Positions 1 through 64,000 of a DNA stretch of 64,000 nucleotides are shown here, in pieces. Below the pieces are notes generated by a model. That model did no database searches. It was not told where the DNA came from and saw only the letters and a program-made list of their open reading frames with translations. The stretch's first letter is position 1. The number at the start of each line of letters is the position of its first letter. The stretch comes from Paeniglutamicibacter sp. Y32M11 (lineage in GTDB: Bacteria > Actinomycetota > Actinomycetes > Actinomycetales > Micrococcaceae), in contig NZ_CP079107.1 in NCBI RefSeq assembly GCF_019285735.1, positions 3,658,001 to 3,722,000 on the forward strand. The letters run 5' to 3'. The position numbers and the translations under genes were made by a program.

Positions 1-1437
1 GGAATCCTTGACGCTCTTGCTCCCGAAATGCTCATGGGTACCGGGGCTCGATACTACGGACGCGGCGGTAAAATCATCGCCGAGGTCCGGCCGGGCAATC
101 CCCGATTGGGGCATCCCGGAAAGTCCCAGTTCGACCAGCCGGTCATGGAGGGATTGCTCTTCGAGGCCGCGACCCAACGCGACAACATTGAGCTGCACTT
201 TAATACCGAGGCGACCTCAATCGTCCAGCACAAAACGGGCGTCGTCGTCAACGCGGTGCGTCGCGGGGATCGTAGTCGAGGTGTTTCTGGCGTCGTTGCC
301 GGCAACACCAAGAGCGACCACGCTCCGGCCTCTGATGCCCAACAAACCGAGCTGATCATCAACGCAGCCTGGGTCATCGCGTGTGATGGGGGGCGTAGCT
401 TCACCCGGCGCGAATTGGGCATTGGGCTCAGCGGATCGACCCAGGTGGAAAAGTGGATCGTGGTGGATTTGCTCGATGTCCCAGGTACCCCCGAACCGTT
501 TGCGTCCTTCCATTGCAACGGCACCCGCCCCACCGTGGTGGTGCCGGGTGTTAAGGGACGGCGCCGCTACGAATTTATGCTTTTTGAGGGTGAAGATGAG
601 CAGGAGATGATCTCCTCCACGTCGATCACCAAGCTCGTGGCTCCGTACCAAGATATTTCCACCGTCACCGTGCGCCGAGCGACCGTTTACACCGCCCACC
701 AGCGCATCGCCGAAAAGTATCGTGTGGGTCGGGTATTACTCGCCGGCGATGCAGCACACCTCATGCCACCCTTTGCCGGTCAAGGTTTGAATGCGGGTAT
801 CCGTGATGCCGCCGCCGCCGCATGGCGCGTTGGCGCACACATCGCCGGCGAGGGAACCGACGCCCTGATTGACGACTATGCCGCCGAGCGTCGGCCCCAT
901 GCCGAAGACATGGTCAAGCTGTCCAAGCGCATCGGATGGGTCGTGATGAATACCAACCCGGTGATCACGCGCGTCCGGGATGCCCTTGTTATAGCAACGC
1001 GGGCTCTACCGCCGCTAAACGCCTGGCTCACCCAGATGCGATTCCTCAAACAACCCCACTACACCACCGGAACCGTGGCCCCGACTCCCTCCGCAGTTCC
1101 CGCCGCCGCTGCCAATCTGGTAGGCCGTTCACTGCCACAACCAGTGATACAAACCGAAACCGGCGTCAGGGCTTTGGACGAACTGCTTAGTAAGGACTGG
1201 ACGCTACTGGAAGTCACCAGTGGCAATCGTTTGGTGTTTGAGGATCTTGAAGGCAAGCGCACCACAACAACCGATATCGAGGGGGTATTCGCAGCCGCGG
1301 TGGGCATGGTCCTGCTGGTTCGTCCCGACCGTTACGTTGGCGGCATCGCGCCTATCGCGGAGCGAACAGCCATGCTGGCATCGCTGGGTGCCAAGGTCCC
1401 TCGGCTCACCGGGGCACCAGTTCGCAGCGAACAGTAA
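1..1437 (+). CDS. FAD-dependent aromatic monooxygenase (MhpA-like), 5' end cut by window
   Basis: The reading frame is already open at base 1, so the N-terminus with the first FAD-binding GxGxxG lies outside the window; 478 residues remain. Visible family motifs are the DG motif (ACDGGRSFTRRELG, near residue 130) and the GD motif (AGDAAHLMPPFAGQGLNAG, near residue 250), which together bind FAD and NAD(P)H in class A flavoprotein hydroxylases. The segment around FDQPVMEGLLFEAA and the C-terminal VRPDRYVGG resemble 3-(3-hydroxyphenyl)propionate/resorcinol-type hydroxylases. The expected reaction is ring hydroxylation of a phenolic substrate with O2 and NAD(P)H in the cytoplasm; the exact substrate cannot be told. 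A GntR regulator follows 160 bp downstream on the same strand and may control it. Confidence 0.85.
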   Translation, partial: GILDALAPEMLMGTGARYYGRGGKIIAEVRPGNPRLGHPGKSQFDQPVMEGLLFEAATQRDNIELHFNTEATSIVQHKTGVVVNAVRRGDRSRGVSGVVAGNTKSDHAPASDAQQTELIINAAWVIACDGGRSFTRRELGIGLSGSTQVEKWIVVDLLDVPGTPEPFASFHCNGTRPTVVVPGVKGRRRYEFMLFEGEDEQEMISSTSITKLVAPYQDISTVTVRRATVYTAHQRIAEKYRVGRVLLAGDAAHLMPPFAGQGLNAGIRDAAAAAWRVGAHIAGEGTDALIDDYAAERRPHAEDMVKLSKRIGWVVMNTNPVITRVRDALVIATRALPPLNAWLTQMRFLKQPHYTTGTVAPTPSAVPAAAANLVGRSLPQPVIQTETGVRALDELLSKDWTLLEVTSGNRLVFEDLEGKRTTTTDIEGVFAAAVGMVLLVRPDRYVGGIAPIAERTAMLASLGAKVPRLTGAPVRSEQ

Positions 1438-1597
1438 ACCCAGCCGTCGGACAGTCTCTTACTCAAAGCCATGCGGCCCAGCACCTGGGGGCAATGCAGC
1501 GCAGGCTTTGAAGATTCGTACTATTCTCGTTTATTGAGAGTGGTTGCGGATAATATTTTCGGGCGCAAACCACCACATCGAATACGAGGTTGGAATC

Positions 1598-2275
1598 GTG
1601 GCAAAAGCATCAACCCTCTCGATTGAGGGCATCCGCAAGACCATTCTGCGAGGCGAGTGGTCCCCCGGCGAACGCCTGCAGCCAACGACTTTGGCCATCC
1701 AGTTCGAGACCAGCACCACCGTGATCCGTGAGTCACTGACTCGTTTGGCGGGCGAAGGCTTGGTGATGATTCGGCCCAATCGCGGTTTCTTCGTCACGGA
1801 GCTCGACCTGCGCGAGCTGGCCGATATTACCGAATTGCGTTGCGTCACCGAGGCTTTGGCTGCCCGCTTGTCGATAGAACGCGGGACTCTAGCCTGGGAA
1901 GCAGACCTCATTGCTGCCCATCACACGCTGGCGCAGACCGCCCGACGCCGACCCGAGGACCCGGACCACGTTAATGATGAGTGGTCCAAAGCGCACCGCG
2001 AATTCCACCTCAAGCTCCTTGAAGCGTGCGATTGCGCCCCAATGGTCAGGCTGTCGTCGAACTTGGCAGATTCGACCGAGCTGTACCGTCGCTGGGCGGC
2101 GCCCTCCAGTGCAGCCAGCGGTCGCAACGTTGAACGTGAGCACGAGCTTTTGCTGGAAGCCGCGCTGAATCGAAATGCCGACGACCTGGCTCGGCTACTT
2201 CGTGAACATTATGAGGCGACGGTCAAAGTGGTCATCGAAGCCGGACTCGCCGACGCTGCCACCACAAGCGTCTAG
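1598..2275 (+). CDS. GntR-family transcriptional regulator, FCD (FadR) subfamily
   Basis: A 225-residue protein with an N-terminal winged helix (about residues 5-70, including GEWSPGERLQPTTLA and VIRESLTRLAGEGLV) and a C-terminal all-helical FCD ligand-binding domain (LRCVTEALAARLS, EFHLKLLEACD, and EHYEATVKV near the end). I chose the GTG at 1598 because GAGG lies 8 bases upstream and the protein then begins right before the HTH; an in-frame TTG at 1544 would add 18 residues with no family counterpart. FCD regulators usually repress small catabolic operons and respond to carboxylic acids, which fits the monooxygenase just upstream. The effector is unknown. Confidence 0.85.
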   Translation: MAKASTLSIEGIRKTILRGEWSPGERLQPTTLAIQFETSTTVIRESLTRLAGEGLVMIRPNRGFFVTELDLRELADITELRCVTEALAARLSIERGTLAWEADLIAAHHTLAQTARRRPEDPDHVNDEWSKAHREFHLKLLEACDCAPMVRLSSNLADSTELYRRWAAPSSAASGRNVEREHELLLEAALNRNADDLARLLREHYEATVKVVIEAGLADAATTSV

Positions 2276-2411
2276 CTTTCCTCATATCTCCCCATGCAAA
2301 TGGTTGTTGCCCGGTCCCATCAGCACATTCGGAACCGAGCAACAATCATTTGATGATCCCAGCAGTCCAGTCTCTGCACAGATGGCGCAAGGATATCGGG
2401 TGGGCTGTGGC

Positions 2412-3854
2412 TTATGCTTTGTCGTGGTCTTTCGCCACGGGATTCGCTGCTCGATCAGCGTTCAGTCGCCACAAAAGCTGCTCCACCAACCCAGGCAACC
2501 GCGGCGCCACCGACTCATACATCTGCCCACTACTCGTCGTCACACGCAGCCCATGCCGCACACCCGGAACCGTTTCCTCAACCCACCCCGGAGACTCTTT
2601 CGTCGCGTTACAACTACGACATCGTCCATCGATATTCTCCACCGAACTCGGCCCACCCCGAGCCGCCTGCACCACATGATCAATCTCCCGAATCAAACCA
2701 TTACACCCCGGGGTTCGACAATGCTGATCCCGTAACATCACAAACCACTTCAGTTTCCCGCTAATCACCCGCGCCTTAGAATCCATAGCCACCAAATCCC
2801 CCGCACCAGGTGCCGTATAGAGCCGAACCACCTCAATATCCTCCGGATTCTGCCACGTTCCCAGCAAAAGCTTCCGTGAGCGATCCGCACTGATATATCC
2901 AAACCCCGGAATCAATGCCGGCTCCCCCTCCCCCGTGAAGAACGTTCCCTCCGTCATCACCAAGTTCAACCGGACCCGCATATTCTCGTGATCCGTGAAA
3001 CCCGTCATCGAGGTCAAGAAGTAGTCGGCAGCTATTTGCCCCCGAGTGCGTTCATCCCCGGCCGCTTGCCCGCGTCCTTCTTCCCGAGCCAAAACCTGCA
3101 GGATCGCCGCCCCATATTCCACCGGGACCAAACCATCGATACGCATCCGATACGCATCAAAACGATACACATGAAGATAACGACCCACCCGAGCCTTCTG
3201 CTCCGAATCTTCCTCCAGCTCCGGTTCTAACAGCAGCGCCCACTGATGAATCGACTCACGCAATAAGGCATCCCCACCGGCAAAACACAGTGGACAGTCG
3301 GTGAACAACAGCTCCTCAATGAGCAGCTGGTTTTCCTTCTTCAGATGCCGCACCCCACGGGCCACGATCTCGGCCTGATGGAAGGTAATCGTGTCATCAC
3401 CCACCGCGGCCCGCGTGAGCGGTAAATCTCGGGAAATAACCCGCGAGAGATGCAAAAACTCCACCCCCGAGCAGCGCGGCTGCCGCAACACCAACGCCAC
3501 CTCCGCCCCGATACCCCAGGAAGGATTCTTCTCCCGAACCCCCGCCGACTTGCGCGTAGCGACCACCGCGTCCTCATGAGCGCACGCAAGATCCGCTTGA
3601 CGGGCACTGGCCGCAGACTTCAAATATTCGAAAGCCCCCAACGCCTCGACCCGGTCAAAGGCCGTCCCCTCCATTGGAGTCTCATTCACGACGGTGGCCA
3701 AGACCCGCAGAGCGGCAGCTCCGGCACTGGCAAGATACTCAGCCACCAGCGCACCGATCTCCACCCCGCGCTGTATCAACGCGGCATTGGAGAGCTCCTC
3801 ACCGGGCACCGCACAGAGGGTGCCGGGAATCTGAGGTGATGACGTCGTTGCCAT
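2412..3854 (-). CDS. DUF222 / HNH endonuclease domain protein
   Basis: A 480-residue protein of the actinobacterial DUF222-HNH family (13E12-repeat type), often present in many copies per genome. The N-terminal two thirds is the helical DUF222 region. The C-terminal HNH motif is visible as CRTPGCNGLIREIDHV, then GRCRSCNATKESPGW near residues 385-430, with the zinc-binding cysteines and the catalytic His intact. The biological role of the family is not established; nuclease activity is inferred from the motif only. I chose the ATG at 3854: a TATAAT hexamer ends 6 bases before it, so the mRNA is probably leaderless. A start 42 bases upstream would lie before this promoter. It is convergent with the GntR gene. 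Confidence 0.85.
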   Translation of the reverse strand: MATTSSPQIPGTLCAVPGEELSNAALIQRGVEIGALVAEYLASAGAAALRVLATVVNETPMEGTAFDRVEALGAFEYLKSAASARQADLACAHEDAVVATRKSAGVREKNPSWGIGAEVALVLRQPRCSGVEFLHLSRVISRDLPLTRAAVGDDTITFHQAEIVARGVRHLKKENQLLIEELLFTDCPLCFAGGDALLRESIHQWALLLEPELEEDSEQKARVGRYLHVYRFDAYRMRIDGLVPVEYGAAILQVLAREEGRGQAAGDERTRGQIAADYFLTSMTGFTDHENMRVRLNLVMTEGTFFTGEGEPALIPGFGYISADRSRKLLLGTWQNPEDIEVVRLYTAPGAGDLVAMDSKARVISGKLKWFVMLRDQHCRTPGCNGLIREIDHVVQAARGGPSSVENIDGRCRSCNATKESPGWVEETVPGVRHGLRVTTSSGQMYESVAPRLPGLVEQLLWRLNADRAANPVAKDHDKA

Positions 3855-3860
3855 ACCACT

Positions 3861-3868
3861 ATTATAGA
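3861..3868 (-). promoter_or_regulatory. -10 element of a probable leaderless promoter for the HNH gene
   Basis: Read on the minus strand, CTATAAT is followed by AGTGGT and then the ATG at 3854. A transcript starting the usual 6-7 bases after the -10 would begin at the start codon itself. No ribosome-binding site and no convincing -35 is seen. Confidence 0.45.
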
Positions 3869-3985
3869 AAACCCCAACGACACTTTGGGCTTCCATCGAG
3901 CAATGCTAGGAAAAAGATTCGACCGCGTGATAACAAGCCAGTGCGGGGAAGTGTCCCCACGGCGGATCTAACCGTGAAAACAAAA

Positions 3986-4034
3986 GGCCATGTCCGCTTC
4001 GCACCTGATTCAACAGGAAGAAGCGGACATGGCC
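3986..4034 (-). terminator. Intrinsic terminator of the rbs operon
   Basis: A perfect 15-bp stem (3986-4000 with 4020-4034) encloses a 19-base loop. On the minus strand it is followed by a TTTTGTTTT run. It lies 14 bp beyond the stop of rbsD, the last gene of the operon. Confidence 0.8.
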
Positions 4035-4048
4035 GACTCACGGTGCAG

Positions 4049-4432
4049 TTAGAAATCGACTCCACAGTGCAGGATCACGTTGGCATAGGGGGTTACTTCC
4101 CCGGTGCGCACCACAACCTTGGCTTTCGGCAGGTGGGCCTTGAGCTGTTCGTGAGAAATGAAGTTAGCGTTCAGTCCTTGCTCCACGCAGATCTCCTGAA
4201 CTCCGGTACCGCGAGCTTCGCTGGCCAGCGTGCTGGACTCGATGACCAGGTTCCGGCTCAGGACCTCGAGGATGTCGCTGAAGCTGGGAGTACCGCGCAC
4301 CAAGGCAAGATCAATCAGGATGGGTCCGGTAGGAATCGGCAGACCACAATCGGCGATGACCACGGTGTCGGTATGACCCAGGGTGGCCAAAGCGCTAAGC
4401 AGCGGAGCGTTAAGGATGTCAGTTTTGAGCAC
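4049..4432 (-). CDS. rbsD: D-ribose pyranase
   Basis: A 127-residue protein of the RbsD/FucU family, which interconverts the pyranose and furanose forms of D-ribose so that ribokinase can use it. The family signature is at the N-terminus (HTDTVVIADCGLPIP, with the catalytic-region His and Asp) and the conserved TGE(V)TPYANVIL is at the C-terminus. The length is normal for the family. It is the last gene of the rbs operon, 38 bp after rbsK, and is followed directly by the operon terminator. Confidence 0.95.
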   Translation of the reverse strand: MLKTDILNAPLLSALATLGHTDTVVIADCGLPIPTGPILIDLALVRGTPSFSDILEVLSRNLVIESSTLASEARGTGVQEICVEQGLNANFISHEQLKAHLPKAKVVVRTGEVTPYANVILHCGVDF

Positions 4433-4470
4433 GGGAGGTCCTGGGCTTTCGGAATCTATGGGTCTAAGGT

Positions 4471-5382
4471 CTAGAGGTTTTCGAGCGAGCGCGGGTACGA
4501 AGCCTGAGCCCCATGCCCCTGCACGCTCAGTGCTGCAAAGTGAGAGGCGAATCCCGCGGCGTCGATCAGCGTTTCACCGATAGCCAGGCGCGCGGCCAAG
4601 GCGCCGGTGAAGGCGTCGCCGGCACCGGTGGTATCGACGGCGGTGACCTTGCTGGCCGCCACGGTGGTGATGGTGGCGGAATCTTCACCGCGCTGCGCCA
4701 CCAGCGCGCCGTCGCCACCCATGGTGATGACCACCGATTCGAGCCCCTGATTGCACAAACGCTGCGCGATGACGGCTTCCGGTTCGGTGCTCAGTGCGGT
4801 GGTGCCCTCGAGCTGAGCCAGAATTAACGCCGCCTCATGCTCGTTGACCACCAGTGGGTTTGCCCGGCAGAGGTAGTCACGATCCAGTTCGATGACCGGG
4901 GCCAGATTCAAGACGATGGGCCCGGTGGCGGCATCGATGGCGGCGCGGATGCCCGAGGCTGGAATTTCTCCCTGCAACACCAATACCCCCGCTAGGGCCC
5001 CGGCTTCGCGAACCGCAACCTCATCCATGGCGGAGTTGGCGCCGGAAATCACCGCAATGCTGTTCTCCGCTTGCGCGTCAACACTGATGATGGCCACGCC
5101 GGTGGCGCCATCGATATGCTGCACGCGATCCAGAACAACGCCTGCCTCGGCGAGCTGACCTAAGGCAATCTCGGCATGCGAATCGTTGCCCACCGCCCCA
5201 ATGAATTCGGCCCTCGCACCGGCAAGAGCGGCCGCGAGGGCCTGGTTGGCCCCCTTGCCGCCGGGGGTTAGCCGGTACGAATCGGCAAGGACCGTCTCAC
5301 CCGGGGAAGGCAGTCGGCGCATCATGGCGGTGATGTCCACATTGGAAGATCCCACGATGGTTACCTGCGTCGTCGTTGCCAT
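4471..5382 (-). CDS. rbsK: Ribokinase
   Basis: A 303-residue PfkB-family sugar kinase that phosphorylates D-ribose at O5 with ATP. Signatures are GGKGANQA near residue 41 (substrate binding) and DTTGAGDAFTGAL near residue 250 with the catalytic Asp and anion hole; NVDITAMMRRLPSPGET at the N-terminus is typical of ribokinases. I chose the ATG at 5382 because AAAGGACA lies just upstream; an in-frame ATG 63 bases earlier would add a non-conserved extension. It sits between rbsB and rbsD, as in many actinobacterial rbs operons. Confidence 0.93.
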   Translation of the reverse strand: MATTTQVTIVGSSNVDITAMMRRLPSPGETVLADSYRLTPGGKGANQALAAALAGARAEFIGAVGNDSHAEIALGQLAEAGVVLDRVQHIDGATGVAIISVDAQAENSIAVISGANSAMDEVAVREAGALAGVLVLQGEIPASGIRAAIDAATGPIVLNLAPVIELDRDYLCRANPLVVNEHEAALILAQLEGTTALSTEPEAVIAQRLCNQGLESVVITMGGDGALVAQRGEDSATITTVAASKVTAVDTTGAGDAFTGALAARLAIGETLIDAAGFASHFAALSVQGHGAQASYPRSLENL

Positions 5383-5463
5383 GTCTCTGTCCTTTGGGTG
5401 ATGGTGCGTATTTTCAAGCGATGGTGCGGAGCCCCTGGCTATCAAGGACTCCGCACCGGGGTA

Positions 5464-6399
5464 TTACTTGGTGAATTCGGCGACGTTCTTGGAGGACACG
5501 GTGTCCACTGCGACGGAAACCGTGGCCTCAACGTCCTTGCCGGCCAGCGACTTGGAGATGATCTGCACACTCTGGCGGCCCAACTCGGCGGGGTTCTGTG
5601 CGATGGTGGCCAACAGGGTGCCCTTGGTGACGGCGGTGAAGCCATCGGCGGTGCCATCAAAGCCAACCACCGAGACCGACTTACCGGCCTTGTCGCCCAG
5701 GGCCTGGATGGCGCCGAGTGCCATTTCGTCGTTCATGGCCAACACGCCAGCGACATCCGGGTTGCCCTGGAGCAGGTTGGTGGACACGTCAAGTGCCTTG
5801 GCGCGGTCGTAGTTGGCCGGCTGCGAGGAGATGACCTCGATGTCCGGGAAGGCAGCCAGACCCTTGGTGAAACCCTCGCCGCGTTCGTTGGTCGAGGATG
5901 CGCCGGGGACGCCCTCAAGAACGATGATCTTGCCCTTGCCGCCCAGCTTTTCTGCCAGCGCGGTGGCTGCCTGCTCGCCACCTGCAACATTGTCACTGGC
6001 AACAAACGAGGCAACCTTAACATCGCCCACGGAGCGGTCAACCGAGACAATCGGTAAGTCCGCACCGGTGACCGGCGCCAAGGCTGCGACGGCAGCGTCG
6101 GAATCGACGGCATTGATGATGACGCCCACCGAACCATCGGTGGCGGCGGTGGCCAGCTGGTTGGCCTGGGTGGCGGAGTCATTCTGTGCATCCACGATGG
6201 TCAGCTCGATGCCGGCCTTGGTGGCTTCTTCCTGGGCACCGTCACGTAGGTCAACGAAGAATGGGTTATTCAGGGTGGAGATGGCCATGGTGACCTTGCC
6301 ACCGTCGGCCGAGGCCTCGCCACGGTTGCAGGCGGTGGCGGTCAACACGAGGGCCAGACCCACGGAAAGTGCTGCGGTTTTGCGAACGATGTTCTTCAT
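5464..6399 (-). CDS. rbsB: D-ribose ABC transporter substrate-binding lipoprotein
   Basis: A 311-residue periplasmic-binding-protein-like (type 1) sugar receptor. A signal peptide (MKNIVRKTAALSVG) ends in a lipobox around TATAC, so the protein should be lipid-anchored outside the membrane. The mature part has the two-lobe RbsB pattern: NPFFVDLRDGA, INAVDSDAAV, VSVDRSV, NERGEGFTKGL and AMNDEMALGA. It delivers ribose to RbsAC. Its gene lies 59 bp after rbsC and 81 bp before rbsK. Confidence 0.93.
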   Translation of the reverse strand: MKNIVRKTAALSVGLALVLTATACNRGEASADGGKVTMAISTLNNPFFVDLRDGAQEEATKAGIELTIVDAQNDSATQANQLATAATDGSVGVIINAVDSDAAVAALAPVTGADLPIVSVDRSVGDVKVASFVASDNVAGGEQAATALAEKLGGKGKIIVLEGVPGASSTNERGEGFTKGLAAFPDIEVISSQPANYDRAKALDVSTNLLQGNPDVAGVLAMNDEMALGAIQALGDKAGKSVSVVGFDGTADGFTAVTKGTLLATIAQNPAELGRQSVQIISKSLAGKDVEATVSVAVDTVSSKNVAEFTK

Positions 6400-6458
6400 C
6401 TGAGGTGTTCTCCTTTGAACGTGATGGGGGGTGAAGCGAGGTGGATGAAACGAAACTT

Positions 6459-7424
6459 TTAGTGCTTGACGTTCTTGCGGCGGAAGACATCAAAGCCCAC
6501 GGCGATCGCGATGACCAGACCAATAACAACCTGCTGCCAGAAGGCCGATACCGAGAGCAGGTTCAGGCCGTTGCGGATGACGGCAAGAACCAGTGCGCCA
6601 ATCAGCGTGCCGGAGATGCGTCCGACCCCGCCGGAGAGCGATGCCCCACCGATGACCACCGCGGCAATGGCGTCGAGCTCGTAGCCGGAGGCCAGGGTCG
6701 GCTGGGCCGAGTCCAGGCGGCCGGCCAGGATCATGCCCGAAAGGGCCGAGAAGATGCCGGAGATGACAAACACCGTGACCAGTACGCGCTTGACCGGGAT
6801 ACCGGAGAGACGGGCCGCCTCGGTATTGCCACCCACGGCGAAGGCGTTTTTGCCGATGACGGTGTAGTTCAGCACAAAGCCGGCAACAATCGCCGAGAGC
6901 ACCAACACGATGATCGGCACCGGAATGACTCCCACATCGGAGCCGAGGAAGGAGACGGCATCGCCGGTGGGAATCGGGCGACCATCGGAGATGACCAGGG
7001 TCAGCCCGCGCACGATGGTCAGCATCGCCAGTGAGGCAATGAAGGTGGGCAGCTTGCCGTACGCACTCATCGCGCCGGTGACCCAACCGCAGGCGGCACC
7101 CACCAAAAGGCCGATCACGATGGCCAGTCCGCCGGGCAGTTCGGCCGTGGACACCCAATAGGAGGAGACCATGGCCGAGAGTGCCGCGACGGAACCCACC
7201 GACAGGTCGATGCCGGCCGCAACAATCACGAAGGTCAGACCAAAGGCCATCACGGCGATGGTGGAGACCTGGATGCCGACGTTCACGAGGTTCGCTGCGG
7301 TCAGGAAGCGCGGGGTGGCGATGAACAGGGCCAGGCAGAGAATCACCAGGCCCACCAGGGCGCCGTTGTTGGCAAGGAAGGCCTTGAAGTCAAAGCCCTT
7401 GGATTTGATGGCTACGCTGCTCAT
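6459..7424 (-). CDS. rbsC: D-ribose ABC transporter permease
   Basis: A 321-residue multi-pass membrane protein of the BPD_transp_2/RbsC family with eight or more hydrophobic segments. Family markers are AAGIDLSVGSVAALS (near residue 70) and the cytoplasmic loop GGNTEAARLSGIPVKRV, which contacts the ATPase. The start overlaps the rbsA stop by one base (TAATG), so the two are translationally coupled. Confidence 0.94.
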   Translation of the reverse strand: MSSVAIKSKGFDFKAFLANNGALVGLVILCLALFIATPRFLTAANLVNVGIQVSTIAVMAFGLTFVIVAAGIDLSVGSVAALSAMVSSYWVSTAELPGGLAIVIGLLVGAACGWVTGAMSAYGKLPTFIASLAMLTIVRGLTLVISDGRPIPTGDAVSFLGSDVGVIPVPIIVLVLSAIVAGFVLNYTVIGKNAFAVGGNTEAARLSGIPVKRVLVTVFVISGIFSALSGMILAGRLDSAQPTLASGYELDAIAAVVIGGASLSGGVGRISGTLIGALVLAVIRNGLNLLSVSAFWQQVVIGLVIAIAVGFDVFRRKNVKH

Positions 7425-8938
7425 TAGTTGTTTCCTGATTCGTTTTCACGGTGCACATTGCTCACGGCCATGGCCATGATTTTGTCCTGGGTGGCTTCGG
7501 CGGTGAGAAGTTCGCCGGTGATGCGGCCCTGGCTCATGACCAGTACGCGATCTGACATGCCCAGCACTTCGGGCAATTCGCTGGAGGCCATCAGTACGCA
7601 GCCTCCGGAGGAGGTGATCTCATTGATCAGCTCGTAGATTTCTACCTTCGCGCCAACGTCCACGCCGCGGGTGGGTTCATCGAGCAGCAAGACCTTGGAT
7701 CCGGCGGTGAACCAGCGCCCGAACACTGCCTTTTGCTGATTGCCTCCGGAGAGCGAACGAATGGGCTGATCAATCGAACCCATCCGGATGCGCAGGCGTG
7801 CGGCGATATCCTCGGCACGCTTGCGCTGGCCCTTGCGGTCCACCAGACCGAGCTTGGAGCTCGAGGCCATGGTGGCGTATCCGATGTTCTCTGCCACCGA
7901 GGCGTCGAGCACCAGACCCTGCGTCTTGCGGTCCTCGGGTACGTGCCCGATGCCGGCGCGAGTTGCCGCGGCCACGTCGTGGCCGGCCAGTGGGGCACCG
8001 GCAACGGTGACGGATCCCGAGGTATAGGCGTCGGCTCCGGCGATGGCACGGATCAGTTCGGTGCGTCCGGCACCCATCAGACCGGCCAGTGCCACCACCT
8101 CACCGGGGCGGACATCGAGGCTGATGTTGCTGAGCATGCCAACCGACAGATCCTTGACCGAGAGCAAGACAGTGTCCGCGACGTCGGTGCGCACGCGGGG
8201 GAATTGCTCGTCGATTTCGCGTCCCACCATCAAACGAACCAGTTCGTTCTCGTGGGTGTCGGCCGGAACCGTGGCGATGAACTGACCATCGCGCAACACG
8301 TTGACGAAGTCACCGATTTCGGCGATTTCATCGAGGTGGTGGCTGATGAAGACCATACCAACGCCCTTGGCCTTGAGCTGGTTGACCACCGAGAAGAGCT
8401 GGCTGATCTCGGAGTTGGTCAACGCCGCCGTCGGCTCATCGAGGATCAGCACACGTGCATCCAGGGACAGGGCCTTGGCGATTTCCACCAGCTGCTGCTG
8501 CGCCAGACCCAGCTCCCCCACCAGCGTGTCCACGTGGAGATCGAGATCCAAGCGGTCAAGGGCGGCACGCGCAATGGCACGCATTTCGCGGCGGTTGATG
8601 ATGCCAAAGCGGCGCGGTACCCGGCCGAGGGTGATGTTCTCGGCAATGGTCATGGAGGGCACCAGGTTGAGTTCCTGGTGGATGGTGGCAATGCCCAGTG
8701 CCTCGGAGGACTTGGTGTCGGTGATACTTACTTCTTCACCGTCCAGCAGGATGCGGCCGGAATCCGGCGGGTGAACCCCGGCGATCATCTTGATCAGGGT
8801 GGACTTGCCGGCGCCGTTTTCGCCGAGCAATACCGAGACCTTTCCGGCGTGCACCTCGACGGTGACCTCGTTGATGACCTGGATGGCACCGAAGGACTTA
8901 CAGACCTTCTCCAGGACCAGTAGGGGGTTCTTGCTCAT
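7424..8938 (-). CDS. rbsA: D-ribose ABC transporter ATP-binding protein (two NBDs)
   Basis: A 504-residue protein with two fused ATPase domains. The first has Walker A GENGAGKST (near residue 39), signature LGLAQQQLVEIAKAL and Walker B LILDEPTAAL. The second has a degenerate Walker A (GLMGAGRTELIRA), signature LSGGNQQKAVFGRW and Walker B LLLDEPTRGVDVG. This asymmetry is normal for RbsA/MglA/XylG. It overlaps rbsR upstream by 4 bp (ATGA) and rbsC downstream by 1 bp. Confidence 0.95.
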   Translation of the reverse strand: MSKNPLLVLEKVCKSFGAIQVINEVTVEVHAGKVSVLLGENGAGKSTLIKMIAGVHPPDSGRILLDGEEVSITDTKSSEALGIATIHQELNLVPSMTIAENITLGRVPRRFGIINRREMRAIARAALDRLDLDLHVDTLVGELGLAQQQLVEIAKALSLDARVLILDEPTAALTNSEISQLFSVVNQLKAKGVGMVFISHHLDEIAEIGDFVNVLRDGQFIATVPADTHENELVRLMVGREIDEQFPRVRTDVADTVLLSVKDLSVGMLSNISLDVRPGEVVALAGLMGAGRTELIRAIAGADAYTSGSVTVAGAPLAGHDVAAATRAGIGHVPEDRKTQGLVLDASVAENIGYATMASSSKLGLVDRKGQRKRAEDIAARLRIRMGSIDQPIRSLSGGNQQKAVFGRWFTAGSKVLLLDEPTRGVDVGAKVEIYELINEITSSGGCVLMASSELPEVLGMSDRVLVMSQGRITGELLTAEATQDKIMAMAVSNVHRENESGNN

Positions 8939-9990
8939 GCGCGTGGCATTCCTTCCGAGTGGACATCTTTGTCCGGGGCGGGGCCCACCGAGGGCCGGGT
9001 GGTGAAGGTACTGAGGAGTTCAATTGGCGCAACCGACTCGTTCTTCATGACGGCGAGCAGTGCCTGGACCGCTGCGCGGCCCATCAATTCGAGGTCATGA
9101 GAGATGGTGGCAATGGGTGGATGATGCAGCAGCAGCGCGTCAACCTCGTCGAAGGCGACCACCGAGAAATCCGTCCCGATGTTCAATCCACCTTCGCGCC
9201 AGACGGAGAGTGCTCCGATGGCCATGGGAGCGTCGGCGATGATCACCGCGGTGGGGGCCAGCGGGTTCTCTAGGAACCAGCGAGCGCCCTGCGCACCGGA
9301 GGCGAAGCGGAAGTCACCGGCAAAGTGCAGCTCGGGCGCCGTCAAAAGACCGTTGGCGGCAATGGCCGCGTCGAAGGCCTGATGGCGTTCCATGGCGGTG
9401 GAGGCATGTTTGGGTCCGCCGATAAAGGCGATGCGCTCATGGCCGTGGGACTTTAGCGCGGCGATGGCTTCTTCAAGCGCTTCGCGGCTGCGTGCGATGA
9501 CGCGTGGTACCTGGATATCGGTCAGCGTCCTGTCAACAAAGACCATCGGAATGCCGGAGTCCACCACCCGGCGCAGCATCTCGGTGGCGTTTCCGTCTTG
9601 CTCGCTTAGACCTTGGGGAACAACGATCATTCCGTCAACGCGGCGCGAGAGCACCGTGGCCAAGAATTCATCTTGCTGTTCGGTGGATTCATTCGCGTTG
9701 CCCATAAACGTCATCAGGCCGGCCGCGCGCGCATGTTGTTCAACGGCGTGGGCGAGATCCGAGAAGTAGGGGTTTCGCACGTCGGAGATCAGCAGTGCGA
9801 TGGAGTCGGTCTTGGTGGAGCGCAAGGAACGAGCCTGCGCGTTGGGCAGGAAGTGAAGTTCCTTTGCCGCTGCCTCAACTCGGCTGCGTGCCGCTGGGGA
9901 GGTCGCCGGATTCCCGGAGAGCACGCGCGAAGCTGTCGCAGGCGATACCCCCGCGGCCAATGCGACGTCTTTGATGGTGACGGCATTCAT
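8935..9990 (-). CDS. rbsR: LacI-family ribose operon repressor
   Basis: A 351-residue LacI/GalR repressor. The N-terminal helix-turn-helix is TIKDVALAAGVSPATASRVLSGN, the hinge contains AQARSLRSTKTDSIALL, and the rest is a periplasmic-binding-type effector domain. It is the first gene of the rbs operon and overlaps rbsA by 4 bp, so it should repress its own transcription until ribose binds. The probable operator is the perfect palindrome at 10014-10047. Confidence 0.92.
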   Translation of the reverse strand: MNAVTIKDVALAAGVSPATASRVLSGNPATSPAARSRVEAAAKELHFLPNAQARSLRSTKTDSIALLISDVRNPYFSDLAHAVEQHARAAGLMTFMGNANESTEQQDEFLATVLSRRVDGMIVVPQGLSEQDGNATEMLRRVVDSGIPMVFVDRTLTDIQVPRVIARSREALEEAIAALKSHGHERIAFIGGPKHASTAMERHQAFDAAIAANGLLTAPELHFAGDFRFASGAQGARWFLENPLAPTAVIIADAPMAIGALSVWREGGLNIGTDFSVVAFDEVDALLLHHPPIATISHDLELMGRAAVQALLAVMKNESVAPIELLSTFTTRPSVGPAPDKDVHSEGMPRA

Positions 9991-10013
9991 AACGAATAAG
10001 CCCCTTTGCTTAT

Positions 10014-10047
10014 CTATGAAATCGATTCCATGGAATCGATTTCATAG
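10014..10047. promoter_or_regulatory. Perfect 34-bp palindrome: paired LacI-type operators of the rbs operon
   Basis: The two 17-base halves are exact reverse complements about the centre at 10030/10031. Each half contains one LacI-family site of the form TGnAAnCGnTTnCA: TGAAATCGATTCCA at 10017-10030 and TGGAATCGATTTCA at 10031-10044, directly abutting. The element overlaps the end of the -10 and the predicted transcription start of rbsR. Binding by RbsR is inferred from position and consensus. Confidence 0.8.
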
Positions 10048-10073
10048 TAATCACCATCACGCCGTGGTGTCAA
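10044..10073 (-). promoter_or_regulatory. Predicted sigma-70-type promoter of the rbs operon
   Basis: On the minus strand TTGACA (10073-10068) is followed after 18 bp by TACTAT (10049-10044). The expected start point lies inside the palindromic operator, a layout that would allow steric repression. Confidence 0.6.
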
Positions 10074-10137
10074 AGCACGATCGCCTCACTGCCAACCTCC
10101 AGACCGAGTGTCGGTGTGCCACCCTAGTGTTAGAGCC

Positions 10138-10518
10138 ATGAGCGAACCAGTGGGAACCCTTGCGTCCATCTCCATAGACTGCCTAGACACCGACGAATTG
10201 GCGAGGTTTTACTCGCAACTTTTGGGGCTTCAAGAAGTCTTTGCCACCCCGGATCGTGGTGTGATCGCGTTGGCCGGTGCGGGGCCGATGCTGACGGTGA
10301 TGCGAGTAGCTAGCTTTGTGCCGCCTTCGTGGCCCGAAGGACCTCAGCGACAGCAACTCCACCTGGACATCGCCGTTAACGATCTGGAATCGGCGAGCGC
10401 CGCCGCCCTCGCTCTCGGTGCTTCGAAGGCCGATCATCAGGCTTCCCCGGAGCAATGGCTCGTGTTGCTGGACCCGGCAGGGCACCCCTTCTGTCTCTCG
10501 GTGGTCCGTCCGGACTAG
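10138..10518 (+). CDS. VOC (glyoxalase/bleomycin-resistance fold) family protein
   Basis: A 126-residue single-domain VOC protein with paired beta-alpha-beta-beta-beta modules: ASISIDCLDTDELARFYSQLLGL at the N-terminus, HLDIAVNDLESA in the middle, and VLLDPAGHPFCLSVV at the C-terminus. Members bind a metal and act as isomerases, dioxygenases or resistance proteins; this one resembles the broad uncharacterised actinobacterial group. The ATG at 10138 starts at the conserved part; a start 30 bases upstream is less likely. It is divergent from rbsR and has no clear ribosome-binding site. Confidence 0.8.
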   Translation: MSEPVGTLASISIDCLDTDELARFYSQLLGLQEVFATPDRGVIALAGAGPMLTVMRVASFVPPSWPEGPQRQQLHLDIAVNDLESASAAALALGASKADHQASPEQWLVLLDPAGHPFCLSVVRPD

Positions 10519-10577
10519 GCACACTCGGCCCACAGTCCATATAAGGCACCACGCTCCGCATCAGAAATACAGATTCA

Positions 10578-10591
10578 CGACCGTTCGGTCG
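10578..10591. promoter_or_regulatory. CGACCG-TT-CGGTCG palindrome upstream of the glycine riboswitch
   Basis: A perfect inverted repeat of 6-bp arms with a 2-bp spacer lies 107 bp before the riboswitch and 60 bp after the VOC stop. It could be a TetR-type operator for the riboswitch transcript, or a weak hairpin ending the VOC mRNA. No T-run follows. Confidence 0.4.
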
Positions 10592-10697
10592 GAAGACATA
10601 ATCTTGGTTTGGTAATGCGCTTGTAATCTGTGTCATATATCGTGAGAAACGAGTGGCCACGGAGCCACCGGAAAAAACTAAATAGTCTTCCGATCAC

Positions 10698-10876
10698 GCG
10701 CAGCTGGAGAGCCTCGAACATCAATCGGGCACCGAAGGGGCAAGCACCCGCAATCTCTCAGGTACCAAGGACAGCTGCGCAAGGAAACTCTGGAGAGCAG
10801 TCGTTTTATGCGGCTCACCGACGAAGCACGCCGTTGCCCCTAGGCAGCGGTTTATCTTTCAGGTTCAGGAACAGAG
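10698..10876 (+). ncRNA. Tandem glycine riboswitch (gcvT element)
   Basis: The first aptamer (10698-10780) closes with a perfect 8-bp P1 (GCGCAGCT with AGCTGCGC). It carries the conserved core GGAGAGCC, GGCACCGAAGGGGCAAGC, AATCTCTCAGGTACCAAGGA and CAGC. A short linker leads to the second aptamer (about 10788-10876), closed by CTCTG/CAGAG, with GGAGAG, ACGAAGCACGCCG and ATCTTTCAGGTTCAGGAACAG. This is the classic two-aptamer glycine sensor. It precedes a membrane-protein and amidohydrolase operon instead of the glycine cleavage system. No poly-T terminator follows, so control may be by another platform. Confidence 0.9.
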
Positions 10877-10955
10877 CGGGCACGGTAGCGACCGGCATCA
10901 CCCAAGGTCCTCGCTCCCCTACTTGATTCCCTCGATGAACGGTAGAAATTTTCCC

Positions 10956-11705
10956 ATGAATATCCCGGCCTTGTTGCCCGCCGCGGCGGATTCCAACTCC
11001 ACAGATATCCTCGCTATCGCCAACTCACCGGTCCTCTGGGCCTGTGCCATTGGCGTTTTTCTGGTCATCATAGTCCAGAGCGTTATTTACATGAAGGCAG
11101 CCAAGACTGCCGCACCCCACATCGGCATGACGCAGGATGAAATCAAGACCAGTTTCCGCGCCGGTGCTATCTCGGCGCTGGGACCCTCACTGGCCGTGGT
11201 CATGGTCGCCGTCGCCCTGTTGACGATCTTCGGCACCCCCGCGGTGCTGGTGCGCATCGGATTGATCGGGTCGGTCTCCTACGAAACGGCCGCCGCTGCC
11301 ATCGCCGCAAAAACCGCGGGTGCCGAGCTCGGCGGCCCCACCTATACCCAGGCCGTCTTCGGCCTGGCCCTGGCCGCGATGAGCCTGGGCGGAGCCATGT
11401 GGATGATCGCCACACTCATCCTGACTCCGCTGCTCAAGCGTGGCGATTCGGCGCTGCGTAAGGTCAACCCCGCCATCATGCTGGTGGTCCCCGGTGCGGC
11501 AATGATTGCCGCATTCATGGTGTTGGGCATCGCAGAACTGCCCAAGTCATGGATACATGTGGTCGCCTTCCTATCCTCCGCGGGGATCATGACGATCCTG
11601 ATGGTCATCGCCAAACGCGTGAACAAGCCGTGGATCAAGGAATGGGCTCTGGGTATCGCCATCATTCTCGCCCTGGCCATCACCTACGCCGCAACCCGCC
11701 TTTAG
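10956..11705 (+). CDS. DUF5058 family membrane protein, under glycine riboswitch
   Basis: A 249-residue protein with about six to seven hydrophobic segments (for example VLWACAIGVFLVIIVQSVIYM near the N-terminus and LALAITYAATRL at the end). It matches the DUF5058 pattern, including the loop GMTQDEIKTSFRAGAISALGPSLAV and the GSVSYETAAA segment. No function is established for the family. Its place directly behind a glycine riboswitch, paired with another membrane protein and an M20 amidohydrolase, suggests transport of glycine or a glycine conjugate (inference). The ATG at 10956 is preferred; 10935 (ATG) is an alternative, and neither has a strong ribosome-binding site. Confidence 0.75.
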   Translation: MNIPALLPAAADSNSTDILAIANSPVLWACAIGVFLVIIVQSVIYMKAAKTAAPHIGMTQDEIKTSFRAGAISALGPSLAVVMVAVALLTIFGTPAVLVRIGLIGSVSYETAAAAIAAKTAGAELGGPTYTQAVFGLALAAMSLGGAMWMIATLILTPLLKRGDSALRKVNPAIMLVVPGAAMIAAFMVLGIAELPKSWIHVVAFLSSAGIMTILMVIAKRVNKPWIKEWALGIAIILALAITYAATRL

Positions 11706-11729
11706 CGCCGCCGAGACTTCCAGGAGCAC

Positions 11730-12479
11730 ATGATGAGCAAAGCAACAGAAATGCACGAGGCGCTAGGCGCCTTCGACAAAACCACCTCCCGCTGGGGCCG
11801 GATCACCATGATCATCGGCCTGATCCTTTCCTTGGCCGCCCCGGCCTACTTGGTCTTCTTTTCGGGGTTGGACATTGAAGTCGCCTCGGTTCTGGCGGCC
11901 TTCGCGGCGCTGGCCGCGGTCTTCGGCGTCATCTGGATTGTGGAGCCGCTGACCTACTTCCCGATCCTTGGCGCGTCCTCGATGTACCAGGCGTTTATGA
12001 TCGGCAATATCTCCAACAAGCTGCTGCCCGCGGCCATGATCGCGCAGGCGACCATCGGAGTGAAGCCCGGTACCCGCAAGGGTGAACTTGCCGCGGTCGC
12101 CGCCATCTGCGGTGCCGCAGCCGTCCACCTGACCTCGCTGTTCGTCTTCGTGGGACTGCTGGGCACCTGGCTGGTCAGCGTGATCCCGACCGACATCGTG
12201 CAGACCGTTCAGTTCTACATCCTGCCCACCGTTCTGGGCGCCGTGATCGTACAGGCCATTGTGAGCCAGAAGGCCCCACGCTCGGCGATCATCGCACTGA
12301 CTGTCTCCCTGATCGTGATCTTCGTGTTGGTTCCGCTGATTCCCGGGATGAATCTATTTGCCACTGCAGTGGCAGTGATCGCCACCGCGGTGCTCGCCTG
12401 GGTCTTACGTGATCGCAAGACCCTGGGTGCCACGGAAAACGTGGAATCTGATGCCCTCCCCGAGGGCCCGGTCTACTAA
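11730..12479 (+). CDS. Multi-pass membrane protein, partner of the DUF5058 protein
   Basis: A 249-residue protein with about seven hydrophobic segments, with TMs near residues 25-45, 50-70, 125-150, 160-180, 190-210 and 215-230. A conserved-looking cytoplasmic stretch, SSMYQAFMIGNISNKLLPAAM, precedes a charged GTRKGE loop. I do not recognise a named family. AGGAG lies just before the ATG, 24 bp after the DUF5058 stop, so the two are co-translated. Similar lengths and co-regulation suggest two halves of one membrane complex, probably a carrier (inference). Confidence 0.7.
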   Translation: MMSKATEMHEALGAFDKTTSRWGRITMIIGLILSLAAPAYLVFFSGLDIEVASVLAAFAALAAVFGVIWIVEPLTYFPILGASSMYQAFMIGNISNKLLPAAMIAQATIGVKPGTRKGELAAVAAICGAAAVHLTSLFVFVGLLGTWLVSVIPTDIVQTVQFYILPTVLGAVIVQAIVSQKAPRSAIIALTVSLIVIFVLVPLIPGMNLFATAVAVIATAVLAWVLRDRKTLGATENVESDALPEGPVY

Positions 12480-12540
12480 CCGCTCCGCGTGAGCCGGCGC
12501 CCCACAGCGCCTAGCTACACAGCAACATGGCATAAATAGG

Positions 12541-12564
12541 CGGTGGCACCCCTCGGTGCCACCG
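12541..12564 (+). other. Strong intercistronic hairpin in the glycine-riboswitch operon
   Basis: A perfect 10-bp GC-rich stem (12541-12550 with 12555-12564) with a CCTC loop lies 30 bp before the amidohydrolase start. No T-run follows, so it is more likely an RNA-processing or stability element, or a weak attenuator, than a full terminator. Confidence 0.55.
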
Positions 12565-12593
12565 CCACCGAAAAGCTAAGGAAATAGCACCCC

Positions 12594-13826
12594 ATGACCA
12601 ACACCACCATTCCGAAGTCCCTGAGCCTGAGCACCGACTCGGCAGCGGAAATGCGCGAAACCTACAAGTATCTGCACGCGAATCCCGAGCTGTCGATGCA
12701 GGAACACAAGACCGCTGATTACCTAGCCAAGCGCCTTGAAGAGCTGGGGCTCGAGGTGTTCCGTTGTGGTGGAACCGGCGTGGTGGGCGTGCTGCGCAAC
12801 GGCGAGGGCCCGGTCATCGGCATGCGTGCGGACACCGACGGGCTGCCGGTCCTCGAGGACACTGGCCTGGACTACGCCAGCACCGCCACCGGCGTCCTAG
12901 ATGATGGCACCGAGGTCCCCACGATGCATGCCTGTGGTCACGACACCCATATGGCCACAGCGTTGAAGACCGCCGAGCTTTACGCCGGCGCCAAGGACGA
13001 CTGGGCCGGGACCATCGTCTTTGTGCTCCAGCCCGGTGAAGAAACCGCCGCAGGTGCCCGCGCCATGGTTGAGGACGGCTTGTGGGACAAGGCTCCGAAA
13101 CCGGAGATCATGTTCGGTCAGCACGTGATGAACGGACTGAGCGGCACCGTGACGTTGCTGGCCGGCGCGGCGATGACCACCGCCGACTCGTTTAAGGTCA
13201 CGGTCTTCGGGCAGGGTTCGCATGGCTCCATGCCCGAGCACTCCATCGATCCGATCGTGCTCGGCGCCTCCATGGTCTTGCGCTTGCAGACCATCGTCTC
13301 GCGCCAGGTGGCTCCGCAGTCCGCCGCCGTGGTGACCATCGGGTCTTTCCACGCCGGACTGAAGGAAAACGTCATCCCGGACCGCGCGGTGTTCACGATC
13401 AATGTGCGCACCTTTGATACCGAGGTGCGCGAGATCGTGCTCTCCTCGATCCGTCGCATCATTGGCGCCGAGGCCGAGGCTTCGGGGGCTCCGGAGCCGC
13501 TGATCGAGGACATCTCCAACTTCCCGCCGCTGTTTAATGACCCGACGGAGACCGAGAAGCTCACCGAGGAATTCCGTGCCGAGTTCGGCGAGGAGCGGGT
13601 GCTGCCCGGCTCCCCGGTGATGGGCAGCGAGGACTTCGGTGCATTGGCCGCGGCGATCGATGTGCCCAGTGTGTTCTGGTTCTTCGGTGGCAACTCCGCC
13701 GAAACCCTGGCCGCTGGCCACCCGCCGGCCAACCACTCGCCCTTCTTCGCCCCGGTCATCGAACCGACGCTGAGTACCGGCGTGCAAGCGGCTGTCCGCG
13801 CGCTATTCTCTAAGGTTGGCAAGTAG
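12594..13826 (+). CDS. M20 family amidohydrolase (hippurate hydrolase/AbgB-like)
   Basis: A 410-residue cytoplasmic metallohydrolase of the M20D group. Two-metal ligands are visible in MHACGHDTHM (near residue 112), PGEETAAGARAMVEDG (catalytic Glu pair, near 145), FGQHV and GSEDFG (near 345). A dimerisation domain lies in the middle (GSHGSMPEHSIDPI). M20D enzymes remove acyl groups from N-acyl amino acids such as hippurate (benzoyl-glycine). Because the operon starts with a glycine riboswitch, an N-acylglycine substrate is attractive but unproven. AAGGAAA precedes the ATG. A terminator follows. Confidence 0.88.
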   Translation: MTNTTIPKSLSLSTDSAAEMRETYKYLHANPELSMQEHKTADYLAKRLEELGLEVFRCGGTGVVGVLRNGEGPVIGMRADTDGLPVLEDTGLDYASTATGVLDDGTEVPTMHACGHDTHMATALKTAELYAGAKDDWAGTIVFVLQPGEETAAGARAMVEDGLWDKAPKPEIMFGQHVMNGLSGTVTLLAGAAMTTADSFKVTVFGQGSHGSMPEHSIDPIVLGASMVLRLQTIVSRQVAPQSAAVVTIGSFHAGLKENVIPDRAVFTINVRTFDTEVREIVLSSIRRIIGAEAEASGAPEPLIEDISNFPPLFNDPTETEKLTEEFRAEFGEERVLPGSPVMGSEDFGALAAAIDVPSVFWFFGGNSAETLAAGHPPANHSPFFAPVIEPTLSTGVQAAVRALFSKVGK

Positions 13827-13843
13827 AAGAAGCACTATCTCGA

Positions 13844-13886
13844 CGGCCAGATCTTCCCCTTCGGGGTTGGGATCTGGCCGTTTGCC
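13844..13886 (+). terminator. Intrinsic terminator after the M20 amidohydrolase
   Basis: A 10-bp perfect stem (13844-13853 with 13871-13880) has a further CCCC/GGGG inner stem and is followed by TTTG. It closes the riboswitch operon 18 bp after its last stop codon. Confidence 0.75.
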
Positions 13887-14019
13887 TGCTAAAAGCCAGG
13901 CGCACCCGCATCGCCCGATGATTCCCGAGCAATAGCGCCATGGACGCAAACTCCGTGGAGGGATCACGCGTGCACTTAAGTACAACGACATACGTGGGAC
14001 TAGATTAGTCCAGAAGCAT

Positions 14020-14025
14020 TAGAAT
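14020..14025 (+). promoter_or_regulatory. -10 element of a probable leaderless promoter for the DUF5129 gene
   Basis: TAGAAT is separated from the GTG start at 14034 by 8 bases, so transcription would begin at or next to the start codon. No ribosome-binding site is present upstream of the GTG. Confidence 0.4.
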
Positions 14026-14033
14026 CATGTTTT

Positions 14034-16553
14034 GTGGCCCCGAACCAAACTTCCGATACCGCTGACGTCCCACTGATCCGAGCCCGTAACAAACCGCGAT
14101 TCGGCTTTCCTTGGGTAGCCGTGGTGCTTGGCCTTGGCACCAGCATTTTTGCCGGTGTCGGATTCAATGCCGTCACCGCCGAGCCCGCGGCGCCGGTGCA
14201 GATCATGATCGAGGGGCAGAACCCCTACAACATCTCCCAAGAAACGCTCGATGCAGTGATCACCGAGCCGATCCTGGCGTGGGAGCCCCTCACGATTCGA
14301 GTGACGGATCGGGCCCTGAGCTACGACGAACTCCAAGGTCGGACGGATCCCGGAGCCGACGTCATCCTGACCACGCTTATCGACAGCGATACCTTCGAAA
14401 CCGAAAAGGAACAGCGCTTTACCGGCACGGGCATCTATCCCGCGCAGCCGAATAAAGACGAGAACCTCTCGGACCGATACGCCATTTCTAACGCCTATCT
14501 CGACAATGTCGGGCTGGGTCACGGTCCGTTGGCCGTTGCCGCTGCCGCCCAACGAGCCGCGGATGTCTTGGATGGCGGGCGCATCAGGTCTCCCGAATTC
14601 TGGGTGGCCGGCACGGCCACCGGATTGCTGCTCACGGTGCTCGCATTCGCCTTCTCACTGCGCCGTCGCCGCCGTCGTGAGCTGATCTTCCGTCGACTCA
14701 CCGCCGCGCAGCGCCAACTGGCGGGCGTGGTGCTGGAATTAGAGGCGTTGGAAGTCACTTACCTCGGAACGGACCAGGCGAAGCGGACCGCCGGATTCAC
14801 CGAGTCCTGGACACAAATTCGCGACGATTCATTGTCGCTGGCCAAGACCGAACAAGCGGTAATCAACGCCGTCTACGACTCCTCGACATCACTTTCACCG
14901 AAAACCGCCGAACTCGTGGCTACCTTCGAGGCCAAGGCGCATGCCTTGGTGACTTCGTCCGATGCCCTGATGGGTGCGGGATCCGTACTCGCCGAGCTCG
15001 CCGGCGGAGCGCGGGTTCTGGACAGGCTAGCCGCGCCAACACTCTTGGCCGCCCGTGAATTACTTGCCCGGCTACACGCTGCCCCGCAGGGCGCAATATC
15101 GCCCAAGCACGTCACGACACTCGAGCAGGCCGTCGAAGAATTCCTGGCAGCCGGGGCGCGGGAAGGGGAATCCACCGCCGGACTCAAGACCTGGGCCAAG
15201 GCCGAGAAAAAGCTCGAACGTACCGCCCACTCCGTATATAACGCCCTGCGCCATGATCGTCGCGCTCGGGTGCGCGGAGCCTCCCGTGGTCGAGATGATA
15301 CGGCTGCGCTTCGAATGAGCTTGGGTCTCGCAGCGGGTGGAACCAAGCAAGTCCTCTACGTCTTAGACGATGCCAACGCCGCGGCACGGGCACTGTTCGG
15401 TCCACTGCCCGGCTCCACGGAAACCGCCGAGGTACCGCGTGCCCGGCATCGCTGGAGTACCTGGAATCTCCAGGCGCCGCCCCGGGCCATGTGGATCACG
15501 GTGGGGATTGTCATAGGAATCAGCGCGCTGATCTTCGGGGGTGTCACGGAAGAAAAGATCACCGAGCGCCCCGGTTGGGATCTGACCGGGAGCCTGCCGG
15601 TGCACTCGCTCACCGTTGATGACCCCAGCGGAACCCTCGATGAAGATCAGCTCCGCGGTTACCTGCAGGACGGATTTAGCCACGATGTTGACATCACGCT
15701 TGCGGTACGCGATGCCGAGGACTACCTCGATACCGTGGGAAGCTTTGACCCGCTGAGCGGCGCTCCGGATGAAGATCTTGATCCGTCGGTGCTTGTTGAT
15801 TCGCTGTGGCGACTCAAGGCAGAGTTCCCCGAGCTGATCAATGCCACTACCCAGGAGCTGAACCCCAACCAGTACCTCGTCCCGGTGTACCTTTTTGACA
15901 ACGGAACCGTCACCACCCCCACCTGGCTCAGTAGCACCCCCGCTTCCGGGGACCACAGCAAACTATCCCGAGGTGCTTGGGAATACGGCAGCTACTCGCT
16001 CTCCAGTTTTGATGAACCTGCGATGGCCACGACCATCGAGTCGTTGGCTCGCGGGCTGCAGCGAAATGGAATTGTGGAAACCGATGTGAATTCCACACTC
16101 CTGTTCTGGTTGCTCAGCCTGGCCTTCGCCCTCGGTGCGACAACGCTCATCCAGATCCTCATCTTTGGCGGCACCATCTCTATGAAGCTCGGTCGCTTTG
16201 GACGCGGCGGAAAGCTACTGCGCCAGCTACGTCGCAAGCTGGACGCACTGGCCCTGGGCTTGGACGAATCCCGGCTTAATACGGTGCTGGTGCTCGGCAC
16301 CGGCCCCGCGGCCAGCAGTACCGAGGCCGACCAGCGCATCTTTGAGCGTTCCCTGGCCGTGGCCTGGCGGACGGCCGATGATCTGGCTGCCCGACCGCTG
16401 GCCCAGCGTTTGAATGCCGCCTATGTTGCCGAAATTCAGGCGCTCTCCGAGCTGGTGGATCGATTGGAAATTCGCGACTCCGATGCTCAGCGACGCACCC
16501 GCGAACTGCTGGCTAATACCCAGAGCGGGGCAGCCGAACCGGCGGGGCCCTAA
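14034..16553 (+). CDS. Large membrane protein, DUF5129-like
   Basis: An 839-residue protein with four clear membrane segments: near residues 27-47, 195-213 (followed by the basic stretch LRRRRRR), 490-508 and 690-712. This makes two repeats of an extracytoplasmic domain flanked by TMs. The outer parts (for example LSYDELQGRTDPGADVILTT and LTVDDPSGTLDEDQLRGYL) look like the TPM/DUF5129 fold seen in Micrococcaceae. Cytoplasmic parts are helical with coiled-coil potential (RRLTAAQRQLAGVVLELEAL and the segment near 350-400). Function is unknown. The GTG start is supported by a -10 box just upstream, and the gene stands alone between a terminator and a convergent ABC operon. Confidence 0.75.
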   Translation: MAPNQTSDTADVPLIRARNKPRFGFPWVAVVLGLGTSIFAGVGFNAVTAEPAAPVQIMIEGQNPYNISQETLDAVITEPILAWEPLTIRVTDRALSYDELQGRTDPGADVILTTLIDSDTFETEKEQRFTGTGIYPAQPNKDENLSDRYAISNAYLDNVGLGHGPLAVAAAAQRAADVLDGGRIRSPEFWVAGTATGLLLTVLAFAFSLRRRRRRELIFRRLTAAQRQLAGVVLELEALEVTYLGTDQAKRTAGFTESWTQIRDDSLSLAKTEQAVINAVYDSSTSLSPKTAELVATFEAKAHALVTSSDALMGAGSVLAELAGGARVLDRLAAPTLLAARELLARLHAAPQGAISPKHVTTLEQAVEEFLAAGAREGESTAGLKTWAKAEKKLERTAHSVYNALRHDRRARVRGASRGRDDTAALRMSLGLAAGGTKQVLYVLDDANAAARALFGPLPGSTETAEVPRARHRWSTWNLQAPPRAMWITVGIVIGISALIFGGVTEEKITERPGWDLTGSLPVHSLTVDDPSGTLDEDQLRGYLQDGFSHDVDITLAVRDAEDYLDTVGSFDPLSGAPDEDLDPSVLVDSLWRLKAEFPELINATTQELNPNQYLVPVYLFDNGTVTTPTWLSSTPASGDHSKLSRGAWEYGSYSLSSFDEPAMATTIESLARGLQRNGIVETDVNSTLLFWLLSLAFALGATTLIQILIFGGTISMKLGRFGRGGKLLRQLRRKLDALALGLDESRLNTVLVLGTGPAASSTEADQRIFERSLAVAWRTADDLAARPLAQRLNAAYVAEIQALSELVDRLEIRDSDAQRRTRELLANTQSGAAEPAGP

Positions 16554-16572
16554 AGCCGCGCCACACCTTGTC

Positions 16573-17645
<1,073 letters not shown>

Positions 17646-17649
<4 letters not shown>

Positions 17650-18722
17650 TGGTTTTCCTCATGCTGTGGAGAGGTTATTGAATGATCATTCGTTGGGTTC
17701 CCCGCCTGGGTGACCAACACATCGGAGAAGTGGCAGGCGGAGAACTGATTCTCACCCGTCTGGCGCAGCTCGGGACGCGTTTCGCGGCAGATCGCCGCGA
17801 CCATCGGGCAACGGTCTTGGTAGACGCAACCGGCGGGGATGTTTTTGAGTTCCGGCGGGCTGCCGGGAATCGATGACAGTTCGTCCCCGCGCACCGCATG
17901 GGTGGGCACGGATTCGAGCAGGCCCTTGGTATAGGGATGGGTGGGGGCGGAGAACACCGTGGCCACCGGCCCGCGTTCCACCACATTGCCGGCATACATG
18001 ACGGCCACGTCGTCGGCTTCCTCGGCCACCACGGCCAGGTCGTGCGTGATCAGCACAACCGCCATGTTCTCTTCCTCGCGCAGCCGGCGCAACAGCGCCA
18101 TGATCTGCGCCTGCACCGTGACATCCAGTGCGGTGGTGGGTTCATCGGCGATCAGTAGCCGCGGGCTCAGCGCCACGGCCATCGCGATGAGAATACGTTG
18201 ACGCATACCGCCGGAGAACTGGTGGGGGTAGGCCGAGGCGCGAACCTCGGGTTCCGGGATGCCGACCCGGCGCATCAGCTCGATGGCCTGAAGTCGCGCC
18301 TGCTTTTTGTTCATCCCGCGGTGGATCCTAAAGGCCTCACCCAATTGTGTCCCCACCGTATATACGGGGTTCAGGGCCGTCAGCGCGTCCTGAAAGACGA
18401 TACCCAACGACGGCCCTGCCACGGCCCGGCGTGCCCGCGCACCCATGGTGTTCAGGTCCTTACCCTCCAGCGCCACGACGCCCCCGGCCACCGAGGCCAC
18501 CGGGTCAAGCAGACCGGCAATGGCCTTGGCGGTCATGGACTTACCGCAACCGGATTCGCCCAGCAGTGCCAGCGTCTGGCCTTGGTAGGCGGTGAAGCTG
18601 ACCTTGTTGACCACCCGCACCGTGCCGGTGGGGGTGCGGATGTCCACATCGAGACCCGTCACCGCCAGCACCGTGGTCAGGGTTTTTTCGGTCGATCTTT
18701 GGGGATCAAGTAGTTCCATCAT
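17646..18722 (-). CDS. Peptide/nickel-type ABC transporter ATP-binding protein (DppD/OppD-like)
   Basis: A 358-residue ATPase: Walker [11 protein letters not shown], signature [14 protein letters not shown], Walker [14 protein letters not shown]-loop [10 protein letters not shown], and the C-terminal cysteine motif [18 protein letters not shown]. The ATG at 18722 overlaps the permease stop (TGATG) and has AAGGAGG seven bases upstream; an in-frame GTG three bases earlier is less well placed. It forms the heterodimeric ATPase with the downstream gene. Confidence 0.92.
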
Positions 18723-19696
18723 CACTTTGCCTCCTTGGACAGGGACTTCAGAGCCTTACGAGCAGGCTTTTCGAGGGTCAGGCGCCAACGCTGGGCCGGA
18801 TCGGTGGCGATGCGCAGCCACGCGGCCAAAAGGTTCGCGGCAATCGCGGTGATCACGATGGCGGCGCCGGGCAGGATCGAGAGCCACCAGGCGGTCTGCA
18901 GGTATTGGCGTCCCTGGGCCACCATCAACCCCCAACTCACATCCGGTGGCTGGATGCCAATGCCCAGGAAGGAGAGTGAGGATTCGGCCAGCATCACGTA
19001 GCAGAATTCCAGGGTGGCCAGGGTCAGCAGCGTCGGGGTGACCACCGGAATCACGTGCATCGCGATGATCGAGTTGGGCTTGGTGCCGAAGGTGCGCGCC
19101 GCGTCCACGAAGGTACGGGACTGCAGTTCGGCGGATTCGGCGCGGGCGGTACGCATATAAATCGGGATACGCGTCAGCGCCAGGATCAGCACGATGTTGG
19201 CGACCGAGGGGCTGAAAACGTACAGCACCACCACCGCCAGCAGCAGCGAGGGGAAGGACATGATGATGTCGGCGATGCGCATCGAGATGTTTTCGCGTCG
19301 CCCCCGGTGATATCCGGCCCAGACTCCCCAGAGCGAACCGACGAGCAGAGCCACCAACACCGCTGGAACGGCGACCATCAAGGTGGTGCGTGTGGCGACG
19401 ATCAGCCGCGCGAGCATCGAGCGGCCCAGGGAGTCGGAGCCCAGAATGTAGGCCCAACCGTTGGCTGGATCAAAGGGTGCCTTGTTCATGAACATCAGGT
19501 TTTGCTTGGTGGCCAGCTCGCCCATCAGGGTGGGACCGATCAGCGCCACCAAAATGACCACGGCCAGGATCAGGGCGCCGATTGTTGCGAATTTATCGCG
19601 CAGCAGCATCCGGAACATGCTCGGCCCGCCCAGACGCACCTTGGACGGCTTCGGCGCACGTTGCTGCCCGGTGGGCGCGTTTAATGTCTGTGTCAT
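18722..19696 (-). CDS. Peptide/nickel-type ABC transporter permease (DppC-like)
   Basis: A 324-residue inner-membrane permease. An N-terminal cytoplasmic tail precedes TM1 (near residues 37-57), and the GSDSLGRSMLARLIVATRTTL motif and EAA-type loop ESAELQSRTFVDAARTFGTKP are typical of DppC/OppC. AGGAAAG precedes the ATG. It lies 8 bp after the DppB-like gene and overlaps the DppD-like gene by one base at the chosen start. Confidence 0.92.
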   Translation of the reverse strand: MTQTLNAPTGQQRAPKPSKVRLGGPSMFRMLLRDKFATIGALILAVVILVALIGPTLMGELATKQNLMFMNKAPFDPANGWAYILGSDSLGRSMLARLIVATRTTLMVAVPAVLVALLVGSLWGVWAGYHRGRRENISMRIADIIMSFPSLLLAVVVLYVFSPSVANIVLILALTRIPIYMRTARAESAELQSRTFVDAARTFGTKPNSIIAMHVIPVVTPTLLTLATLEFCYVMLAESSLSFLGIGIQPPDVSWGLMVAQGRQYLQTAWWLSILPGAAIVITAIAANLLAAWLRIATDPAQRWRLTLEKPARKALKSLSKEAK

Positions 19697-19704
19697 GATC
19701 TTTC

Positions 19705-20724
19705 CTAGGCGTTCGCGCCGGTGACGGCAGGGACGGTGGGCTCACTCGGCGTGGTTGGCTCGGTAGTGGAGGTGATAGTTCGCGCCTTGCGCTTACCCCT
19801 AGCCCCGGCGGTGGGACGAACCCGCGGGTCAAGCAGCGCGTAACCCAGATCAATCAGGATGTTCAGGATGAAGATGGCGATGGCCGTGATCAACACACAC
19901 GCCTGTAGGACGGCGAAGTCACGTTGCAGAATCGAGTCGATCATCAGCTTGCCAATGCCTGGCCAGCCGAAGATCGTCTCGACCACCACCGCCCCGTTGA
20001 CCAACCCGACAGTTAGGTCTCCGGCCACTGTCAGTGCCGGCGCCGCGGCGTTACGCAGTGCGTGGGCGGTGACCACGCGGTACTCGGAGGCGCCCTTGGA
20101 GCGGGCGAGCTTGATGTAGGGCTCGGAGAGCGAGGTGACCATGGCTCCGCGGATCACTTGCACCAGTGCCCCGAAGGGCCTCATGAGCAGTGTGGCCACC
20201 GGCAACACCCAGGCTGCTGCGCCCATGACCCCGGAGGTGGGCAGCCAGCCCAGGTAGATGGCAAAGACCCAGATACCCACGATGGCCAACCAGAAGTCTG
20301 GAATGGAGGCTGCTGCCATCGAGACGAAGGACGCCAGGCGGTCTAGCAGCCCGTTGGGCTTCAGCGCGGCGGCGGAGCCCACGATGATCGCCAGAATGAT
20401 GGCGATCACCATGGTTGTTGCCGCTAGTTGCAGCGTGGCCGGGAAGGCGCGCAGCGCCATGGCCGCGGCATCCTCCCCGGTTCGCAGTGAGGTTCCAAAG
20501 TCCAATCGCAGCAGACCACCGAAGTAGTCGGCCATCTGCACCAGGACCGGCTGGTCCAAGCCATTCTTGGCAATGAAGTCCGCGCGCATGGCGTCGGTGG
20601 CGTTCAGTGGTAGGTAGAGGCTTGCCGGGTTACCGGTCATCCGGGCCAGGGCGAAGACACCCACCACCACAACCACCAGCGGCAGTGCGGAGGAGATAAT
20701 CCGTTTACGCAAATAGGTGAGCAT
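19705..20724 (-). CDS. Peptide/nickel-type ABC transporter permease (DppB-like)
   Basis: A 339-residue permease of the DppB/OppB type: TM1 is at the N-terminus (RKRIISSALPLVVVVVGVF), and GLDQPVLVQMADYFGGLLRLDFGTS and the EAA loop YIKLARSKGASEYRVVTAHALRNA are family hallmarks. The C-terminus carries a positively charged tail followed by a Thr/Pro-rich stretch (TSTTEPTTPSEPTVP) that is unusual in length. The ATG at 20724 matches the family start; an upstream TTG at 20772 is unlikely. Confidence 0.9.
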   Translation of the reverse strand: MLTYLRKRIISSALPLVVVVVGVFALARMTGNPASLYLPLNATDAMRADFIAKNGLDQPVLVQMADYFGGLLRLDFGTSLRTGEDAAAMALRAFPATLQLAATTMVIAIILAIIVGSAAALKPNGLLDRLASFVSMAAASIPDFWLAIVGIWVFAIYLGWLPTSGVMGAAAWVLPVATLLMRPFGALVQVIRGAMVTSLSEPYIKLARSKGASEYRVVTAHALRNAAAPALTVAGDLTVGLVNGAVVVETIFGWPGIGKLMIDSILQRDFAVLQACVLITAIAIFILNILIDLGYALLDPRVRPTAGARGKRKARTITSTTEPTTPSEPTVPAVTGANA

Positions 20725-20790
20725 GATCCTTAGTTGCTTTCCGTCGAATTCATTATTGCCAGTTCCTTGCAAAGGGCCTTTGGATGGGAG

Positions 20791-22389
20791 CTACTTGGCG
20801 GTGACTTCTGCCAGGCGCAGTTCATCGCCCGAGGAGGAGTTCGGCGTGTAGGCCACTGTCCCGGCAATACCGAGCATGCCGGTCTGGTGGGCGATGTGCG
20901 CGAACTGAACCACGTTCTCGTTCTGGTAGGAGAAGACCTTCTCGAAGGCGCCCTGGCGATCATCGCCGGTGGCGGCATCGGCCGTTGCGATGAGCTTGTC
21001 GAGTTCGGGGGTGCCGAAGGCCGACTGCGCCCCCTTGGACGTCATGTACTGATCAACGGTGAAGGCCGCGTCACCTGCCTGGTTGCCGTGCTGAGTCATG
21101 AGCATGATCGCTCCCTCATCATCGGTGGGGAACGGGCGGACCTGGTAGGTCAGGTGCTGGCTGGTCTCAAGCATCTTCAGCTTCACATTCAGACCGGCCT
21201 GGCTCAGCTGTTCCTGGATGACTTGGCCGAGTTCTTCGATCTTGGGGAACTGGGCGGTGCGCACGATCAGGCTGATCTGCGCGGAGGTGTCAACGCCTGC
21301 GGCCTTGGCCTCTTCAACCAGGGCCTTGGCCTTTTCCGGGTCATAGGGCCAGGCGGCCAGCTCCTCGCTGTGTCCTACAACGCCCTCGGGAACCAGCTGG
21401 GCGGCGACCTTATCGCGTCCGCCGTAGAGCGAGGCGACGATGGCTTCCTTGTCGATGGCGTAGTTCACGGCCTGACGGACCTTGATGTCGGTGAAGGGTG
21501 CCTTATCCGCGTGCATGCGCAGGGCAACGGTTTCGTTGTTCGGGTAGGAGACGCCCAGATCCCCGATATTGTCCTCGGGGCTCAGGCCGGTGGCGATGTC
21601 TGCCTCGCCGGAGGTGATCATGGCGGCGCGGACGCTGCCCTCGCTTCTCCACTGGTAGTTGGCCTTGTCGAAGGCCGGTGCCTCGCCCCAGTAGTCGGCG
21701 AAGGCCGATGCATTGATGGACTGGCCGGCGTCCCATTTATCCAGTTTGTAGGGCCCGGTGCCGATCGGTTCGCGTACCTTCTCGGTGGCGGAAGTCTCGG
21801 CCGGCACGACCTCAAGGAAGGAGAGGCGCAGCGGCAGGATCGGATCGGCCTTGGGAGCTGTCACGGTCAGGGTGGTGGCGTCAACTGCCTTGACCTTGAG
21901 GTCATCATCGCCAAAGACATAACCTTCGACGTTGCAGCCGAGTTTGCCGTTCACCGCACGGTCGATGGTTGCCGCGGCATCCTCGGCGGTGAAGTCTGAT
22001 CCGTCGTGGAATTTCACGCCCTCGCGCAGCTTCAGCGTCCAGTTGGTGTCATCCGAGCTGGTCCATTCAGTGGCGAGCTTGGGCTCGAGCTCACCGGTGG
22101 TGGGATTACGTTCGATCAGTGGTTCGGTGATGGTTGAGCGCACCACCACTCCGGTGCTGGTCAGGTTCGACTCGCAGGCTTCAAGCGTCGGTGGTTCCTG
22201 CTGCAGGACCACCCGCAGCGTGCCCCCCGCTGCCGGAGCTCCGGATCCACCGGAACTCGAAGCTTCGGTGGAGTTGGCTACGGAGCAGCCCGAGAGCACC
22301 GTGACGCCCAACAGGGCACCGGCGGCCACGGCCATGGAGAGTCGACGGGTGCGGGTCACGGGCGTCGTTGCTTTGCTGGATAAAAACAT
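20791..22389 (-). CDS. ABC transporter substrate-binding lipoprotein, family 5 (peptide/nickel type)
   Basis: A 532-residue family-5 solute-binding protein. The signal peptide ends in the lipobox VLSGC (near residue 36), followed by a Ser/Gly-rich linker. The mature domain shows LVFxFAL-type landmarks of the family: EPLIERNPTTGELEPKLATEW, LREGVKFHDGSDFTAEDA, DIKVRQAVNYAIDKEAI. It heads the transport operon; the 66-bp gap to the DppB-like gene suits differential expression. The ATG at 22389 has GAGGAAA upstream. The cargo cannot be told from sequence; the neighbouring hydroxyacid dehydrogenase does not decide it. Confidence 0.9.
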   Translation of the reverse strand: MFLSSKATTPVTRTRRLSMAVAAGALLGVTVLSGCSVANSTEASSSGGSGAPAAGGTLRVVLQQEPPTLEACESNLTSTGVVVRSTITEPLIERNPTTGELEPKLATEWTSSDDTNWTLKLREGVKFHDGSDFTAEDAAATIDRAVNGKLGCNVEGYVFGDDDLKVKAVDATTLTVTAPKADPILPLRLSFLEVVPAETSATEKVREPIGTGPYKLDKWDAGQSINASAFADYWGEAPAFDKANYQWRSEGSVRAAMITSGEADIATGLSPEDNIGDLGVSYPNNETVALRMHADKAPFTDIKVRQAVNYAIDKEAIVASLYGGRDKVAAQLVPEGVVGHSEELAAWPYDPEKAKALVEEAKAAGVDTSAQISLIVRTAQFPKIEELGQVIQEQLSQAGLNVKLKMLETSQHLTYQVRPFPTDDEGAIMLMTQHGNQAGDAAFTVDQYMTSKGAQSAFGTPELDKLIATADAATGDDRQGAFEKVFSYQNENVVQFAHIAHQTGMLGIAGTVAYTPNSSSGDELRLAEVTAK

Positions 22390-22595
22390 CGGTGTTTCCT
22401 CTGCGGTGAGCGAATTGGACGAGTGTGGACGACCAATGCGAGGGGAACTGCCGGTCGTGTTCACATAGCTTTGACGGCTAGGCCGAAGCGCGTCAAGGCA
22501 TTGCTTCGGCATGAACGCGCGGTTTTGGGGTGCACGGCATCGAACCGAACGAGACAGGGAATGTGACTTCCGCTACATTTGGCGGCTGAAAGAGC

Positions 22596-22618
22596 ATCAA
22601 TACCTCAACGGTATTGAT
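22596..22618. promoter_or_regulatory. Inverted repeat ATCAATACC-N5-GGTATTGAT in divergent promoter region
   Basis: Perfect 9-bp arms separated by 5 bp lie between the divergent substrate-binding-protein and 2-hydroxyacid-dehydrogenase genes, 17 bp upstream of the predicted -35 of the dehydrogenase. Operator function is inferred; the regulator is not identified, though a GntR/FCD protein is encoded at 25031. Confidence 0.55.
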
Positions 22619-22634
22619 CAATGCGTTCTCCGTG

Positions 22635-22665
22635 TTGGACGTGCATGCTTGAGTCTTCCTAAGAT
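22635..22665 (+). promoter_or_regulatory. Predicted promoter TTGGAC-N19-TAAGAT of the 2-hydroxyacid dehydrogenase
   Basis: TTGGAC (22635-22640) is followed by GTGCAT and, after 19 bp, by TAAGAT (22660-22665). The -10 ends 6 bases before the ATG at 22672, so the mRNA is probably leaderless. The layout and the GCAT after the -35 match three other promoters of sugar-acid genes in this window. Confidence 0.5.
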
Positions 22666-22671
22666 GCAGGT

Positions 22672-23664
22672 ATGTCAACAGATACCAGCGCCTCCACGCG
22701 ACGCGATCACAGCCCCATCTCCGGGAACGCCATAGTGCGCGTCGGCCCGGTCAACCCAACGGTCGCCCAGGCGCTGCTTGAAAACTACGCTTCATTGGTT
22801 CTGCCCGATGCCGGGGCGCAGCGCGAGGCATTCCTCGCGGAACACGGTTCATCCATTCGGGTTGCCGTGTGTTCGGGAAAGATCGGCGTTGATACGCAGA
22901 CCATGAAGCGGCTTCCAAACCTCGAAGCCATCGTGAACTTTGGTGTCGGCTACGACGCCACCGACGTTGCCCAGGCCACCGAGCGCGGCATTCCGATCAG
23001 CAACACCCCCGATGTCCTGACCGACTGCGTCGCCGACACCGCCCTGGGCCTGTACCTCGACACACTGCGCACGCTGAGCGCCGCGGAGCGTTTTGTCCGC
23101 AATGGCACCTGGGCCACGGGGGCAAACTTCCCGCTGGCCACCCGCGCCAGCTCCAAGCGTGTGGGCATTTTGGGTCTGGGTCGGATCGGCGCCGCCATTG
23201 CCAAGCGCCTCGAGGGTTTCGACTGCGAAATTCACTATCACAACCGCTCGGAGATCACCGGCAGCCCCTACACGTACCACCCGTCGGCGACCGCGCTGGC
23301 CGAGGCCACAGATGTGTTGATCGTGGCAGCTGCAGGCGGCCCAGATTCGGCGGGGCTGGTTGATGCAGCGGTGCTGGAGGCGATCGGACCGAAGGGCTTC
23401 CTGATCAACATTGCCCGCGGCAGCGTCGTTGACGAGCCGGCGCTGGTCGCGGCCCTGCAGTCTGGCTCCATCGCCGGAGCCGGCCTGGATGTGTTCGCTT
23501 CCGAGCCACACGTTCCAGAAGAACTCTTTGCCATGGAGAACGTGGTCCTGCTGCCACACCTGGGCAGCGGTACTCACGAGACCCGTGCCGATATGGCCTC
23601 CCTGGTGCTGGATAACCTGCGCAGTTATGTGGAATCCGGGGAACTCGTTACTCCCATCTCGTAG
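22672..23664 (+). CDS. D-isomer-specific 2-hydroxyacid dehydrogenase (glyoxylate/hydroxypyruvate reductase-like)
   Basis: A 330-residue NAD(P)-dependent dehydrogenase. The Rossmann motif GILGLGRIGAAIAKRL (near residue 165) is followed by HYHNR. The catalytic Arg is in NIARGSVVDEPALVAAL, the Glu in DVFASEPHVP and the His in LLPHLGSGTHETR. The NFGVGYDATDV segment is typical of GhrB/GyaR-like enzymes that reduce glyoxylate or hydroxypyruvate. It probably supports the sugar-acid pathways downstream. It has little ribosome-binding site and a -10 directly upstream, so it may be leaderless. Confidence 0.88.
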   Translation: MSTDTSASTRRDHSPISGNAIVRVGPVNPTVAQALLENYASLVLPDAGAQREAFLAEHGSSIRVAVCSGKIGVDTQTMKRLPNLEAIVNFGVGYDATDVAQATERGIPISNTPDVLTDCVADTALGLYLDTLRTLSAAERFVRNGTWATGANFPLATRASSKRVGILGLGRIGAAIAKRLEGFDCEIHYHNRSEITGSPYTYHPSATALAEATDVLIVAAAGGPDSAGLVDAAVLEAIGPKGFLINIARGSVVDEPALVAALQSGSIAGAGLDVFASEPHVPEELFAMENVVLLPHLGSGTHETRADMASLVLDNLRSYVESGELVTPIS

Positions 23665-23679
23665 TAAAACCAAGACGCA

Positions 23680-23709
23680 GTGGCCCGCCCGGTTCTCCGG
23701 GTGGGCCAC
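23680..23709 (+). terminator. Intrinsic terminator after the 2-hydroxyacid dehydrogenase
   Basis: A 13-bp stem with one G-U pair (23680-23692 with 23697-23709) and a TTCT tetraloop, followed by a short T-rich stretch (ATTTTC), begins 15 bp after the stop codon. Confidence 0.7.
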
Positions 23710-23774
23710 AGGCATTTTCAGCATCGGGCCTTAAAGGATTCGAAAATTTTCAATCTGGAAAACTTCCCCAAACC

Positions 23775-23809
23775 ACTTGTGTAATAAGTTTTAGACTTAT
23801 ACGATAAGT
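23775..23809. promoter_or_regulatory. Tandem operators overlapping the talarate/galactarate dehydratase promoter
   Basis: Two copies of a 15-bp site, ACTTGT-GTA-ATAAGT (23775-23789) and the perfect inverted repeat ACTTAT-ACG-ATAAGT (23795-23809), have centres exactly 20 bp apart. They cover a predicted promoter, TTGTGT (23777-23782), 17-bp spacer, TACGAT (23800-23805). The spacing puts both sites on one DNA face. The GntR/FCD regulator at 25031 is the obvious candidate to bind here. Confidence 0.65.
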
Positions 23810-23860
23810 TGTGTTCAGCACCACAGCCTCGCCATTCACTCCCAGGAGCACAGACCCGCC

Positions 23861-24994
23861 ATGAGCTACACACCCGATGCCATTCGCCACGTCAAGCTGT
23901 CCACCGCGCGGCTGCCCCTGGCCACCCCGATCTCCGACGCGAAGGTCTTCACCGGTCGCCAGAAGCCGATGACCGAGGTCATCTTCCTCTTTGCCGAGAT
24001 CACCACCGAGCAGGGACACGAAGGCCTAGGCTTCTCCTACTCGAAGCGCGCCGGCGGGCCGGCACAGTTCGCTCACGCCAAGGAAGTCGCCGAGACCATG
24101 ATCGGCGAGGATCCTAACGACATTGCCAAGCTGTACACCAAGCTCTTGTGGGCAGGAGCCTCGGTCGGACGCTCGGGTGTCGCCACTCAGGCCCTCGCCG
24201 CGCTCGACATCGCCCTTTACGACCTGAAATCCAAGCGCGCGGGCCTGCCACTGGCCAAGTTCCTCGGCTCCCACCGCGATTCGGTGCGAACCTATAACAC
24301 CTCCGGCGGATTCCTCAACGCCTCCATCGCCGAGATCAAGGACCGCGCCACCCAGTCCATCGAAGAAGGCATTGGCGGCATCAAGATCAAGGTCGGTCTG
24401 CCCGATTCCTCCGAGGACCTGCGTCGAGTCACCGCGGTGCGCGAGCACATCGGCCCGGACGTGCCCATGATGGTGGATGCCAACCAGCAGTGGGACCGCG
24501 CCACCGCACTGCGCATGGGTCGCAAGCTAGAGGAGTTCGATCTGGTCTGGATCGAGGAACCGCTTGATGCCTACGATGCCGAGGGCCACGCCGCACTCGC
24601 CGCAGCCCTGGACACCCCGATTGCCACCGGCGAAATGCTCGCCTCCGTGGCCGAGCACGAACGCCTGATTGCCACCCGCGCCTGCGACATCATCCAGCCC
24701 GATGCCCCGCGCATCGGCGGCATCACCCAGTTCCTGCGTCTGGCCACGCTCGCTGACCAGGCGGGACTGGACCTGGCACCGCACTTCGCCATGGAGATCC
24801 ACCTGCACCTCGCCGCCGCCTACCCTCGCGAACCCTGGGTGGAGCACTTCGACTGGCTCGACCCGTTGTTCAACGAGCGCCTCGAGACCAAGGACGGTCG
24901 CATGTTGGTCCCCAACCGTCCGGGACTCGGCTTCACCTTCAGCGACCAGGCCCGCGCCTGGACCACCGACACCGTCGAATTCGGCCGAGCCTAA
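23861..24994 (+). CDS. L-talarate/galactarate dehydratase-like enolase-superfamily enzyme
   Basis: A 377-residue mandelate-racemase-subgroup member. Catalytic features in order: KIKVG (KxK base, near residue 170), DANQQWD (first metal Asp), EEPLDAYD (Glu), GEM (Glu) and APHFAMEIHLHLAAAYPREPWVEHF (His of the His-Asp dyad). That last block is the one I associate with talarate/galactarate dehydratase. The reaction would be Mg-dependent dehydration of galactarate or L-talarate to a keto-deoxy-glucarate, which KdgD (32206) can use. Tandem operators precede it and a GntR regulator follows 36 bp downstream. Confidence 0.85.
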   Translation: MSYTPDAIRHVKLSTARLPLATPISDAKVFTGRQKPMTEVIFLFAEITTEQGHEGLGFSYSKRAGGPAQFAHAKEVAETMIGEDPNDIAKLYTKLLWAGASVGRSGVATQALAALDIALYDLKSKRAGLPLAKFLGSHRDSVRTYNTSGGFLNASIAEIKDRATQSIEEGIGGIKIKVGLPDSSEDLRRVTAVREHIGPDVPMMVDANQQWDRATALRMGRKLEEFDLVWIEEPLDAYDAEGHAALAAALDTPIATGEMLASVAEHERLIATRACDIIQPDAPRIGGITQFLRLATLADQAGLDLAPHFAMEIHLHLAAAYPREPWVEHFDWLDPLFNERLETKDGRMLVPNRPGLGFTFSDQARAWTTDTVEFGRA

Positions 24995-25030
24995 GCTCCT
25001 CACCGCGGCGCGCATGAAAGCATTCCTTCT

Positions 25031-25735
25031 ATGAAACCCAATCTGACGACCGGCCTGGTTGAACACCTGCGTGAGCAGATCAGTTCCGGAGAAATCGCCC
25101 CGGGAGACAAGCTCCCGAGCGAGAACTCCCTGATCGCCGAGCATGGTGTCTCGCGCACCGTGGTGCGCGAGGCGGTGACCCGGCTGCAGGCCGAAGGATT
25201 GGTTCATACGCGCCGCGGGGCTGGCAGTTTTGCCCTTACTCCCCCAGCCCCGGAAACCGGAGCGCAAGCTAGGGTCCCCAGGACCTTGTCCGAGCGCCGA
25301 CAATTGCTCGAGTTCCGGATGGGGCTTGAGTCCGAGGCCGCAGCCGCCGCCGCCATCGCGGCGAACGCCGAAACTCTGCCCGCGCTAGATACGGCTCTCG
25401 AGGCCTTCCGCAACGCGGGAACCAACGCAGCACTGTCCATGAGCTGCGACTTCGAGTTCCATTCGGCCGTGGCCGCCGGTAGCGGGAACCCCTACTTTCT
25501 GGACGCGGTGCGTCACCTCGGCCCTGCCATGATTGCCATGCCACGCCAGCGCCTCGATTCAACGGAATCGGTCCGACTCCCCCGGTTGGAACAGGTCGCG
25601 GAGGAACACCTGAGCATCCGCAATGCCATCGCTTCGGGCAATGCCATGTCCGCAGCCGCAGCCATGCGCATGCACTTGGCCAATTCCTTGCACCGGCTCG
25701 AGATTGAAGCCGGAGTTTCATCACCCACCCCCTGA
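25031..25735 (+). CDS. GntR-family regulator, FCD subfamily, next to talarate/galactarate dehydratase
   Basis: A 234-residue FCD regulator with the winged helix at residues 1-70 (EIAPGDKLPSENSLIAEHGVSRTVVREAVTRLQAEGLV, spanning recognition helix and wing) and an FCD domain with metal-ligand His positions in CDFEFHSAVAAGSGN and AEEHLSIRNAI. It is closest in style to regulators of galactonate, gluconate or hexarate catabolism. It lies 36 bp after the dehydratase and is probably co-transcribed, giving autoregulation through the tandem sites at 23775-23809 (inference). Confidence 0.88.
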   Translation: MKPNLTTGLVEHLREQISSGEIAPGDKLPSENSLIAEHGVSRTVVREAVTRLQAEGLVHTRRGAGSFALTPPAPETGAQARVPRTLSERRQLLEFRMGLESEAAAAAAIAANAETLPALDTALEAFRNAGTNAALSMSCDFEFHSAVAAGSGNPYFLDAVRHLGPAMIAMPRQRLDSTESVRLPRLEQVAEEHLSIRNAIASGNAMSAAAAMRMHLANSLHRLEIEAGVSSPTP

Positions 25736-25757
25736 GAAAATCACTGCCCGCCAATCC

Positions 25758-25846
25758 TCGAAGCGAGCCCTTTACCTGAGCCGCCCCGTCTGCAGGGAGC
25801 ACCCTGCGTCGTGAGATGCTCCATCCAACAACCAGGCTCGCTTCGA
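25758..25846. other. Structured element: 12-bp terminal inverted repeats enclosing two hairpins
   Basis: TCGAAGCGAGCC (25758-25769) pairs perfectly with GGCTCGCTTCGA (25835-25846). Inside, GCAGGG-AGCA-CCCTGC forms a hairpin, while GGAGCA can alternatively pair with TGCTCC further on, so two mutually exclusive folds exist. It lies in the 233-bp gap between the GntR gene and an orphan membrane protein. It could be a complex terminator, a structured RNA or a small miniature element. No target-site duplication is seen. Confidence 0.5.
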
Positions 25847-25968
25847 AGACTCAGCGTAGATTCGTCGTTGCAGGTTAACTAACCAGGCACTGGAGACCAC
25901 CGGGAACCGAGACGAACCGACCCACATTTCGGTGCGAGAATGTTTTTCATGAACACCGTGGTTTCAAC

Positions 25969-27303
25969 GTGAGCAAAACCTACTGTCTGGTCAGGCCGGA
26001 TTCCAAGGAATGGGCCGCCCTTCCTCTCTGCCCTCGCACGTGGCGACAAATGCTTGTGGCTTGTGCGATTGTCTTGATGACAACGGTTGCCTCATTCATT
26101 GATGCCCGGGCGTGGGAGGACCTACCTCCGGAATATTGGCAACACACCTACCAAATCGCGGACATGTTCGGGCTCTCTGCGACGCTCGTTGCCATATTCT
26201 TTTCTCTTATCGGCTGGTTTTTTGGTCGTATGGCCGTTGCGATCGCACCCATCGTTTTGCTCTACGCGGCCGTAGCGTATTCACTCGACCCCACCGATAA
26301 TGCCGCCATCTGGTGGGCCGGCACCATGGCAGCAGCCCTTTGGTGGCTGATCCAGACAAAGTTCTCCCTACGACAGATTCACGCAGTCCGGGATCTCGCC
26401 ACAAAGTCGAACGTAGACATCTCAATTGAGCTAGGCCCGGCTGCGCGCAAGTCTCTGAACCGCATGAAACGACGCAGCACGCACTGGGCTACGGGTTTGA
26501 GCGCGATCGCTATCTTCGGTTGGTTGGCTACTGCGATGGCGCTACCCACCGCAATCGGTCGCACCTATCAGGAACTCGAAGATCTGGTGTTATCCGACTA
26601 TCTGGGAACAGCTGCCGCAACCGTGAGTGTTCTGGCCCTAGCCCAGTGGCACCGCTGCGGCTGGAGGTTCCTAGCGCGCAGACGCGTAGGCAATATGGTG
26701 TGGCATGTCCCGATCGTTGGTGGCCCGGTACAAGGTCTCTGGTCATCGCTTTCCGAAGACGCCGGCACGGTGCCTTTTGATCACGCTCAATCACTACCCT
26801 CGTGTACCTGCATCAACGAATTTATGCGCGCTAACCCCGATGAAAGGGACCTTTACGGGGACATCGGCATTACGGCTTCCGTTTACTGTCCGGTTCATGG
26901 GATCGAGCAGATTAATTCCCTTACCTCCGAACAGTTTCGTTCCAACGCCACCGGTACCTGGCTCTGGGACGAAGATTCCCTGCTGCCGATGTCCATGCAA
27001 GCCGAAGCAGACAGGACTTTACTCATTGGCTATGCGGGCAAGACATTCATCGGTCTGCCTGCACGCTTCACTAATGGCACAGCAGAAATCCAACCCGACG
27101 CGGGTTTCATGATTGACGAAAGCCATCCGCATGTAAACGAATCACAGTGGGACCGCCCCCGGCCGCCGCTTGGCGGGATCGTGGACCGGATTGACCTCAC
27201 ACCCGCAGGACTTAAAGGGTTTGCCATCCGGTACCGGCACGGACGGGCATGGTTCGAAACCACAGACGGGGCATCAGCGCCCCCTTTGCCCGATGCCGAG
27301 TGA
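25969..27303 (+). CDS. Orphan membrane protein with a C-terminal soluble domain
   Basis: A 444-residue protein I do not recognise. Residues 25-120 hold three hydrophobic segments (MLVACAIVLMTTVASF, TLVAIFFSLIGWFF, IAPIVLLYAAVAYSL), with two or three more near 165-225. The C-terminal half is soluble and includes CTCINEF, then VYCPVHGIEQIN, a CxC...CxxH arrangement that could bind zinc. The GTG at 25969 is the first in-frame start. Base composition is visibly less GC-rich than in neighbouring genes and codons such as TTA, CTA and AGA-type are commoner, which suggests acquisition from elsewhere. It is monocistronic. Confidence 0.65.
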   Translation: MSKTYCLVRPDSKEWAALPLCPRTWRQMLVACAIVLMTTVASFIDARAWEDLPPEYWQHTYQIADMFGLSATLVAIFFSLIGWFFGRMAVAIAPIVLLYAAVAYSLDPTDNAAIWWAGTMAAALWWLIQTKFSLRQIHAVRDLATKSNVDISIELGPAARKSLNRMKRRSTHWATGLSAIAIFGWLATAMALPTAIGRTYQELEDLVLSDYLGTAAATVSVLALAQWHRCGWRFLARRRVGNMVWHVPIVGGPVQGLWSSLSEDAGTVPFDHAQSLPSCTCINEFMRANPDERDLYGDIGITASVYCPVHGIEQINSLTSEQFRSNATGTWLWDEDSLLPMSMQAEADRTLLIGYAGKTFIGLPARFTNGTAEIQPDAGFMIDESHPHVNESQWDRPRPPLGGIVDRIDLTPAGLKGFAIRYRHGRAWFETTDGASAPPLPDAE

Positions 27304-27339
27304 CAAATACTGGTAATCGCGACGTGTGGCCAGAAAAAG

Positions 27340-27383
27340 GGCCGCGTTGCCCCCACCGCAAAAGCGGCAGGGGCAACGCGGCC
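27340..27383 (-). terminator. Terminator of the tct-usp operon
   Basis: A perfect 14-bp GC-rich stem (27340-27353/4 with 27370-27383) encloses a loop that itself forms CCGC-AAAA-GCGG. On the minus strand it is followed by CCTTTTTCTG. It can also act on the plus-strand membrane-protein gene ending at 27303. Confidence 0.85.
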
Positions 27384-27406
27384 ATCGATAGGTTGCCGCA
27401 GTCTTA

Positions 27407-27805
27407 CTAGAGCTGGTCCGCCTTCACGGCTAGCACCGGGTGCTCTGCCTGCAGCAGGATGCGCTGGGCGTGGGAACCCATAATGAACTTGCCGACCTGG
27501 GAACGCTGACGCAGCCCAATGACGATCAGTGAGACATCGTGCTTTTCGGCCAGTTCCAGGATCTCCTCGGCGAGGTCGTCACGATGAACCGACTCCAGAA
27601 CCCTGGCCTTGATGCCAGCATCCACGGTGGATGCCGTGACGCGCTCGATGTCTTGTGGGCTCGCAACGGACTTATCCACCAATGCGCCCTCGCGCACCGA
27701 GTTCACAATCAGCAATTCCTCGTCGCGGAGCTTGGCCTCCTTGATGGCCGCGCGCACCGCCGCCTCCCCGACCTTGGTCGGAACGTATCCCACTAGGATG
27801 CTCAT
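27407..27805 (-). CDS. Universal stress protein (UspA family) in tct operon
   Basis: A 132-residue UspA-fold protein: MSILVGYVPTKVGEAAVRAAI at the N-terminus, VIGLRQRSQVGKFIMGSHAQRILLQAEHPVLAV at the C-terminus. The latter is a GxxG(x9)GS/T-like nucleotide-binding loop. It overlaps the tctA stop by 4 bp (ATGA), so it is co-translated with the importer. Usp proteins coupled to transporters may act as ATP/AMP-sensing modulators; that role here is inferred from position only. Confidence 0.88.
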   Translation of the reverse strand: MSILVGYVPTKVGEAAVRAAIKEAKLRDEELLIVNSVREGALVDKSVASPQDIERVTASTVDAGIKARVLESVHRDDLAEEILELAEKHDVSLIVIGLRQRSQVGKFIMGSHAQRILLQAEHPVLAVKADQL

Positions 27806-29331
27806 ACCTTTTCCTTAACCTTAGTTTCGAGCGAGAGGGCGTTTGCCGTCTTACGCTTGTTCATGACGGTCTTGATCATTGGCCACACCGCGACCATGAC
27901 GAAGATGACCAGCAGCGTGCCGGAGATCGGACGGGTGAAGAACCCCGTTGGATCACCCTCGAGCACCAGCAGCGAACGGCGAAGCGATGACTCGAGCAGG
28001 CTGCCGAGCACAAAGGCCAGCACCAGCGGGCCGGGTTCGAAGCCGAACTTCTTCATCAGGTAGCCCAGTGCACCGAAGAGCACCACGAGCATCACATCGA
28101 ACATCGAGTTGCGGATGGTGTAGGCACCGAGCATGGTGATCAATGCCGTGATCGGGGCCAGGATGGCGCCACGGATCCGCAAGATCCTGACAAACAATCC
28201 CACCAGCGGGATCGACATGATCAGCAACAGGATGTTGCCGATGTACATGGAGTTCACCACGCCCCAGAACAGCTCGGGCTGCTCGGTGATCAGCTGTGGA
28301 CCCGGGGTCACACCCTGGATCAGCAGGGCGCCGAAGATGATGGCCATGGTGGCGTTGGCCGGGATGCCCAGGGTCAGTAGCGGGATAAACGAGCTGGTCG
28401 CAGCGGCGTTGTTCGCAGATTCCGGTCCGGCAACACCCTCAATGGCGCCCTTGCCGAAGCGCGAAGGATCCTTGGCGCGCTTCTTTTCCACTGCGTAAGC
28501 AGCCAGCGAGGCGATGGTGGCGCCTCCCCCGGGCAGGATGCCCAGGAAGAAGCCCAAGACCGAGCCGCGCCCGATGGCACCGGAGGACTGCTTCAGGTCT
28601 TTGCGTGAGGGCCAGACGTTGGCCACGGCGACCGGGGCGGCCGCTGCACGGTGGCGTTCCTCGAGGTTGTAAAGGATCTCCCCGAGTCCGAAGAGGCCCA
28701 TGGCGATCGGCACGAAGTCGATGCCGTCTGCCAAAGACAGGTTATCGAAGGTGAAGCGCTCGGCCCCGGTGAAGATGTCGCGGCCTACCGTGGCCAGGAA
28801 CAGGCCGAAGGCTGCGGCGATCAGCGCCTTGATCTTCGATCCACCGGAGATGGTGGCGACCAACAGGATGCCCAGCAAGGCCAGGGCCGTGTATTCGGGA
28901 GGTCCGAAGTCCAGAGCGAATCCCGCCACGAGCGGGGCCAAGAAGGTGAGGCCGATGATGCCGACGGTGCCGCCGATGAACGAACCGATGGCGGCGATGC
29001 CCAGGGCGGTGCCGGCCTTGCCCTGCTTGGCGAGGACGTAGCCATCAAAGACGGTGACCACGGAGCTGGCTTCACCGGGAATACGCAGCAGCACCGAGGT
29101 GATGGTGCCGCCGTACTGGGCACCGTAGAAGATGCCCGCCAGCATGATGATCGCGGTGACCGGCTCCACCCCGTAGGTCATGGGAAGAAGAATCGCGATG
29201 GTTGCCGCCGGGCCGAGGCCCGGCAGCACGCCGATCAGCATGCCGATGGCGACGCCGAGCAGGCAGTACAAAAGATTGGTTGGGTCCAGGACAACACCAA
29301 AGCCGTCCAAGACCGGGCCGAAGAAATCCAT
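27802..29331 (-). CDS. tctA: Tripartite tricarboxylate transporter large permease (TctA)
   Basis: A 509-residue membrane protein with about 12 TMs. It shows the TctA signatures: GVLPGLGPAATIAILLP near residue 35, FYGAQYGGTITSVLLRIPGEASSVVT near 70, and a second repeat GILPGGGATIASLAAYAVEKK near 265. This is the conducting subunit of a TTT secondary importer for carboxylates. Next to the glucarate genes, the likely cargo is a hexarate such as D-glucarate (inference). Confidence 0.93.
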   Translation of the reverse strand: MDFFGPVLDGFGVVLDPTNLLYCLLGVAIGMLIGVLPGLGPAATIAILLPMTYGVEPVTAIIMLAGIFYGAQYGGTITSVLLRIPGEASSVVTVFDGYVLAKQGKAGTALGIAAIGSFIGGTVGIIGLTFLAPLVAGFALDFGPPEYTALALLGILLVATISGGSKIKALIAAAFGLFLATVGRDIFTGAERFTFDNLSLADGIDFVPIAMGLFGLGEILYNLEERHRAAAAPVAVANVWPSRKDLKQSSGAIGRGSVLGFFLGILPGGGATIASLAAYAVEKKRAKDPSRFGKGAIEGVAGPESANNAAATSSFIPLLTLGIPANATMAIIFGALLIQGVTPGPQLITEQPELFWGVVNSMYIGNILLLIMSIPLVGLFVRILRIRGAILAPITALITMLGAYTIRNSMFDVMLVVLFGALGYLMKKFGFEPGPLVLAFVLGSLLESSLRRSLLVLEGDPTGFFTRPISGTLLVIFVMVAVWPMIKTVMNKRKTANALSLETKVKEKV

Positions 29332-29356
29332 GCCGTTTTACCTTTAGGTCTGTGAC

Positions 29357-29902
29357 TTAGAAAAGTCGAGGGATGGTGGTTCCGAGTGCGGCAATAAAGA
29401 TCGCGTAGAACGCGCCAACAATCAGGATCGAGTACATGGTGGCCGAGCGCCAGCGCTCACCGCCGAGCCACCTCATCCAGATGAAGCACAACAGCAGCGA
29501 CGGAATTTCAAAGCCAATCACCGGCATCAGCAACACCATGCCCACCAGGGTGGCGAAACCGATGGCTGCGTACCAGGAATAGGCGGAGAACTTTTCTCCG
29601 TCCTTCCCGCCGGTGCGCCCGATGACGATCTGGACGACCGAGAGCACGGCCACCACCAGGCTGACGACAAAGGGCCACATGCCGGGACGCGGTTCGGCCG
29701 GCGTTCCCAATCCCAGTTTCAGCGAGAGCACCAGTCCCCCAACGCCCAGGGCCAAGGCAACCAAGGAGGAGATCAGGTTGGCCACCGGGCCGGCGGGTTC
29801 GGGCGCCTCGGCGGCCCAGACCTCCGCAAGCTGCTCGGGCGTCAGGATCTCTTCTTCCTGAACCGCGACTTCTTCGACGTGCGGCGCATGATCTGCTCGC
29901 AT
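29357..29902 (-). CDS. tctB: Tripartite tricarboxylate transporter small permease (TctB)
   Basis: A 181-residue protein with an acidic cytoplasmic N-terminus (HVEEVAVQEEEILTPEQLAEVW), longer than typical TctB proteins of about 150 residues, and four TMs afterwards. The LGTPAEPRPGMWPFVVSLV segment after TM1 is the family hallmark. It sits between tctC and tctA, as usual. Confidence 0.9.
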   Translation of the reverse strand: MRADHAPHVEEVAVQEEEILTPEQLAEVWAAEAPEPAGPVANLISSLVALALGVGGLVLSLKLGLGTPAEPRPGMWPFVVSLVVAVLSVVQIVIGRTGGKDGEKFSAYSWYAAIGFATLVGMVLLMPVIGFEIPSLLLCFIWMRWLGGERWRSATMYSILIVGAFYAIFIAALGTTIPRLF

Positions 29903-29969
29903 AACGTGCTTCCTTTTGATCTGGAGTGCGCCACCTCAGTGGCGCATGGGGTGGGGAACGGGCGAGATG

Positions 29970-30971
29970 TTAGTTCGAGGCCAGCGAGATGTTGTACTGC
30001 TCGGTCAGCTTCTTGTACTTCGCGGCCAGCGCGTTCCACTCGGTGACAACTTCCTCACCGGTGATTTCTTTCGGGGTCAACAGGGTCGACTTATTGAAGG
30101 ACTTGTAGGTGTCCTTGGCAACCGCAGCCTTGACCGATTCGACCAGGGCGGTCTTGGTCTCGGCACTCAGACCCTTGGGTGCTGCAATCGCGCGGTACTG
30201 CGAAACCGGAACGTCGTAGCCGGCTTCAATGGCGGTCGGCACCTCTGGAAGGAATTCATTGCGTTCGGAGGAGAAGACCACCAGCGGGGTCACCGTGCCC
30301 GCATCAATCTGTGGCTTGGCTTCGCCGAGCTGGACGGTGGAAACCTGGACCTGGTTGCCCATGACTGCGGTCAGCGCCGGGGAGCCGGAGTCGAAGGGAA
30401 CGATAGTGCCCTCGACCTTGGCCTGAGCCAACAACAGTGCCTGAGCCAACTGCGAGCCGGTACCCACGCCGGTGGTGCCGAAGGACAGCTTGGAGGTGCT
30501 CTTGGTCAGATCCTCAACCGATTTGACCCCGGACTTGGTGCTGGCAACCATGACGTAGTCGTCCTGGGACAGGCCCGCGATGACGTCGAGCTTGTCCAGC
30601 GAAACTGCTTCGTCGGCCGCGACGGCCAGCGGCGTGATGGTGATCAGCGAGGCATTAAGCAGCACGAGGTTCTGGCCGTCGGCCTTCATGGCGGCGACTT
30701 CCTCGGTGGCCAGGGCGCCGTTGGCACCTGGCTTGTTGACGACCGGGATGGCAACGCCCAGCTTTTCTGCCATGCCTTCGGCCACGGCGCGGGCGATCAG
30801 GTCGGTGGATCCGCCCGGAGCCTGACCGACGGTGAAGGTGACCGGGCCGCTAGGGAAGGTCGCGCCGTCGGCCGAGCCGCCGCCGACATTTCCGCCACAG
30901 GCCGCCAAGGACAGTGCGGCCGTGGTTGCGGCAAGCGACAGCATGACACGTCGGGTGATTTTCTGCTTCAT
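29970..30971 (-). CDS. tctC: Tripartite tricarboxylate transporter substrate-binding lipoprotein (TctC)
   Basis: A 333-residue Bug/TctC receptor. A signal peptide ends at the lipobox SLAAC (near residue 24). Family motifs are VTFTVGQAPGGSTDLIARAVAEGM, VVNKPGANGALATEEVAAMKADG and GTGSQLAQALLLAQA. AAGGAGA precedes the ATG. It heads the tctCBA-usp operon and is divergent from the LysR gene. The conserved TTGGACAnGCATCA motif lies in its promoter. Confidence 0.93.
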   Translation of the reverse strand: MKQKITRRVMLSLAATTAALSLAACGGNVGGGSADGATFPSGPVTFTVGQAPGGSTDLIARAVAEGMAEKLGVAIPVVNKPGANGALATEEVAAMKADGQNLVLLNASLITITPLAVAADEAVSLDKLDVIAGLSQDDYVMVASTKSGVKSVEDLTKSTSKLSFGTTGVGTGSQLAQALLLAQAKVEGTIVPFDSGSPALTAVMGNQVQVSTVQLGEAKPQIDAGTVTPLVVFSSERNEFLPEVPTAIEAGYDVPVSQYRAIAAPKGLSAETKTALVESVKAAVAKDTYKSFNKSTLLTPKEITGEEVVTEWNALAAKYKKLTEQYNISLASN

Positions 30972-31055
30972 TGCGAGATCTCCTTGTTAGCGATGCGTGG
31001 TGTGGGGCGATGCCGCCCTGCGAGTGAGTCACAACACGTTTTTTGCTTCTGCCTG

Positions 31056-31086
31056 AGCCTAGAAAAAAGTTATGATGCTTGTCCAA
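31056..31086 (-). promoter_or_regulatory. Predicted tctC promoter with TTGGACAnGCATCA motif
   Basis: On the minus strand TTGGAC (31086-31081), with the extended TTGGACAAGCATCA, is followed after 19 bp by TAGGCT (31061-31056). Upstream bases ATGGGG continue the similarity to the kdgD promoter. Part of the motif, TGG-N8-CA, fits the T-N11-A LysR box. Confidence 0.6.
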
Positions 31087-31124
31087 CCCCATCTATGCAT
31101 AGAGTGATTCCCGAAAGGTATCAA

Positions 31125-32012
31125 TTGTTCACCTTGGACCAAGCCCGAAGTTTTGTCGCCGTTGCCGAGGAGCTGCACTTTGGGCGAGCCGCCGAACGGC
31201 TGAATATGACCCAGCCACCCTTGAGTCGACAAATCCAGAAGCTTGAGCGCAGCGTCGGGGTTGAACTGCTCGAACGTGACAACCGCAAGGTATCTCTCAC
31301 CGCGGCCGGGCAGGCCTTTCTCACCGACGCGCGACGTTTGGTGATTTCTGCCGAGCGCGCACCGCTGAATGCTCGACGCATTGCCTCGGGACAGTTCGGG
31401 GAATTGCGCATCGGGTTCACCGCCGCATCGGGCTTCAGTCTGCTCGGTCCCTTGCTCTCGGAAATCTCCACCAACTTACCCAACGTGCATCTTGAACTGT
31501 TTGAAATGGTCACCGGCGAACAGGTCGCCGCCTTGCAGGATGGGGATATTGACATGGGGTTGGCACGCCCGCCCTTTGATGAAAAAGCCCTTGAATCCCA
31601 ACTACTCTTCTCCGAGTCACTTTGCCTTGCGGTGCCCACCGGACATCGGCTGGACCTGCTTCCGCGCGAGGTCCTCATTGAAGACCTCGCGGGCGAAGCC
31701 CTCATCATGCACTCGCCCACTAAGGCCCGCTATTTTTATGACCTCGTGGTGCGACAGATCGATATCGAGCACCAGAACGTCATTCACACCGTCTCTCAGA
31801 TCCTGACCATGATCACGCTGGTCGCGGCGGGACGCGGCATCGCCTTCGTCCCCGAAAGCGCCAAGCTCCTCGGTGTTGAGGGGGTTTCCTACCTCAGGCT
31901 CGAGGATGTCGCGGAGGACGCTGTGGAGTTACATGCGATCTGGAACAGGGATACGCGCAATCCCGCCCTGGCCAAACTTGCGCAGATTGTGCGCAGTTCA
32001 CTGCGGGCCTGA
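31125..32012 (+). CDS. LysR-family regulator of the glucarate/tct genes
   Basis: A 295-residue LTTR: N-terminal winged HTH (RSFVAVAEELHFGRAAERLN, then MTQPPLSRQIQKLE), followed by a LysR substrate-binding domain (GELRIGFTAASGFSLLGPLL, DIDMGLARPPF, GRGIAFVPESA). I chose the TTG at 31125, which has AAAGG six bases upstream and gives the usual family start. An ATG at 31095 would add ten residues and lies inside a CTATGCATAG palindrome that is more likely regulatory. It is divergent from tctC and directly upstream of kdgD, so it probably activates both. Confidence 0.87.
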   Translation: MFTLDQARSFVAVAEELHFGRAAERLNMTQPPLSRQIQKLERSVGVELLERDNRKVSLTAAGQAFLTDARRLVISAERAPLNARRIASGQFGELRIGFTAASGFSLLGPLLSEISTNLPNVHLELFEMVTGEQVAALQDGDIDMGLARPPFDEKALESQLLFSESLCLAVPTGHRLDLLPREVLIEDLAGEALIMHSPTKARYFYDLVVRQIDIEHQNVIHTVSQILTMITLVAAGRGIAFVPESAKLLGVEGVSYLRLEDVAEDAVELHAIWNRDTRNPALAKLAQIVRSSLRA

Positions 32013-32089
32013 GCCAACAATGCTCATGGACGGGCACCAGCACTCGACGGAGCGATACCCGCCGGGTATCAAACCATACAAATATGGGC

Positions 32090-32120
32090 TTGGACATGCA
32101 TCAACGGTGCTCCCTAGGCT
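32090..32120 (+). promoter_or_regulatory. Predicted kdgD promoter with TTGGACAnGCATCA motif
   Basis: TTGGAC (32090-32095), extended as TTGGACATGCATCA, a 19-bp spacer, then TAGGCT (32115-32120). The preceding ATATGGGC resembles the sequence before the same motif in the tctC promoter. The start codon of kdgD is 85 bp downstream of the -10. Confidence 0.6.
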
Positions 32121-32205
32121 GGGGTCAACGAACAACACCATCGTCCACCGCCACACCCACCGACGTAGTCGTGGAGGCACCCCACAGTTTTAGGAGTATC
32201 ACCTC

Positions 32206-33144
32206 ATGGCCACCTACACCCCCGCCGAACTTGCCAACAAGCTCAAAGACGGATTGCTCTCCTTCCCGGTGACGGCATTTGATGCCAACCTAGAAGTTGA
32301 CGAGGCTGGCTACCGCAAGCACCTGGACTGGCAGTCCAGCTTCGGCGTTGCCGGCCTCTTTGCCGCCGGCGGCACGGGCGAGGGCTTCACGCTCACCCCG
32401 GAGGAAGCCTCCCGCGTGGTGCGCATGGCAGTGGAAGAAGCCGGAGACCGCGTCCCGGTGCTCGGCTCGGCCGGCGGGTCCACCAAGCAGGCCATCCAAA
32501 ATGCGCAGGATTCCGAGGCCGCCGGCGCCCAGGGTGTCCTGTTGCTTCCCCCTTACCTGACCGAATGCGACCAGGAGGGCCTGTTCGCCCACGTCTCGGC
32601 CGTCTGCTCCTCAACCACCACCGGCGTCATCGTCTACAACCGCGCCAATGCCATCTACTCGGCCGACACCGTGGCACGACTGGCCGAAAAGCATGAGAAC
32701 TTCATCGGTTTCAAGGACGCCACCGGCAACATTGAGCACATCACCAAGGTGGTGGCCAAGAATGGCGACCGGCTCTTCTACCTCGGTGGCCTGCCCACCG
32801 CCGAGACCTTCGCTTTGCCGCTGCTGCAGCTGGGCATGAGCACCTACTCCTCGGCCATGTACAACTTCGTTCCGGAGTTCGCCCTGGACTTCTACCAGGA
32901 CGTGCGCAACCTGGATAACGCCGCCGTCACCGAGAAGCTCAAGCGCTTTGTCCTGCCGTACCTGGACATCCGCGACCGCGTCGCCGGCTACGGCGTCTCC
33001 ATCGTCAAGGGCGGCCTGAAGGCCGTTGGCCGCGATGCAGGCTCGGTTCGCACGCCGCTTCAGGACCTCACCGAGGCCGACCTGGCAGATCTGGGCGCAC
33101 TGATCGCCCAGGCTGGCCTCATGCCCGCCCCCGCAACCGTCTAA
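32206..33144 (+). CDS. kdgD: 5-dehydro-4-deoxyglucarate dehydratase (decarboxylating)
   Basis: A 312-residue class I aldolase-fold enzyme of the DapA/KdgD family. It converts 5-dehydro-4-deoxy-D-glucarate to 2,5-dioxopentanoate (alpha-ketoglutarate semialdehyde), CO2 and water. The phosphate/carboxylate loop is GGTGEGFTLT (near residue 50). The catalytic Tyr is in TGVIVYNRANAIY and the Schiff-base Lys in FIGFKDATGNIEH (near residue 168). AGGAG precedes the ATG. It starts the kdgD-ALDH-gudD operon. Confidence 0.93.
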   Translation: MATYTPAELANKLKDGLLSFPVTAFDANLEVDEAGYRKHLDWQSSFGVAGLFAAGGTGEGFTLTPEEASRVVRMAVEEAGDRVPVLGSAGGSTKQAIQNAQDSEAAGAQGVLLLPPYLTECDQEGLFAHVSAVCSSTTTGVIVYNRANAIYSADTVARLAEKHENFIGFKDATGNIEHITKVVAKNGDRLFYLGGLPTAETFALPLLQLGMSTYSSAMYNFVPEFALDFYQDVRNLDNAAVTEKLKRFVLPYLDIRDRVAGYGVSIVKGGLKAVGRDAGSVRTPLQDLTEADLADLGALIAQAGLMPAPATV

Positions 33145-33187
33145 AGCACCACCACTTCCTCCCCCACCTTCCGACGCAGGAGCACTT

Positions 33188-34795
33188 ATGTCCACGGATA
33201 CCCAGCAACTCACCGGCCAGTCCATCCTCGCCGGAATCCCTACCCACGGCAACGGCGGCGAGGTGCGCGGCTTTAACCCCGCCACCAACCAGCCCCTGGA
33301 ACCGGCCTTCTCGCTGATCGATAAGGATCAGTTGGCACTGGCCACCGCGGCGGCGGAGGATGCCTTCGATTCCTTCCGTGCTCTTGACCCGGAAACTCAT
33401 GCCTCATTCCTCGAGACCATCGCGGCAAACATCGAGGCGGTGGGCACCGAATTGGTGGCCCGCGCCATGGAAGAGACGGGACTTCCCGAGGCACGCTTAA
33501 CCGGCGAGCGCGGACGCACCGTGAACCAGCTGCGGCTCTTCGCCACGGTGGTTCGCCAAGGTGATCAGCACGGGGTGCGGATTGATCCGGCACTACCGGA
33601 TCGGGCTCCCATGCCGCGGGTGGATATCCGTCAGCGCAAAATCCCGCTGGGTCCGGTGGCGGTGTTTGGTGCATCAAACTTCCCGTTGGCCTTCTCCACC
33701 GCCGGTGGGGATACCGCCTCGGCGCTGGCCGCCGGCTGCCCGGTCATCTTCAAGGCCCACAACGCCCACCCGGGCACCAGCGAAATCGTGGGCCGGGCCA
33801 TCACCGCGGCCATCACCGAGTTGAACCTGCACCCGGGGATCTTCTCGCTGATCTACGGACCCGGCGCAAGCATCGGTCAGGCGCTGGTCTCCGATCCACG
33901 CATCAAGGCCGTGGGCTTCACCGGCTCCCGTTCCGGCGGCACCGCGCTAATGGCTACCGCGGCGGCGCGCCCGGAACCCATCCCGGTCTACGCCGAAATG
34001 AGCTCCATCAACCCGGTGATCTTCTTCTCCGGTGCTTTGGCCCAGGACGCGGCTGCCCATGCCAAGGCCTACCTGGGATCGGTGGTCGGCTCCAGTGGAC
34101 AGCTCTGCACCGCCCCGGGGCTGGTGTTTGTTCCCACCGGTGCGGCAGGGGACGAGTTCGCCGCCGCACTTCGCACCGAAACCGCAAACGCCGCCGGTCA
34201 GACGATGCTCACGGCGGGCATCTACAACTCCTGGGTCCAGGGTGTGCAGAATCTTGGCTCCCAGCCCGGAGTCGAACTTCTGGGCCGCGGCGCCGAGGGA
34301 AGCGGCGAGAATGCCCCGGCACCGTCGATTTTCTCCACCAAGGTGGAGCAACTGCTGCATAACCCGGTACTGCATGAGGAGATCTTCGGTGCCGCCTCAC
34401 TGGTCATCCGCTATGCGGATGCTGCGGAGCTAGCCACCGCCCTGTACAAGCTGGAGGGCCAGCTCACCGCCACCCTGCAGTTGACAGATGCGGATCATGA
34501 GGACGTCGCCGCGGTCCTGCCCATCCTGGAGCGCAAGGCCGGACGCATCCTGGTTAACGGCTGGCCCACCGGAGTAGAGGTCGGCCACGCAATGGTGCAC
34601 GGCGGACCCTTCCCCGCCACCTCGGATACCCGCACCACCTCGGTCGGCACCCTCGCCATTGAGCGCTTCCTGCGCCCGGTGGCCTACCAGAACATCCCCG
34701 ACGCATTGCTGCCGGCAGCGTTGCAGCGATCCAACCCGTGGAAGCTGACCCGCCGCATCGATGGCACCCTGAAGAATGCCGGGGAAAACGCATGA
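33188..34795 (+). CDS. Alpha-ketoglutarate semialdehyde dehydrogenase (NADP+)
   Basis: A 535-residue aldehyde dehydrogenase of the KGSADH group. It oxidises 2,5-dioxopentanoate from KdgD to alpha-ketoglutarate. Seen in order are the N-terminal [13 protein letters not shown], the cofactor region [30 protein letters not shown], the general-base Glu in [11 protein letters not shown] and the catalytic Cys in [11 protein letters not shown]. The stop overlaps the gudD start by 4 bp. Length is typical of this ALDH subgroup (about 520-530). Confidence 0.92.
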
Positions 34796-36123
34796 GCCTA
34801 GGACAACCCACCATCGCGAGCATCGAGGTGGTTCCGGTCGCCGGACACGACTCGATGCTGTTGAACCTTTCCGGCGCCCATGGCCCGTTCTTCACTCGCA
34901 ATATCACCATCATCACCGACTCCGATGGCCGCACCGGCCTCGGTGAGGTGCCCGGTGGCGAAGCGATCCGAAGCACCATTGAAGAGGCTGGGCAACTGCT
35001 CATCGGTGCACCGGTGGCCAAGTACCGCACGCTGCTGCGCGCGGTGGCCACCCGCTTTGCCGACCGGGATGCCGGTGGACGTGGCACCCAAACCTTTGAC
35101 CTGCGCACCACGGTGCACGCGGTCACGGCCATCGAGTCGGCACTGCTGGATGTGCACGGCCAGTTCCTCGGCGTTCCCGTTGCGGAGCTGCTGGGCGACG
35201 GGCAACAGCGCGATGCCGTGCCGATGCTTGGCTACCTCTTCTACGTGGGCAACCCCGATGACACCGATCTGCCCTACCTGCGCGAGCCACACGGCACCGA
35301 TGACTGGGAGAAGGTGCGCCGCGAGGAAGCCATGACCCCGGAGGCCATCGTGAAGCTCGCCGAGGCAGCTCAGAAGCGTTACGGGTTCAAGGACTTCAAG
35401 CTCAAGGGTGGAGTGCAGGCCGGGGATGCGGAAGTTGACGCCGTCATCGCGCTGAAGCAGCGCTTCCCCGAGGCACGCATCACCCTAGATCCCAATGGCG
35501 GCTGGCTGCTCAAGGACGCCATCCGCTTGGGTAAGCGAATGCAGGGCATTGTGGCCTACGCCGAGGATCCCTGTGGCGCCGAGGGCAAGTTCTCCGGACG
35601 TGAGGTGGTGGCCGAGTTCCGTCGGGCCACCGGCCTGGCAACGGCCACCAATATGATCGCCACCGATTGGCGCGAAATGGCCCACGCCATCCGCACCAAT
35701 GCCGTGGACATCCCACTGGCCGATCCGCACTTCTGGACCATGGCAGGTTCGGTACGTGTGGCCCAACTCTGCAACGAGTTTGGGCTGACCTGGGGTTCAC
35801 ACTCAAACAACCACTTCGATATTTCCCTCGCCATGTTTACCCAGGTTGGTGCCGCGGCGCCGGGCGAAATCACGGCACTGGATACACACTGGATCTGGCA
35901 GGACGGTCAGGGGTTGACCGAGGAACCGCTGCTGATTCGTGACGGCGAGATCAAGGTGCCGGATCGTTCGGGCCTGGGCGTGAGCCTGGATCGCACCCGA
36001 CTGGCCGAGGCTCACGAGCTCTACCTGGAGCACGGGCTGGGCTCGCGAGATGATGCTGCTTCCATGCAGTACCTGATTCCGGGATGGGAATTCAATGCGA
36101 AGTCCCCGGCGCTGGTTCGCTAG
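34792..36123 (+). CDS. gudD: D-glucarate dehydratase
   Basis: A 443-residue enolase-superfamily enzyme that dehydrates D-glucarate (and usually L-idarate) to 5-dehydro-4-deoxyglucarate. The full glucarate-dehydratase signature is present: [32 protein letters not shown] (KxK base), [38 protein letters not shown] (catalytic His) and THWIWQ. The start at 34792 overlaps the dehydrogenase stop (ATGA). Together with KdgD and KGSADH it makes a complete glucarate-to-alpha-ketoglutarate route. Confidence 0.95.
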
Positions 36124-36146
36124 CGCCACGAATTGAATAGCAGTAG

Positions 36147-36184
36147 GGACGCCGGAGTCGTTGAGCACAACGATTCCGGCGTCC
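36147..36184 (+). terminator. Intrinsic terminator of the kdgD-ALDH-gudD operon
   Basis: A 16-bp stem with a single G-U pair (36147-36162 with 36169-36184) and a six-base loop, followed by TTAC, lies 23 bp after the gudD stop. Confidence 0.75.
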
Positions 36185-36250
36185 TTACCGCGCTTAAACT
36201 CAGGTCTGGTCCGCGACCACGATCATCAAGGACCAACCGAGGAAGAGAAT

Positions 36251-37192
36251 ATGCAAGGAGTGCTCCAGGGGTTCACGATCGTACTGATCCTGATCTTCAT
36301 CGGGTTGGCCACCGCGCGGTTCCTGCCGCGCAAGCGTGAATCCATCGCCACCGGACTGACCCCGCTGATTTACTACATCACCAATCCGGCATTGATGTTC
36401 ACGCTGTTGGCCGAGACCGATCTGCGCTCGGTCATCGGAGTGTTCACTCCAATAGCCCTGATCACCGCCGCGCTGACCGGCGGGCTCTATGCGCTCAGCG
36501 CCAAACTATTTTTCAAGGTCCCCACGACCCGGCTCCCGGGCGCCGCGATGTCCACCAGCTACGTTAACGCCGGAAACATTGGCGTGCCGCTGGCACTCTA
36601 TGCGGTGGGCAGTACCGACCCGGTGGTCTCGGTCCTCATTGCCCAGTTGCTGATGATCGCTCCGGTCTATCTCTGCTTCTTTGCCCTGGCAGCCCGCGCG
36701 ACCGGCAGCCAAGAGAACAAGACTCCGTTGGCTAAAACCATCCTTCGGTCCATCGCCAACCCCGTCACCATTGCCACATTCATCGGTGCGCTCTTCGCCG
36801 CCTTTGATCTCCGTCTGCCCGAGGTCATTCACATTCCGTTGGACATGTTGGGACAGGCCTCCATCCCGCTGTTGCTTATGGCGTTTGGCCTCTCGCTTTA
36901 CGGGCAGCGGCCGCTGGCGCAGAAATCACTGCGCGGTGAGGTGTTCCTGGCGACCGGATTCAAGATGCTATTTATGCCGCTGGTGGCCTGGGCGTTTGCT
37001 GCTTTTGTTTTCCATTTGCAGGGAACCGCACTGCTCGGGGTGGTACTCATGGCGGCGCTTCCCACCGCCCAAAACGTGCTGCTCTTTTCCCAACAGTTCC
37101 GCCTGGAAACCACCGTCGCCCGGGAGGTCATCCTCTGTAGCACCCTGCTGGCATTGCCCGTGACGTTAGTGATTACGCTGCTACTCGGGTAA
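36251..37192 (+). CDS. AEC (auxin efflux carrier) family transporter
   Basis: A 313-residue protein with ten predicted TMs in two five-helix halves. Family markers are NPALMFTLLAETDL near the N-terminus, YVNAGNIGVPLALY in the first half and MAALPTAQNVLLFSQQF in the second. AEC proteins move organic anions such as malate or malonate. Following the glucarate operon, export or import of a dicarboxylate is plausible. GGAAGAG precedes the chosen ATG; an upstream in-frame ATG at 36161 would lie within the preceding terminator. Confidence 0.85.
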   Translation: MQGVLQGFTIVLILIFIGLATARFLPRKRESIATGLTPLIYYITNPALMFTLLAETDLRSVIGVFTPIALITAALTGGLYALSAKLFFKVPTTRLPGAAMSTSYVNAGNIGVPLALYAVGSTDPVVSVLIAQLLMIAPVYLCFFALAARATGSQENKTPLAKTILRSIANPVTIATFIGALFAAFDLRLPEVIHIPLDMLGQASIPLLLMAFGLSLYGQRPLAQKSLRGEVFLATGFKMLFMPLVAWAFAAFVFHLQGTALLGVVLMAALPTAQNVLLFSQQFRLETTVAREVILCSTLLALPVTLVITLLLG

Positions 37193-37329
37193 TCACGGCA
37201 GCTGTCTATCCCTCGTATTTACGACTGTCGGGTACTTCCGGTGAAAGATGCCGCCGTCTCGCTCGAACGGCTCCACGCCACGGGCCACTTCGCACCGCGG
37301 AGCACTGTTCCACGTGCGACGCTTGAGGC

Positions 37330-37521
37330 ATGAACAAGAGCCGGATGTGGCTATCGATTATTTTCTTCGTGGTCTTCTTTATGTTGCTGTGCCTCTGCGG
37401 CGGTTTGGCGTGGTTCTGGTCCACCGGCTACCAGTGGTGGGTCGTGGCCGCCCTAGCGCTCGGATCTGGGGTTCTCACGTCGCTGAGCCTGATCGCACTG
37501 AATCGGCCGCAGAAGCGCTGA
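37330..37521 (+). CDS. Small two-TM membrane protein
   Basis: A 63-residue hydrophobic protein with two membrane segments (WLSIIFFVVFFMLLCLCGGLA and WWVVAALALGSGVLTSLSLIAL), a short turn between them and a basic C-terminus (NRPQKR). GAGG lies too close to the ATG to be an ideal ribosome-binding site. No family recognised. It is flanked by a terminator shared with the convergent sugar-binding-protein gene, which supports it being a real unit. Confidence 0.55.
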   Translation: MNKSRMWLSIIFFVVFFMLLCLCGGLAWFWSTGYQWWVVAALALGSGVLTSLSLIALNRPQKR

Positions 37522-37568
37522 GGAATGATCACGGAAGTCGTCATCTGCCGGACAACGGTATTAAACAA

Positions 37569-37609
37569 CTGTGGTGGAGACAAGGCCGACGGCCTTGTCT
37601 CCACCACAG
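37569..37609. terminator. Bidirectional terminator between convergent genes
   Basis: A perfect 19-bp stem (37569-37587 with 37591-37609) with a GAC loop lies 47 bp after the small membrane protein and 12 bp beyond the stop of the sugar-binding-protein gene. There is no strong T-run on either side; strength rests on the stem. Confidence 0.75.
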
Positions 37610-37621
37610 CGCCAGTGCGAA

Positions 37622-38899
37622 CTAGCTGATTTCGATCTTCATTTCCTCGTACATCTTCTGTGCAGCGTCCTCGGTGCTCAGACGTCCGAAGAACACTTCC
37701 AGTCCGTAGCGGTACAGGATGTCCTGCAGACCACTAAACCCGCGCGGTGGCACCGGTTCGGCGGCGGCAATTTCGTCTTCGATGTCGGCCATGAACTCGG
37801 CCGAGCGAGCGTCTGCTCCATCAAGGGCCGCAACCACTGCTTTACGCACATCGAGGTTGGAGGGAAGTCCGCGGTCTGCCAGGTTGAGCAGGCCAGCTTC
37901 TTCGGAGTTCACCATGAAGTCAATAAACTTTTTGACCTCTTCGGGGTGCTTGGTGCCCTTGGTGGCGGACATGAACATCGATGACTTGAAGAAGGTCTGT
38001 GATCCACCGGCTTCTCCGCTGCGGCCCGGCATGCGCAAGGGGACTAGGTCTTCACCGGAGGCGCCGGAAAGGGCGGTGAGTTGGTTGGTCCACCACATGC
38101 CCATGGCTGCGCCGTTGGTTCCGGTCAACGACCGGTCCGGGCCTGGGCTCTGGTCCTCGGCGATTCCCGAGGCGCTCGGAATGGCTTCGGCCTCCATGAG
38201 TCCCTTGAGCATTTCAAAGTACGAGACGGCATCCGCTGGTTCAAATCCGAGAGTGCCCTCGGCGGTAGTCAACGATTTGCCGTCCTGACGCAGCCAGAAC
38301 TGGAAACCGGCTGGCTCATTGGGTCCGGTTGCACCAAATACTTTGGTATTTTTCGTAATTTTCGCGGAGATGTCACTGTAGTCATCCCAGGTCCAGGTCT
38401 TGTCATCGGGTAATTCGACGCCGGCTTCCTTGAAGAGCGTCGGGTTGGCCATCATCGCCATGGCATTAATTCCGGTGGTGATGCCGACAACGCCGTCCTC
38501 GGTGGTGCCATTGGTGATGGCTGCCTCGTCGAACTTGGAGACATCAACGTCCGAGAGGTCCAGCAATGCTCCACGGTCTGCGTATTCACGCAGATACTTG
38601 TCATCCATCTGAATAATGTCCGGCGCATCATTGGAAGCAACCTGCGTCGCCAGTTTGTCCCAATAACCACCCCAATCTCCATACTCACCCTGGATTTTGA
38701 TGCCGGGGTTCTTGGCTTCGAAGGCATCGATAATCTTCTGGGTTGCCGCTGACCGCGACTCAGAACCCCACCAGGAGAAGCGCAACGTCACGTCTCCATT
38801 GGCGTCTGCGGCATTCCCGTTGCCGCCGCAGCCTGTGAGCGCCAGCGCGGCTATGGACGCCGCCGCCGTAAATTTTGCCAGTCGAGCGAATTTCATCAT
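37622..38899 (-). CDS. Sugar ABC transporter substrate-binding lipoprotein (family 1)
   Basis: A 425-residue family-1 extracellular binding protein. The signal peptide ends at the lipobox ALTGC (near residue 22). Landmarks are VTLRFSWWGSESRSAATQKIIDAFEAKNPGI and QFWLRQDGKSL, and the C-terminal VFFGRLSTEDAAQKMYEEM. The start is 38899 or the adjacent ATG at 38896; GAGGA lies upstream of both. The matching permeases are encoded 11 kb away (49175-51092), and all carry the same LacI box. No ATPase gene is linked, so a shared MsmX/MsiK-type ATPase is expected. Confidence 0.9.
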   Translation of the reverse strand: MMKFARLAKFTAAASIAALALTGCGGNGNAADANGDVTLRFSWWGSESRSAATQKIIDAFEAKNPGIKIQGEYGDWGGYWDKLATQVASNDAPDIIQMDDKYLREYADRGALLDLSDVDVSKFDEAAITNGTTEDGVVGITTGINAMAMMANPTLFKEAGVELPDDKTWTWDDYSDISAKITKNTKVFGATGPNEPAGFQFWLRQDGKSLTTAEGTLGFEPADAVSYFEMLKGLMEAEAIPSASGIAEDQSPGPDRSLTGTNGAAMGMWWTNQLTALSGASGEDLVPLRMPGRSGEAGGSQTFFKSSMFMSATKGTKHPEEVKKFIDFMVNSEEAGLLNLADRGLPSNLDVRKAVVAALDGADARSAEFMADIEDEIAAAEPVPPRGFSGLQDILYRYGLEVFFGRLSTEDAAQKMYEEMKIEIS

Positions 38900-38942
38900 C
38901 GAATCCTCAAGTCTTGTGGTGGAGCACGGTCGCCCGCTCTTG

Positions 38943-38956
38943 GGAAAGCGGTTTCC
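38943..38956. promoter_or_regulatory. LacI-type operator of the sugar-binding-protein gene
   Basis: GGAAAGCGGTTTCC, a 14-bp palindrome with one mismatched pair, lies over the predicted transcription start and just downstream of the -10. The identical 14-mer occurs at 51182-51195 before the permease operon, and a close variant at 40164-40177 before the first dehydrogenase. Confidence 0.75.
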
Positions 38957-38959
38957 AAC

Positions 38960-38989
38960 ACCGTATGTGTGATTGGAATCACCCGTCAA
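38960..38989 (-). promoter_or_regulatory. Predicted promoter of the sugar-binding-protein gene
   Basis: On the minus strand TTGACG (38989-38984), 18-bp spacer, TACGGT (38965-38960). The start point would fall inside the LacI operator at 38943-38956. Confidence 0.5.
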
Positions 38990-39054
38990 GTGCCCTGGCT
39001 ATCTTCGTGATTCCTTTTGCGCATGCATCAATACACAATTGGCAATCATGGAAA

Positions 39055-40071
39055 TCAGGGACAGAACGTGGTGCTTTCGCGCAAAATCGGGGTCCCGTCA
39101 ATCACTCGAACGGAGGCAGCGTCTTCGGCACCCAAGAGCATGAGCGCCGCCTGCTCCCCCATGGAATCCAGGGGCAGCTGGACGGTGGTGATCGAGGGAA
39201 TCATGTCTTCAAGCGTGGCGATGTCATCAAATCCGGCCAGCGCCACGTCCTGCGGAACCCGCAAACCGGCGCGGCGCACGGCGGTCAGCGCGCCGAGGGC
39301 CATCACGTCATTGGCGGCCAGGACGCAGATCTGTCCCTGAGCTATTTCAGCACCCGATGCATCGAGGTATTCGGTCATGACTTCCAACCCGCCATCGCGG
39401 GTAAAGACCCCTGGCAGTACCGCCAAGGCCGATAGTCCGGCCTCATCTAGTCCTTCAATAAATCCGGCATGACGATCTTTCACCGTCACCAGATTCATAT
39501 CTCCGGCCAGGATCACAAAGCGTCGATGTCCAAGCTCCACCAGTTGGCGCACCAGCTCGGTGGCGGAGCCGCGGTTATCAACGCTCAGGCCCAAGGTTCC
39601 CGGCAATGGTTGGCCGATCATGATGACCTTGCCGCCATTTTTTCGGTAAGTTTCCACCGCAGCAATCAGCGGCTCATCGCCGTCAACGGTGCGCGATCCG
39701 GCCAGCACAATCCCCTCGGTCCGGTAGGACATGAAGGCGCGCACGGCTTCCATTTCGGTCTCGCCATCCCTGTCGGTGCTCGAGAGCATGACGCGCAATC
39801 CCGAGCCATGGAGCCCATGCTGCACCCCGTGGGCGATGGAGGAAAAGTAGGGGTCGGCAATGTCGTGCACGATCAAGCCCACCAGGCCCGCCGAGGAGCG
39901 GGCGAGCGCTTGGGCTTGAGCGTTAGGGAAGTATCCCAGGCGCTCGGCGGCACCGCGAACCTTCTCGGCAATCGCTTCCGCCGGGCTTCGCGAGGAGCCG
40001 TTCAAGACCCGGGACGCGGTCGCCGGAGAGACTCCTGCCTCACGGGCCACATCTGCCAGCCGTACGACCAT
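39055..40071 (-). CDS. LacI-family repressor of the sugar/glycoside regulon
   Basis: A 338-residue LacI/GalR protein: HTH RLADVAREAGVSPATASRVLNGS, hinge NAQAQALARSSAGLVGLIV, effector domain with HDIADPYFSSIAHG, ILAGDMNLVTVKDR, VLAANDVMALGALTA and LAGFDDIATLE. I chose the ATG at 40071, which has AAAGGTGG eight bases upstream; a GTG 12 bases earlier overlaps that ribosome-binding site. It lies between the binding-protein gene and the divergent dehydrogenase operon and most likely binds the three GGAAAGCG-type boxes in the window. Confidence 0.9.
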   Translation of the reverse strand: MVVRLADVAREAGVSPATASRVLNGSSRSPAEAIAEKVRGAAERLGYFPNAQAQALARSSAGLVGLIVHDIADPYFSSIAHGVQHGLHGSGLRVMLSSTDRDGETEMEAVRAFMSYRTEGIVLAGSRTVDGDEPLIAAVETYRKNGGKVIMIGQPLPGTLGLSVDNRGSATELVRQLVELGHRRFVILAGDMNLVTVKDRHAGFIEGLDEAGLSALAVLPGVFTRDGGLEVMTEYLDASGAEIAQGQICVLAANDVMALGALTAVRRAGLRVPQDVALAGFDDIATLEDMIPSITTVQLPLDSMGEQAALMLLGAEDAASVRVIDGTPILRESTTFCP

Positions 40072-40133
40072 CTGGAAAACCACCTTTCAATAATTTCGGC
40101 ACGCTGCCGAAACCACACACGCCATTGTGACAG

Positions 40134-40161
40134 TTGACACGTCGATCTAAACGAATATATC
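40134..40161 (+). promoter_or_regulatory. Predicted promoter of the Gfo/Idh-DUF993 operon
   Basis: TTGACA (40134-40139), 16-bp spacer, TATATC (40156-40161); a LacI-type operator begins three bases further on. Confidence 0.55.
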
Positions 40162-40163
40162 TT

Positions 40164-40177
40164 GGAAAGCGCATTCC
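40164..40177. promoter_or_regulatory. LacI-type operator before the Gfo/Idh-DUF993 operon
   Basis: GGAAAGCGCATTCC, a 14-bp palindrome with one mismatched pair, directly follows the -10. It matches the two GGAAAGCGGTTTCC sites elsewhere in the regulon. It could also affect the divergent lacI-type gene. Confidence 0.7.
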
Positions 40178-40225
40178 CACCCACTTTCCCAGATATACCG
40201 ACCCGATTTCAGGAGTCAGAAGACC

Positions 40226-41392
40226 ATGCCGGAAACACAAGTACTTCGTATCGCCATGAACGGTATCACCGGTCGCATGGGTTACCGTCAGCACCTCCTT
40301 CGTTCGATCCTTCCGATTCGTGACCAGGGTGGCATCACTCTGGCCGACGGACGCAAGATCACCGTGCAGCCCATCTTGGTCGGCCGCAATGAAGAAAAAA
40401 TCCGAGAACTCGCCCGCATTCACAAGATCGAGCACTGGACCACCGACCTTGATGAGGTCATCAACGACCCCACCGTCGACATCGTGTTTGATGCCTCGAT
40501 GACCTCCCTGCGCTCACAAACGCTCACCAAGGCCATCAACGCCGGCAAGCACATCTTCACCGAGAAGCCCACCGCGGAAACTCTCGAGGAGGCCATCGAA
40601 CTGGCTCGGATCGCCAAGGCTAAGGGCATCACCGCGGGCGTGGTGCATGACAAGCTCTACCTCCCGGGTCTGGTCAAGTTGCGCCGACTCGTTGATGAGG
40701 GGTTCTTCGGACGGATTCTCTCGCTGCGCGGGGAATTCGGTTACTGGGTCTTCGAGGGTGACATCCAAGCGGCCCAGCGCCCCAGCTGGAACTATCGATT
40801 GGCCGACGGCGGCTCGATGACCACGGATATGTACTGCCACTGGAACTACGTGCTTGAGGGCATCATTGGCAAGGTCAAGTCGGTCACCTCCAAAACTGCC
40901 ACCCATATCCCGGCGCGCTGGGACGAGCAGAACAACGAATACGCCGCCACCGCCGATGATGCCGCCTACGGCATCTTCGAATTGGAGACCCCCGCCGGGG
41001 ATCCGGTGGTCGCACAGATCAACTCCTCGTGGGCGGTGCGCGTGTACCGCGACGAACTCGTCGAATTCCAGATTGATGGCACACACGGCTCGGCCGTTGC
41101 CGGCCTGAACAAGTGCGTGGCCCAGCAGCGCGCCAATACTCCCAAGCCGGTATGGAACCCCGATCTACCCGTCACCGAGTCCTTCCGCGATCAGTGGCTT
41201 GAGGTCCCGGCCAACGACGAACTCGACAACGGCTTCAAGCGCCAGTGGGAAGAATTCCTAGAAGACGTGGCCTACGGCCGCGAGCACCGGTTTGGTTTGC
41301 TGTCCGCCGCGCGCGGCGTGCAGCTGGCGGAACTCGGCCTGCTCTCCGCCGCCGAACGCCGCACCATCGACATCCCCGAGGTCGTGCTGTGA
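40226..41392 (+). CDS. Gfo/Idh/MocA family oxidoreductase (first of three in the cluster)
   Basis: A 388-residue NAD(P)-dependent sugar dehydrogenase. The N-terminal Rossmann fold is atypical (RIAMNGITGRMGYRQHLLRS in place of the usual GxGxxG), followed by the conserved HIFTEKPTAETLEEAIELA (EKP motif, near residue 115) and the C-terminal beta-sheet domain. LADGGSMTTDMYCHWNYVLE carries the active-site acid/His region. AGGAG precedes the ATG. It starts a five-gene overlapping operon (to 46660) under a LacI box. Likely role: oxidation of a sugar, sugar acid or glycoside hydroxyl; substrate unknown. Confidence 0.85.
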   Translation: MPETQVLRIAMNGITGRMGYRQHLLRSILPIRDQGGITLADGRKITVQPILVGRNEEKIRELARIHKIEHWTTDLDEVINDPTVDIVFDASMTSLRSQTLTKAINAGKHIFTEKPTAETLEEAIELARIAKAKGITAGVVHDKLYLPGLVKLRRLVDEGFFGRILSLRGEFGYWVFEGDIQAAQRPSWNYRLADGGSMTTDMYCHWNYVLEGIIGKVKSVTSKTATHIPARWDEQNNEYAATADDAAYGIFELETPAGDPVVAQINSSWAVRVYRDELVEFQIDGTHGSAVAGLNKCVAQQRANTPKPVWNPDLPVTESFRDQWLEVPANDELDNGFKRQWEEFLEDVAYGREHRFGLLSAARGVQLAELGLLSAAERRTIDIPEVVL

Positions 41393-42612
41393 GCCTGGCA
41401 ACCGGCACGACCCTGCTCCTGCCCTCATCCGATGGAAGACTGCGCGAGCACACCATGAAGGCCCCCGGCGCGTGGAGCAAGCCGACCGCACCCATCACCT
41501 CGCGCAACGTGTACGCGGCCGCCCACGTGGTGCCGCAGATGAATGCGGAAAATACTCCCGGATCCCCGGCGGTCTTAGACTGGCAGGCCACCCTGAGCTA
41601 CCGCCACGAACTGTGGTCCTGGGGTCTAGGCGTTGCCGATGCCATGGATACCGCGCAGCGCGGCATGGGATTGGACTGGTCGGCCACCCAGGAACTGATT
41701 TCCCGCTCGGCGGCGGAAGCAGCTTCCGTGGTGCACAGCGCGCCGGCCGCACTACGCGGCAAAAGCGTGCGGGATCTGATCTCCTGTGGCGTGGGCACCG
41801 ACCAACTGGTGTTGGAAAACCTCCCCACCGGCGACGCCGGACTTCAAGCCGTTCAGGCCGCCTACCTTGAACAGCTCGAGGTCGTTGAGGCAGCCGGTGC
41901 CAAAACCATCATCATGTGCTCCCGCGCCCTGGCCTCAGTGGCCCGGAATGCCGAAGATTACCTGCGGATCTACACGGATCTGCTCAAACAGTCCTCCCAA
42001 CCGGTCATCCTGCACTGGCTGGGCACCATGTTTGATCCAGCTCTGGCCGGATACTGGGGATCCGCCGACATATCGGTCGCCACCTCGACGTTCCTGGAAC
42101 TGATCAACTCGAACCCCGAGAAGATCGACGGGGTGAAGGTATCGCTGCTCGATGCCGAACACGAAATCCAGTTGCGGGCAGCCCTGCCGGCGGGAGTACG
42201 CCTGTACACCGGGGATGATTTCAACTATCCCGAGTTGATCCGCGGCGACGGGCAGCGCCACTCCGACGCCCTGCTGGGCATCTTCGCCGCCATCTATCCC
42301 GCTGCGTCGACCGCCCTGCAGGCCTTCGACGCCGGGGACACGGAGCGTGGATACCAAATCTTGGCTTCCACCCAAGAACTCGGGAAACACATCTTTTCCG
42401 CTCCCACCTTCTACTACAAGACCGGCATCGCATTCCTGGCCTGGCTCAACGGACACCAAAGCGGTTTCCAACTGGTCGGTGGCCTGCACTCCGGGCGCTC
42501 ACTGACACACCTAGCCACCACCTTTGCCCTGGCCGATGAGGCGGGGTTACTGCGTGACCCCGCGGAAGCCGCACGCCGCATGAGCGCCCTACTCACCACC
42601 GGAGGAATCTGA
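41389..42612 (+). CDS. DUF993 family protein (aldolase-like TIM barrel)
   Basis: A 407-residue protein of the DUF993 family, distantly related to dihydrodipicolinate synthase-type barrels. Landmarks are DWQATLSYRHELWSWGLGVADAMDTAQRGMGLDW, ISCGVGTDQL, VILHWLGTMFDPALAGYWG and KIDGVKVSLLDAEHE, where the Lys could be the Schiff-base residue by analogy with class I aldolases (inference). The GTG at 41389 overlaps the previous stop (GTGA); an upstream in-frame ATG at 41245 would overlap the dehydrogenase by 148 bp. The family has no assigned reaction; here a retro-aldol cleavage of an oxidised sugar is possible. Confidence 0.85.
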   Translation: MSLATGTTLLLPSSDGRLREHTMKAPGAWSKPTAPITSRNVYAAAHVVPQMNAENTPGSPAVLDWQATLSYRHELWSWGLGVADAMDTAQRGMGLDWSATQELISRSAAEAASVVHSAPAALRGKSVRDLISCGVGTDQLVLENLPTGDAGLQAVQAAYLEQLEVVEAAGAKTIIMCSRALASVARNAEDYLRIYTDLLKQSSQPVILHWLGTMFDPALAGYWGSADISVATSTFLELINSNPEKIDGVKVSLLDAEHEIQLRAALPAGVRLYTGDDFNYPELIRGDGQRHSDALLGIFAAIYPAASTALQAFDAGDTERGYQILASTQELGKHIFSAPTFYYKTGIAFLAWLNGHQSGFQLVGGLHSGRSLTHLATTFALADEAGLLRDPAEAARRMSALLTTGGI

Positions 42613-43496
42613 TGAGTTTTGAACTATCCCTGAACACCGGGACCATACCCAACCTTTCTCTTGATGAGGCGATTCGCTACACCGCAGAGGCAGGTTTGAG
42701 CCATATCGGTCTCTGGCGCCACCTGCTGGTGGACGGTGCGGAGGCAGCAGCCAAGGCAGTATCGGCGGCGGGCCTCAGCGTCTCCTCGCTGTGCCGCGGC
42801 GGATTCCTCACCTCCTCCGATGCCGAAGGTCAGGCGGCCGCGCTGGAAGAAAACCGGGAGGCCATCCGCGAAGCCGCGGCGCTGGGCACCGGCGAATTGA
42901 TCATGGTGGTCGGCGGACTCCCGGCGGCAGCCCACGTCTTGGGTGGAACGGGCGACCGCGCCGACAAGGATGTAGCAGCCGCCCGAGCCCGGGTAGCTGA
43001 CCGGCTGGCCGAACTGGTGCCCTACGCCGCAGAACACGGGGTCCGGCTGGTTTTAGAGGCCCTGCATCCGATGTACGCCGCCGACCGCGCCGTGCTCTCC
43101 ACGCTGGATCAGGCCCTCGATCTGGCGGCCCCCCACGCCCCGGCAACCGTCGGCGTCGTGGTGGATACCTTCCATGTGTGGTGGGATCCGCGTCTTGCTC
43201 AGGCCATCACCCGCGCCGGGATTGAGGGCCGGTTGGCCAGTTACCAGGTGTGTGACTTCAACCTGCCGATCGCCAGCGACGCGTTGAAGTCCCGTGGCAT
43301 GATGGGCGATGGCTACGTTGATTTCGCCTCCATTTCTCTGGCTGTAGCGCAGGCCGGGTACACCGGTCCGGTTGAGGTGGAGATCTTTAATGAAGAAATC
43401 AACAACCAGGATCCGGCGCTCACGCTGGCCACCATGAAGGAACGCTTTGAGCAATTGGTCTTGCCGTCGTTGCAGACTGCCAGCGCGCTGGTGTAA
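42612..43496 (+). CDS. Sugar phosphate isomerase/epimerase-like TIM barrel
   Basis: A 294-residue xylose-isomerase-like (AP endonuclease 2 family) barrel. Metal-ligand and active-site features are LVLEALHPMYAADRA (Glu, near residue 148), GVVVDTFHVWWDP (Asp-His), and GPVEVEIFNEEIN near the C-terminus. SLCRGGFL and GDGYVDFASI are also typical. Start and upstream stop share one base (TGATG). Members epimerise or isomerise keto-sugars or cleave 3-keto-glycosides; the exact role here is unknown. Confidence 0.87.
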   Translation: MSFELSLNTGTIPNLSLDEAIRYTAEAGLSHIGLWRHLLVDGAEAAAKAVSAAGLSVSSLCRGGFLTSSDAEGQAAALEENREAIREAAALGTGELIMVVGGLPAAAHVLGGTGDRADKDVAAARARVADRLAELVPYAAEHGVRLVLEALHPMYAADRAVLSTLDQALDLAAPHAPATVGVVVDTFHVWWDPRLAQAITRAGIEGRLASYQVCDFNLPIASDALKSRGMMGDGYVDFASISLAVAQAGYTGPVEVEIFNEEINNQDPALTLATMKERFEQLVLPSLQTASALV

Positions 43497-43595
43497 CACC
43501 GCCTGACCCGGGGGCATCGATCGAACGTGGTTGCTGCCCCCGGCATCATTTTGAGCGTCGCGGATCAACTCCGTCCAACATCTGAAGGAGCGAGA

Positions 43596-45578
43596 ATGAG
43601 TATCCCCGCTACACGCATTTGCCTCGTGGGCATTCGCGGTTTTGGCCTGCGCCACCTGGAAAACATCCGTGCGCTGGAAGCCAGCGGACTCGTGGAGCTG
43701 AGCTGTGCCGCGGATCAATGCGTTCAGGATGGTGATCAGCCCCTGGGTCCGAACGTACGGATGTACAACTCGCTGGCCGCCGTCGCGGCATCCGGGGAAC
43801 CGGTGGATATCGTGGTGCTCGCAACGCCCATCAATACGCACTTCGAGTTGGGTATGATCGCCGTTTCCATGGGGGCGGATCTGCTCCTGGAAAAGCCGCC
43901 GACGGCAACACTGGCACAATTCGAGGAATTACTGGCAGCCTCCCGGCAGGCCGGGACCCGCATCCAGGTCGGCTTCCAGTCCCTGGGCTCGCACGCCCTG
44001 GGCGCCATCACCGAGCTATTGGATTCCGGGCGCATCGGTCAATTGCGGGCCGTCGGCGCGACGGGCATGTGGCAGCGCGACGCCGCCTACTATGCTCGTT
44101 CACCCTGGGCGGGGAAACGAGTCCTCAATGGGGTCCAGGTGGTTGACGGGGTGATCACCAATCCGCTGGCCCATGCGGTGATGACCGCCCTACATATTGC
44201 CGGAGCGCAAGAAACCACCGACATCCTCCAGCTGGAGACCGAGCTATTCCACGCCAATGACATCGCGGCGGATGACACCTCCACGGTCCGCGTCCAAACG
44301 AAACACGGCATACCCGTCACCTGTGTACTGGCCACCACCGCCGCCGAACAACAGGATCCGTTCATCACGATCTTCGGCACCGAGGGGCAGGCGATCTTCC
44401 ACTACACGCGCGATGAACTGGCCATCACGGGCGCCGACGGGCAGCGCACCGTGCGCACGTTTGGTCGCACCGATCTTTTGACCAACCTGATCGCCTCGCG
44501 CGCTGATCAAAACATCAATCTGCTCAGTGGGCTGGAACGCACCGGCGCCTTCATGCGCGTGCTCGAGGCCGTGCGCACCTCCGACGATCCAACCGCCATC
44601 AATCCGGAGCACCTGAACGTGGTGGGTCAGGGACCCACCCAATATGTGGTGGTCCCGGGGATCGAAGAACTGGCGCAACGGGCCATCAAGTCCCCCGCAA
44701 CGTTCTCCTCACTCGGCGCGCCCTGGGCCGCTCCCGCGCCCGCCGGAGAGCCGCTGCTGGTGGCAGGTCGGGAGGTCGCGGGGGTGCGACTGGGCACCGA
44801 GCTGTCCCCCACGAACTCACCTCGACCCTTCCTGCACCCGGTGTCCACGCTCACCGGCACCATCCTCACCGACCAGCAGCCGCTTGACCACACCTGGCAT
44901 CTGGGTGTTGGAGTGGCCATTCAGGACGTTGACGGGGTGAACTTCTGGGGCGGTCGCACCTATACACGCGAGGCAGGCCGCTACATCTGGCGCAAGGACC
45001 ACGGCCATATCACGCTGCTCTCCTCCGAAACGAATGAAGGGCGCCGCGACGATACCCTCGCCTGGATCGGGCCGGATGGACAAACCATTCTGGATGAGGA
45101 ACGCACCATCAACGCGACACCCGGTGCCAACGGAACATGGGAACTTGGCTACGACTTCACCCTCACGCCGCACGGCTCCGCGTCGGTGGCCCTGGGTAGC
45201 CCGGGCTCCAATGGCAGGGTGGCCGGTGGCTACGGCGGATTCTTCTGGCGTCTGCCAGCGGTTGAGAACGCGGAGATTTTCACCATTGATGCACGCGGTG
45301 AGGAAAACGTGCATGGGTCCGTCTCCCCGTGGCTGGCCTTTGCGGCTGACTTCGGCGGCTCCGCGGCGACCCTAATTTTCCATGCCACGGATGATGATCC
45401 GTGGTTTGTGCGCTGCGCCGGATACCCGGGCATTGGGCGCTCGCTGGCCTGGGACAGCCCGGTGACCACCACCCGAGCGAACCCGGTGTCTCGTTCTGTA
45501 CGGGTCATCGTCGCCGACGGCCGCCTGGGCGCCAACGAGGTTCTTGGGCTGTTGTCCGGGGCAGGCGTTCGGGCATGA
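43596..45578 (+). CDS. Fusion of Gfo/Idh/MocA oxidoreductase with DUF6807 (PmoA-like) domain
   Basis: A 660-residue protein made of two domains. Residues 1-360 are a Gfo/Idh/MocA dehydrogenase (ICLVGIRGFGLRHLENI Rossmann start, LLEKPPTATLAQFEEL EKP motif, QVGFQSLGSHALGAI). Residues 380-660 form a DUF6807/PmoA-type beta-rich domain with LDHTWHLGVGVAIQDVDG, NFWGGRTY, WRKDHGHI and GYGGFFWRLP. The two parts are usually separate proteins. The ATG at 43596 has AAGGAG upstream. The fusion implies sequential action on, or substrate delivery between, the two sites. The last four bases overlap the M24-like gene. Confidence 0.85.
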   Translation: MSIPATRICLVGIRGFGLRHLENIRALEASGLVELSCAADQCVQDGDQPLGPNVRMYNSLAAVAASGEPVDIVVLATPINTHFELGMIAVSMGADLLLEKPPTATLAQFEELLAASRQAGTRIQVGFQSLGSHALGAITELLDSGRIGQLRAVGATGMWQRDAAYYARSPWAGKRVLNGVQVVDGVITNPLAHAVMTALHIAGAQETTDILQLETELFHANDIAADDTSTVRVQTKHGIPVTCVLATTAAEQQDPFITIFGTEGQAIFHYTRDELAITGADGQRTVRTFGRTDLLTNLIASRADQNINLLSGLERTGAFMRVLEAVRTSDDPTAINPEHLNVVGQGPTQYVVVPGIEELAQRAIKSPATFSSLGAPWAAPAPAGEPLLVAGREVAGVRLGTELSPTNSPRPFLHPVSTLTGTILTDQQPLDHTWHLGVGVAIQDVDGVNFWGGRTYTREAGRYIWRKDHGHITLLSSETNEGRRDDTLAWIGPDGQTILDEERTINATPGANGTWELGYDFTLTPHGSASVALGSPGSNGRVAGGYGGFFWRLPAVENAEIFTIDARGEENVHGSVSPWLAFAADFGGSAATLIFHATDDDPWFVRCAGYPGIGRSLAWDSPVTTTRANPVSRSVRVIVADGRLGANEVLGLLSGAGVRA

Positions 45579-46660
45579 GCCGCGTGGCGACGGTGTTGAA
45601 CCCCGAGCTCACGACCAAGCACCAGCGTCTGCTGCTGATCCTTGAAGCACGTGGTGCCGACGCTCTGGTGTTGGATTCCCCCGCGGCGCTGAGTTGGTTC
45701 TTGGCCGGTGCGCGAACCCATGTTTCGCTCGCCGGTACCCCGGTGGCCCACGTGCTGGTTCACCGGGGCGGTGCCTGCCTTCTGGTCTTTAACAACGAAG
45801 CCGAACGTCTGGTGGCCGAAGAATTGCCGGCGGGACTAGAAATCTACTCCGTACCCTGGCACGCGTCGCTGGGTGAGTCCTGCGCACGCGTGGCGAAGGA
45901 ACGTGGTTTTGCCCAGGTCTTGGCGGAGGCGGACGTGGCGCTGGAACTGCGGGCTGCCCGTGCAGCATTGCTTGACGTGGAGCAGGACCGCTACCGGCGC
46001 CTGTGTGTTGACACCGCCCGGATCCTGACCGATGTGTTGCAGGGTGCTACCCCGCACGACAGTGAGCGAGAGATTGCTGCCCTTCTGGCCGCCCGCGTGG
46101 TGGGTAGTGGCAGCGACCCATTGGTGGTCTTGGTTGCCGGGGAGCAACGTCTGGGCAACAGGCATCCACTGCCGACCGATTCCCCGGTGGGCAACAGGAT
46201 GATGGCCGTGCTGTGTGCCAGGCGCGATGGCCTGATAGTGAATGTGACTCGTTGGGTCTCCTTCACTCCACACACTGCGAAGCAGCGGCGTGATGAGGAG
46301 GCGATCCTTGCGGTTGAGGCCGAAATCCTCGCCGCGACTCGTCCCGGTGTCAGCTTGGAATCGTTGCTGCCGGTGATCGAACAGGCCTATCCGCGCCACG
46401 GCTTTGCGCCGGATGAAATCATGCGTCATCACCAGGGTGGGCCCACCGGCTACGCGGGCCGCGATCCGCGCCTAGTGCCGGGTATCAGAGACACCATCGT
46501 GGCGGGGCAGGCCTTTGCCTGGAACCCATCGGCTCCCGGCGTGAAGGTGGAGGACACCATGCTGCTGGGTCATGAAGGGTTTGAGGTCCTCAGTGTTGAT
46601 GAGCGCTGGCCCAGCGTGTCGGTTGCTGGGCTTCAGCGCCCCGCGATTCTGGAGCTCTAG
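45575..46660 (+). CDS. M24 (creatinase/aminopeptidase P) fold protein with altered metal ligands
   Basis: A 361-residue pita-bread-fold protein with an N-terminal creatinase-like domain (residues 1-130) and an M24 domain. In metallo-members the ligands are D, D, H, E, E. Here the DxTR position reads NVTR (Asp to Asn, near residue 222) and the first late Glu reads WNPSAPG (Glu to Asn); only VEDTMLL keeps its Glu. It is therefore probably metal-free, as in creatinase, or non-catalytic. The ATG at 45575 overlaps the preceding stop; it ends the LacI-controlled operon. Its job in sugar breakdown is unknown. Confidence 0.75.
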   Translation: MSRVATVLNPELTTKHQRLLLILEARGADALVLDSPAALSWFLAGARTHVSLAGTPVAHVLVHRGGACLLVFNNEAERLVAEELPAGLEIYSVPWHASLGESCARVAKERGFAQVLAEADVALELRAARAALLDVEQDRYRRLCVDTARILTDVLQGATPHDSEREIAALLAARVVGSGSDPLVVLVAGEQRLGNRHPLPTDSPVGNRMMAVLCARRDGLIVNVTRWVSFTPHTAKQRRDEEAILAVEAEILAATRPGVSLESLLPVIEQAYPRHGFAPDEIMRHHQGGPTGYAGRDPRLVPGIRDTIVAGQAFAWNPSAPGVKVEDTMLLGHEGFEVLSVDERWPSVSVAGLQRPAILEL

Positions 46661-46680
46661 AAAGACGCTCCCCCAGCTGA

Positions 46681-46721
46681 AAAGTGGGGTTACCCCGACT
46701 CCGGGGCAATCCCACTTTTTG
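46681..46721. terminator. Intrinsic terminator after the Gfo/Idh-DUF993 operon
   Basis: A stem pairs AAAAGTGGG (46681-46689) with CCCACTTTT (46712-46720) and an inner CCCC/GGGG helix, followed by TTTTT on the plus strand. Runs of A on the other side make it potentially bidirectional. Confidence 0.85.
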
Positions 46722-46741
46722 TGGTGGGGTGAATAAGAAGA

Positions 46742-46787
46742 GGCACGTTCTCTTCACCCTGACGAACGTGTGAAAAGAACGTGCCTA
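46742..46787. terminator. Second hairpin, probable minus-strand terminator
   Basis: A perfect 11-bp stem (46742-46752 with 46777-46787) with an inner TTCAC/GTGAA helix lies 17 bp beyond the stop of the minus-strand epimerase gene. Together with the previous element it separates two convergent operons of the same regulon. Confidence 0.6.
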
Positions 46788-46803
46788 CCGTGCCTCTCTG
46801 GCC

Positions 46804-47730
46804 TTAGTGGCTGAGCACCGGCTTTGGCTGGTCCACCAGCTCGGTGCGCCAGCTGCGCTTGGGCTCCCAGCCCAAGACGGTCCGGGCGCGCTCGATACTA
46901 AAGGCGGGAGCGGTTCCGGTTAATCCAGCCGCCAATGCTTCGCTGCCCGGCACATAGTGCGGTAGCAATTCGCTGAGCGGTCGGGTAGCTAGGGCATCCT
47001 CTGCACCCACAAAGAAGGTGGACCCGTTCTGAATCGAATCCATCTTCGCCAGCAGCAACAAAAGGAAGTCGGTGACATCGCGGGCATCCACGTAGTTAAA
47101 CAGCGAGGGTGCCGCGAGCTGTGGATCTTCGAGTCGTTCGGTAACGGTGTGCCCCTGCTGGGTCGGCGCCCCTTGCCATTCTTCCGGTGCGATCACGTAA
47201 CAAGGACGGAAGGAAGCGAAGCGTGCCGTCTCACCGTACTCGGCGGCAAACATGGCAGCGACCTGTTCGGCCACCAATTTGGACAGACCGTAGGCATTCC
47301 ATGGACGCGGGATGGTGTCCTCGGTGATGGGGAAGGAATCGGGTAACCACCCGGCAGGTGCTCCATAACCGATGACGGTGGGGCTGGAGGCCAGCACGAT
47401 CCGCCGGCATCCCGCAGCCAGCGCTGCGGCGGTGACATTGTGTGCGATCGTCGCGTTGGTCTTCAGGATCACCGGTTCCGGTGCGCTGAAGGGCACGGCG
47501 ATGGCGGCCAGGGAGATCACTGCCTCCGGACGCACCGAGGCAAAGGCCTCGAAGGTTTTCTCGGTGTCCATCAGGTCCACGGCGAGGTACTTGGCCCCGG
47601 GCTCCGGGGCCTCGGGCAGATGTTGGTCAACGGAGGTGACGCTATGGCCGGCGGCCAGCAGTCCTGCCACCACGCTGCGTCCAAGTCGTCCCGAGCCACC
47701 GGTCACCAGAATGTGTTCGGTATGTCCCAT
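46804..47730 (-). CDS. NAD-dependent epimerase/dehydratase (extended SDR)
   Basis: A 308-residue extended short-chain dehydrogenase. NAD-binding motif TGGSGRLGRSVVAGLL (near residue 10), SLAAIAVPF, catalytic Ser in VLASSPTVIG and Tyr/Lys in YGLSKLVAEQ (near residue 150). FNYVDARDVTDFLLLLL and the C-terminal LGWEPKRSWR are typical. It is the last gene of the permease operon, 10 bp after a Gfo/Idh/MocA gene. Related enzymes oxidise or epimerise sugars or uronates; the substrate is unknown. Confidence 0.85.
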   Translation of the reverse strand: MGHTEHILVTGGSGRLGRSVVAGLLAAGHSVTSVDQHLPEAPEPGAKYLAVDLMDTEKTFEAFASVRPEAVISLAAIAVPFSAPEPVILKTNATIAHNVTAAALAAGCRRIVLASSPTVIGYGAPAGWLPDSFPITEDTIPRPWNAYGLSKLVAEQVAAMFAAEYGETARFASFRPCYVIAPEEWQGAPTQQGHTVTERLEDPQLAAPSLFNYVDARDVTDFLLLLLAKMDSIQNGSTFFVGAEDALATRPLSELLPHYVPGSEALAAGLTGTAPAFSIERARTVLGWEPKRSWRTELVDQPKPVLSH

Positions 47731-47740
47731 ATCAGCCAGC

Positions 47741-49120
47741 CTATCGCCCCGCCGGAACAGGGTGCGCGCTCTTCGCCGCGCCCATTTCCAGCCCGAGGTC
47801 CGCCACGTCCACTGGAGATCCGGTGCTCAGCGAATCGTTGCCGGCAATGCCCACGGCAATCGCCGCGACCCCGTCACTCAGACCCGCGGGACGGGCATAG
47901 TCATCTTCGACGGCACCGCGGAAAATGTCGGCGAGCAGGAGCTTATCCCCACCACCGTGGCTTCCCTCGCCGTTGCGGATCTCCAGTTCCACCGCGGCTT
48001 CCCAGTGCCGTTGCACCACCAGCCGCTCGCCACGGCGGCGCACCAGAGAGTCCTGCCCATCCACCGAGACCGAGGGGTCCACCGGGGATCCACCGGCGGC
48101 CGGGAGCACCGCTGCGCGTTCGATAACATCCAACTCGAGTCGCCCCTCGGTGCCGTTGATGGCCACCCGGTAGCCCTCCCAGGGGCTGTGGGCGTTCAGC
48201 GAATAGGTAAGCAGTGCACCGTGAGCGTAGGTGACGGTCAGCGCCAGGTTGTCCTCGATGTTGATCTCGCCGCTGAACACGTCCTGGTCGCGACGGTAGC
48301 CATCCAGGTGTTCGTTATCTAGGTAGAGGCCCTTCAGTTTCGGGTCACTGCGCAAGTCCAGGGCAAACGGATCGGCCTGCGAACCTTCAAAGGTCCCGCG
48401 TTCGTGCTCGCGGTGCTGCCCGCGCTCCGCCGCATTCTCCGGACCGTAGAAGGCCAGCGATCCTGCGGCGTAGACGCGCGCCGGGACATCATCGAGCCAC
48501 CAGTTGACCAAGTCAAAGTGGTGGCTGGACTTATGGATCAGCAGGCCACCGGAGTTCGCTTTCTGCCGGTGCCAGCGTCGGAAGTAGTCGGCCCCGTGGA
48601 CGGTGTCCAACATCCAGGTGAAGTCCACCGAGGTGACCTTCCCGATTTGCCCCTCAAGCAGCGCCCTTTTCAGCGCGGTGTTCCGCGGGGAATAGCGGTA
48701 GTTAAACGTCACGATCACCTTGCGCCCGGTCGCCTCGGCGGTGTTGGTGATGCGTTGGGCGTCTGCGGCATTGATGGTCAGTGGCTTTTCCACCACCACG
48801 TCGGCGCCGGCCTCAAGGGCGGTGCAGATCATCTGGGCGTGGGTGAAATCGGGGGTGGTGACAATGAGCCGGTTGATGTTCTTCGAACGAATGAAATCGG
48901 CCAGATCGGCGGGGGCGAAACCCTCGATTTTCTCGCCGTAGCTCTGCTCGATGAGGTCCTCGAAATATTCGAGGCGGCCGGGGTTGGTGTCGCTCAACCC
49001 CACGAGTTCCGCCACGTCGGCGTGCTCACCCAGAATGGCATGGATGTACATCTCGCACCGATTGCCGGTGCCAACGATGGCGTAGCGGCTTCGTGCCTGG
49101 GGTGTGTCCTCGAATTGCAC
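47741..49120 (-). CDS. Gfo/Idh/MocA family oxidoreductase (third in the regulon)
   Basis: A 459-residue dehydrogenase, longer than the usual 330-390. Rossmann start YAIVGTGNRCEMYIHAI, EKP motif VVVEKPLTINAADAQRI (near residue 110), active-site segment GGLLIHKSSHHFDLVNWWLDD with the conserved Lys-His. The extra length is an insertion near residues 225-275 (SLAFYGPENAAERGQHREHERG) as in some larger bacterial sugar oxidoreductases. A GTG start at 49120 is supported by GAGGAAAGG. It lies 54 bp after the permease genes. Confidence 0.88.
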   Translation of the reverse strand: MQFEDTPQARSRYAIVGTGNRCEMYIHAILGEHADVAELVGLSDTNPGRLEYFEDLIEQSYGEKIEGFAPADLADFIRSKNINRLIVTTPDFTHAQMICTALEAGADVVVEKPLTINAADAQRITNTAEATGRKVIVTFNYRYSPRNTALKRALLEGQIGKVTSVDFTWMLDTVHGADYFRRWHRQKANSGGLLIHKSSHHFDLVNWWLDDVPARVYAAGSLAFYGPENAAERGQHREHERGTFEGSQADPFALDLRSDPKLKGLYLDNEHLDGYRRDQDVFSGEINIEDNLALTVTYAHGALLTYSLNAHSPWEGYRVAINGTEGRLELDVIERAAVLPAAGGSPVDPSVSVDGQDSLVRRRGERLVVQRHWEAAVELEIRNGEGSHGGGDKLLLADIFRGAVEDDYARPAGLSDGVAAIAVGIAGNDSLSTGSPVDVADLGLEMGAAKSAHPVPAGR

Positions 49121-49174
49121 GTAGTGGGCCTTTCCTCGGTGGTTCAGTCGGTGGGTCTGCTGGAGGTGAGTGGT

Positions 49175-50170
49175 TTATTTCATGCCGGTGGTGGCGATGC
49201 CCTTGACCAGGAATTTCTGGCCCAGGACGAAGGCAATGAACACCGGCAGCAGGGTCACGATCGACATCGCAAACAGTGAGCCCCAGTTGGATTCGCTCGT
49301 GGCATCAACAAAGGCGCGCAGCGCGACGGGAACGGTGAACATATCCGGATCGGTCAGGTAGATCAGTGAGGAGAAGAAGTCGCTCCAGGTCCAGATGAAG
49401 GTGAAGATCGTGGTGGTGGCCAGGGCCGGAATCATCAGCGGCAGAATCACCTGGAGGAAGATGCGCGGGTGACCGGCGCCGTCGATGCGGGCCGCCTCAT
49501 CGATGTCGCGAGGAATGCCGCGAATGAACTGCACCATCAGGAAGATGAAGAAGGCGTCGGTGGCCAACAGCTTGGGCACGATGAGCGGCAGGAAGGTGTT
49601 GACCCACCCGAGCTGCGAGAACATGATGTACTGCGGCACGATGATCACGTGGATCGGCAGCATGATGGTCATCAACATGATCGCGAAGAACAAGCCCTTG
49701 AACCGGAACTCGAGCCGGGCGAAGGCGTAGGCGGCCATGGAGCAGGAGACCAGGTTGCCGATGATGGAGCCCAGGACCACTATCGCGGAGTTGAGCATGA
49801 AGTGCCCGAACGGGTGCGAAAGTGAGTTCCAGCCCTCCGAATAGTTTTGCCATTCGAAGGTCTGCAGGAACAGTCCCGGTTCGCGGAAAATGACGTCGGT
49901 GGGGCGCAGCGAGCTGACCACCATCCAGAGCAGCGGGTAGATCATCACCGAGGCCACCGCGATGATCATCAGGTGCTTGAGCAGCGACCTGAGGACCGAG
50001 TACTTGGCCTTGCGTTCCCTGCGGCGCAGGGCCCGCAGGCGGTTGCGTTGTTCGCGGGGAAGTCGTTCCTCATCCAGCGCTGCCTGCGCGGCGATCAATT
50101 CGAATTGTTCATCCGCGCTCGTGGCTGCCTTCCGGTCGTCCTTGAGAGGGGATTTGATTTGCTCAGTCAT
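49175..50170 (-). CDS. Carbohydrate ABC transporter permease (MalG-type)
   Basis: A 331-residue inner-membrane permease with six TMs and the EAA loop DIDEAARIDGAGHPRIFLQVILPLM. The N-terminus is extended by about 65 charged residues (DERLPREQRNRLRALRRRERKAK) before TM1, which is unusual for MalG proteins and may form a cytoplasmic helix. It overlaps the partner permease by 8 bp. Confidence 0.9.
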   Translation of the reverse strand: MTEQIKSPLKDDRKAATSADEQFELIAAQAALDEERLPREQRNRLRALRRRERKAKYSVLRSLLKHLMIIAVASVMIYPLLWMVVSSLRPTDVIFREPGLFLQTFEWQNYSEGWNSLSHPFGHFMLNSAIVVLGSIIGNLVSCSMAAYAFARLEFRFKGLFFAIMLMTIMLPIHVIIVPQYIMFSQLGWVNTFLPLIVPKLLATDAFFIFLMVQFIRGIPRDIDEAARIDGAGHPRIFLQVILPLMIPALATTTIFTFIWTWSDFFSSLIYLTDPDMFTVPVALRAFVDATSESNWGSLFAMSIVTLLPVFIAFVLGQKFLVKGIATTGMK

Positions 50171-51092
50171 CGTAGAACACCCAATACTTTGAAGCTAGGA
50201 AGTTGACAGCCGTGAACGCACCGACAATGACCACCAGCAGCCAGGCAATGGCCGAGGCGTAGCCCATATCGAATCGTCCGAAGCCCTGTTGGTAGAGGTA
50301 GAGCGTGAAGAACATGGTCGAGTCCGAGGGCCCGCCCTTGCCACCGGAGACGATAAACGCCTGGGTGAAGGACTGGAAGGCACCGATGACCTGCAGGACC
50401 AAGTTGAAGAAGATGATCGGGCTGATCATCGGCAGCGTGATGGTCACAAACTGACGGAATCGTGAGGCACCGTCGATCGATGAGGCCTCGTAGTACATCA
50501 CCGGAACCTGGCGCAGGGCGGCCAGGAAGATAATCATGGGAGATCCGAAGGTCCACACGTTAAGCAGGATCAGCGTGCCCAGTGCGGTGTTTGGGTCCGA
50601 GATCCAGCCCGGACCCTGAATGCCGATCATGGCCAGGAACTGGTTAACCAGTCCGCTGGTGCCGAAGATCTGCTTCCACAGCACCGCGATGGCCACGGAA
50701 GAACCGAGCAGCGAGGGCAGATAGAAGATCGAACGGTAAATGGCCAACCCGCGCATTCCGCGGTTCAGGAGCAGGGCGACGCCCAGCGCTAGAGCCAACT
50801 GCAAGGGAACACCCACCAGAACGTAGATGAAGGTGACCTTCAGCGAGTTGTGGAGTCGCGCGTCCCCCATCATCCGCTCAATGTTCTCAAAGCCGCTCCA
50901 CACCGGAGCCTGCAAGAGGTTGTAGTCGGTGAAGGAGAGGTAAAGCGACATGAACATCGGACCGATGGTGATGGCCACCAGCCCGATCAGCCAAGGCAAC
51001 AGGAACCAATAGGCTGCCTTATTATCCTTGTGTTTGATCTTGGTCCGCCCCGAACTCCTTTTGAGTTGGGAGAGTTCTCCGAGAGCACTCAT
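50163..51092 (-). CDS. Carbohydrate ABC transporter permease (MalF-type)
   Basis: A 309-residue permease: TM1 (YWFLLPWLIGLVAITIGPMFMSLYLSF), NYTDYNLL-like outer segment, and the EAA loop YYEASSIDGASRFRQFVTITLPM. The ATG at 51092 has AAAGG upstream; a start 144 bases earlier would run through the promoter and the LacI box. It is the first gene of a four-gene minus-strand operon (two permeases, Gfo/Idh/MocA, epimerase). No ATP-binding gene is present. Confidence 0.9.
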   Translation of the reverse strand: MSALGELSQLKRSSGRTKIKHKDNKAAYWFLLPWLIGLVAITIGPMFMSLYLSFTDYNLLQAPVWSGFENIERMMGDARLHNSLKVTFIYVLVGVPLQLALALGVALLLNRGMRGLAIYRSIFYLPSLLGSSVAIAVLWKQIFGTSGLVNQFLAMIGIQGPGWISDPNTALGTLILLNVWTFGSPMIIFLAALRQVPVMYYEASSIDGASRFRQFVTITLPMISPIIFFNLVLQVIGAFQSFTQAFIVSGGKGGPSDSTMFFTLYLYQQGFGRFDMGYASAIAWLLVVIVGAFTAVNFLASKYWVFYDD

Positions 51093-51181
51093 GAACCTGC
51101 CTTTGCTGTGGTGCCGCGGGCAGGAACATTGCTCCTGCTGGGCGGACGATGGACGTTCAACATGCTCGTTCTCCTGATTTG

Positions 51182-51195
51182 GGAAAGCGGTTTCC
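51182..51195. promoter_or_regulatory. LacI-type operator of the permease operon
   Basis: GGAAAGCGGTTTCC, identical to the site at 38943-38956, lies just downstream of the predicted -10 and 90 bp before the permease start codon. This links the permeases to the distant binding-protein gene. Confidence 0.75.
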
Positions 51196-51207
51196 GGCGT
51201 TGCATCT

Positions 51208-51236
51208 ACACTAAACGCAGCACGATGTGACGTCAA
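51208..51236 (-). promoter_or_regulatory. Predicted promoter of the permease operon
   Basis: On the minus strand TTGACG (51236-51231), 17-bp spacer, TAGTGT (51213-51208); the LacI operator begins 13 bases after the -10. The rest of the 401-bp gap (51093-51493) holds nothing else besides the divergent promoter at 51386-51414. Confidence 0.55.
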
Positions 51237-51385
51237 ACACCCTAAGGTGATTTTTGCTCAAGAACGACTCCATTTCCGCACGCTCCACAACATCCCGGAC
51301 CCGCCTAGCCCCTACTGGCCTAGGTAATGCGGGTGCGCGGATCCAGACCATGCCCATATGGCATCGACCCATCCACTTTTGGTTC

Positions 51386-51414
51386 TAGACAGCGCATGGA
51401 CGCGACCCTATATT
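51386..51414 (+). promoter_or_regulatory. Predicted promoter of the enolase-superfamily gene at 51494
   Basis: TAGACA (51386-51391), 17-bp spacer, TATATT (51409-51414), about 80 bp upstream of the start codon. No TTGGACAnGCATCA motif and no LacI box overlaps it, so control may differ from both regulons. Confidence 0.55.
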
Positions 51415-51493
51415 CGGGTGGTGTGGGAAGCCGCCCCATGTCCGCCCGGCAATCTGCCACATAAAAAACCAAACTTTCTGATGGAGCCTCCCC

Positions 51494-52675
51494 ATGCCAG
51501 CGACAGATCCGCAGCCCGAGCACATCATTAGATCGGTGGAGCTGCTGCGAGTATCCATGCCCTTTAACGCTGCCCGCAGCACAGAACCGACGCACGAGAG
51601 CGTTGATGAATTCAACGCCTCCTCACGCACCTTCACCTCTATGGAATCCCTGATGGTCAAGGTGACAACCGACGGCGGACTCATCGGCTGGGGCGAGGCG
51701 TTCGGACACAAGGTCAACGAGGTTACCTGGTCCGCCCTTGTGTCACTGGTTGCCCCGTTCTATCTGAACAAAGCCGTGGATCCCGAGGCCCTGAACGATC
51801 AGGCGCAACGCGCCTTTCATGCCTTTGGCCGTACCGGTCCGGTCCTCTACGCCATTTCCGCCCTCGACATTGCCCTGTGGGATATCAAGGCACAAATCGC
51901 CTGCAAGCCACTGCGCCAATTGCTGAACCCCTCGGCCCGGAACAACATTGGCGCCTACGCCAGTCTGGTGCACTACGGCGAGGACCCCATCGAGGTGGCC
52001 GCACAGATTTCCCGCGGCCAAGATCTGGGCTTCACGGCCTTCAAATTGCATGAATCCAGCTATGACGCGATTGCTGCGGCCAGGGAGCAGGCGGGAGCCG
52101 AGGCGCCGCTGATGGTGGACGTGAATTGCCGGTGGAACGAGGCCGACGCGGCCGACGCCATCGATTCGTTCCTGCCCCTTAACCTGTCGTGGCTGGAGGA
52201 ACCGCTCTGGCCGCCGGACGATGTGGCCGCGCACCGTCGCCTGAGCGCGCGCGGTATTCCATTGGCCGGCGGCGAAAATGCCTCGGGAGTCCAGGGGCTG
52301 GATGCGGCGCTGGAAAGTGGAGCGCTGTCCGTGGCCCAGCCGAGTCTTGGCAAGATCGGCGGCATCAGTTCCATGTTGCATTACCTGGAGCCGCGCACCG
52401 ATGCGGCTGCCGTGGTGCCACATTGCTTCTACTACGGACCGGCGCAGGTTGCTACGGCCCAGTTCATTGCCGCCATGTCCACGGAGGTTTCCTTGGAATT
52501 CCCGTTGCTGATCTGGGACGAACATCTGCATCCACTGCATGCCGCCCGGGCAACAATTGATCTCCCGGACTCCACCGGTCTTGGATTCACCCCGGATCTG
52601 GAGGTGTTGGAAAAGTATTTGATCGACCGAATCGTCGTGTGCGACCCGGCACCCGTTGACCTCGCCGGACTCTAG
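51494..52675 (+). CDS. Mandelate racemase/muconate lactonizing family sugar-acid dehydratase
   Basis: A 393-residue enolase-superfamily enzyme. The acid/base element is KLH (FKLHE, near residue 180), not the KxK of the other dehydratases here. Metal ligands are in VDVNCRWNE, LEEPLWPPDD and GGENASG; QPSLGKIGG and VPHCFYYGPA (His) follow. This identifies the MR subgroup, but the substrate cannot be read off. The next gene, 95 bp on, is a glycerate kinase. An aldonate or aldarate substrate is likely. Confidence 0.82.
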   Translation: MPATDPQPEHIIRSVELLRVSMPFNAARSTEPTHESVDEFNASSRTFTSMESLMVKVTTDGGLIGWGEAFGHKVNEVTWSALVSLVAPFYLNKAVDPEALNDQAQRAFHAFGRTGPVLYAISALDIALWDIKAQIACKPLRQLLNPSARNNIGAYASLVHYGEDPIEVAAQISRGQDLGFTAFKLHESSYDAIAAAREQAGAEAPLMVDVNCRWNEADAADAIDSFLPLNLSWLEEPLWPPDDVAAHRRLSARGIPLAGGENASGVQGLDAALESGALSVAQPSLGKIGGISSMLHYLEPRTDAAAVVPHCFYYGPAQVATAQFIAAMSTEVSLEFPLLIWDEHLHPLHAARATIDLPDSTGLGFTPDLEVLEKYLIDRIVVCDPAPVDLAGL

Positions 52676-52770
52676 GCCTGGCGCCACACCGCTAGGATAT
52701 CCGTCGGTGCCCGACCCGCATGGCGGAATCGCTTCCCTTAGCTCACCTCACCACCAACAAAGGCCTTCCG

Positions 52771-53946
52771 ATGTCTCATGATCAGCCGCACGATCTGTCC
52801 CCGCTGTCCATCGCGATAGTTCCCGACTCGTTCAAGGGAAGCGCCGGAGCCGGTGCCGTTGCCCGATCCATGGCCCGCGGGGCCAGTGTTGCCGCGGCGG
52901 CCGCGGGACGTGAGGTCTTGATCAGCACCCTGCCCTTCGCCGACGGTGGCGAAGGAACGCTGGATGCCGTTCTAGATGCATGGGACATGACCGCCCGTAG
53001 CGTGCCCACCACCGATGCTCTCGGCCGACCCATCACCGCACGTTTTGGGCTGTCGCCCGACGGTTCCACCGCCATCATTGAGGCGGCCGAGGCCAACGGT
53101 CTGCCGGCCGTCAGCGACGTGCCGCTGCAACCTCTGGAGGCCACCACCTTCGGCATTGGTGCGCTCATCACCGCGGCCTTGGATGCCGGCGCCACGGAAA
53201 TCGTCTTGTGCATCGGCGGATCGGCCACCACCGATGGTGGCACTGGATTGTTGCGCGCGTTAGGTGCACACTTCCTGGACGTTGAGGGGCATGAGCTGCC
53301 CGCAGGCGGTGGATCCCTAGGGAAGCTTGACTCCATTAACGTTGCGGGCGTGGATCCACGAGCACGCGCTGTGTCGTGGAAGATTGCCTGTGATGTCACC
53401 AATCCGTTGGTCGGCGAGCGCGGGGCCGCCGCCGTGTTCGGCCCCCAAAAGGGGGCGAGCGTGTCTGACATTGACGTGCTGGATGCGGGGCTTCGGCGCC
53501 TGGCCACCGTCATTAGCGATCTCACCGGACGCCAACTTGATGAGGTTCCGGGCATGGGGGCTGCAGGCGGTTTGCCCGCATCGTTGGCCGGGTTCTGTGA
53601 GGTCGAGTTGGTTCCGGGGTGGGAGCTGGTGGCCCAGATCCTCAACGCTCGTGACATCCTGGGCAACGCCGACCTGGTGCTCACCGGTGAAGGCCGGCTC
53701 GATTCGCAGTCCCTGAACGGCAAGGTGGTTAACGGGGTGCGATTGGCCAGTCGTCCGGAGACCGACGTGATCGTGATTGCCGGCAGCGTTCAGCTCAGCC
53801 CCGAGGAACTGTCCGGCGCCGGAATCTTGGCCGCCTATTCCATTGCTCAGGGTCCGGCCACTCTGGCTGAACTGAGCGAGGAGACGGAAGAACTTATCGC
53901 GCGAACCAGTTACAGCGTGGTGCGCACGTATCTCGCGAACCGCTGA
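52771..53946 (+). CDS. Glycerate 2-kinase (GarK/GlxK type)
   Basis: A 391-residue glycerate kinase, which phosphorylates D-glycerate to 2-phosphoglycerate. Hallmarks are IVPDSFKGS at the N-terminus, PFADGGEGTLDAV, IGGSATTDGGTG (near residue 150), KIACDVTNPLVGERGAAAVFGPQKGA and LVLTGEGRLDSQSLNGKV. The ATG at 52771 has AAAGG upstream; an ATG 51 bases earlier is unlikely. With the two 2-hydroxyacid dehydrogenases in the window it would return C3 fragments to glycolysis. Confidence 0.93.
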   Translation: MSHDQPHDLSPLSIAIVPDSFKGSAGAGAVARSMARGASVAAAAAGREVLISTLPFADGGEGTLDAVLDAWDMTARSVPTTDALGRPITARFGLSPDGSTAIIEAAEANGLPAVSDVPLQPLEATTFGIGALITAALDAGATEIVLCIGGSATTDGGTGLLRALGAHFLDVEGHELPAGGGSLGKLDSINVAGVDPRARAVSWKIACDVTNPLVGERGAAAVFGPQKGASVSDIDVLDAGLRRLATVISDLTGRQLDEVPGMGAAGGLPASLAGFCEVELVPGWELVAQILNARDILGNADLVLTGEGRLDSQSLNGKVVNGVRLASRPETDVIVIAGSVQLSPEELSGAGILAAYSIAQGPATLAELSEETEELIARTSYSVVRTYLANR

Positions 53947-54004
53947 ACGATCCCGCCAACACCCCCATCGTGGGCATGGCCACGATCGGCGCGCCCCCTG
54001 CCGC

Positions 54005-54035
54005 TGGACCTTTCCCCCGCGGGAAGGTCCATGAT
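54005..54035 (+). promoter_or_regulatory. MerR-type promoter with 19-bp spacer and palindrome
   Basis: TGGACC (54005-54010), exactly 19 bp, then CATGAT (54030-54035). The spacer is filled by an inverted repeat (GGACCTTTCCC at 54006 with GGGAAGGTCC ending at 54030). A long 19-bp spacer with a dyad inside is the hallmark of MerR-activated promoters. Transcription would start at the ATG at 54042, giving a leaderless, autoregulated mRNA. Confidence 0.65.
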
Positions 54036-54041
54036 GGTTCC

Positions 54042-54875
54042 ATGAGTGCTTCGATGTCCATCGGTGATTTTTCGCGGGCCACCAAATTGAGTGCAAAGAC
54101 CTTGCGTTTTTATCATCAGGTTGGGCTGCTCATTCCAGCGCGGGTGGATCCGGTGAATGGCTACCGCTTTTATGACACGGAACAAATTTCCATTGCCCAG
54201 GTGATCCGCAATTTCCGCTTAATGGATATGCCCGTGGAGGTGATTCGAGGCGTCCTCTCGGCGCCCAGCCCCCACGACCGCGATCTTCTGATCGAGGGAC
54301 ATCTGGCTCGGATGGAAGCCCAACTCGAAGCGACCCGCTCCGCGGTGGTCTCACTGCGTGGCATGCTTTATCCCTCACTCGTTCCCGTTGAAGTGACCCG
54401 GCGGAGTCTTGAACCTCAGTTTGTGGTCATCATTCGCGAAACCATTAATCTCGCGGATCTCGGAGCCTGGTACACCGGTGCCATGGACGAGTTGGATGCG
54501 CTGGTGGCAACCGCGAAGGTCTCCCCCGGCGGACCACGCGGAGGTATCTGGGACACCGAGCTTTTCCTCAACGAGCATGGCGGTGCAGCACTCTTCATTC
54601 CGACCCATTCCCTTGTGCCGGGACTCCCCGGGCGAGCTCACTCCGAGCGCTTGCCCGCAGTTGAGCTTGCCGTGGCCACACATCGAGGAACCGATGACAC
54701 GATCATGCAGGTTTATGGGGAACTCGGACGCTACGTCACGCGTCAGGGCATCAGCCTTGCGGGGCCCATCCGCGAAACATATCTCGAGGGTCAACCTGGT
54801 GGCTCGCAGGAGAGCGTCACCGAAATTGGCTGGCCAATCAGCACTACCTCTTCACCGCCGGCGGAGCTTATTTGA
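54042..54875 (+). CDS. MerR-family regulator with C-terminal effector-binding (GyrI-like) domain
   Basis: A 277-residue protein: N-terminal MerR winged HTH (SIGDFSRATKLSAKTLRFYHQVGLL, then ARVDPVNGYRFYD), a dimerisation coiled coil near residues 75-115 (LIEGHLARMEAQLEATRSAVVSLR), and a C-terminal domain resembling GyrI/AraC effector-binding folds (VIIRETINLADLGAWYTGAMDEL, AVATHRGTDDTIMQVYGELGRYV). BmrR-like members sense hydrophobic compounds. The ATG at 54042 fits the promoter geometry. The NTF2-like gene 33 bp downstream is the probable co-transcribed target. Confidence 0.87.
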   Translation: MSASMSIGDFSRATKLSAKTLRFYHQVGLLIPARVDPVNGYRFYDTEQISIAQVIRNFRLMDMPVEVIRGVLSAPSPHDRDLLIEGHLARMEAQLEATRSAVVSLRGMLYPSLVPVEVTRRSLEPQFVVIIRETINLADLGAWYTGAMDELDALVATAKVSPGGPRGGIWDTELFLNEHGGAALFIPTHSLVPGLPGRAHSERLPAVELAVATHRGTDDTIMQVYGELGRYVTRQGISLAGPIRETYLEGQPGGSQESVTEIGWPISTTSSPPAELI

Positions 54876-54908
54876 CCCTCCCCTTAGGGGAAGGCCGAGG
54901 GTTGGATC

Positions 54909-55244
54909 ATGATCAATGAAAATCTTTTCCCGGCGGCAGCAAGCTACTTCGATCTCATGGAGGGCAGCGATAAGGCCGAAGTCCTCACGGTGTTCGATCC
55001 CAACGCCGAGGTGATCGACGATGGCCACAGCTACACCGGACACGATGAGATCCTCGGCTGGCTCACCGGCCCCGCTAGCGAATTCACCATCACCAAAACG
55101 TTGATTTCAAGTAGCCGGAGTGCGCAGGGCATCATCGCCAACATTCGTGTGGATGGCAACTTTCCCGGCAGCCCGGTGGATCTACGCCATGAATTCATTC
55201 AGGGCAGCACCGGCCTGATCGGCTCGCTGACGATTACCGTCTGA
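54909..55244 (+). CDS. NTF2-like (SnoaL-type) small protein
   Basis: A 111-residue cone-fold protein: helical start (AASYFDLMEGSDKAEVLTVFDPNAEVIDDG), then HDEILGWLTGPASEF, and a beta-sheet C-terminal half ending in the conserved DLRHEFIQG...SLTI pattern. The family includes SnoaL-type polyketide cyclases and many ligand-binding proteins of unknown role. GAGGG precedes the ATG. Likely expressed with the MerR gene. Its stop lies only 2 bp from the stop of the convergent LysR gene. Confidence 0.78.
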   Translation: MINENLFPAAASYFDLMEGSDKAEVLTVFDPNAEVIDDGHSYTGHDEILGWLTGPASEFTITKTLISSSRSAQGIIANIRVDGNFPGSPVDLRHEFIQGSTGLIGSLTITV

Positions 55245-55246
55245 GA

Positions 55247-56185
55247 TCAGGAAGTTTCATGTGGGGCAGGCGGTTCCTTGGCTTCGGGGCTGAGCGAATT
55301 GATAAAGATCGTGCGCAGCAACTCCGCCGCGGGGTTGGCGGAAGATTCCTCCCACGCCAAGTACATGTCCGAATGGTTCAGGTTTGATAGTCCGTTGGCC
55401 CCGGCGATTTCCTCGAAGACCACGCCGCGCGGGGTGAACTCCATGGCGGTCGCCGGAACCAGCGTGACACCCAAGCCGGCTGCCACCAGGGCCAAGAGCG
55501 CAGGGATCTGACTCGCAATTTGGGCGATGTTTGGGCGGGCACCAACCGAGTCGAAAAGCCGAAGCACCAGATCATAGAAGTAGCGAGCCTCCCCCGTCGA
55601 ATACATCATTAGCGGAAGACCGACCAGTTCCTTGATGAACACGCCCTTGCCGGTCACCAGGTCGTGGCCCTCCGGAAGCGCTACGACCAAGCGGTCTTTC
55701 TTGATGAGCTGAGTGACAACCCCGGGGCGTGTGACGATCGGGCGCAGGATTCCAATGTCGATGGCCCCCTTGCTCAGCGCATCAAGCTGTTCAACCGAAA
55801 CCGCCTCGCGCAATACCAGCGTGACGTGTGGCAGGTGCTTGGACGCCTGGCTCAGGAGATCCGGGAGCACTGCCTGCCCCGCAACAGCGGTGTAACCGAT
55901 GACCACGGTTCCGGCATCTCCGGTGGCGACTCGGGAGACTTCCAGGCTGGTCTTGGAGCTCAGGTCCAGGATGCGCCGGGCATTGGGCAGTAACACCCGG
56001 CCTGCGGCGGTGAGCTCCACCCGCCGGGAGTTGCGGATGAAGAGCTGGGCTTGGAGCTCGCGCTCAAGGAGTTGAATCTGCCGGCTCAGCGGCGGCTGGG
56101 TCATGTTCAGCCGGTCCGCTGCCGCGCCGAAGTGCAATTCCTCGGCCACCGCGACGAATGACTCGAGCTGGATCAACGAAAACAT
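55247..56185 (-). CDS. LysR-family regulator, divergent from glucarate-dehydratase-like gene
   Basis: A 312-residue LTTR whose HTH (ESFVAVAEELHFGAAADRLN, then MTQPPLSRQIQLLE) is nearly the same as that of the regulator at 31125, so the two are paralogues. The effector domain has GTVVIGYTAVAGQAVLPDLL and GLGVTLVPATA. The ATG at 56185 has AAGGAG upstream. Divergent placement next to the dehydratase at 56290 indicates that it controls that gene, whose promoter carries the TTGGACAnGCATCA motif. Confidence 0.9.
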   Translation of the reverse strand: MFSLIQLESFVAVAEELHFGAAADRLNMTQPPLSRQIQLLERELQAQLFIRNSRRVELTAAGRVLLPNARRILDLSSKTSLEVSRVATGDAGTVVIGYTAVAGQAVLPDLLSQASKHLPHVTLVLREAVSVEQLDALSKGAIDIGILRPIVTRPGVVTQLIKKDRLVVALPEGHDLVTGKGVFIKELVGLPLMMYSTGEARYFYDLVLRLFDSVGARPNIAQIASQIPALLALVAAGLGVTLVPATAMEFTPRGVVFEEIAGANGLSNLNHSDMYLAWEESSANPAAELLRTIFINSLSPEAKEPPAPHETS

Positions 56186-56222
56186 CGATTCACTCCTTGA
56201 ATGATTGGTTGTCATTTTTAGC

Positions 56223-56253
56223 TTGGACAGGCATCAATGCAAGCTTCTAGGGT
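56223..56253 (+). promoter_or_regulatory. Predicted promoter with TTGGACAnGCATCA motif for dehydratase at 56290
   Basis: TTGGAC (56223-56228), extended as TTGGACAGGCATCA, 19-bp spacer, TAGGGT (56248-56253). It lies between a LysR gene and its divergent target, as at the tctC/LysR/kdgD locus. Confidence 0.6.
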
Positions 56254-56289
56254 GAGTCTAACCACCGCCCACCGATACGGAGCACCAAC

Positions 56290-57618
56290 ATGTCGACTTC
56301 TGGTCCAGACGTCACGATCTTCACCCCCACGCCCCGCGCAACAGCAACCAATCGCGCCATCATCACCGAGGTCACCGTGACCCCGGTGGCGTTTGCCGAC
56401 CCCCCTCTACTGAATTCCGTCGGCGTGCACGAACCCTTCGCGCTGCGAGCCATCGTGGTCGTACGCACCGCGGACGGCATTTACGGTCTGGGCGAAACCT
56501 ATGGGGATGAAGCCCATGTGACACGCTTGAACCGGGCCGGCGCGCTGCTCATCGGCGCGGATGCGTTCAATATCAATCAGATTTCCGCACTGGTCGCCGA
56601 ATCTCTGCTCGAGGATTCGGGGCTCGGCGGTCATGGCACCGGCGGCATGGTCACCACCACCTCCCTTCAGGATCGAGTCCTCTCGGCCTTCGACGTGGCC
56701 GCCCTCGACATCCAGGGCAAGATTCTTGGTGTTCCCGTCAGCACGCTCTTGGGTGGCGCGGTACGTGATGAGGTCGCGTTCAGCGGCTACCTCTTTTACA
56801 AGTGGGCGGGGCATCCGGGCCAGAGCCCGGATTCCTGGGGCGAGGCCCTGGACCCGGCAGGAATCGTGGCCCAGGCTCGCAAGATGGTCAACGACTACGG
56901 ATTCACCGCGCTCAAGCTCAAGGGCGGAGTCTTCGAACCGGAGATCGAAGCGGCCACGATCGAGGCTCTTCGCGAAGCCTTCCCCGAAATGCCGCTGCGC
57001 ATTGATCCCAATGGCGTCTGGACAGTTGAGACGGCCATCAAGGTCGGGAAGCGACTGGAGCCGGTGTTGGAGTATCTCGAGGACCCTTGCCTATCTATCG
57101 AGGACAACGCGGTGGTCCGTGCAGCGGTCAAGCTGCCGATTGCCACCAATATGTGTGTGGTCTCCTTCAACGACGTGCCCCCGGCGATCGCCGCGGGAGC
57201 CGTGGACATCGTCCTTTCGGATCACCACTTCTGGGGTGGTCTACGGCGCTCGCAAGGACTGGCGAGCATCGCCGAGACCTTCAAACTTGGTTTGTCCATG
57301 CATTCAAATTCGCACCTTGGCATCAGCTTCGCCGCGATGATTCAGCTTGCGGCCGCCACCAAGAACATCGACTATGCCTGCGACACCCATTGGCCCTGGA
57401 AACTGGCCAGCGACGACGTCATCGTTCCCGGCGTCCTGGAAATCAAGGATGGCTCGGTCAAGGTCCCCACCAAACCGGGGCTCGGTGTGGAACTCGACGA
57501 GGAGGCGCTGGAGCGGATGCATCAGCAATATCTGAAGTGCGGGCTGACCAAACGTGATGACACCACCTACATGCAAAGCATCCAGCCTGATTTCCAGCTC
57601 ACCACCCCGCGCTGGTGA
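56290..57618 (+). CDS. Glucarate-dehydratase-subgroup enolase-superfamily enzyme (gudD paralogue)
   Basis: A 442-residue protein with the glucarate-dehydratase framework: KLKGG (KxK, near residue 215), IDPNGVW, LEDPC, ATNM, SDHHFWGGL, SMHSNSHLGISFAAM (His) and THWPW. It differs from the bona fide GudD at 34792 in substrate-loop positions: GETYGD replaces GEVPGG, and DHHFW replaces DPHFW. It therefore probably dehydrates a related but different sugar acid. The start has GGAG nearby. It is followed by a dehydrogenase whose start nearly touches its stop. Confidence 0.85.
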   Translation: MSTSGPDVTIFTPTPRATATNRAIITEVTVTPVAFADPPLLNSVGVHEPFALRAIVVVRTADGIYGLGETYGDEAHVTRLNRAGALLIGADAFNINQISALVAESLLEDSGLGGHGTGGMVTTTSLQDRVLSAFDVAALDIQGKILGVPVSTLLGGAVRDEVAFSGYLFYKWAGHPGQSPDSWGEALDPAGIVAQARKMVNDYGFTALKLKGGVFEPEIEAATIEALREAFPEMPLRIDPNGVWTVETAIKVGKRLEPVLEYLEDPCLSIEDNAVVRAAVKLPIATNMCVVSFNDVPPAIAAGAVDIVLSDHHFWGGLRRSQGLASIAETFKLGLSMHSNSHLGISFAAMIQLAAATKNIDYACDTHWPWKLASDDVIVPGVLEIKDGSVKVPTKPGLGVELDEEALERMHQQYLKCGLTKRDDTTYMQSIQPDFQLTTPRW

Positions 57619-57623
57619 GTGCC

Positions 57624-58616
57624 ATGCGTATCGTTGTCACCGACCCCATCATTTCCAGGTTCGCCGACCTCTTGCAGGAGACCGCTCCGGGGAACGACTG
57701 GGAATTTGTTGCCGGTCTTTCCCCCGAGGCCCAGTCGGCGGCGATATCCCGCGCCGAGGTATTGGTGTGTGCCAAATTGAGCCCTGAGGATGCGGCATCC
57801 TGCCCTGCGGGGTTGGTCCACATCACCGGTTCCGGTGCCGACCGGGTTGCCGTGGCGAATCTGCCTGCCGATACGGTCGTGGCGCGGACTTCGCATCACG
57901 AACGCTCAATCGCCGAGCACATCTTGATGGTGGTGTTGGCTCACCAGCGCCGGTTGTTGTCCGTGACCGATCAGATGCGCGCAGGCATTTGGCGTTCGGT
58001 GGCTACCGAACCAAGCACGGCCATGCACCGTACGTTGAATGAACTCACGATCGGGTTTGTGGGCCTTGGTGGGATCGGAACCGAAGCCGTGCGCATCTGC
58101 ACCGGGCTGGGAATGAGAGCCGTTGCCGTGCGCCGGAATCCCGAAGCGGCGCAAGTAACTGACACCAATCTCCATTGGGTCAAGGCCATGGAGGACCTCC
58201 CCGAACTTCTGGCGGTGAGTGACGTGGTCGTCCTTTGCCTGCCGCTCACCGAGGAAACGCACGGGTTGATGGGAACCGAGCAATTTCAGCTCATGCGCAG
58301 CGGCGCCCTACTAGTCAATGTTTCCCGCGGGGCGATCATTGATGAGCAGGCACTGTATTTGGTACTACGGGAAGGAACCATTGGCGGGGCCGCCCTGGAC
58401 GTGTGGTGGGATGCCCCGAACGGGACCGATGCACCCGAAGTGGTGTCGCGCTTCGTGGCGCTTCCCAATGTCATCGCCACCCCTCACTATTCCGGGCACG
58501 CCCTCCAGACCTTCGTGCGTCGCGCGACGGAAATCGCGCAGAACATCAACGCCTTCAACGAGGGACGCCCACCAAGCAACACCTTCGACCGCGCCCAGAG
58601 TGTGGCACCCTTCTAA
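57624..58616 (+). CDS. D-isomer-specific 2-hydroxyacid dehydrogenase
   Basis: A 330-residue dehydrogenase with Rossmann motif IGFVGLGGIGTEAVRI (near residue 145), catalytic Arg in NVSRGAIIDEQAL, Glu/Asp region DVWWDAPNGTDAPE and a terminal PHYSGH with the catalytic His. TSHHERSIAEHILMVVLA is typical of phosphoglycerate/formate-dehydrogenase-like members. The ATG at 57624 is preferred because GGTGAG lies upstream; a GTG at 57615 overlapping the previous stop is an alternative. It likely acts on the product of the adjacent dehydratase. Confidence 0.87.
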   Translation: MRIVVTDPIISRFADLLQETAPGNDWEFVAGLSPEAQSAAISRAEVLVCAKLSPEDAASCPAGLVHITGSGADRVAVANLPADTVVARTSHHERSIAEHILMVVLAHQRRLLSVTDQMRAGIWRSVATEPSTAMHRTLNELTIGFVGLGGIGTEAVRICTGLGMRAVAVRRNPEAAQVTDTNLHWVKAMEDLPELLAVSDVVVLCLPLTEETHGLMGTEQFQLMRSGALLVNVSRGAIIDEQALYLVLREGTIGGAALDVWWDAPNGTDAPEVVSRFVALPNVIATPHYSGHALQTFVRRATEIAQNINAFNEGRPPSNTFDRAQSVAPF

Positions 58617-58745
58617 TCGCTTCCGCTCGCGTAAAGTCACGGGCGGCAAGGCAGGAAGTCTGTCTGAAGCAGGGAGCTCCCCCGGCACACTGCAGGAAGT
58701 GACCCAGGGCTGGCGGGCACCACCCCGTGCGATTGGCTGACTTTT

Positions 58746-58776
58746 GCTACGTGGTGGTTTAAGCTCGCCACGTAGC
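58746..58776. promoter_or_regulatory. Inverted repeat GCTACGTGG-N13-CCACGTAGC before the 58802 operon
   Basis: Perfect 9-bp arms are separated by 13 bp, extended by T/A-rich flanks (TTTT and GAAA). The element lies 25 bp before the start codon of the small-protein gene and may be an operator over the promoter or a 5'-UTR hairpin. The rest of the 185-bp gap shows nothing I can name. Confidence 0.5.
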
Positions 58777-58801
58777 GAAACCATCGGAGAAGGGACCTTC
58801 A

Positions 58802-59254
58802 ATGAGTCAGAATCGTGAAAATCCAAGTTCCGGGCATCTGCCGCCACCGAACACGTCGACGGAAACCATCGATGCATTGGGAAAACTCTCCGAAGCCCTC
58901 GAAGTCGTGGAAGATGCCCGTGGAAGTCTGTATCGGTTTCATCGTCTGACAGGCAGGGCAGACCTGGCGCTGGGCGAAGCCGTGGACATGTTCAAGGAAG
59001 CAGGGTACGACGATATCGCCCGCAAACTGCAGGACACCATGGTGGGGCGCAATGTCTTGGAAGGACGATGGACCTTCCAGGTCATGGAGGAATACGACGA
59101 TGGGTACTACAAAGATTTCAAGACTCTGGAAGAAGAGATTCGCCAACAGCTCGTCGAGGGTCGCCGTCACCTCTTTGAGGCGCAAATGAAGGAAGATCGC
59201 CGAACTCACGGGCAACGCCATCACGAGGCCAGTCCAACGGAGGAACCATTGTGA
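58802..59254 (+). CDS. Conserved hypothetical protein, helical, acidic-basic C-terminus
   Basis: A 150-residue cytoplasmic protein without membrane segments. The central part (IDALGKLSEALEVVEDARGSLYRFHRLTGRADLALGEAVDMF, and so on) is predicted helical; the C-terminus RRTHGQRHHEASPTEEP is charged and probably disordered. I do not recognise a functional domain; similar small proteins occur in Arthrobacter relatives. GAAGGGA precedes the ATG. It overlaps the following membrane-protein gene by 4 bp, so the products are probably made together. Confidence 0.72.
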   Translation: MSQNRENPSSGHLPPPNTSTETIDALGKLSEALEVVEDARGSLYRFHRLTGRADLALGEAVDMFKEAGYDDIARKLQDTMVGRNVLEGRWTFQVMEEYDDGYYKDFKTLEEEIRQQLVEGRRHLFEAQMKEDRRTHGQRHHEASPTEEPL

Positions 59255-59874
59255 GTAGGTTGCCCGCTGCCACTAACCCGAGGGTTTGTCTGCTGCGCGT
59301 CAAGGAACCGGCGAGCGCGTACGAGCAAGTCTTCGTTCCACACCTCGGAGATGCCTTGCGGTTGGTTGCCCTGTTGGCCATTCCCGCGGCGTGGATCGTT
59401 TCGGGTCCGCTCTCGGCACTGACGATGCTGCTGGTGTCCGGCGGGACGTGGGCATTGCGCTACTACTCCCGGACCCGGAGTGAGGATCTCGCGGGCCAGA
59501 TCGTGTTGCTTCTCGGTGGGGCATTCAGCGTGCTGGGCACCTACAAGGTAGTCGAATGGTTGGATCTGGTAGTCCACTTACTGATGCTCGCGGTTTTGAC
59601 CAAGACGCTCGCCAACATGCTGATCCATCATGCGATGTTGCCGGGTGCCTCAACCCGGCGCCAGGCAGCAGGAATCCTGGTGGCCGTGACGGGATTGGGA
59701 GTCCTGCTCGCCGTGCTTTGGGAAATCGGCGAATGGGCTGGCCACACCTTCATCAACCCGGACGTCGGAGTCGGTTATGAAGACACGCTCGGGGATTTGG
59801 TCGCTGGCTCCCTGGGGTCGCTAATCGCCGCATTCTGGTTCCACGGCTCGTCCCGTTGCAGCAGGGCATCATGA
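59251..59874 (+). CDS. YjdF/DUF2238-like integral membrane protein
   Basis: A 207-residue protein with about five TMs (LVALLAIPAAWIV, SALTMLLVSGGTW, IVLLLGGAFSVLG, ILVAVTGLGVLLAVLW, and VAGSLGSLIAAFWF). The block VLWEIGEWAGHTF, then YEDTLGDLVAGSLGS, is the pattern of the YjdF/DUF2238 family, with a conserved Glu-Trp and Asp-rich turn. The GTG start at 59251 overlaps the previous stop (GTGA). Function of the family is unknown. The stop overlaps the glycosyltransferase start. Confidence 0.75.
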   Translation: MSRLPAATNPRVCLLRVKEPASAYEQVFVPHLGDALRLVALLAIPAAWIVSGPLSALTMLLVSGGTWALRYYSRTRSEDLAGQIVLLLGGAFSVLGTYKVVEWLDLVVHLLMLAVLTKTLANMLIHHAMLPGASTRRQAAGILVAVTGLGVLLAVLWEIGEWAGHTFINPDVGVGYEDTLGDLVAGSLGSLIAAFWFHGSSRCSRAS

Positions 59875-60614
59875 GTACACTCAGCGTGGTGGTCCCAGTA
59901 CTCAACGATGCTCAGCATCTGCGAGTACTCCTCGACCTGCTGGCCCGGCAATCAAAGACACCGGACGAAATCATCGTCGTCGACAACGGATCAACCGACG
60001 ATTCCGTGTTCTGGGCCCAGGCCGCGGGCGCAAGAGTGATCCACCAACCGCTACCCGGAATCATGGCGGCTGCCGCTGCAGGCTACGAGGCGGCGACGGG
60101 CGATCTCATCATCCGTTGCGACGCCGATACACGGCCGCCGAGCGACTGGCTGCGCCGGATCGACGAACATTTCACGCGTAGCGGCGAACTGGATGCGTTG
60201 ACAGGTCCCGGTCGTTTCTATGATCTGCCTAGCCTCATCAGTGTGATGGCCTCGTTCTTCTATGCTTCGGCATATTTCCTGGGTATCGGCGGAGCCGTCG
60301 CCCGTGTGCCGCTCTGGGGGTCCAATATGGCGTTCCGCCGCGAAATCTGGCCGGCGGTGAGCGAACAACTGGATTTGGGGAACCTGAATCTTCATGATGA
60401 CTTGGAGTTCACCTGCAAACTCGAACCCGGCGCGATCACAAGATTCGATAGGAAGCTGCGGGTTGGAGCCGCCGGACGGATTTTCTCCAGAAAGGGCGGT
60501 CTCCGTGATTCCGTTGGCGTGGCGCTGCGGACCTTGGAACTCAACGGCGCGGCGGCAGGGGTGTGGCGACGCTGGCACCAGAAGCTTGGTTCCGGGCGAC
60601 TTGAGACGCGGTGA
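59871..60614 (+). CDS. Family 2 glycosyltransferase
   Basis: A 247-residue GT-A fold transferase: SVVVPVLNDAQHLRVLLDLLARQ at the N-terminus, IIVVDNGSTDDS, the DxD metal motif as RCDADTRPP (near residue 85), and HDDLEFTCKL downstream as the acceptor-side acid. One weak hydrophobic segment near residue 125 (ISVMASFFYASAYFLGIGGA) suggests membrane contact. The ATG at 59871 overlaps the preceding stop. With the YjdF-like protein it may modify a lipid or envelope sugar (inference). Confidence 0.87.
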   Translation: MSTLSVVVPVLNDAQHLRVLLDLLARQSKTPDEIIVVDNGSTDDSVFWAQAAGARVIHQPLPGIMAAAAAGYEAATGDLIIRCDADTRPPSDWLRRIDEHFTRSGELDALTGPGRFYDLPSLISVMASFFYASAYFLGIGGAVARVPLWGSNMAFRREIWPAVSEQLDLGNLNLHDDLEFTCKLEPGAITRFDRKLRVGAAGRIFSRKGGLRDSVGVALRTLELNGAAAGVWRRWHQKLGSGRLETR

Positions 60615-60831
60615 AGGATTCCTGCTTGTGCTCCGCGGACGGGTCCCGGAGCATTTGATCCAAGGGTCGGACAGCGGACGGCGGCCATTCGATTCCGCTA
60701 ATCGTTGAATGCCGCCAAATCTTATGGCACTAGCGTCCGGGAAAGGTACACATGCAGCAGGCAAGCGCTTTCACCTGATACTGGGCCAGTAGCTATGGAC
60801 GATGCCGTGGCCCCCATGTTGGAATGTCCCC

Positions 60832-61434
60832 ATGACTAACTACAACATTGGTTACATCGTCGGTTCACTGTCCACCGGATCCATCAACCGCACCCTCTCC
60901 CAGGCGTTGATCAAGCTGGCTCCGGACAACCTTCAATTCACCGAGATCTCCATCAAGGATCTCCCGTTGTACAACTACGATTTTGACGCCAGCTACCCTC
61001 CAGAGGGCACGGCGTTCAAGACGGCCGTCGAGGCTTCGGACGGTTTGCTGATCATCTCCCCCGAATACAACCGCTCCATCCCCGGCGCCCTGAAAAACGC
61101 CATCGACTGGGGGTCACGGCCCTGGGGCACCAACTCCTTTGCTCGTAAGCCCACCGGCATCATCGGGGCTTCCCCCGGAGCCATCGGCACCGCGGTCATG
61201 CAATCCTCCATGCGCAGCGTGCTCAGCTTCTTGGACGCCCCACAGCTGAACTCCCCCGAGGGTTACATCGCCTTCAAGCCCGAGATCTTTGACGCCGAGG
61301 GCAATGTGTCCGACAGCGGGACCGCGGATTTCCTCGGCCACTACATGAGCGAATTCGGTGCCTTCGTCGCCCGCGTCCTGGACGCCAACGCAGAGGGCCA
61401 CATCGGCGATGCGGAGCCGGTTCAGGCGCCGTAA
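60832..61434 (+). CDS. NADPH-dependent FMN reductase (flavodoxin-like)
   Basis: A 200-residue flavodoxin-fold reductase of the FMN_red/azoreductase family. FMN-binding loops are visible: GSLSTGSINRTLSQAL at the N-terminus, SPEYNRSIPGALKNAIDWGSRP (near residue 80; the SPEYN and KNAIDW signature) and GASPGAIGTA. Members reduce quinones, chromate or azo dyes. The ATG at 60832 matches the family start. It is monocistronic, and the 217-bp gap before it shows no named element. Confidence 0.9.
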   Translation: MTNYNIGYIVGSLSTGSINRTLSQALIKLAPDNLQFTEISIKDLPLYNYDFDASYPPEGTAFKTAVEASDGLLIISPEYNRSIPGALKNAIDWGSRPWGTNSFARKPTGIIGASPGAIGTAVMQSSMRSVLSFLDAPQLNSPEGYIAFKPEIFDAEGNVSDSGTADFLGHYMSEFGAFVARVLDANAEGHIGDAEPVQAP

Positions 61435-61450
61435 CCACAAGCATCGACAC

Positions 61451-61484
61451 AAGGGCTGGGATCGGGACTCCGATCCCAGCCCTT
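61451..61484. terminator. Bidirectional terminator between FMN reductase and M20 peptidase
   Basis: A perfect 15-bp stem (61451-61465 with 61470-61484) with a GACT loop, flanked by AA and TT, sits 16 bp after the reductase stop and 16 bp from the convergent peptidase stop. Confidence 0.8.
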
Positions 61485-61500
61485 ATGCCGGGGTGCAGCG

Positions 61501-63048
61501 TCAGTTACGGAATCTGGAGAACACCTTGTACATGTAGTCGCTGCCCTGACGCAGCGCCTCGACGTAGATCCGCTCGTCGTTTCCATGCATCCCAATGAGC
61601 TGGTCGTTGTCCAGCACGTACGGGTAGACGCCATAGCCGGGAATGCCGCGCTCGCGCCACGGCGCCAGGGACGTGCCGGCCTCGAAGAGCGCGGGAGCAA
61701 ATGTCGCATCCGGATAGGTTTCCTCCGCGGCACCACTCAAGGCTTTGAACAGCGGGGTGTTGATATCGGCCGGCGGGGTGGCCCAGGTCTTGTCGAGCTC
61801 GGCCAGCGTCTCTTCCTCACTGACTCCCTCGGCAACAGCCAGGGCAACCTCGACGTCGCGTTCGGCCATCATCTTGCGCACCTGGGCTAGGAATTCGCGC
61901 GGCTTCTGCCCTCCGGGAATCGCCCGGCAGTTGATGCGCACGTGAGCCGAGGACGGAATGACGTTCTCCTTGTAGCCCGCGTCCTCGATCACGAAGGCAT
62001 GAGTGGTGCGCAGCAGGGCACTGTGCAGCCAGGGGTAGCTGGACTTGGACACCATGACGCGGGCTGCGCGCTCGCGGGCGTTCTGGCTGCGGGCCGAAAG
62101 CAGCAGCTGAACCGCACGCCTAAACCCTGCATCCACCGAGGCCTTGGCCAGCGCGGAGAAGTACTCGCGGGTCACCTCGGTGAGGTGCACCGGTGCTTGC
62201 CAGTCGCCAAGCTCGGCCACGGCACGGGAGAGCGCCACGATGGCCGAGTCGGGGTTGGGCTTCGAAGAGTGGGTGGCGGTCCCGGCAGCGGTCAAATCCA
62301 GGTTGAAGTAGACCTTGTCCTGTCGGGTCGCGGTGATGAGCATCGGGGTGGTCTTGTCCTTTTGTGCCAGGAACCAGCCGCCTTCGGTCAACACCATGCC
62401 GGCATCCAGCTTGTCCCAGTGGTTGGTGGCCAGCCACTTCGAGCCGAAGGACCCGGCTTCCTCGTCGCAGTCGGTGAGCACGATGATGTCCCTATCGAAG
62501 GTGGCGCCCTCGGAGAGGTGCCGCAACAGGGCGCTGATGGTCGCCGAGTTGGCGCCCTTCATATCCAGGGCCCCACGCCCGTAGACCTCACCGTCGCGCA
62601 CCTCGCCGGAGAACGGGTCCACGGTCCAGTTCTCGCGTTCCACCGGAACGACGTCTGAATGACCCAGGATCAGCAGTGGCTTCTCGGTTCCAGTTCCGGG
62701 GATGCGCGCAATCAGGTGGACGTTGTTTGGCTGCGGGGTGTCGATGATTTCCGCGGCAACGCCCGCGTTCTCCCACACGGCCTTGAGCATCTCGGCATGC
62801 GGCCGGGTGTCAGCGCCCTTCCCGAAGTTCTGCGTGTCAAAGCGGAGCATGCGCTGGAGCAGGTCGAGCGCGTCCTTGTCGGCTTCCGGGATCATCGTCG
62901 CGGCCGCGGCGGGGTTCGCGCCGGCAGTTCCGGCGACGACGCCGGTGCCGGCGATACCCGCAGCGCCCAGAGCTGCGACACCACCCAGGAATGTGCGACG
63001 GCGCAGCGGCGTCTTTGCGGCTTCGCCCAAGTCACGTGTAATTTCCAT
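61501..63048 (-). CDS. Exported M20 family peptidase (Tat signal)
   Basis: A 515-residue M20 metallopeptidase with a twin-arginine signal (LRRRTFLGGVAALGAAGIAGTG, residues about 15-40, followed by an Ala-rich cleavage region). Metal ligands are in LLILGHSDVVPV (His-Asp, near residue 125), YGRGALDMKG (Asp), TDCDEEAGSFGS (catalytic Glu pair) and GMHGNDERI near the C-terminus (His). It should fold in the cytoplasm and act outside the membrane on a peptide or N-acyl amino acid. The ATG at 63048 has AGAGGG upstream; an earlier ATG at 63087 is less likely. Confidence 0.88.
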   Translation of the reverse strand: MEITRDLGEAAKTPLRRRTFLGGVAALGAAGIAGTGVVAGTAGANPAAAATMIPEADKDALDLLQRMLRFDTQNFGKGADTRPHAEMLKAVWENAGVAAEIIDTPQPNNVHLIARIPGTGTEKPLLILGHSDVVPVERENWTVDPFSGEVRDGEVYGRGALDMKGANSATISALLRHLSEGATFDRDIIVLTDCDEEAGSFGSKWLATNHWDKLDAGMVLTEGGWFLAQKDKTTPMLITATRQDKVYFNLDLTAAGTATHSSKPNPDSAIVALSRAVAELGDWQAPVHLTEVTREYFSALAKASVDAGFRRAVQLLLSARSQNARERAARVMVSKSSYPWLHSALLRTTHAFVIEDAGYKENVIPSSAHVRINCRAIPGGQKPREFLAQVRKMMAERDVEVALAVAEGVSEEETLAELDKTWATPPADINTPLFKALSGAAEETYPDATFAPALFEAGTSLAPWRERGIPGYGVYPYVLDNDQLIGMHGNDERIYVEALRQGSDYMYKVFSRFRN

Positions 63049-63590
63049 GGTTTTACCCTCTTCTGGTCTTGTGCAGTGCGAGTGCAAGACCCACGTTTGC
63101 CGAGGGGACCGCGCCGGTCAATGGGTGAGCGGCATCACATGCGGCAAGCGGCCATGAGAGCGAGATGAGCGGCGTGTGATGCGCCTTCATGAAGGTTATG
63201 CGACGTTAAAACCACACTGACGTGAGTTTTTCATTGCGCGGCGAGCACATGCGGGGACCATGGATTGCAGGCGGAGGTTTCCAAGCAATATTCTCGCTCC
63301 CGATGGGTCATGACTGGGGATTTCTACTGTTCATACCGTCAGATGGGCAAGAACAAGCAAGCATATTTCGCCGGATTCCCTCTAGGCTTGCCATACGATT
63401 TGAGCGGCAAGTTTAGAGTCAATTCGGTGGTAAACCTTCAGTTCCCTTCTGTCTTACGGTGTTTTCGGGCCCTGCTTCAACAGATAGGACGAGGCTGCGA
63501 ATCCGCTACAACCGCGTGACACACTTCGATCAACCGTTCCTAGATATGTAACCGTGGAATGTCTCTCCACCTTGTAAGAAAGCCGAGCTC
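63049..63590. other. 542-bp intergenic region between divergent genes
   Basis: It separates the exported peptidase from the MFS gene and is less GC-rich than the surroundings. Short open frames (63222-63416 and 63265-63519) lack ribosome-binding sites and typical codon use. I found no convincing operator, riboswitch or terminator; it should hold both divergent promoters. Confidence 0.4.
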
Positions 63591-64000
63591 ATGACACTGG
63601 CTTCGCCACCGGCCAACACTCGGGGCAAAATTCTTCGTATTCACCGGGCCTGGCTCGTGGCCGCGGTGACGGTGCTTGCCCTCGTGGCGGCGGCTGCCTT
63701 CCGTTCCACCACCGGCGCGTTTTTTGAACCGCTGGAAACCGAATTCGGCTGGACCCGCTCGCAGCTTTCCACTGCGGTGACCATCAACTTAGTGGTCTAC
63801 GGCCTGGTAGCACCCTTTGCCGCGACCCTACTGGAGCGCTTCTCCGCTCGTTTTGTTGCGGCAACGGCGCTGGTCCTCGTCTCGGCGGGAGCCGGCCTGG
63901 CCATCTTCATTACCCAGATCTGGCAGCTATGGCTGCTCTGGGGCGGCCTGGTGGGTATTGGAACCGGCACCATTGCCCTAGTCTTTGGTGCCGTGGTGGC
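63591..64000 (+). CDS. MFS transporter, 3' end cut by window
   Basis: The frame from ATG 63591 stays open to the end of the window (136 codons seen). A basic N-terminus (TRGKILRIHRAW) precedes TM1 (LVAAVTVLALVAAAAF). FRSTTGAFFEPLETEFGWTR is the loop pattern of MFS carriers of the oxalate/formate-antiporter and YbfB-like groups; TM2 (LSTAVTINLVVYGLVAPF), TM3 and TM4 follow, the last including GLVGIGTGTIALVFGAVV. Likely a monocarboxylate or other organic-anion carrier; the substrate is unknown. Confidence 0.85.
   Translation, partial: MTLASPPANTRGKILRIHRAWLVAAVTVLALVAAAAFRSTTGAFFEPLETEFGWTRSQLSTAVTINLVVYGLVAPFAATLLERFSARFVAATALVLVSAGAGLAIFITQIWQLWLLWGGLVGIGTGTIALVFGAVV

What the first reader, a model, noticed from the sequence alone, without database searches (positions are those of the whole stretch)
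37622..51195. LacI-controlled regulon for an unidentified sugar or glycoside
Three LacI-type boxes, two of them identical 14-mers, lie just after the -10 of three promoters. They join a sugar-binding protein, two permeases, three Gfo/Idh/MocA dehydrogenases, a DUF993 protein, an isomerase-like barrel, a Gfo-DUF6807 fusion, an M24-fold protein and an epimerase. The box positions and gene order are seen directly. The idea of an oxidise-then-cleave route for a modified sugar, cyclitol or glycoside is inference. DUF993 and DUF6807 have no assigned reactions, so the set may encode an undescribed pathway.
Basis: partly seen in the sequence, partly recalled or inferred. Interest (0 to 1): 0.82.

Follow-up and report, generated by a model that had tools for sequence, protein, structure and literature searches.

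The report
LacI regulon for oxidative glycoside catabolism
One sugar-responsive repressor appears to control three neighbouring operons that import and oxidise a plant-type glycoside; two of the enzyme families have no known reaction, and the closest relative with a published role lies in a plasmid gene cluster for oxidising xylose.

Summary
GGAAAGCGNWTTCC occurs exactly three times in the 4.17-Mb genome, all at the claimed promoters (control 0). The same three promoters carry a matching box in 7 of 11 relatives with these genes, four of them from other genera (0 of 800 shuffles as good). The box before the first dehydrogenase recurs in many actinobacteria and changes with the LacI recognition helix.

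The locus is two modules. Module A (Gfo dehydrogenase-DUF993-isomerase beside LacI) is widespread. Module B (transporter, Gfo-DUF6807 fusion, M24-fold protein, second Gfo, PF01370 SDR) lies elsewhere in other Micrococcaceae with another LacI and sugar-acid genes. Here both sit under module A's regulator. In a 149-genome family sample all 36 DUF6807 genomes also have DUF993, although 14 have no linked copy.

Best reading: import of a plant-type, possibly uronic-acid, glycoside; oxidation; cleavage; sugar-acid routes to 2-oxoglutarate and perhaps glycerate. Chemistry, substrate and operator binding are inferred. The first dehydrogenase is 84% identical to its pAO1 counterpart, reported (recalled) to oxidise D-xylose, so the pathway is not wholly undescribed. 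No paper in the searched library holds 'DUF993'; the one holding 'DUF6807' says nothing of its function.

The parts
37622..38899 (-). Sugar ABC transporter binding lipoprotein (SBP_bac_8/SBP_bac_1); ORF listed to 38989, probable start ATG 38899 or 38896
   Evidence: Pfam; starts
38942..38956 (.). Box 1, GGGAAAGCGGTTTCC, just after TTGACG-18-TACGGT on the - strand
39055..40083 (-). LacI-family regulator (HTH plus Peripla_BP_3), recognition helix SPATASRVLNGS; divergent from GfoA
   Evidence: Pfam; covariation with box
40164..40177 (.). Box 2, GGAAAGCGCATTCC, directly after TTGACA-18-TATCTT, between LacI and GfoA
40226..41392 (+). GfoA, Gfo/Idh/MocA dehydrogenase; 84% identical to the pAO1 plasmid counterpart; PDB relative 3oqb
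41389..42612 (+). DUF993 protein (407 aa), start overlaps GfoA stop; PDB relative 4dnh (uncharacterised); K250 invariant in both alignments
42612..43496 (+). Isomerase-like TIM barrel (PF01261); PDB relatives 7vpf, 3ju2, 3qc0
43596..45578 (+). Gfo dehydrogenase fused to DUF6807; ORF listed from 43527, probable start ATG 43596; DUF6807 domain encoded by about 44697-45575
45575..46660 (+). M24-fold protein; start overlaps the previous stop; three of five usual dimetal ligand positions appear replaced (motif recalled)
46804..47730 (-). SDR of PF01370 (epimerase/dehydratase family), last gene of the permease operon; no NCBIfam equivalog reached its cut-off
47741..49120 (-). GfoB, Gfo/Idh/MocA dehydrogenase
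49175..50170 (-). PermB, sugar ABC permease
50163..51092 (-). PermA, sugar ABC permease; ORF listed to 51236, probable start ATG 51092
51181..51195 (.). Box 3, GGGAAAGCGGTTTCC, palindrome 12 nt after the -10 of TTGACG-17-TAGTGT on the - strand
51494..52675 (+). Mandelate-racemase-family (enolase superfamily) protein, divergent from PermA; probably outside the regulon (no box at its own promoter) but next to PermA in 7 of 8 relatives read that far
52720..53946 (+). Glycerate kinase (TIGR00045, 379.3 against cut-off 168.45)
30984..37192 (+). Adjacent LysR regulator, KdgD (over cut-off), aldehyde dehydrogenase, glucarate dehydratase (782.5 against 828.7) and AEC carrier; no LacI box in this stretch; proposed to supply the lower sugar-acid route

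Best explanation
The LacI protein at 39055 represses three promoters, including its own divergent region, by binding an imperfect palindrome (consensus TTGGAAAGCGCTTTCCAA) placed where RNA polymerase sits, and releases it when a sugar or intermediate is present. The regulon joins two modules. Module B: SBP/PermA/PermB import a plant-derived glycoside; the Gfo-DUF6807 fusion oxidises its sugar ring with NAD(P) and DUF6807 breaks the weakened glycosidic bond; M24 and GfoB take part in that release; the PF01370 SDR oxidises the freed sugar (perhaps a uronate) to a sugar acid, which a mandelate-racemase-type dehydratase, KdgD and an aldehyde dehydrogenase turn into 2-oxoglutarate. In this genome KdgD and the aldehyde dehydrogenase are encoded next door, beside a LysR gene. 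Module A: GfoA, the TIM-barrel isomerase and DUF993 oxidise, isomerise and cleave the other half or a common intermediate, DUF993 perhaps acting as a Schiff-base lyase through K250, with glycerate kinase taking up a three-carbon product. Shown by sequence: boxes, promoters, gene order, families, conservation and co-occurrence. Inferred: operator binding, every reaction and the substrate. My separate estimates: single LacI regulon 0.9; two functionally coupled modules 0.7; oxidative non-phosphorylative glycoside route 0.6; a uronic-acid glycoside 0.3.
For: Boxes: 3 exact genome hits, all here. In 11 relatives read at the GfoA, SBP and PermA promoters, all three score at least 14 of 18 in 7 (G005, G007, G014 of the genus; G034, G105, G253, G258 of other genera), 0 of 800 shuffled upstream regions reach 14, and the PermA box lies 100-122 nt before the start in the 9 relatives where it scores 14 or more. 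G004, with module A but no PermA or SBP relative found, has a box at GfoA. Upstream of GfoA 48 of 93 loci score at least 14, versus about 0.05 expected in a shuffled set of 103; helix SxATASR goes with GGAAAGCGCTTTCC-type boxes, the Streptomyces helix SPATVSRVLNGN with GAAAGCGCTTGC. Module A: in 105 DUF993 loci GfoA is present in 103, isomerase in 101, LacI in 93. Module B with M24, MR, SDR and GfoB: 11 of 20 fetched stretches, 9 with a LacI-like gene beside GfoB and 8 with an ALDH; the gene between SDR and MR in L210 is KdgD-like, 395.7 against 278. Co-occurrence: DUF6807 in 36 of 149, DUF993 in 50 of 149, all 36 inside the 50 (hypergeometric 2e-23, by genus 13 of 13 within 18 of 32, 2.5e-5). 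Glycoside context: a Gfo-DUF6807-cupin set beside a xylanase and an arabinofuranosidase in Streptomyces; PermA/PermB 69/65% identical beside Gfo-DUF6807-cupin on pTC2. pAO1 counterpart. DUF993 K250 aligns with the KdgD Schiff-base lysine (role recalled), P 0.02.
Against: No reaction was tested. hhalign gives DUF993-KdgD homology a probability of only 2.3-2.7%, and a forced global alignment finds nothing. In 4 of the 11 relatives not all promoters have a high-scoring box: G117 (SBP 11 at best), L075 (SBP 13), L071 (SBP 12 at best, PermA not read), L081 (SBP 10, PermA 12). 45 of 93 loci lack a high-scoring box at GfoA, many being Streptomyces with a different consensus, others probably misplaced start calls. 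The SDR, both stand-alone Gfo proteins and MR reach no NCBIfam equivalog cut-off, so uronate dehydrogenase is a guess. GH10, a lifestyle marker, also tracks DUF993 (13 of its 15 genomes), so part of the co-occurrence is ecology. GfoA's pAO1 counterpart is reported (recalled) to prefer D-xylose, a pentose. In some alpha- and betaproteobacteria DUF993 and the isomerase sit with acyl-CoA dehydrogenase, CoA-transferase and enoyl-CoA hydratase and without a close GfoA, which this scheme does not explain. KdgD, ALDH and glucarate dehydratase carry no box.
Confidence: 0.5

Rival explanations
1. Oxidative pentose catabolism of the pAO1 type: GfoA is a D-xylose (or related aldose) dehydrogenase, and the sugar acid goes through dehydratase, DHDPS-type and aldehyde dehydrogenase steps to 2-oxoglutarate; module B delivers xylose from xylo-oligosaccharides.
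For: GfoA 84% and DUF993 69% identical to pAO1 genes lying with an aldehyde dehydrogenase annotated for D-xylose catabolism and a glycerate kinase; publication title on a pAO1 oxidative xylose pathway; DUF6807 beside a xylanase and an arabinofuranosidase; the SDR-MR-DHDPS-ALDH set also fits a Weimberg-type pathway (recalled).
Against: KdgD next door just passes the six-carbon glucarate equivalog cut-off and sits with a glucarate dehydratase homologue. An isomerase and DUF993 are not part of the Weimberg pathway as I recall it. The pAO1 aldehyde dehydrogenase and sugar transporter gave no match to the window's own.
Confidence: 0.25
2. 3-keto-glycoside pathway: Gfo enzymes oxidise C3 of a plain glucoside or of levoglucosan, and the PF01261 barrel beta-eliminates it, as with LgdA/LgdB1 or AtOGE; DUF993 and DUF6807 are accessory.
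For: Gfo plus PF01261 or isomerase-family proteins are the enzyme kinds of those pathways (passages read); the levoglucosan dehydrogenase model is the best NCBIfam hit of GfoA.
Against: GfoA scores 74.3 against a cut-off of 650. The isomerase's closest PDB relatives are named xylose isomerase, sugar isomerase or uncharacterised. DUF993 loci keep GfoA and the isomerase but mostly no transporter.
Confidence: 0.12
3. Cyclitol or methyl-inositol catabolism: GfoA or GfoB is an inositol-type dehydrogenase, the barrel an inosose dehydratase-like enzyme.
For: iolG, iolE and IolO models give weak hits to the Gfo proteins and the barrel.
Against: All far below cut-off (44-86 of 355; 23 of 290; 36 of 300); context is glycoside and sugar-acid.
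Confidence: 0.05
4. The modules are neighbours by accretion of plant-polymer genes and share a regulator without sharing a pathway.
For: Modules A and B occur apart with separate LacI genes; GH10 also tracks DUF993.
Against: No DUF6807 genome lacks DUF993 in 36 of 36; one operator set in this lineage and several other genera; genes of both modules follow each other on one strand from 40226 to 46660 with gaps of at most 99 nt.
Confidence: 0.1

Closest known systems
pAO1 plasmid sugar cluster of Paenarthrobacter nicotinovorans (published as an oxidative xylose-catabolic pathway, Mihasan et al. 2013)
   Same: GfoA (84%) directly followed by DUF993 (69%) and a glycerate kinase (38%)
   Different: GntR-family gene beside it, a different four-gene ABC transporter, GMC oxidoreductase and aldehyde dehydrogenase; no isomerase, DUF6807, M24, GfoB or SDR annotated or matched there. 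The paper itself was not held; only its title was seen.
Levoglucosan dehydrogenase pathway (LgdA/LgdB1/LgdC)
   Same: Gfo dehydrogenases plus PF01261 barrels and an ABC importer in Paenarthrobacter (passages)
   Different: GfoA far below the LgdA equivalog cut-off; DUF993 and DUF6807 not mentioned in the passages read
Agrobacterium O-glycoside beta-eliminase system (GlycDH, AtOGE, AtHYD, Gfo)
   Same: Oxidise, eliminate, hydrate, reduce logic with isomerase-family proteins (passages)
   Different: Flavoenzyme first step; no DUF993 or DUF6807 in the passages read
Oxidative uronate/aldarate route (uronate dehydrogenase, dehydratase, KdgD, 2-oxoglutarate semialdehyde dehydrogenase)
   Same: PF01370 SDR, enolase-superfamily protein, KdgD-like protein and aldehyde dehydrogenase together in the unlinked module B of L210 and around this window
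   Different: Neither the SDR nor the MR protein reaches an equivalog cut-off; the pathway definition is recalled

Membership tests
LacI-family local regulon | LacI HTH plus periplasmic-binding-like sensor domain | tested here: met
   PF00356 48 bits, PF13377 96.1 bits
LacI-family local regulon | Palindromic operator with central CG at target promoters, conserved with the regulator | tested here: met
   (7 of 11 relatives with all three)
LacI-family local regulon | Protein binds the operators and responds to a sugar | not testable with these tools
   needs mobility shift or reporter assay
pAO1-type oxidative xylose cluster | Closely related Gfo sugar dehydrogenase next to DUF993 | tested here: met
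   84% and 69% identity, same order
pAO1-type oxidative xylose cluster | Same aldehyde dehydrogenase, GMC oxidoreductase and transporter in the cluster | tested here: not met
   PermA, PermB, SBP and ALDH of the window gave no match on L193 at 1e-8; annotation
pAO1-type oxidative xylose cluster | Enzyme oxidises D-xylose | not testable with these tools
   reported for the pAO1 enzyme from recall only
Levoglucosan dehydrogenase (LgdA) | NCBIfam NF052479 cut-off 650 bits | tested here: not met
   74.3, 43.5 and 65.9 bits for the three Gfo proteins
Inositol catabolism (IolG) | TIGR04380 cut-off 355 bits | tested here: not met
   58.9, 44.4 and 86 bits
Oxidative uronate/aldarate route | KdgD over curated cut-off in the neighbourhood | tested here: met
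   TIGR03249 374.1 against 373.95 at 32206, a bare pass
Oxidative uronate/aldarate route | A uronate dehydrogenase | tested here: inconclusive
   SDR of PF01370, no equivalog reached; no PDB hit at 1e-15
DHDPS/NAL class I lyases (for DUF993) | Detectable profile homology and Schiff-base lysine | tested here: inconclusive
   K250 aligns with KdgD lysine but probability 2.3%, P 0.02; global alignment fails
M24 dimetal peptidases | Five metal ligands D, D, H, E, E | tested here: not met
   24 aligned sequences, read by eye, show Cys/Arg, N, H, N and E at the expected motif positions (motif recalled, no reference peptidase was in the alignment)

The most novel reading that the evidence does not exclude
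DUF993 is a new family of Schiff-base lyase and DUF6807 a new glycoside-cleaving enzyme that acts on the ring oxidised by its own fused dehydrogenase; together they define a widespread oxidative route for plant glycosides, built from two separately regulated modules that this lineage has put under one LacI protein.
Probability: 0.3. Interest if true: 0.8.

Novelty: new variant of a known kind. Interest (0 to 1): 0.52.

Why it matters
DUF993 (solved as 4dnh but unnamed) and DUF6807 (no PDB relative found) are common in Micrococcaceae, and DUF993 also in Streptomyces and rhizobia, yet neither has an assigned reaction. The regulon supplies a defined operator, a likely importer, a fused two-domain enzyme and a co-occurrence rule that make both families testable in a few experiments. 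It also shows two modules, with separate regulators in relatives, joined under one operator set.

Tried and rejected
Structure prediction of DUF993 was tried once and is switched off, so no fold comparison was possible. DUF993 against KdgD gave only a weak profile match. Sequence searches of the PDB gave no functional name for DUF993 and no match for DUF6807, for GfoB at 1e-20, the SDR at 1e-15 or MR at 1e-30; the last three cut-offs were strict, so weaker relatives were not shown. Paper searches: DUF993 0 papers; DUF6807 1 paper that only mentions the number; S. meliloti locus tags 2 papers, passages read, no function; LacI regulon papers listed, none opened; 7VPF 0; a gene-set phrase search listed 4 papers, none opened; pAO1 searches did not yield the original paper. 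Rejected: inositol and levoglucosan membership; the box copy at 42458 as an operator (half-site, inside a gene); the GH65-HAD fusion near the Glutamicibacter-type cluster as part of the pathway; recurring unlabelled neighbours of DUF993, the commonest being on the opposite strand and probably shadow ORFs. A first check of the SBP and PermA promoters used start positions that were too far upstream in several relatives and was replaced. I assume that searches drew the same 149 genomes (same size, same handles in the listed parts).

Full report
What is there. The finding's three boxes exist at 38942-38956, 40164-40177 and 51181-51195. In the 4,173,408-base genome GGAAAGCGNWTTCC has three exact hits, all three of them here, and the backward control has none. 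Allowing one mismatch adds five other sites. Each box follows a sigma-70-like promoter (read by eye): TTGACG-18-TACGGT before the binding protein, TTGACA-18-TATCTT before GfoA, TTGACG-17-TAGTGT before PermA. Start codons were re-examined: the binding protein probably starts at 38899 or 38896, PermA at 51092, the Gfo-DUF6807 protein at 43596 and M24 at 45575. The controlled units are then SBP; GfoA-DUF993-isomerase-Gfo/DUF6807-M24, with gaps of at most 99 nt; PermA-PermB-GfoB-SDR; and LacI, divergent from GfoA across box 2.

More than chance. The pattern comes from the sites themselves, so independent evidence matters. I scored the GfoA, SBP and PermA promoters of 11 relatives against TTGGAAAGCGCTTTCCAA. 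All three reach 14 of 18 or more in 7: G005, G007, G014 (same genus), G034, G105, G253 and G258 (other genera). G117 and L075 have high scores at GfoA and PermA but 11 and 13 at SBP; L071 and L081 only at GfoA (PermA of L071 was not read). Of 800 shuffled regions none reaches 14. Upstream of GfoA, 48 of 93 loci that have a LacI gene score 14 or more, against about 0.05 expected per shuffled set of 103 sequences (both shuffles keep single-base content only). The operator changes with the recognition helix: SxATASR proteins face GGAAAGCGCTTTCC-type boxes; Streptomyces SPATVSRVLNGN proteins face ATAGAAAGCGCTTGCTAT-type boxes. The remaining 45 loci have no high score, including Streptomyces with the other consensus and loci whose start codon was probably called wrongly.

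DUF993 occurs in 5 of 15 genomes of the genus, 110 of 295 of the family and 24 of 296 sampled from the phylum. It is also on 147 plasmid records, 93 of them Sinorhizobium, Rhizobium or Ensifer. I read 21 annotated plasmid regions with DUF993. In some it lies with the isomerase and a GfoA relative; in others it lies with GMC oxidoreductase, SDR, acyl-CoA dehydrogenase, electron-transfer flavoprotein, CoA-transferase or enoyl-CoA hydratase instead.

Module B. In other Micrococcaceae the Gfo-DUF6807 fusion or pair lies apart from DUF993. Of 20 stretches fetched, 11 have Gfo, DUF6807, M24, MR, SDR and GfoB relatives together; 9 of these have a LacI-like gene beside GfoB (30-34% to the window's) and 8 an aldehyde dehydrogenase relative; the other 9 stretches have fewer of them. 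Three of the 11 (G042, G091, G153) are within 30 kb of DUF993. In L210 the gene between SDR and MR is a KdgD-like DHDPS protein (395.7 bits against 278), MR resembles talarate/galactarate dehydratase (231.9 against 500, below cut-off) and a GH42 beta-galactosidase lies nearby. In the window the KdgD, aldehyde dehydrogenase and glucarate dehydratase lie just upstream, behind a LysR gene; the genome has only one KdgD over the cut-off, this one. Of 52 DUF6807 matches in the family sample, 34 sit in open frames of 670 residues or more, as expected of the fusion.

Coupling. In the family sample of 149 genomes DUF6807 is in 36 and DUF993 in 50, and all 36 are among the 50; hypergeometric 2e-23, by genus 13 of 13 within 18 of 32, 2.5e-5 (neither corrects for kinship). 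From the coordinates, 14 of the 36 have no DUF6807 within 30 kb of DUF993 on the same contig (draft contigs may hide linkage; one of the 14, G023, has only a DUF6807 fragment and a split DUF993). Control: the xylanase family GH10 is in 15 of 149, 13 of them with DUF993. So lifestyle explains part, but no DUF6807 genome escapes.

What the parts may do. GfoA is 84% and DUF993 69% identical to neighbours on plasmid pAO1, next to an aldehyde dehydrogenase annotated for D-xylose catabolism and a glycerate kinase. [quoted passage not shown] From recall, its sugar dehydrogenase prefers D-xylose; that the recalled enzyme is this Gfo gene, and that the title concerns this cluster, is my assignment. DUF993 has one PDB relative, 4dnh, uncharacterised. 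Its K250, invariant in both alignments, aligns with the Schiff-base lysine of KdgD (lysine role recalled) in a weak profile match (P 0.02, probability 2.3%); a forced global alignment finds nothing. DUF6807 has no PDB match and conserves DHxWH and DHG motifs (eight sequences), compatible with a metal or acid-base site. A related DUF6807 set lies among xylanase and arabinofuranosidase genes, and relatives of this transporter (69/65/40%) sit beside Gfo-DUF6807-cupin on pTC2. M24 relatives keep one H and one E but appear to replace three of the five usual metal ligands (ligand motif recalled), so it is probably not a peptidase.

Verdict. The LacI regulon is real as far as sequence can show. The pathway is most likely an oxidative, non-phosphorylative route for a plant-type glycoside; whether the sugar is a uronate, a pentose or something else is open. 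Membership in the levoglucosan or inositol pathways was tested and not met. Literature statements rest on the open-access library only. Of papers, I read passages of PMC12542648, PMC10971088, PMC11387232, PMC10628242, PMC10066097, PMC6305408 and PMC9007349; others only as search listings. The last shows a precedent: DUF1080 proteins as known or proposed 3-keto-glycoside hydrolases.

Noticed in passing
window 30984-37192: LysR, KdgD, aldehyde dehydrogenase, glucarate dehydratase and AEC carrier in a row: an apparent D-glucarate cluster next to the regulon, without LacI boxes.
   Followed up: partly
window 55250-57618: A second LysR gene and a second glucarate-dehydratase-like gene (272.7 against cut-off 828.7), divergent.
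   Followed up: no
window 37569-37609: Perfect 20-nt inverted repeat with a 1-nt loop just past the binding-protein gene, possibly a terminator.
   Followed up: no
window 42458-42472: The 15-mer AAAGCGGTTTCCAAC recurs inside the DUF993 gene without the left half-site.
   Followed up: partly
window 45575-46660 and 23 relatives: M24-fold protein in which three of five usual metal-ligand positions look replaced throughout the alignment (motif recalled).
   Followed up: partly
L181, L187, L189, L190, L191: DUF993 and isomerase in a beta-oxidation-like operon with SDR and acyl-CoA dehydrogenase (flavoprotein, CoA-transferase and enoyl-CoA hydratase in most) in alphaproteobacteria, unexplained by the scheme; L196, a betaproteobacterium, is similar.
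   Followed up: no
L225:8325-14255: On a S. meliloti megaplasmid a Gfo gene, DUF993, a mandelate racemase-like gene, the isomerase and a Gfo gene 37% identical to GfoB follow each other, divergent from a sugar ABC transporter.
   Followed up: no
G023:C1:379764-380957 and G227:C1:3088476-3089381: DUF993 split into three matches in G023, and a second, interrupted copy (1 TGA, 1 TAA) in G227.
   Followed up: no
L039:10354-15850: A 5.5-kb stretch with EamA and ABC genes lies between M24 and the SDR in the nearest relative, leaving the operons and all three boxes intact.
   Followed up: partly
L055:15490-18777: GH65-family enzyme fused to a HAD domain near the binding-protein gene in G253.
   Followed up: no
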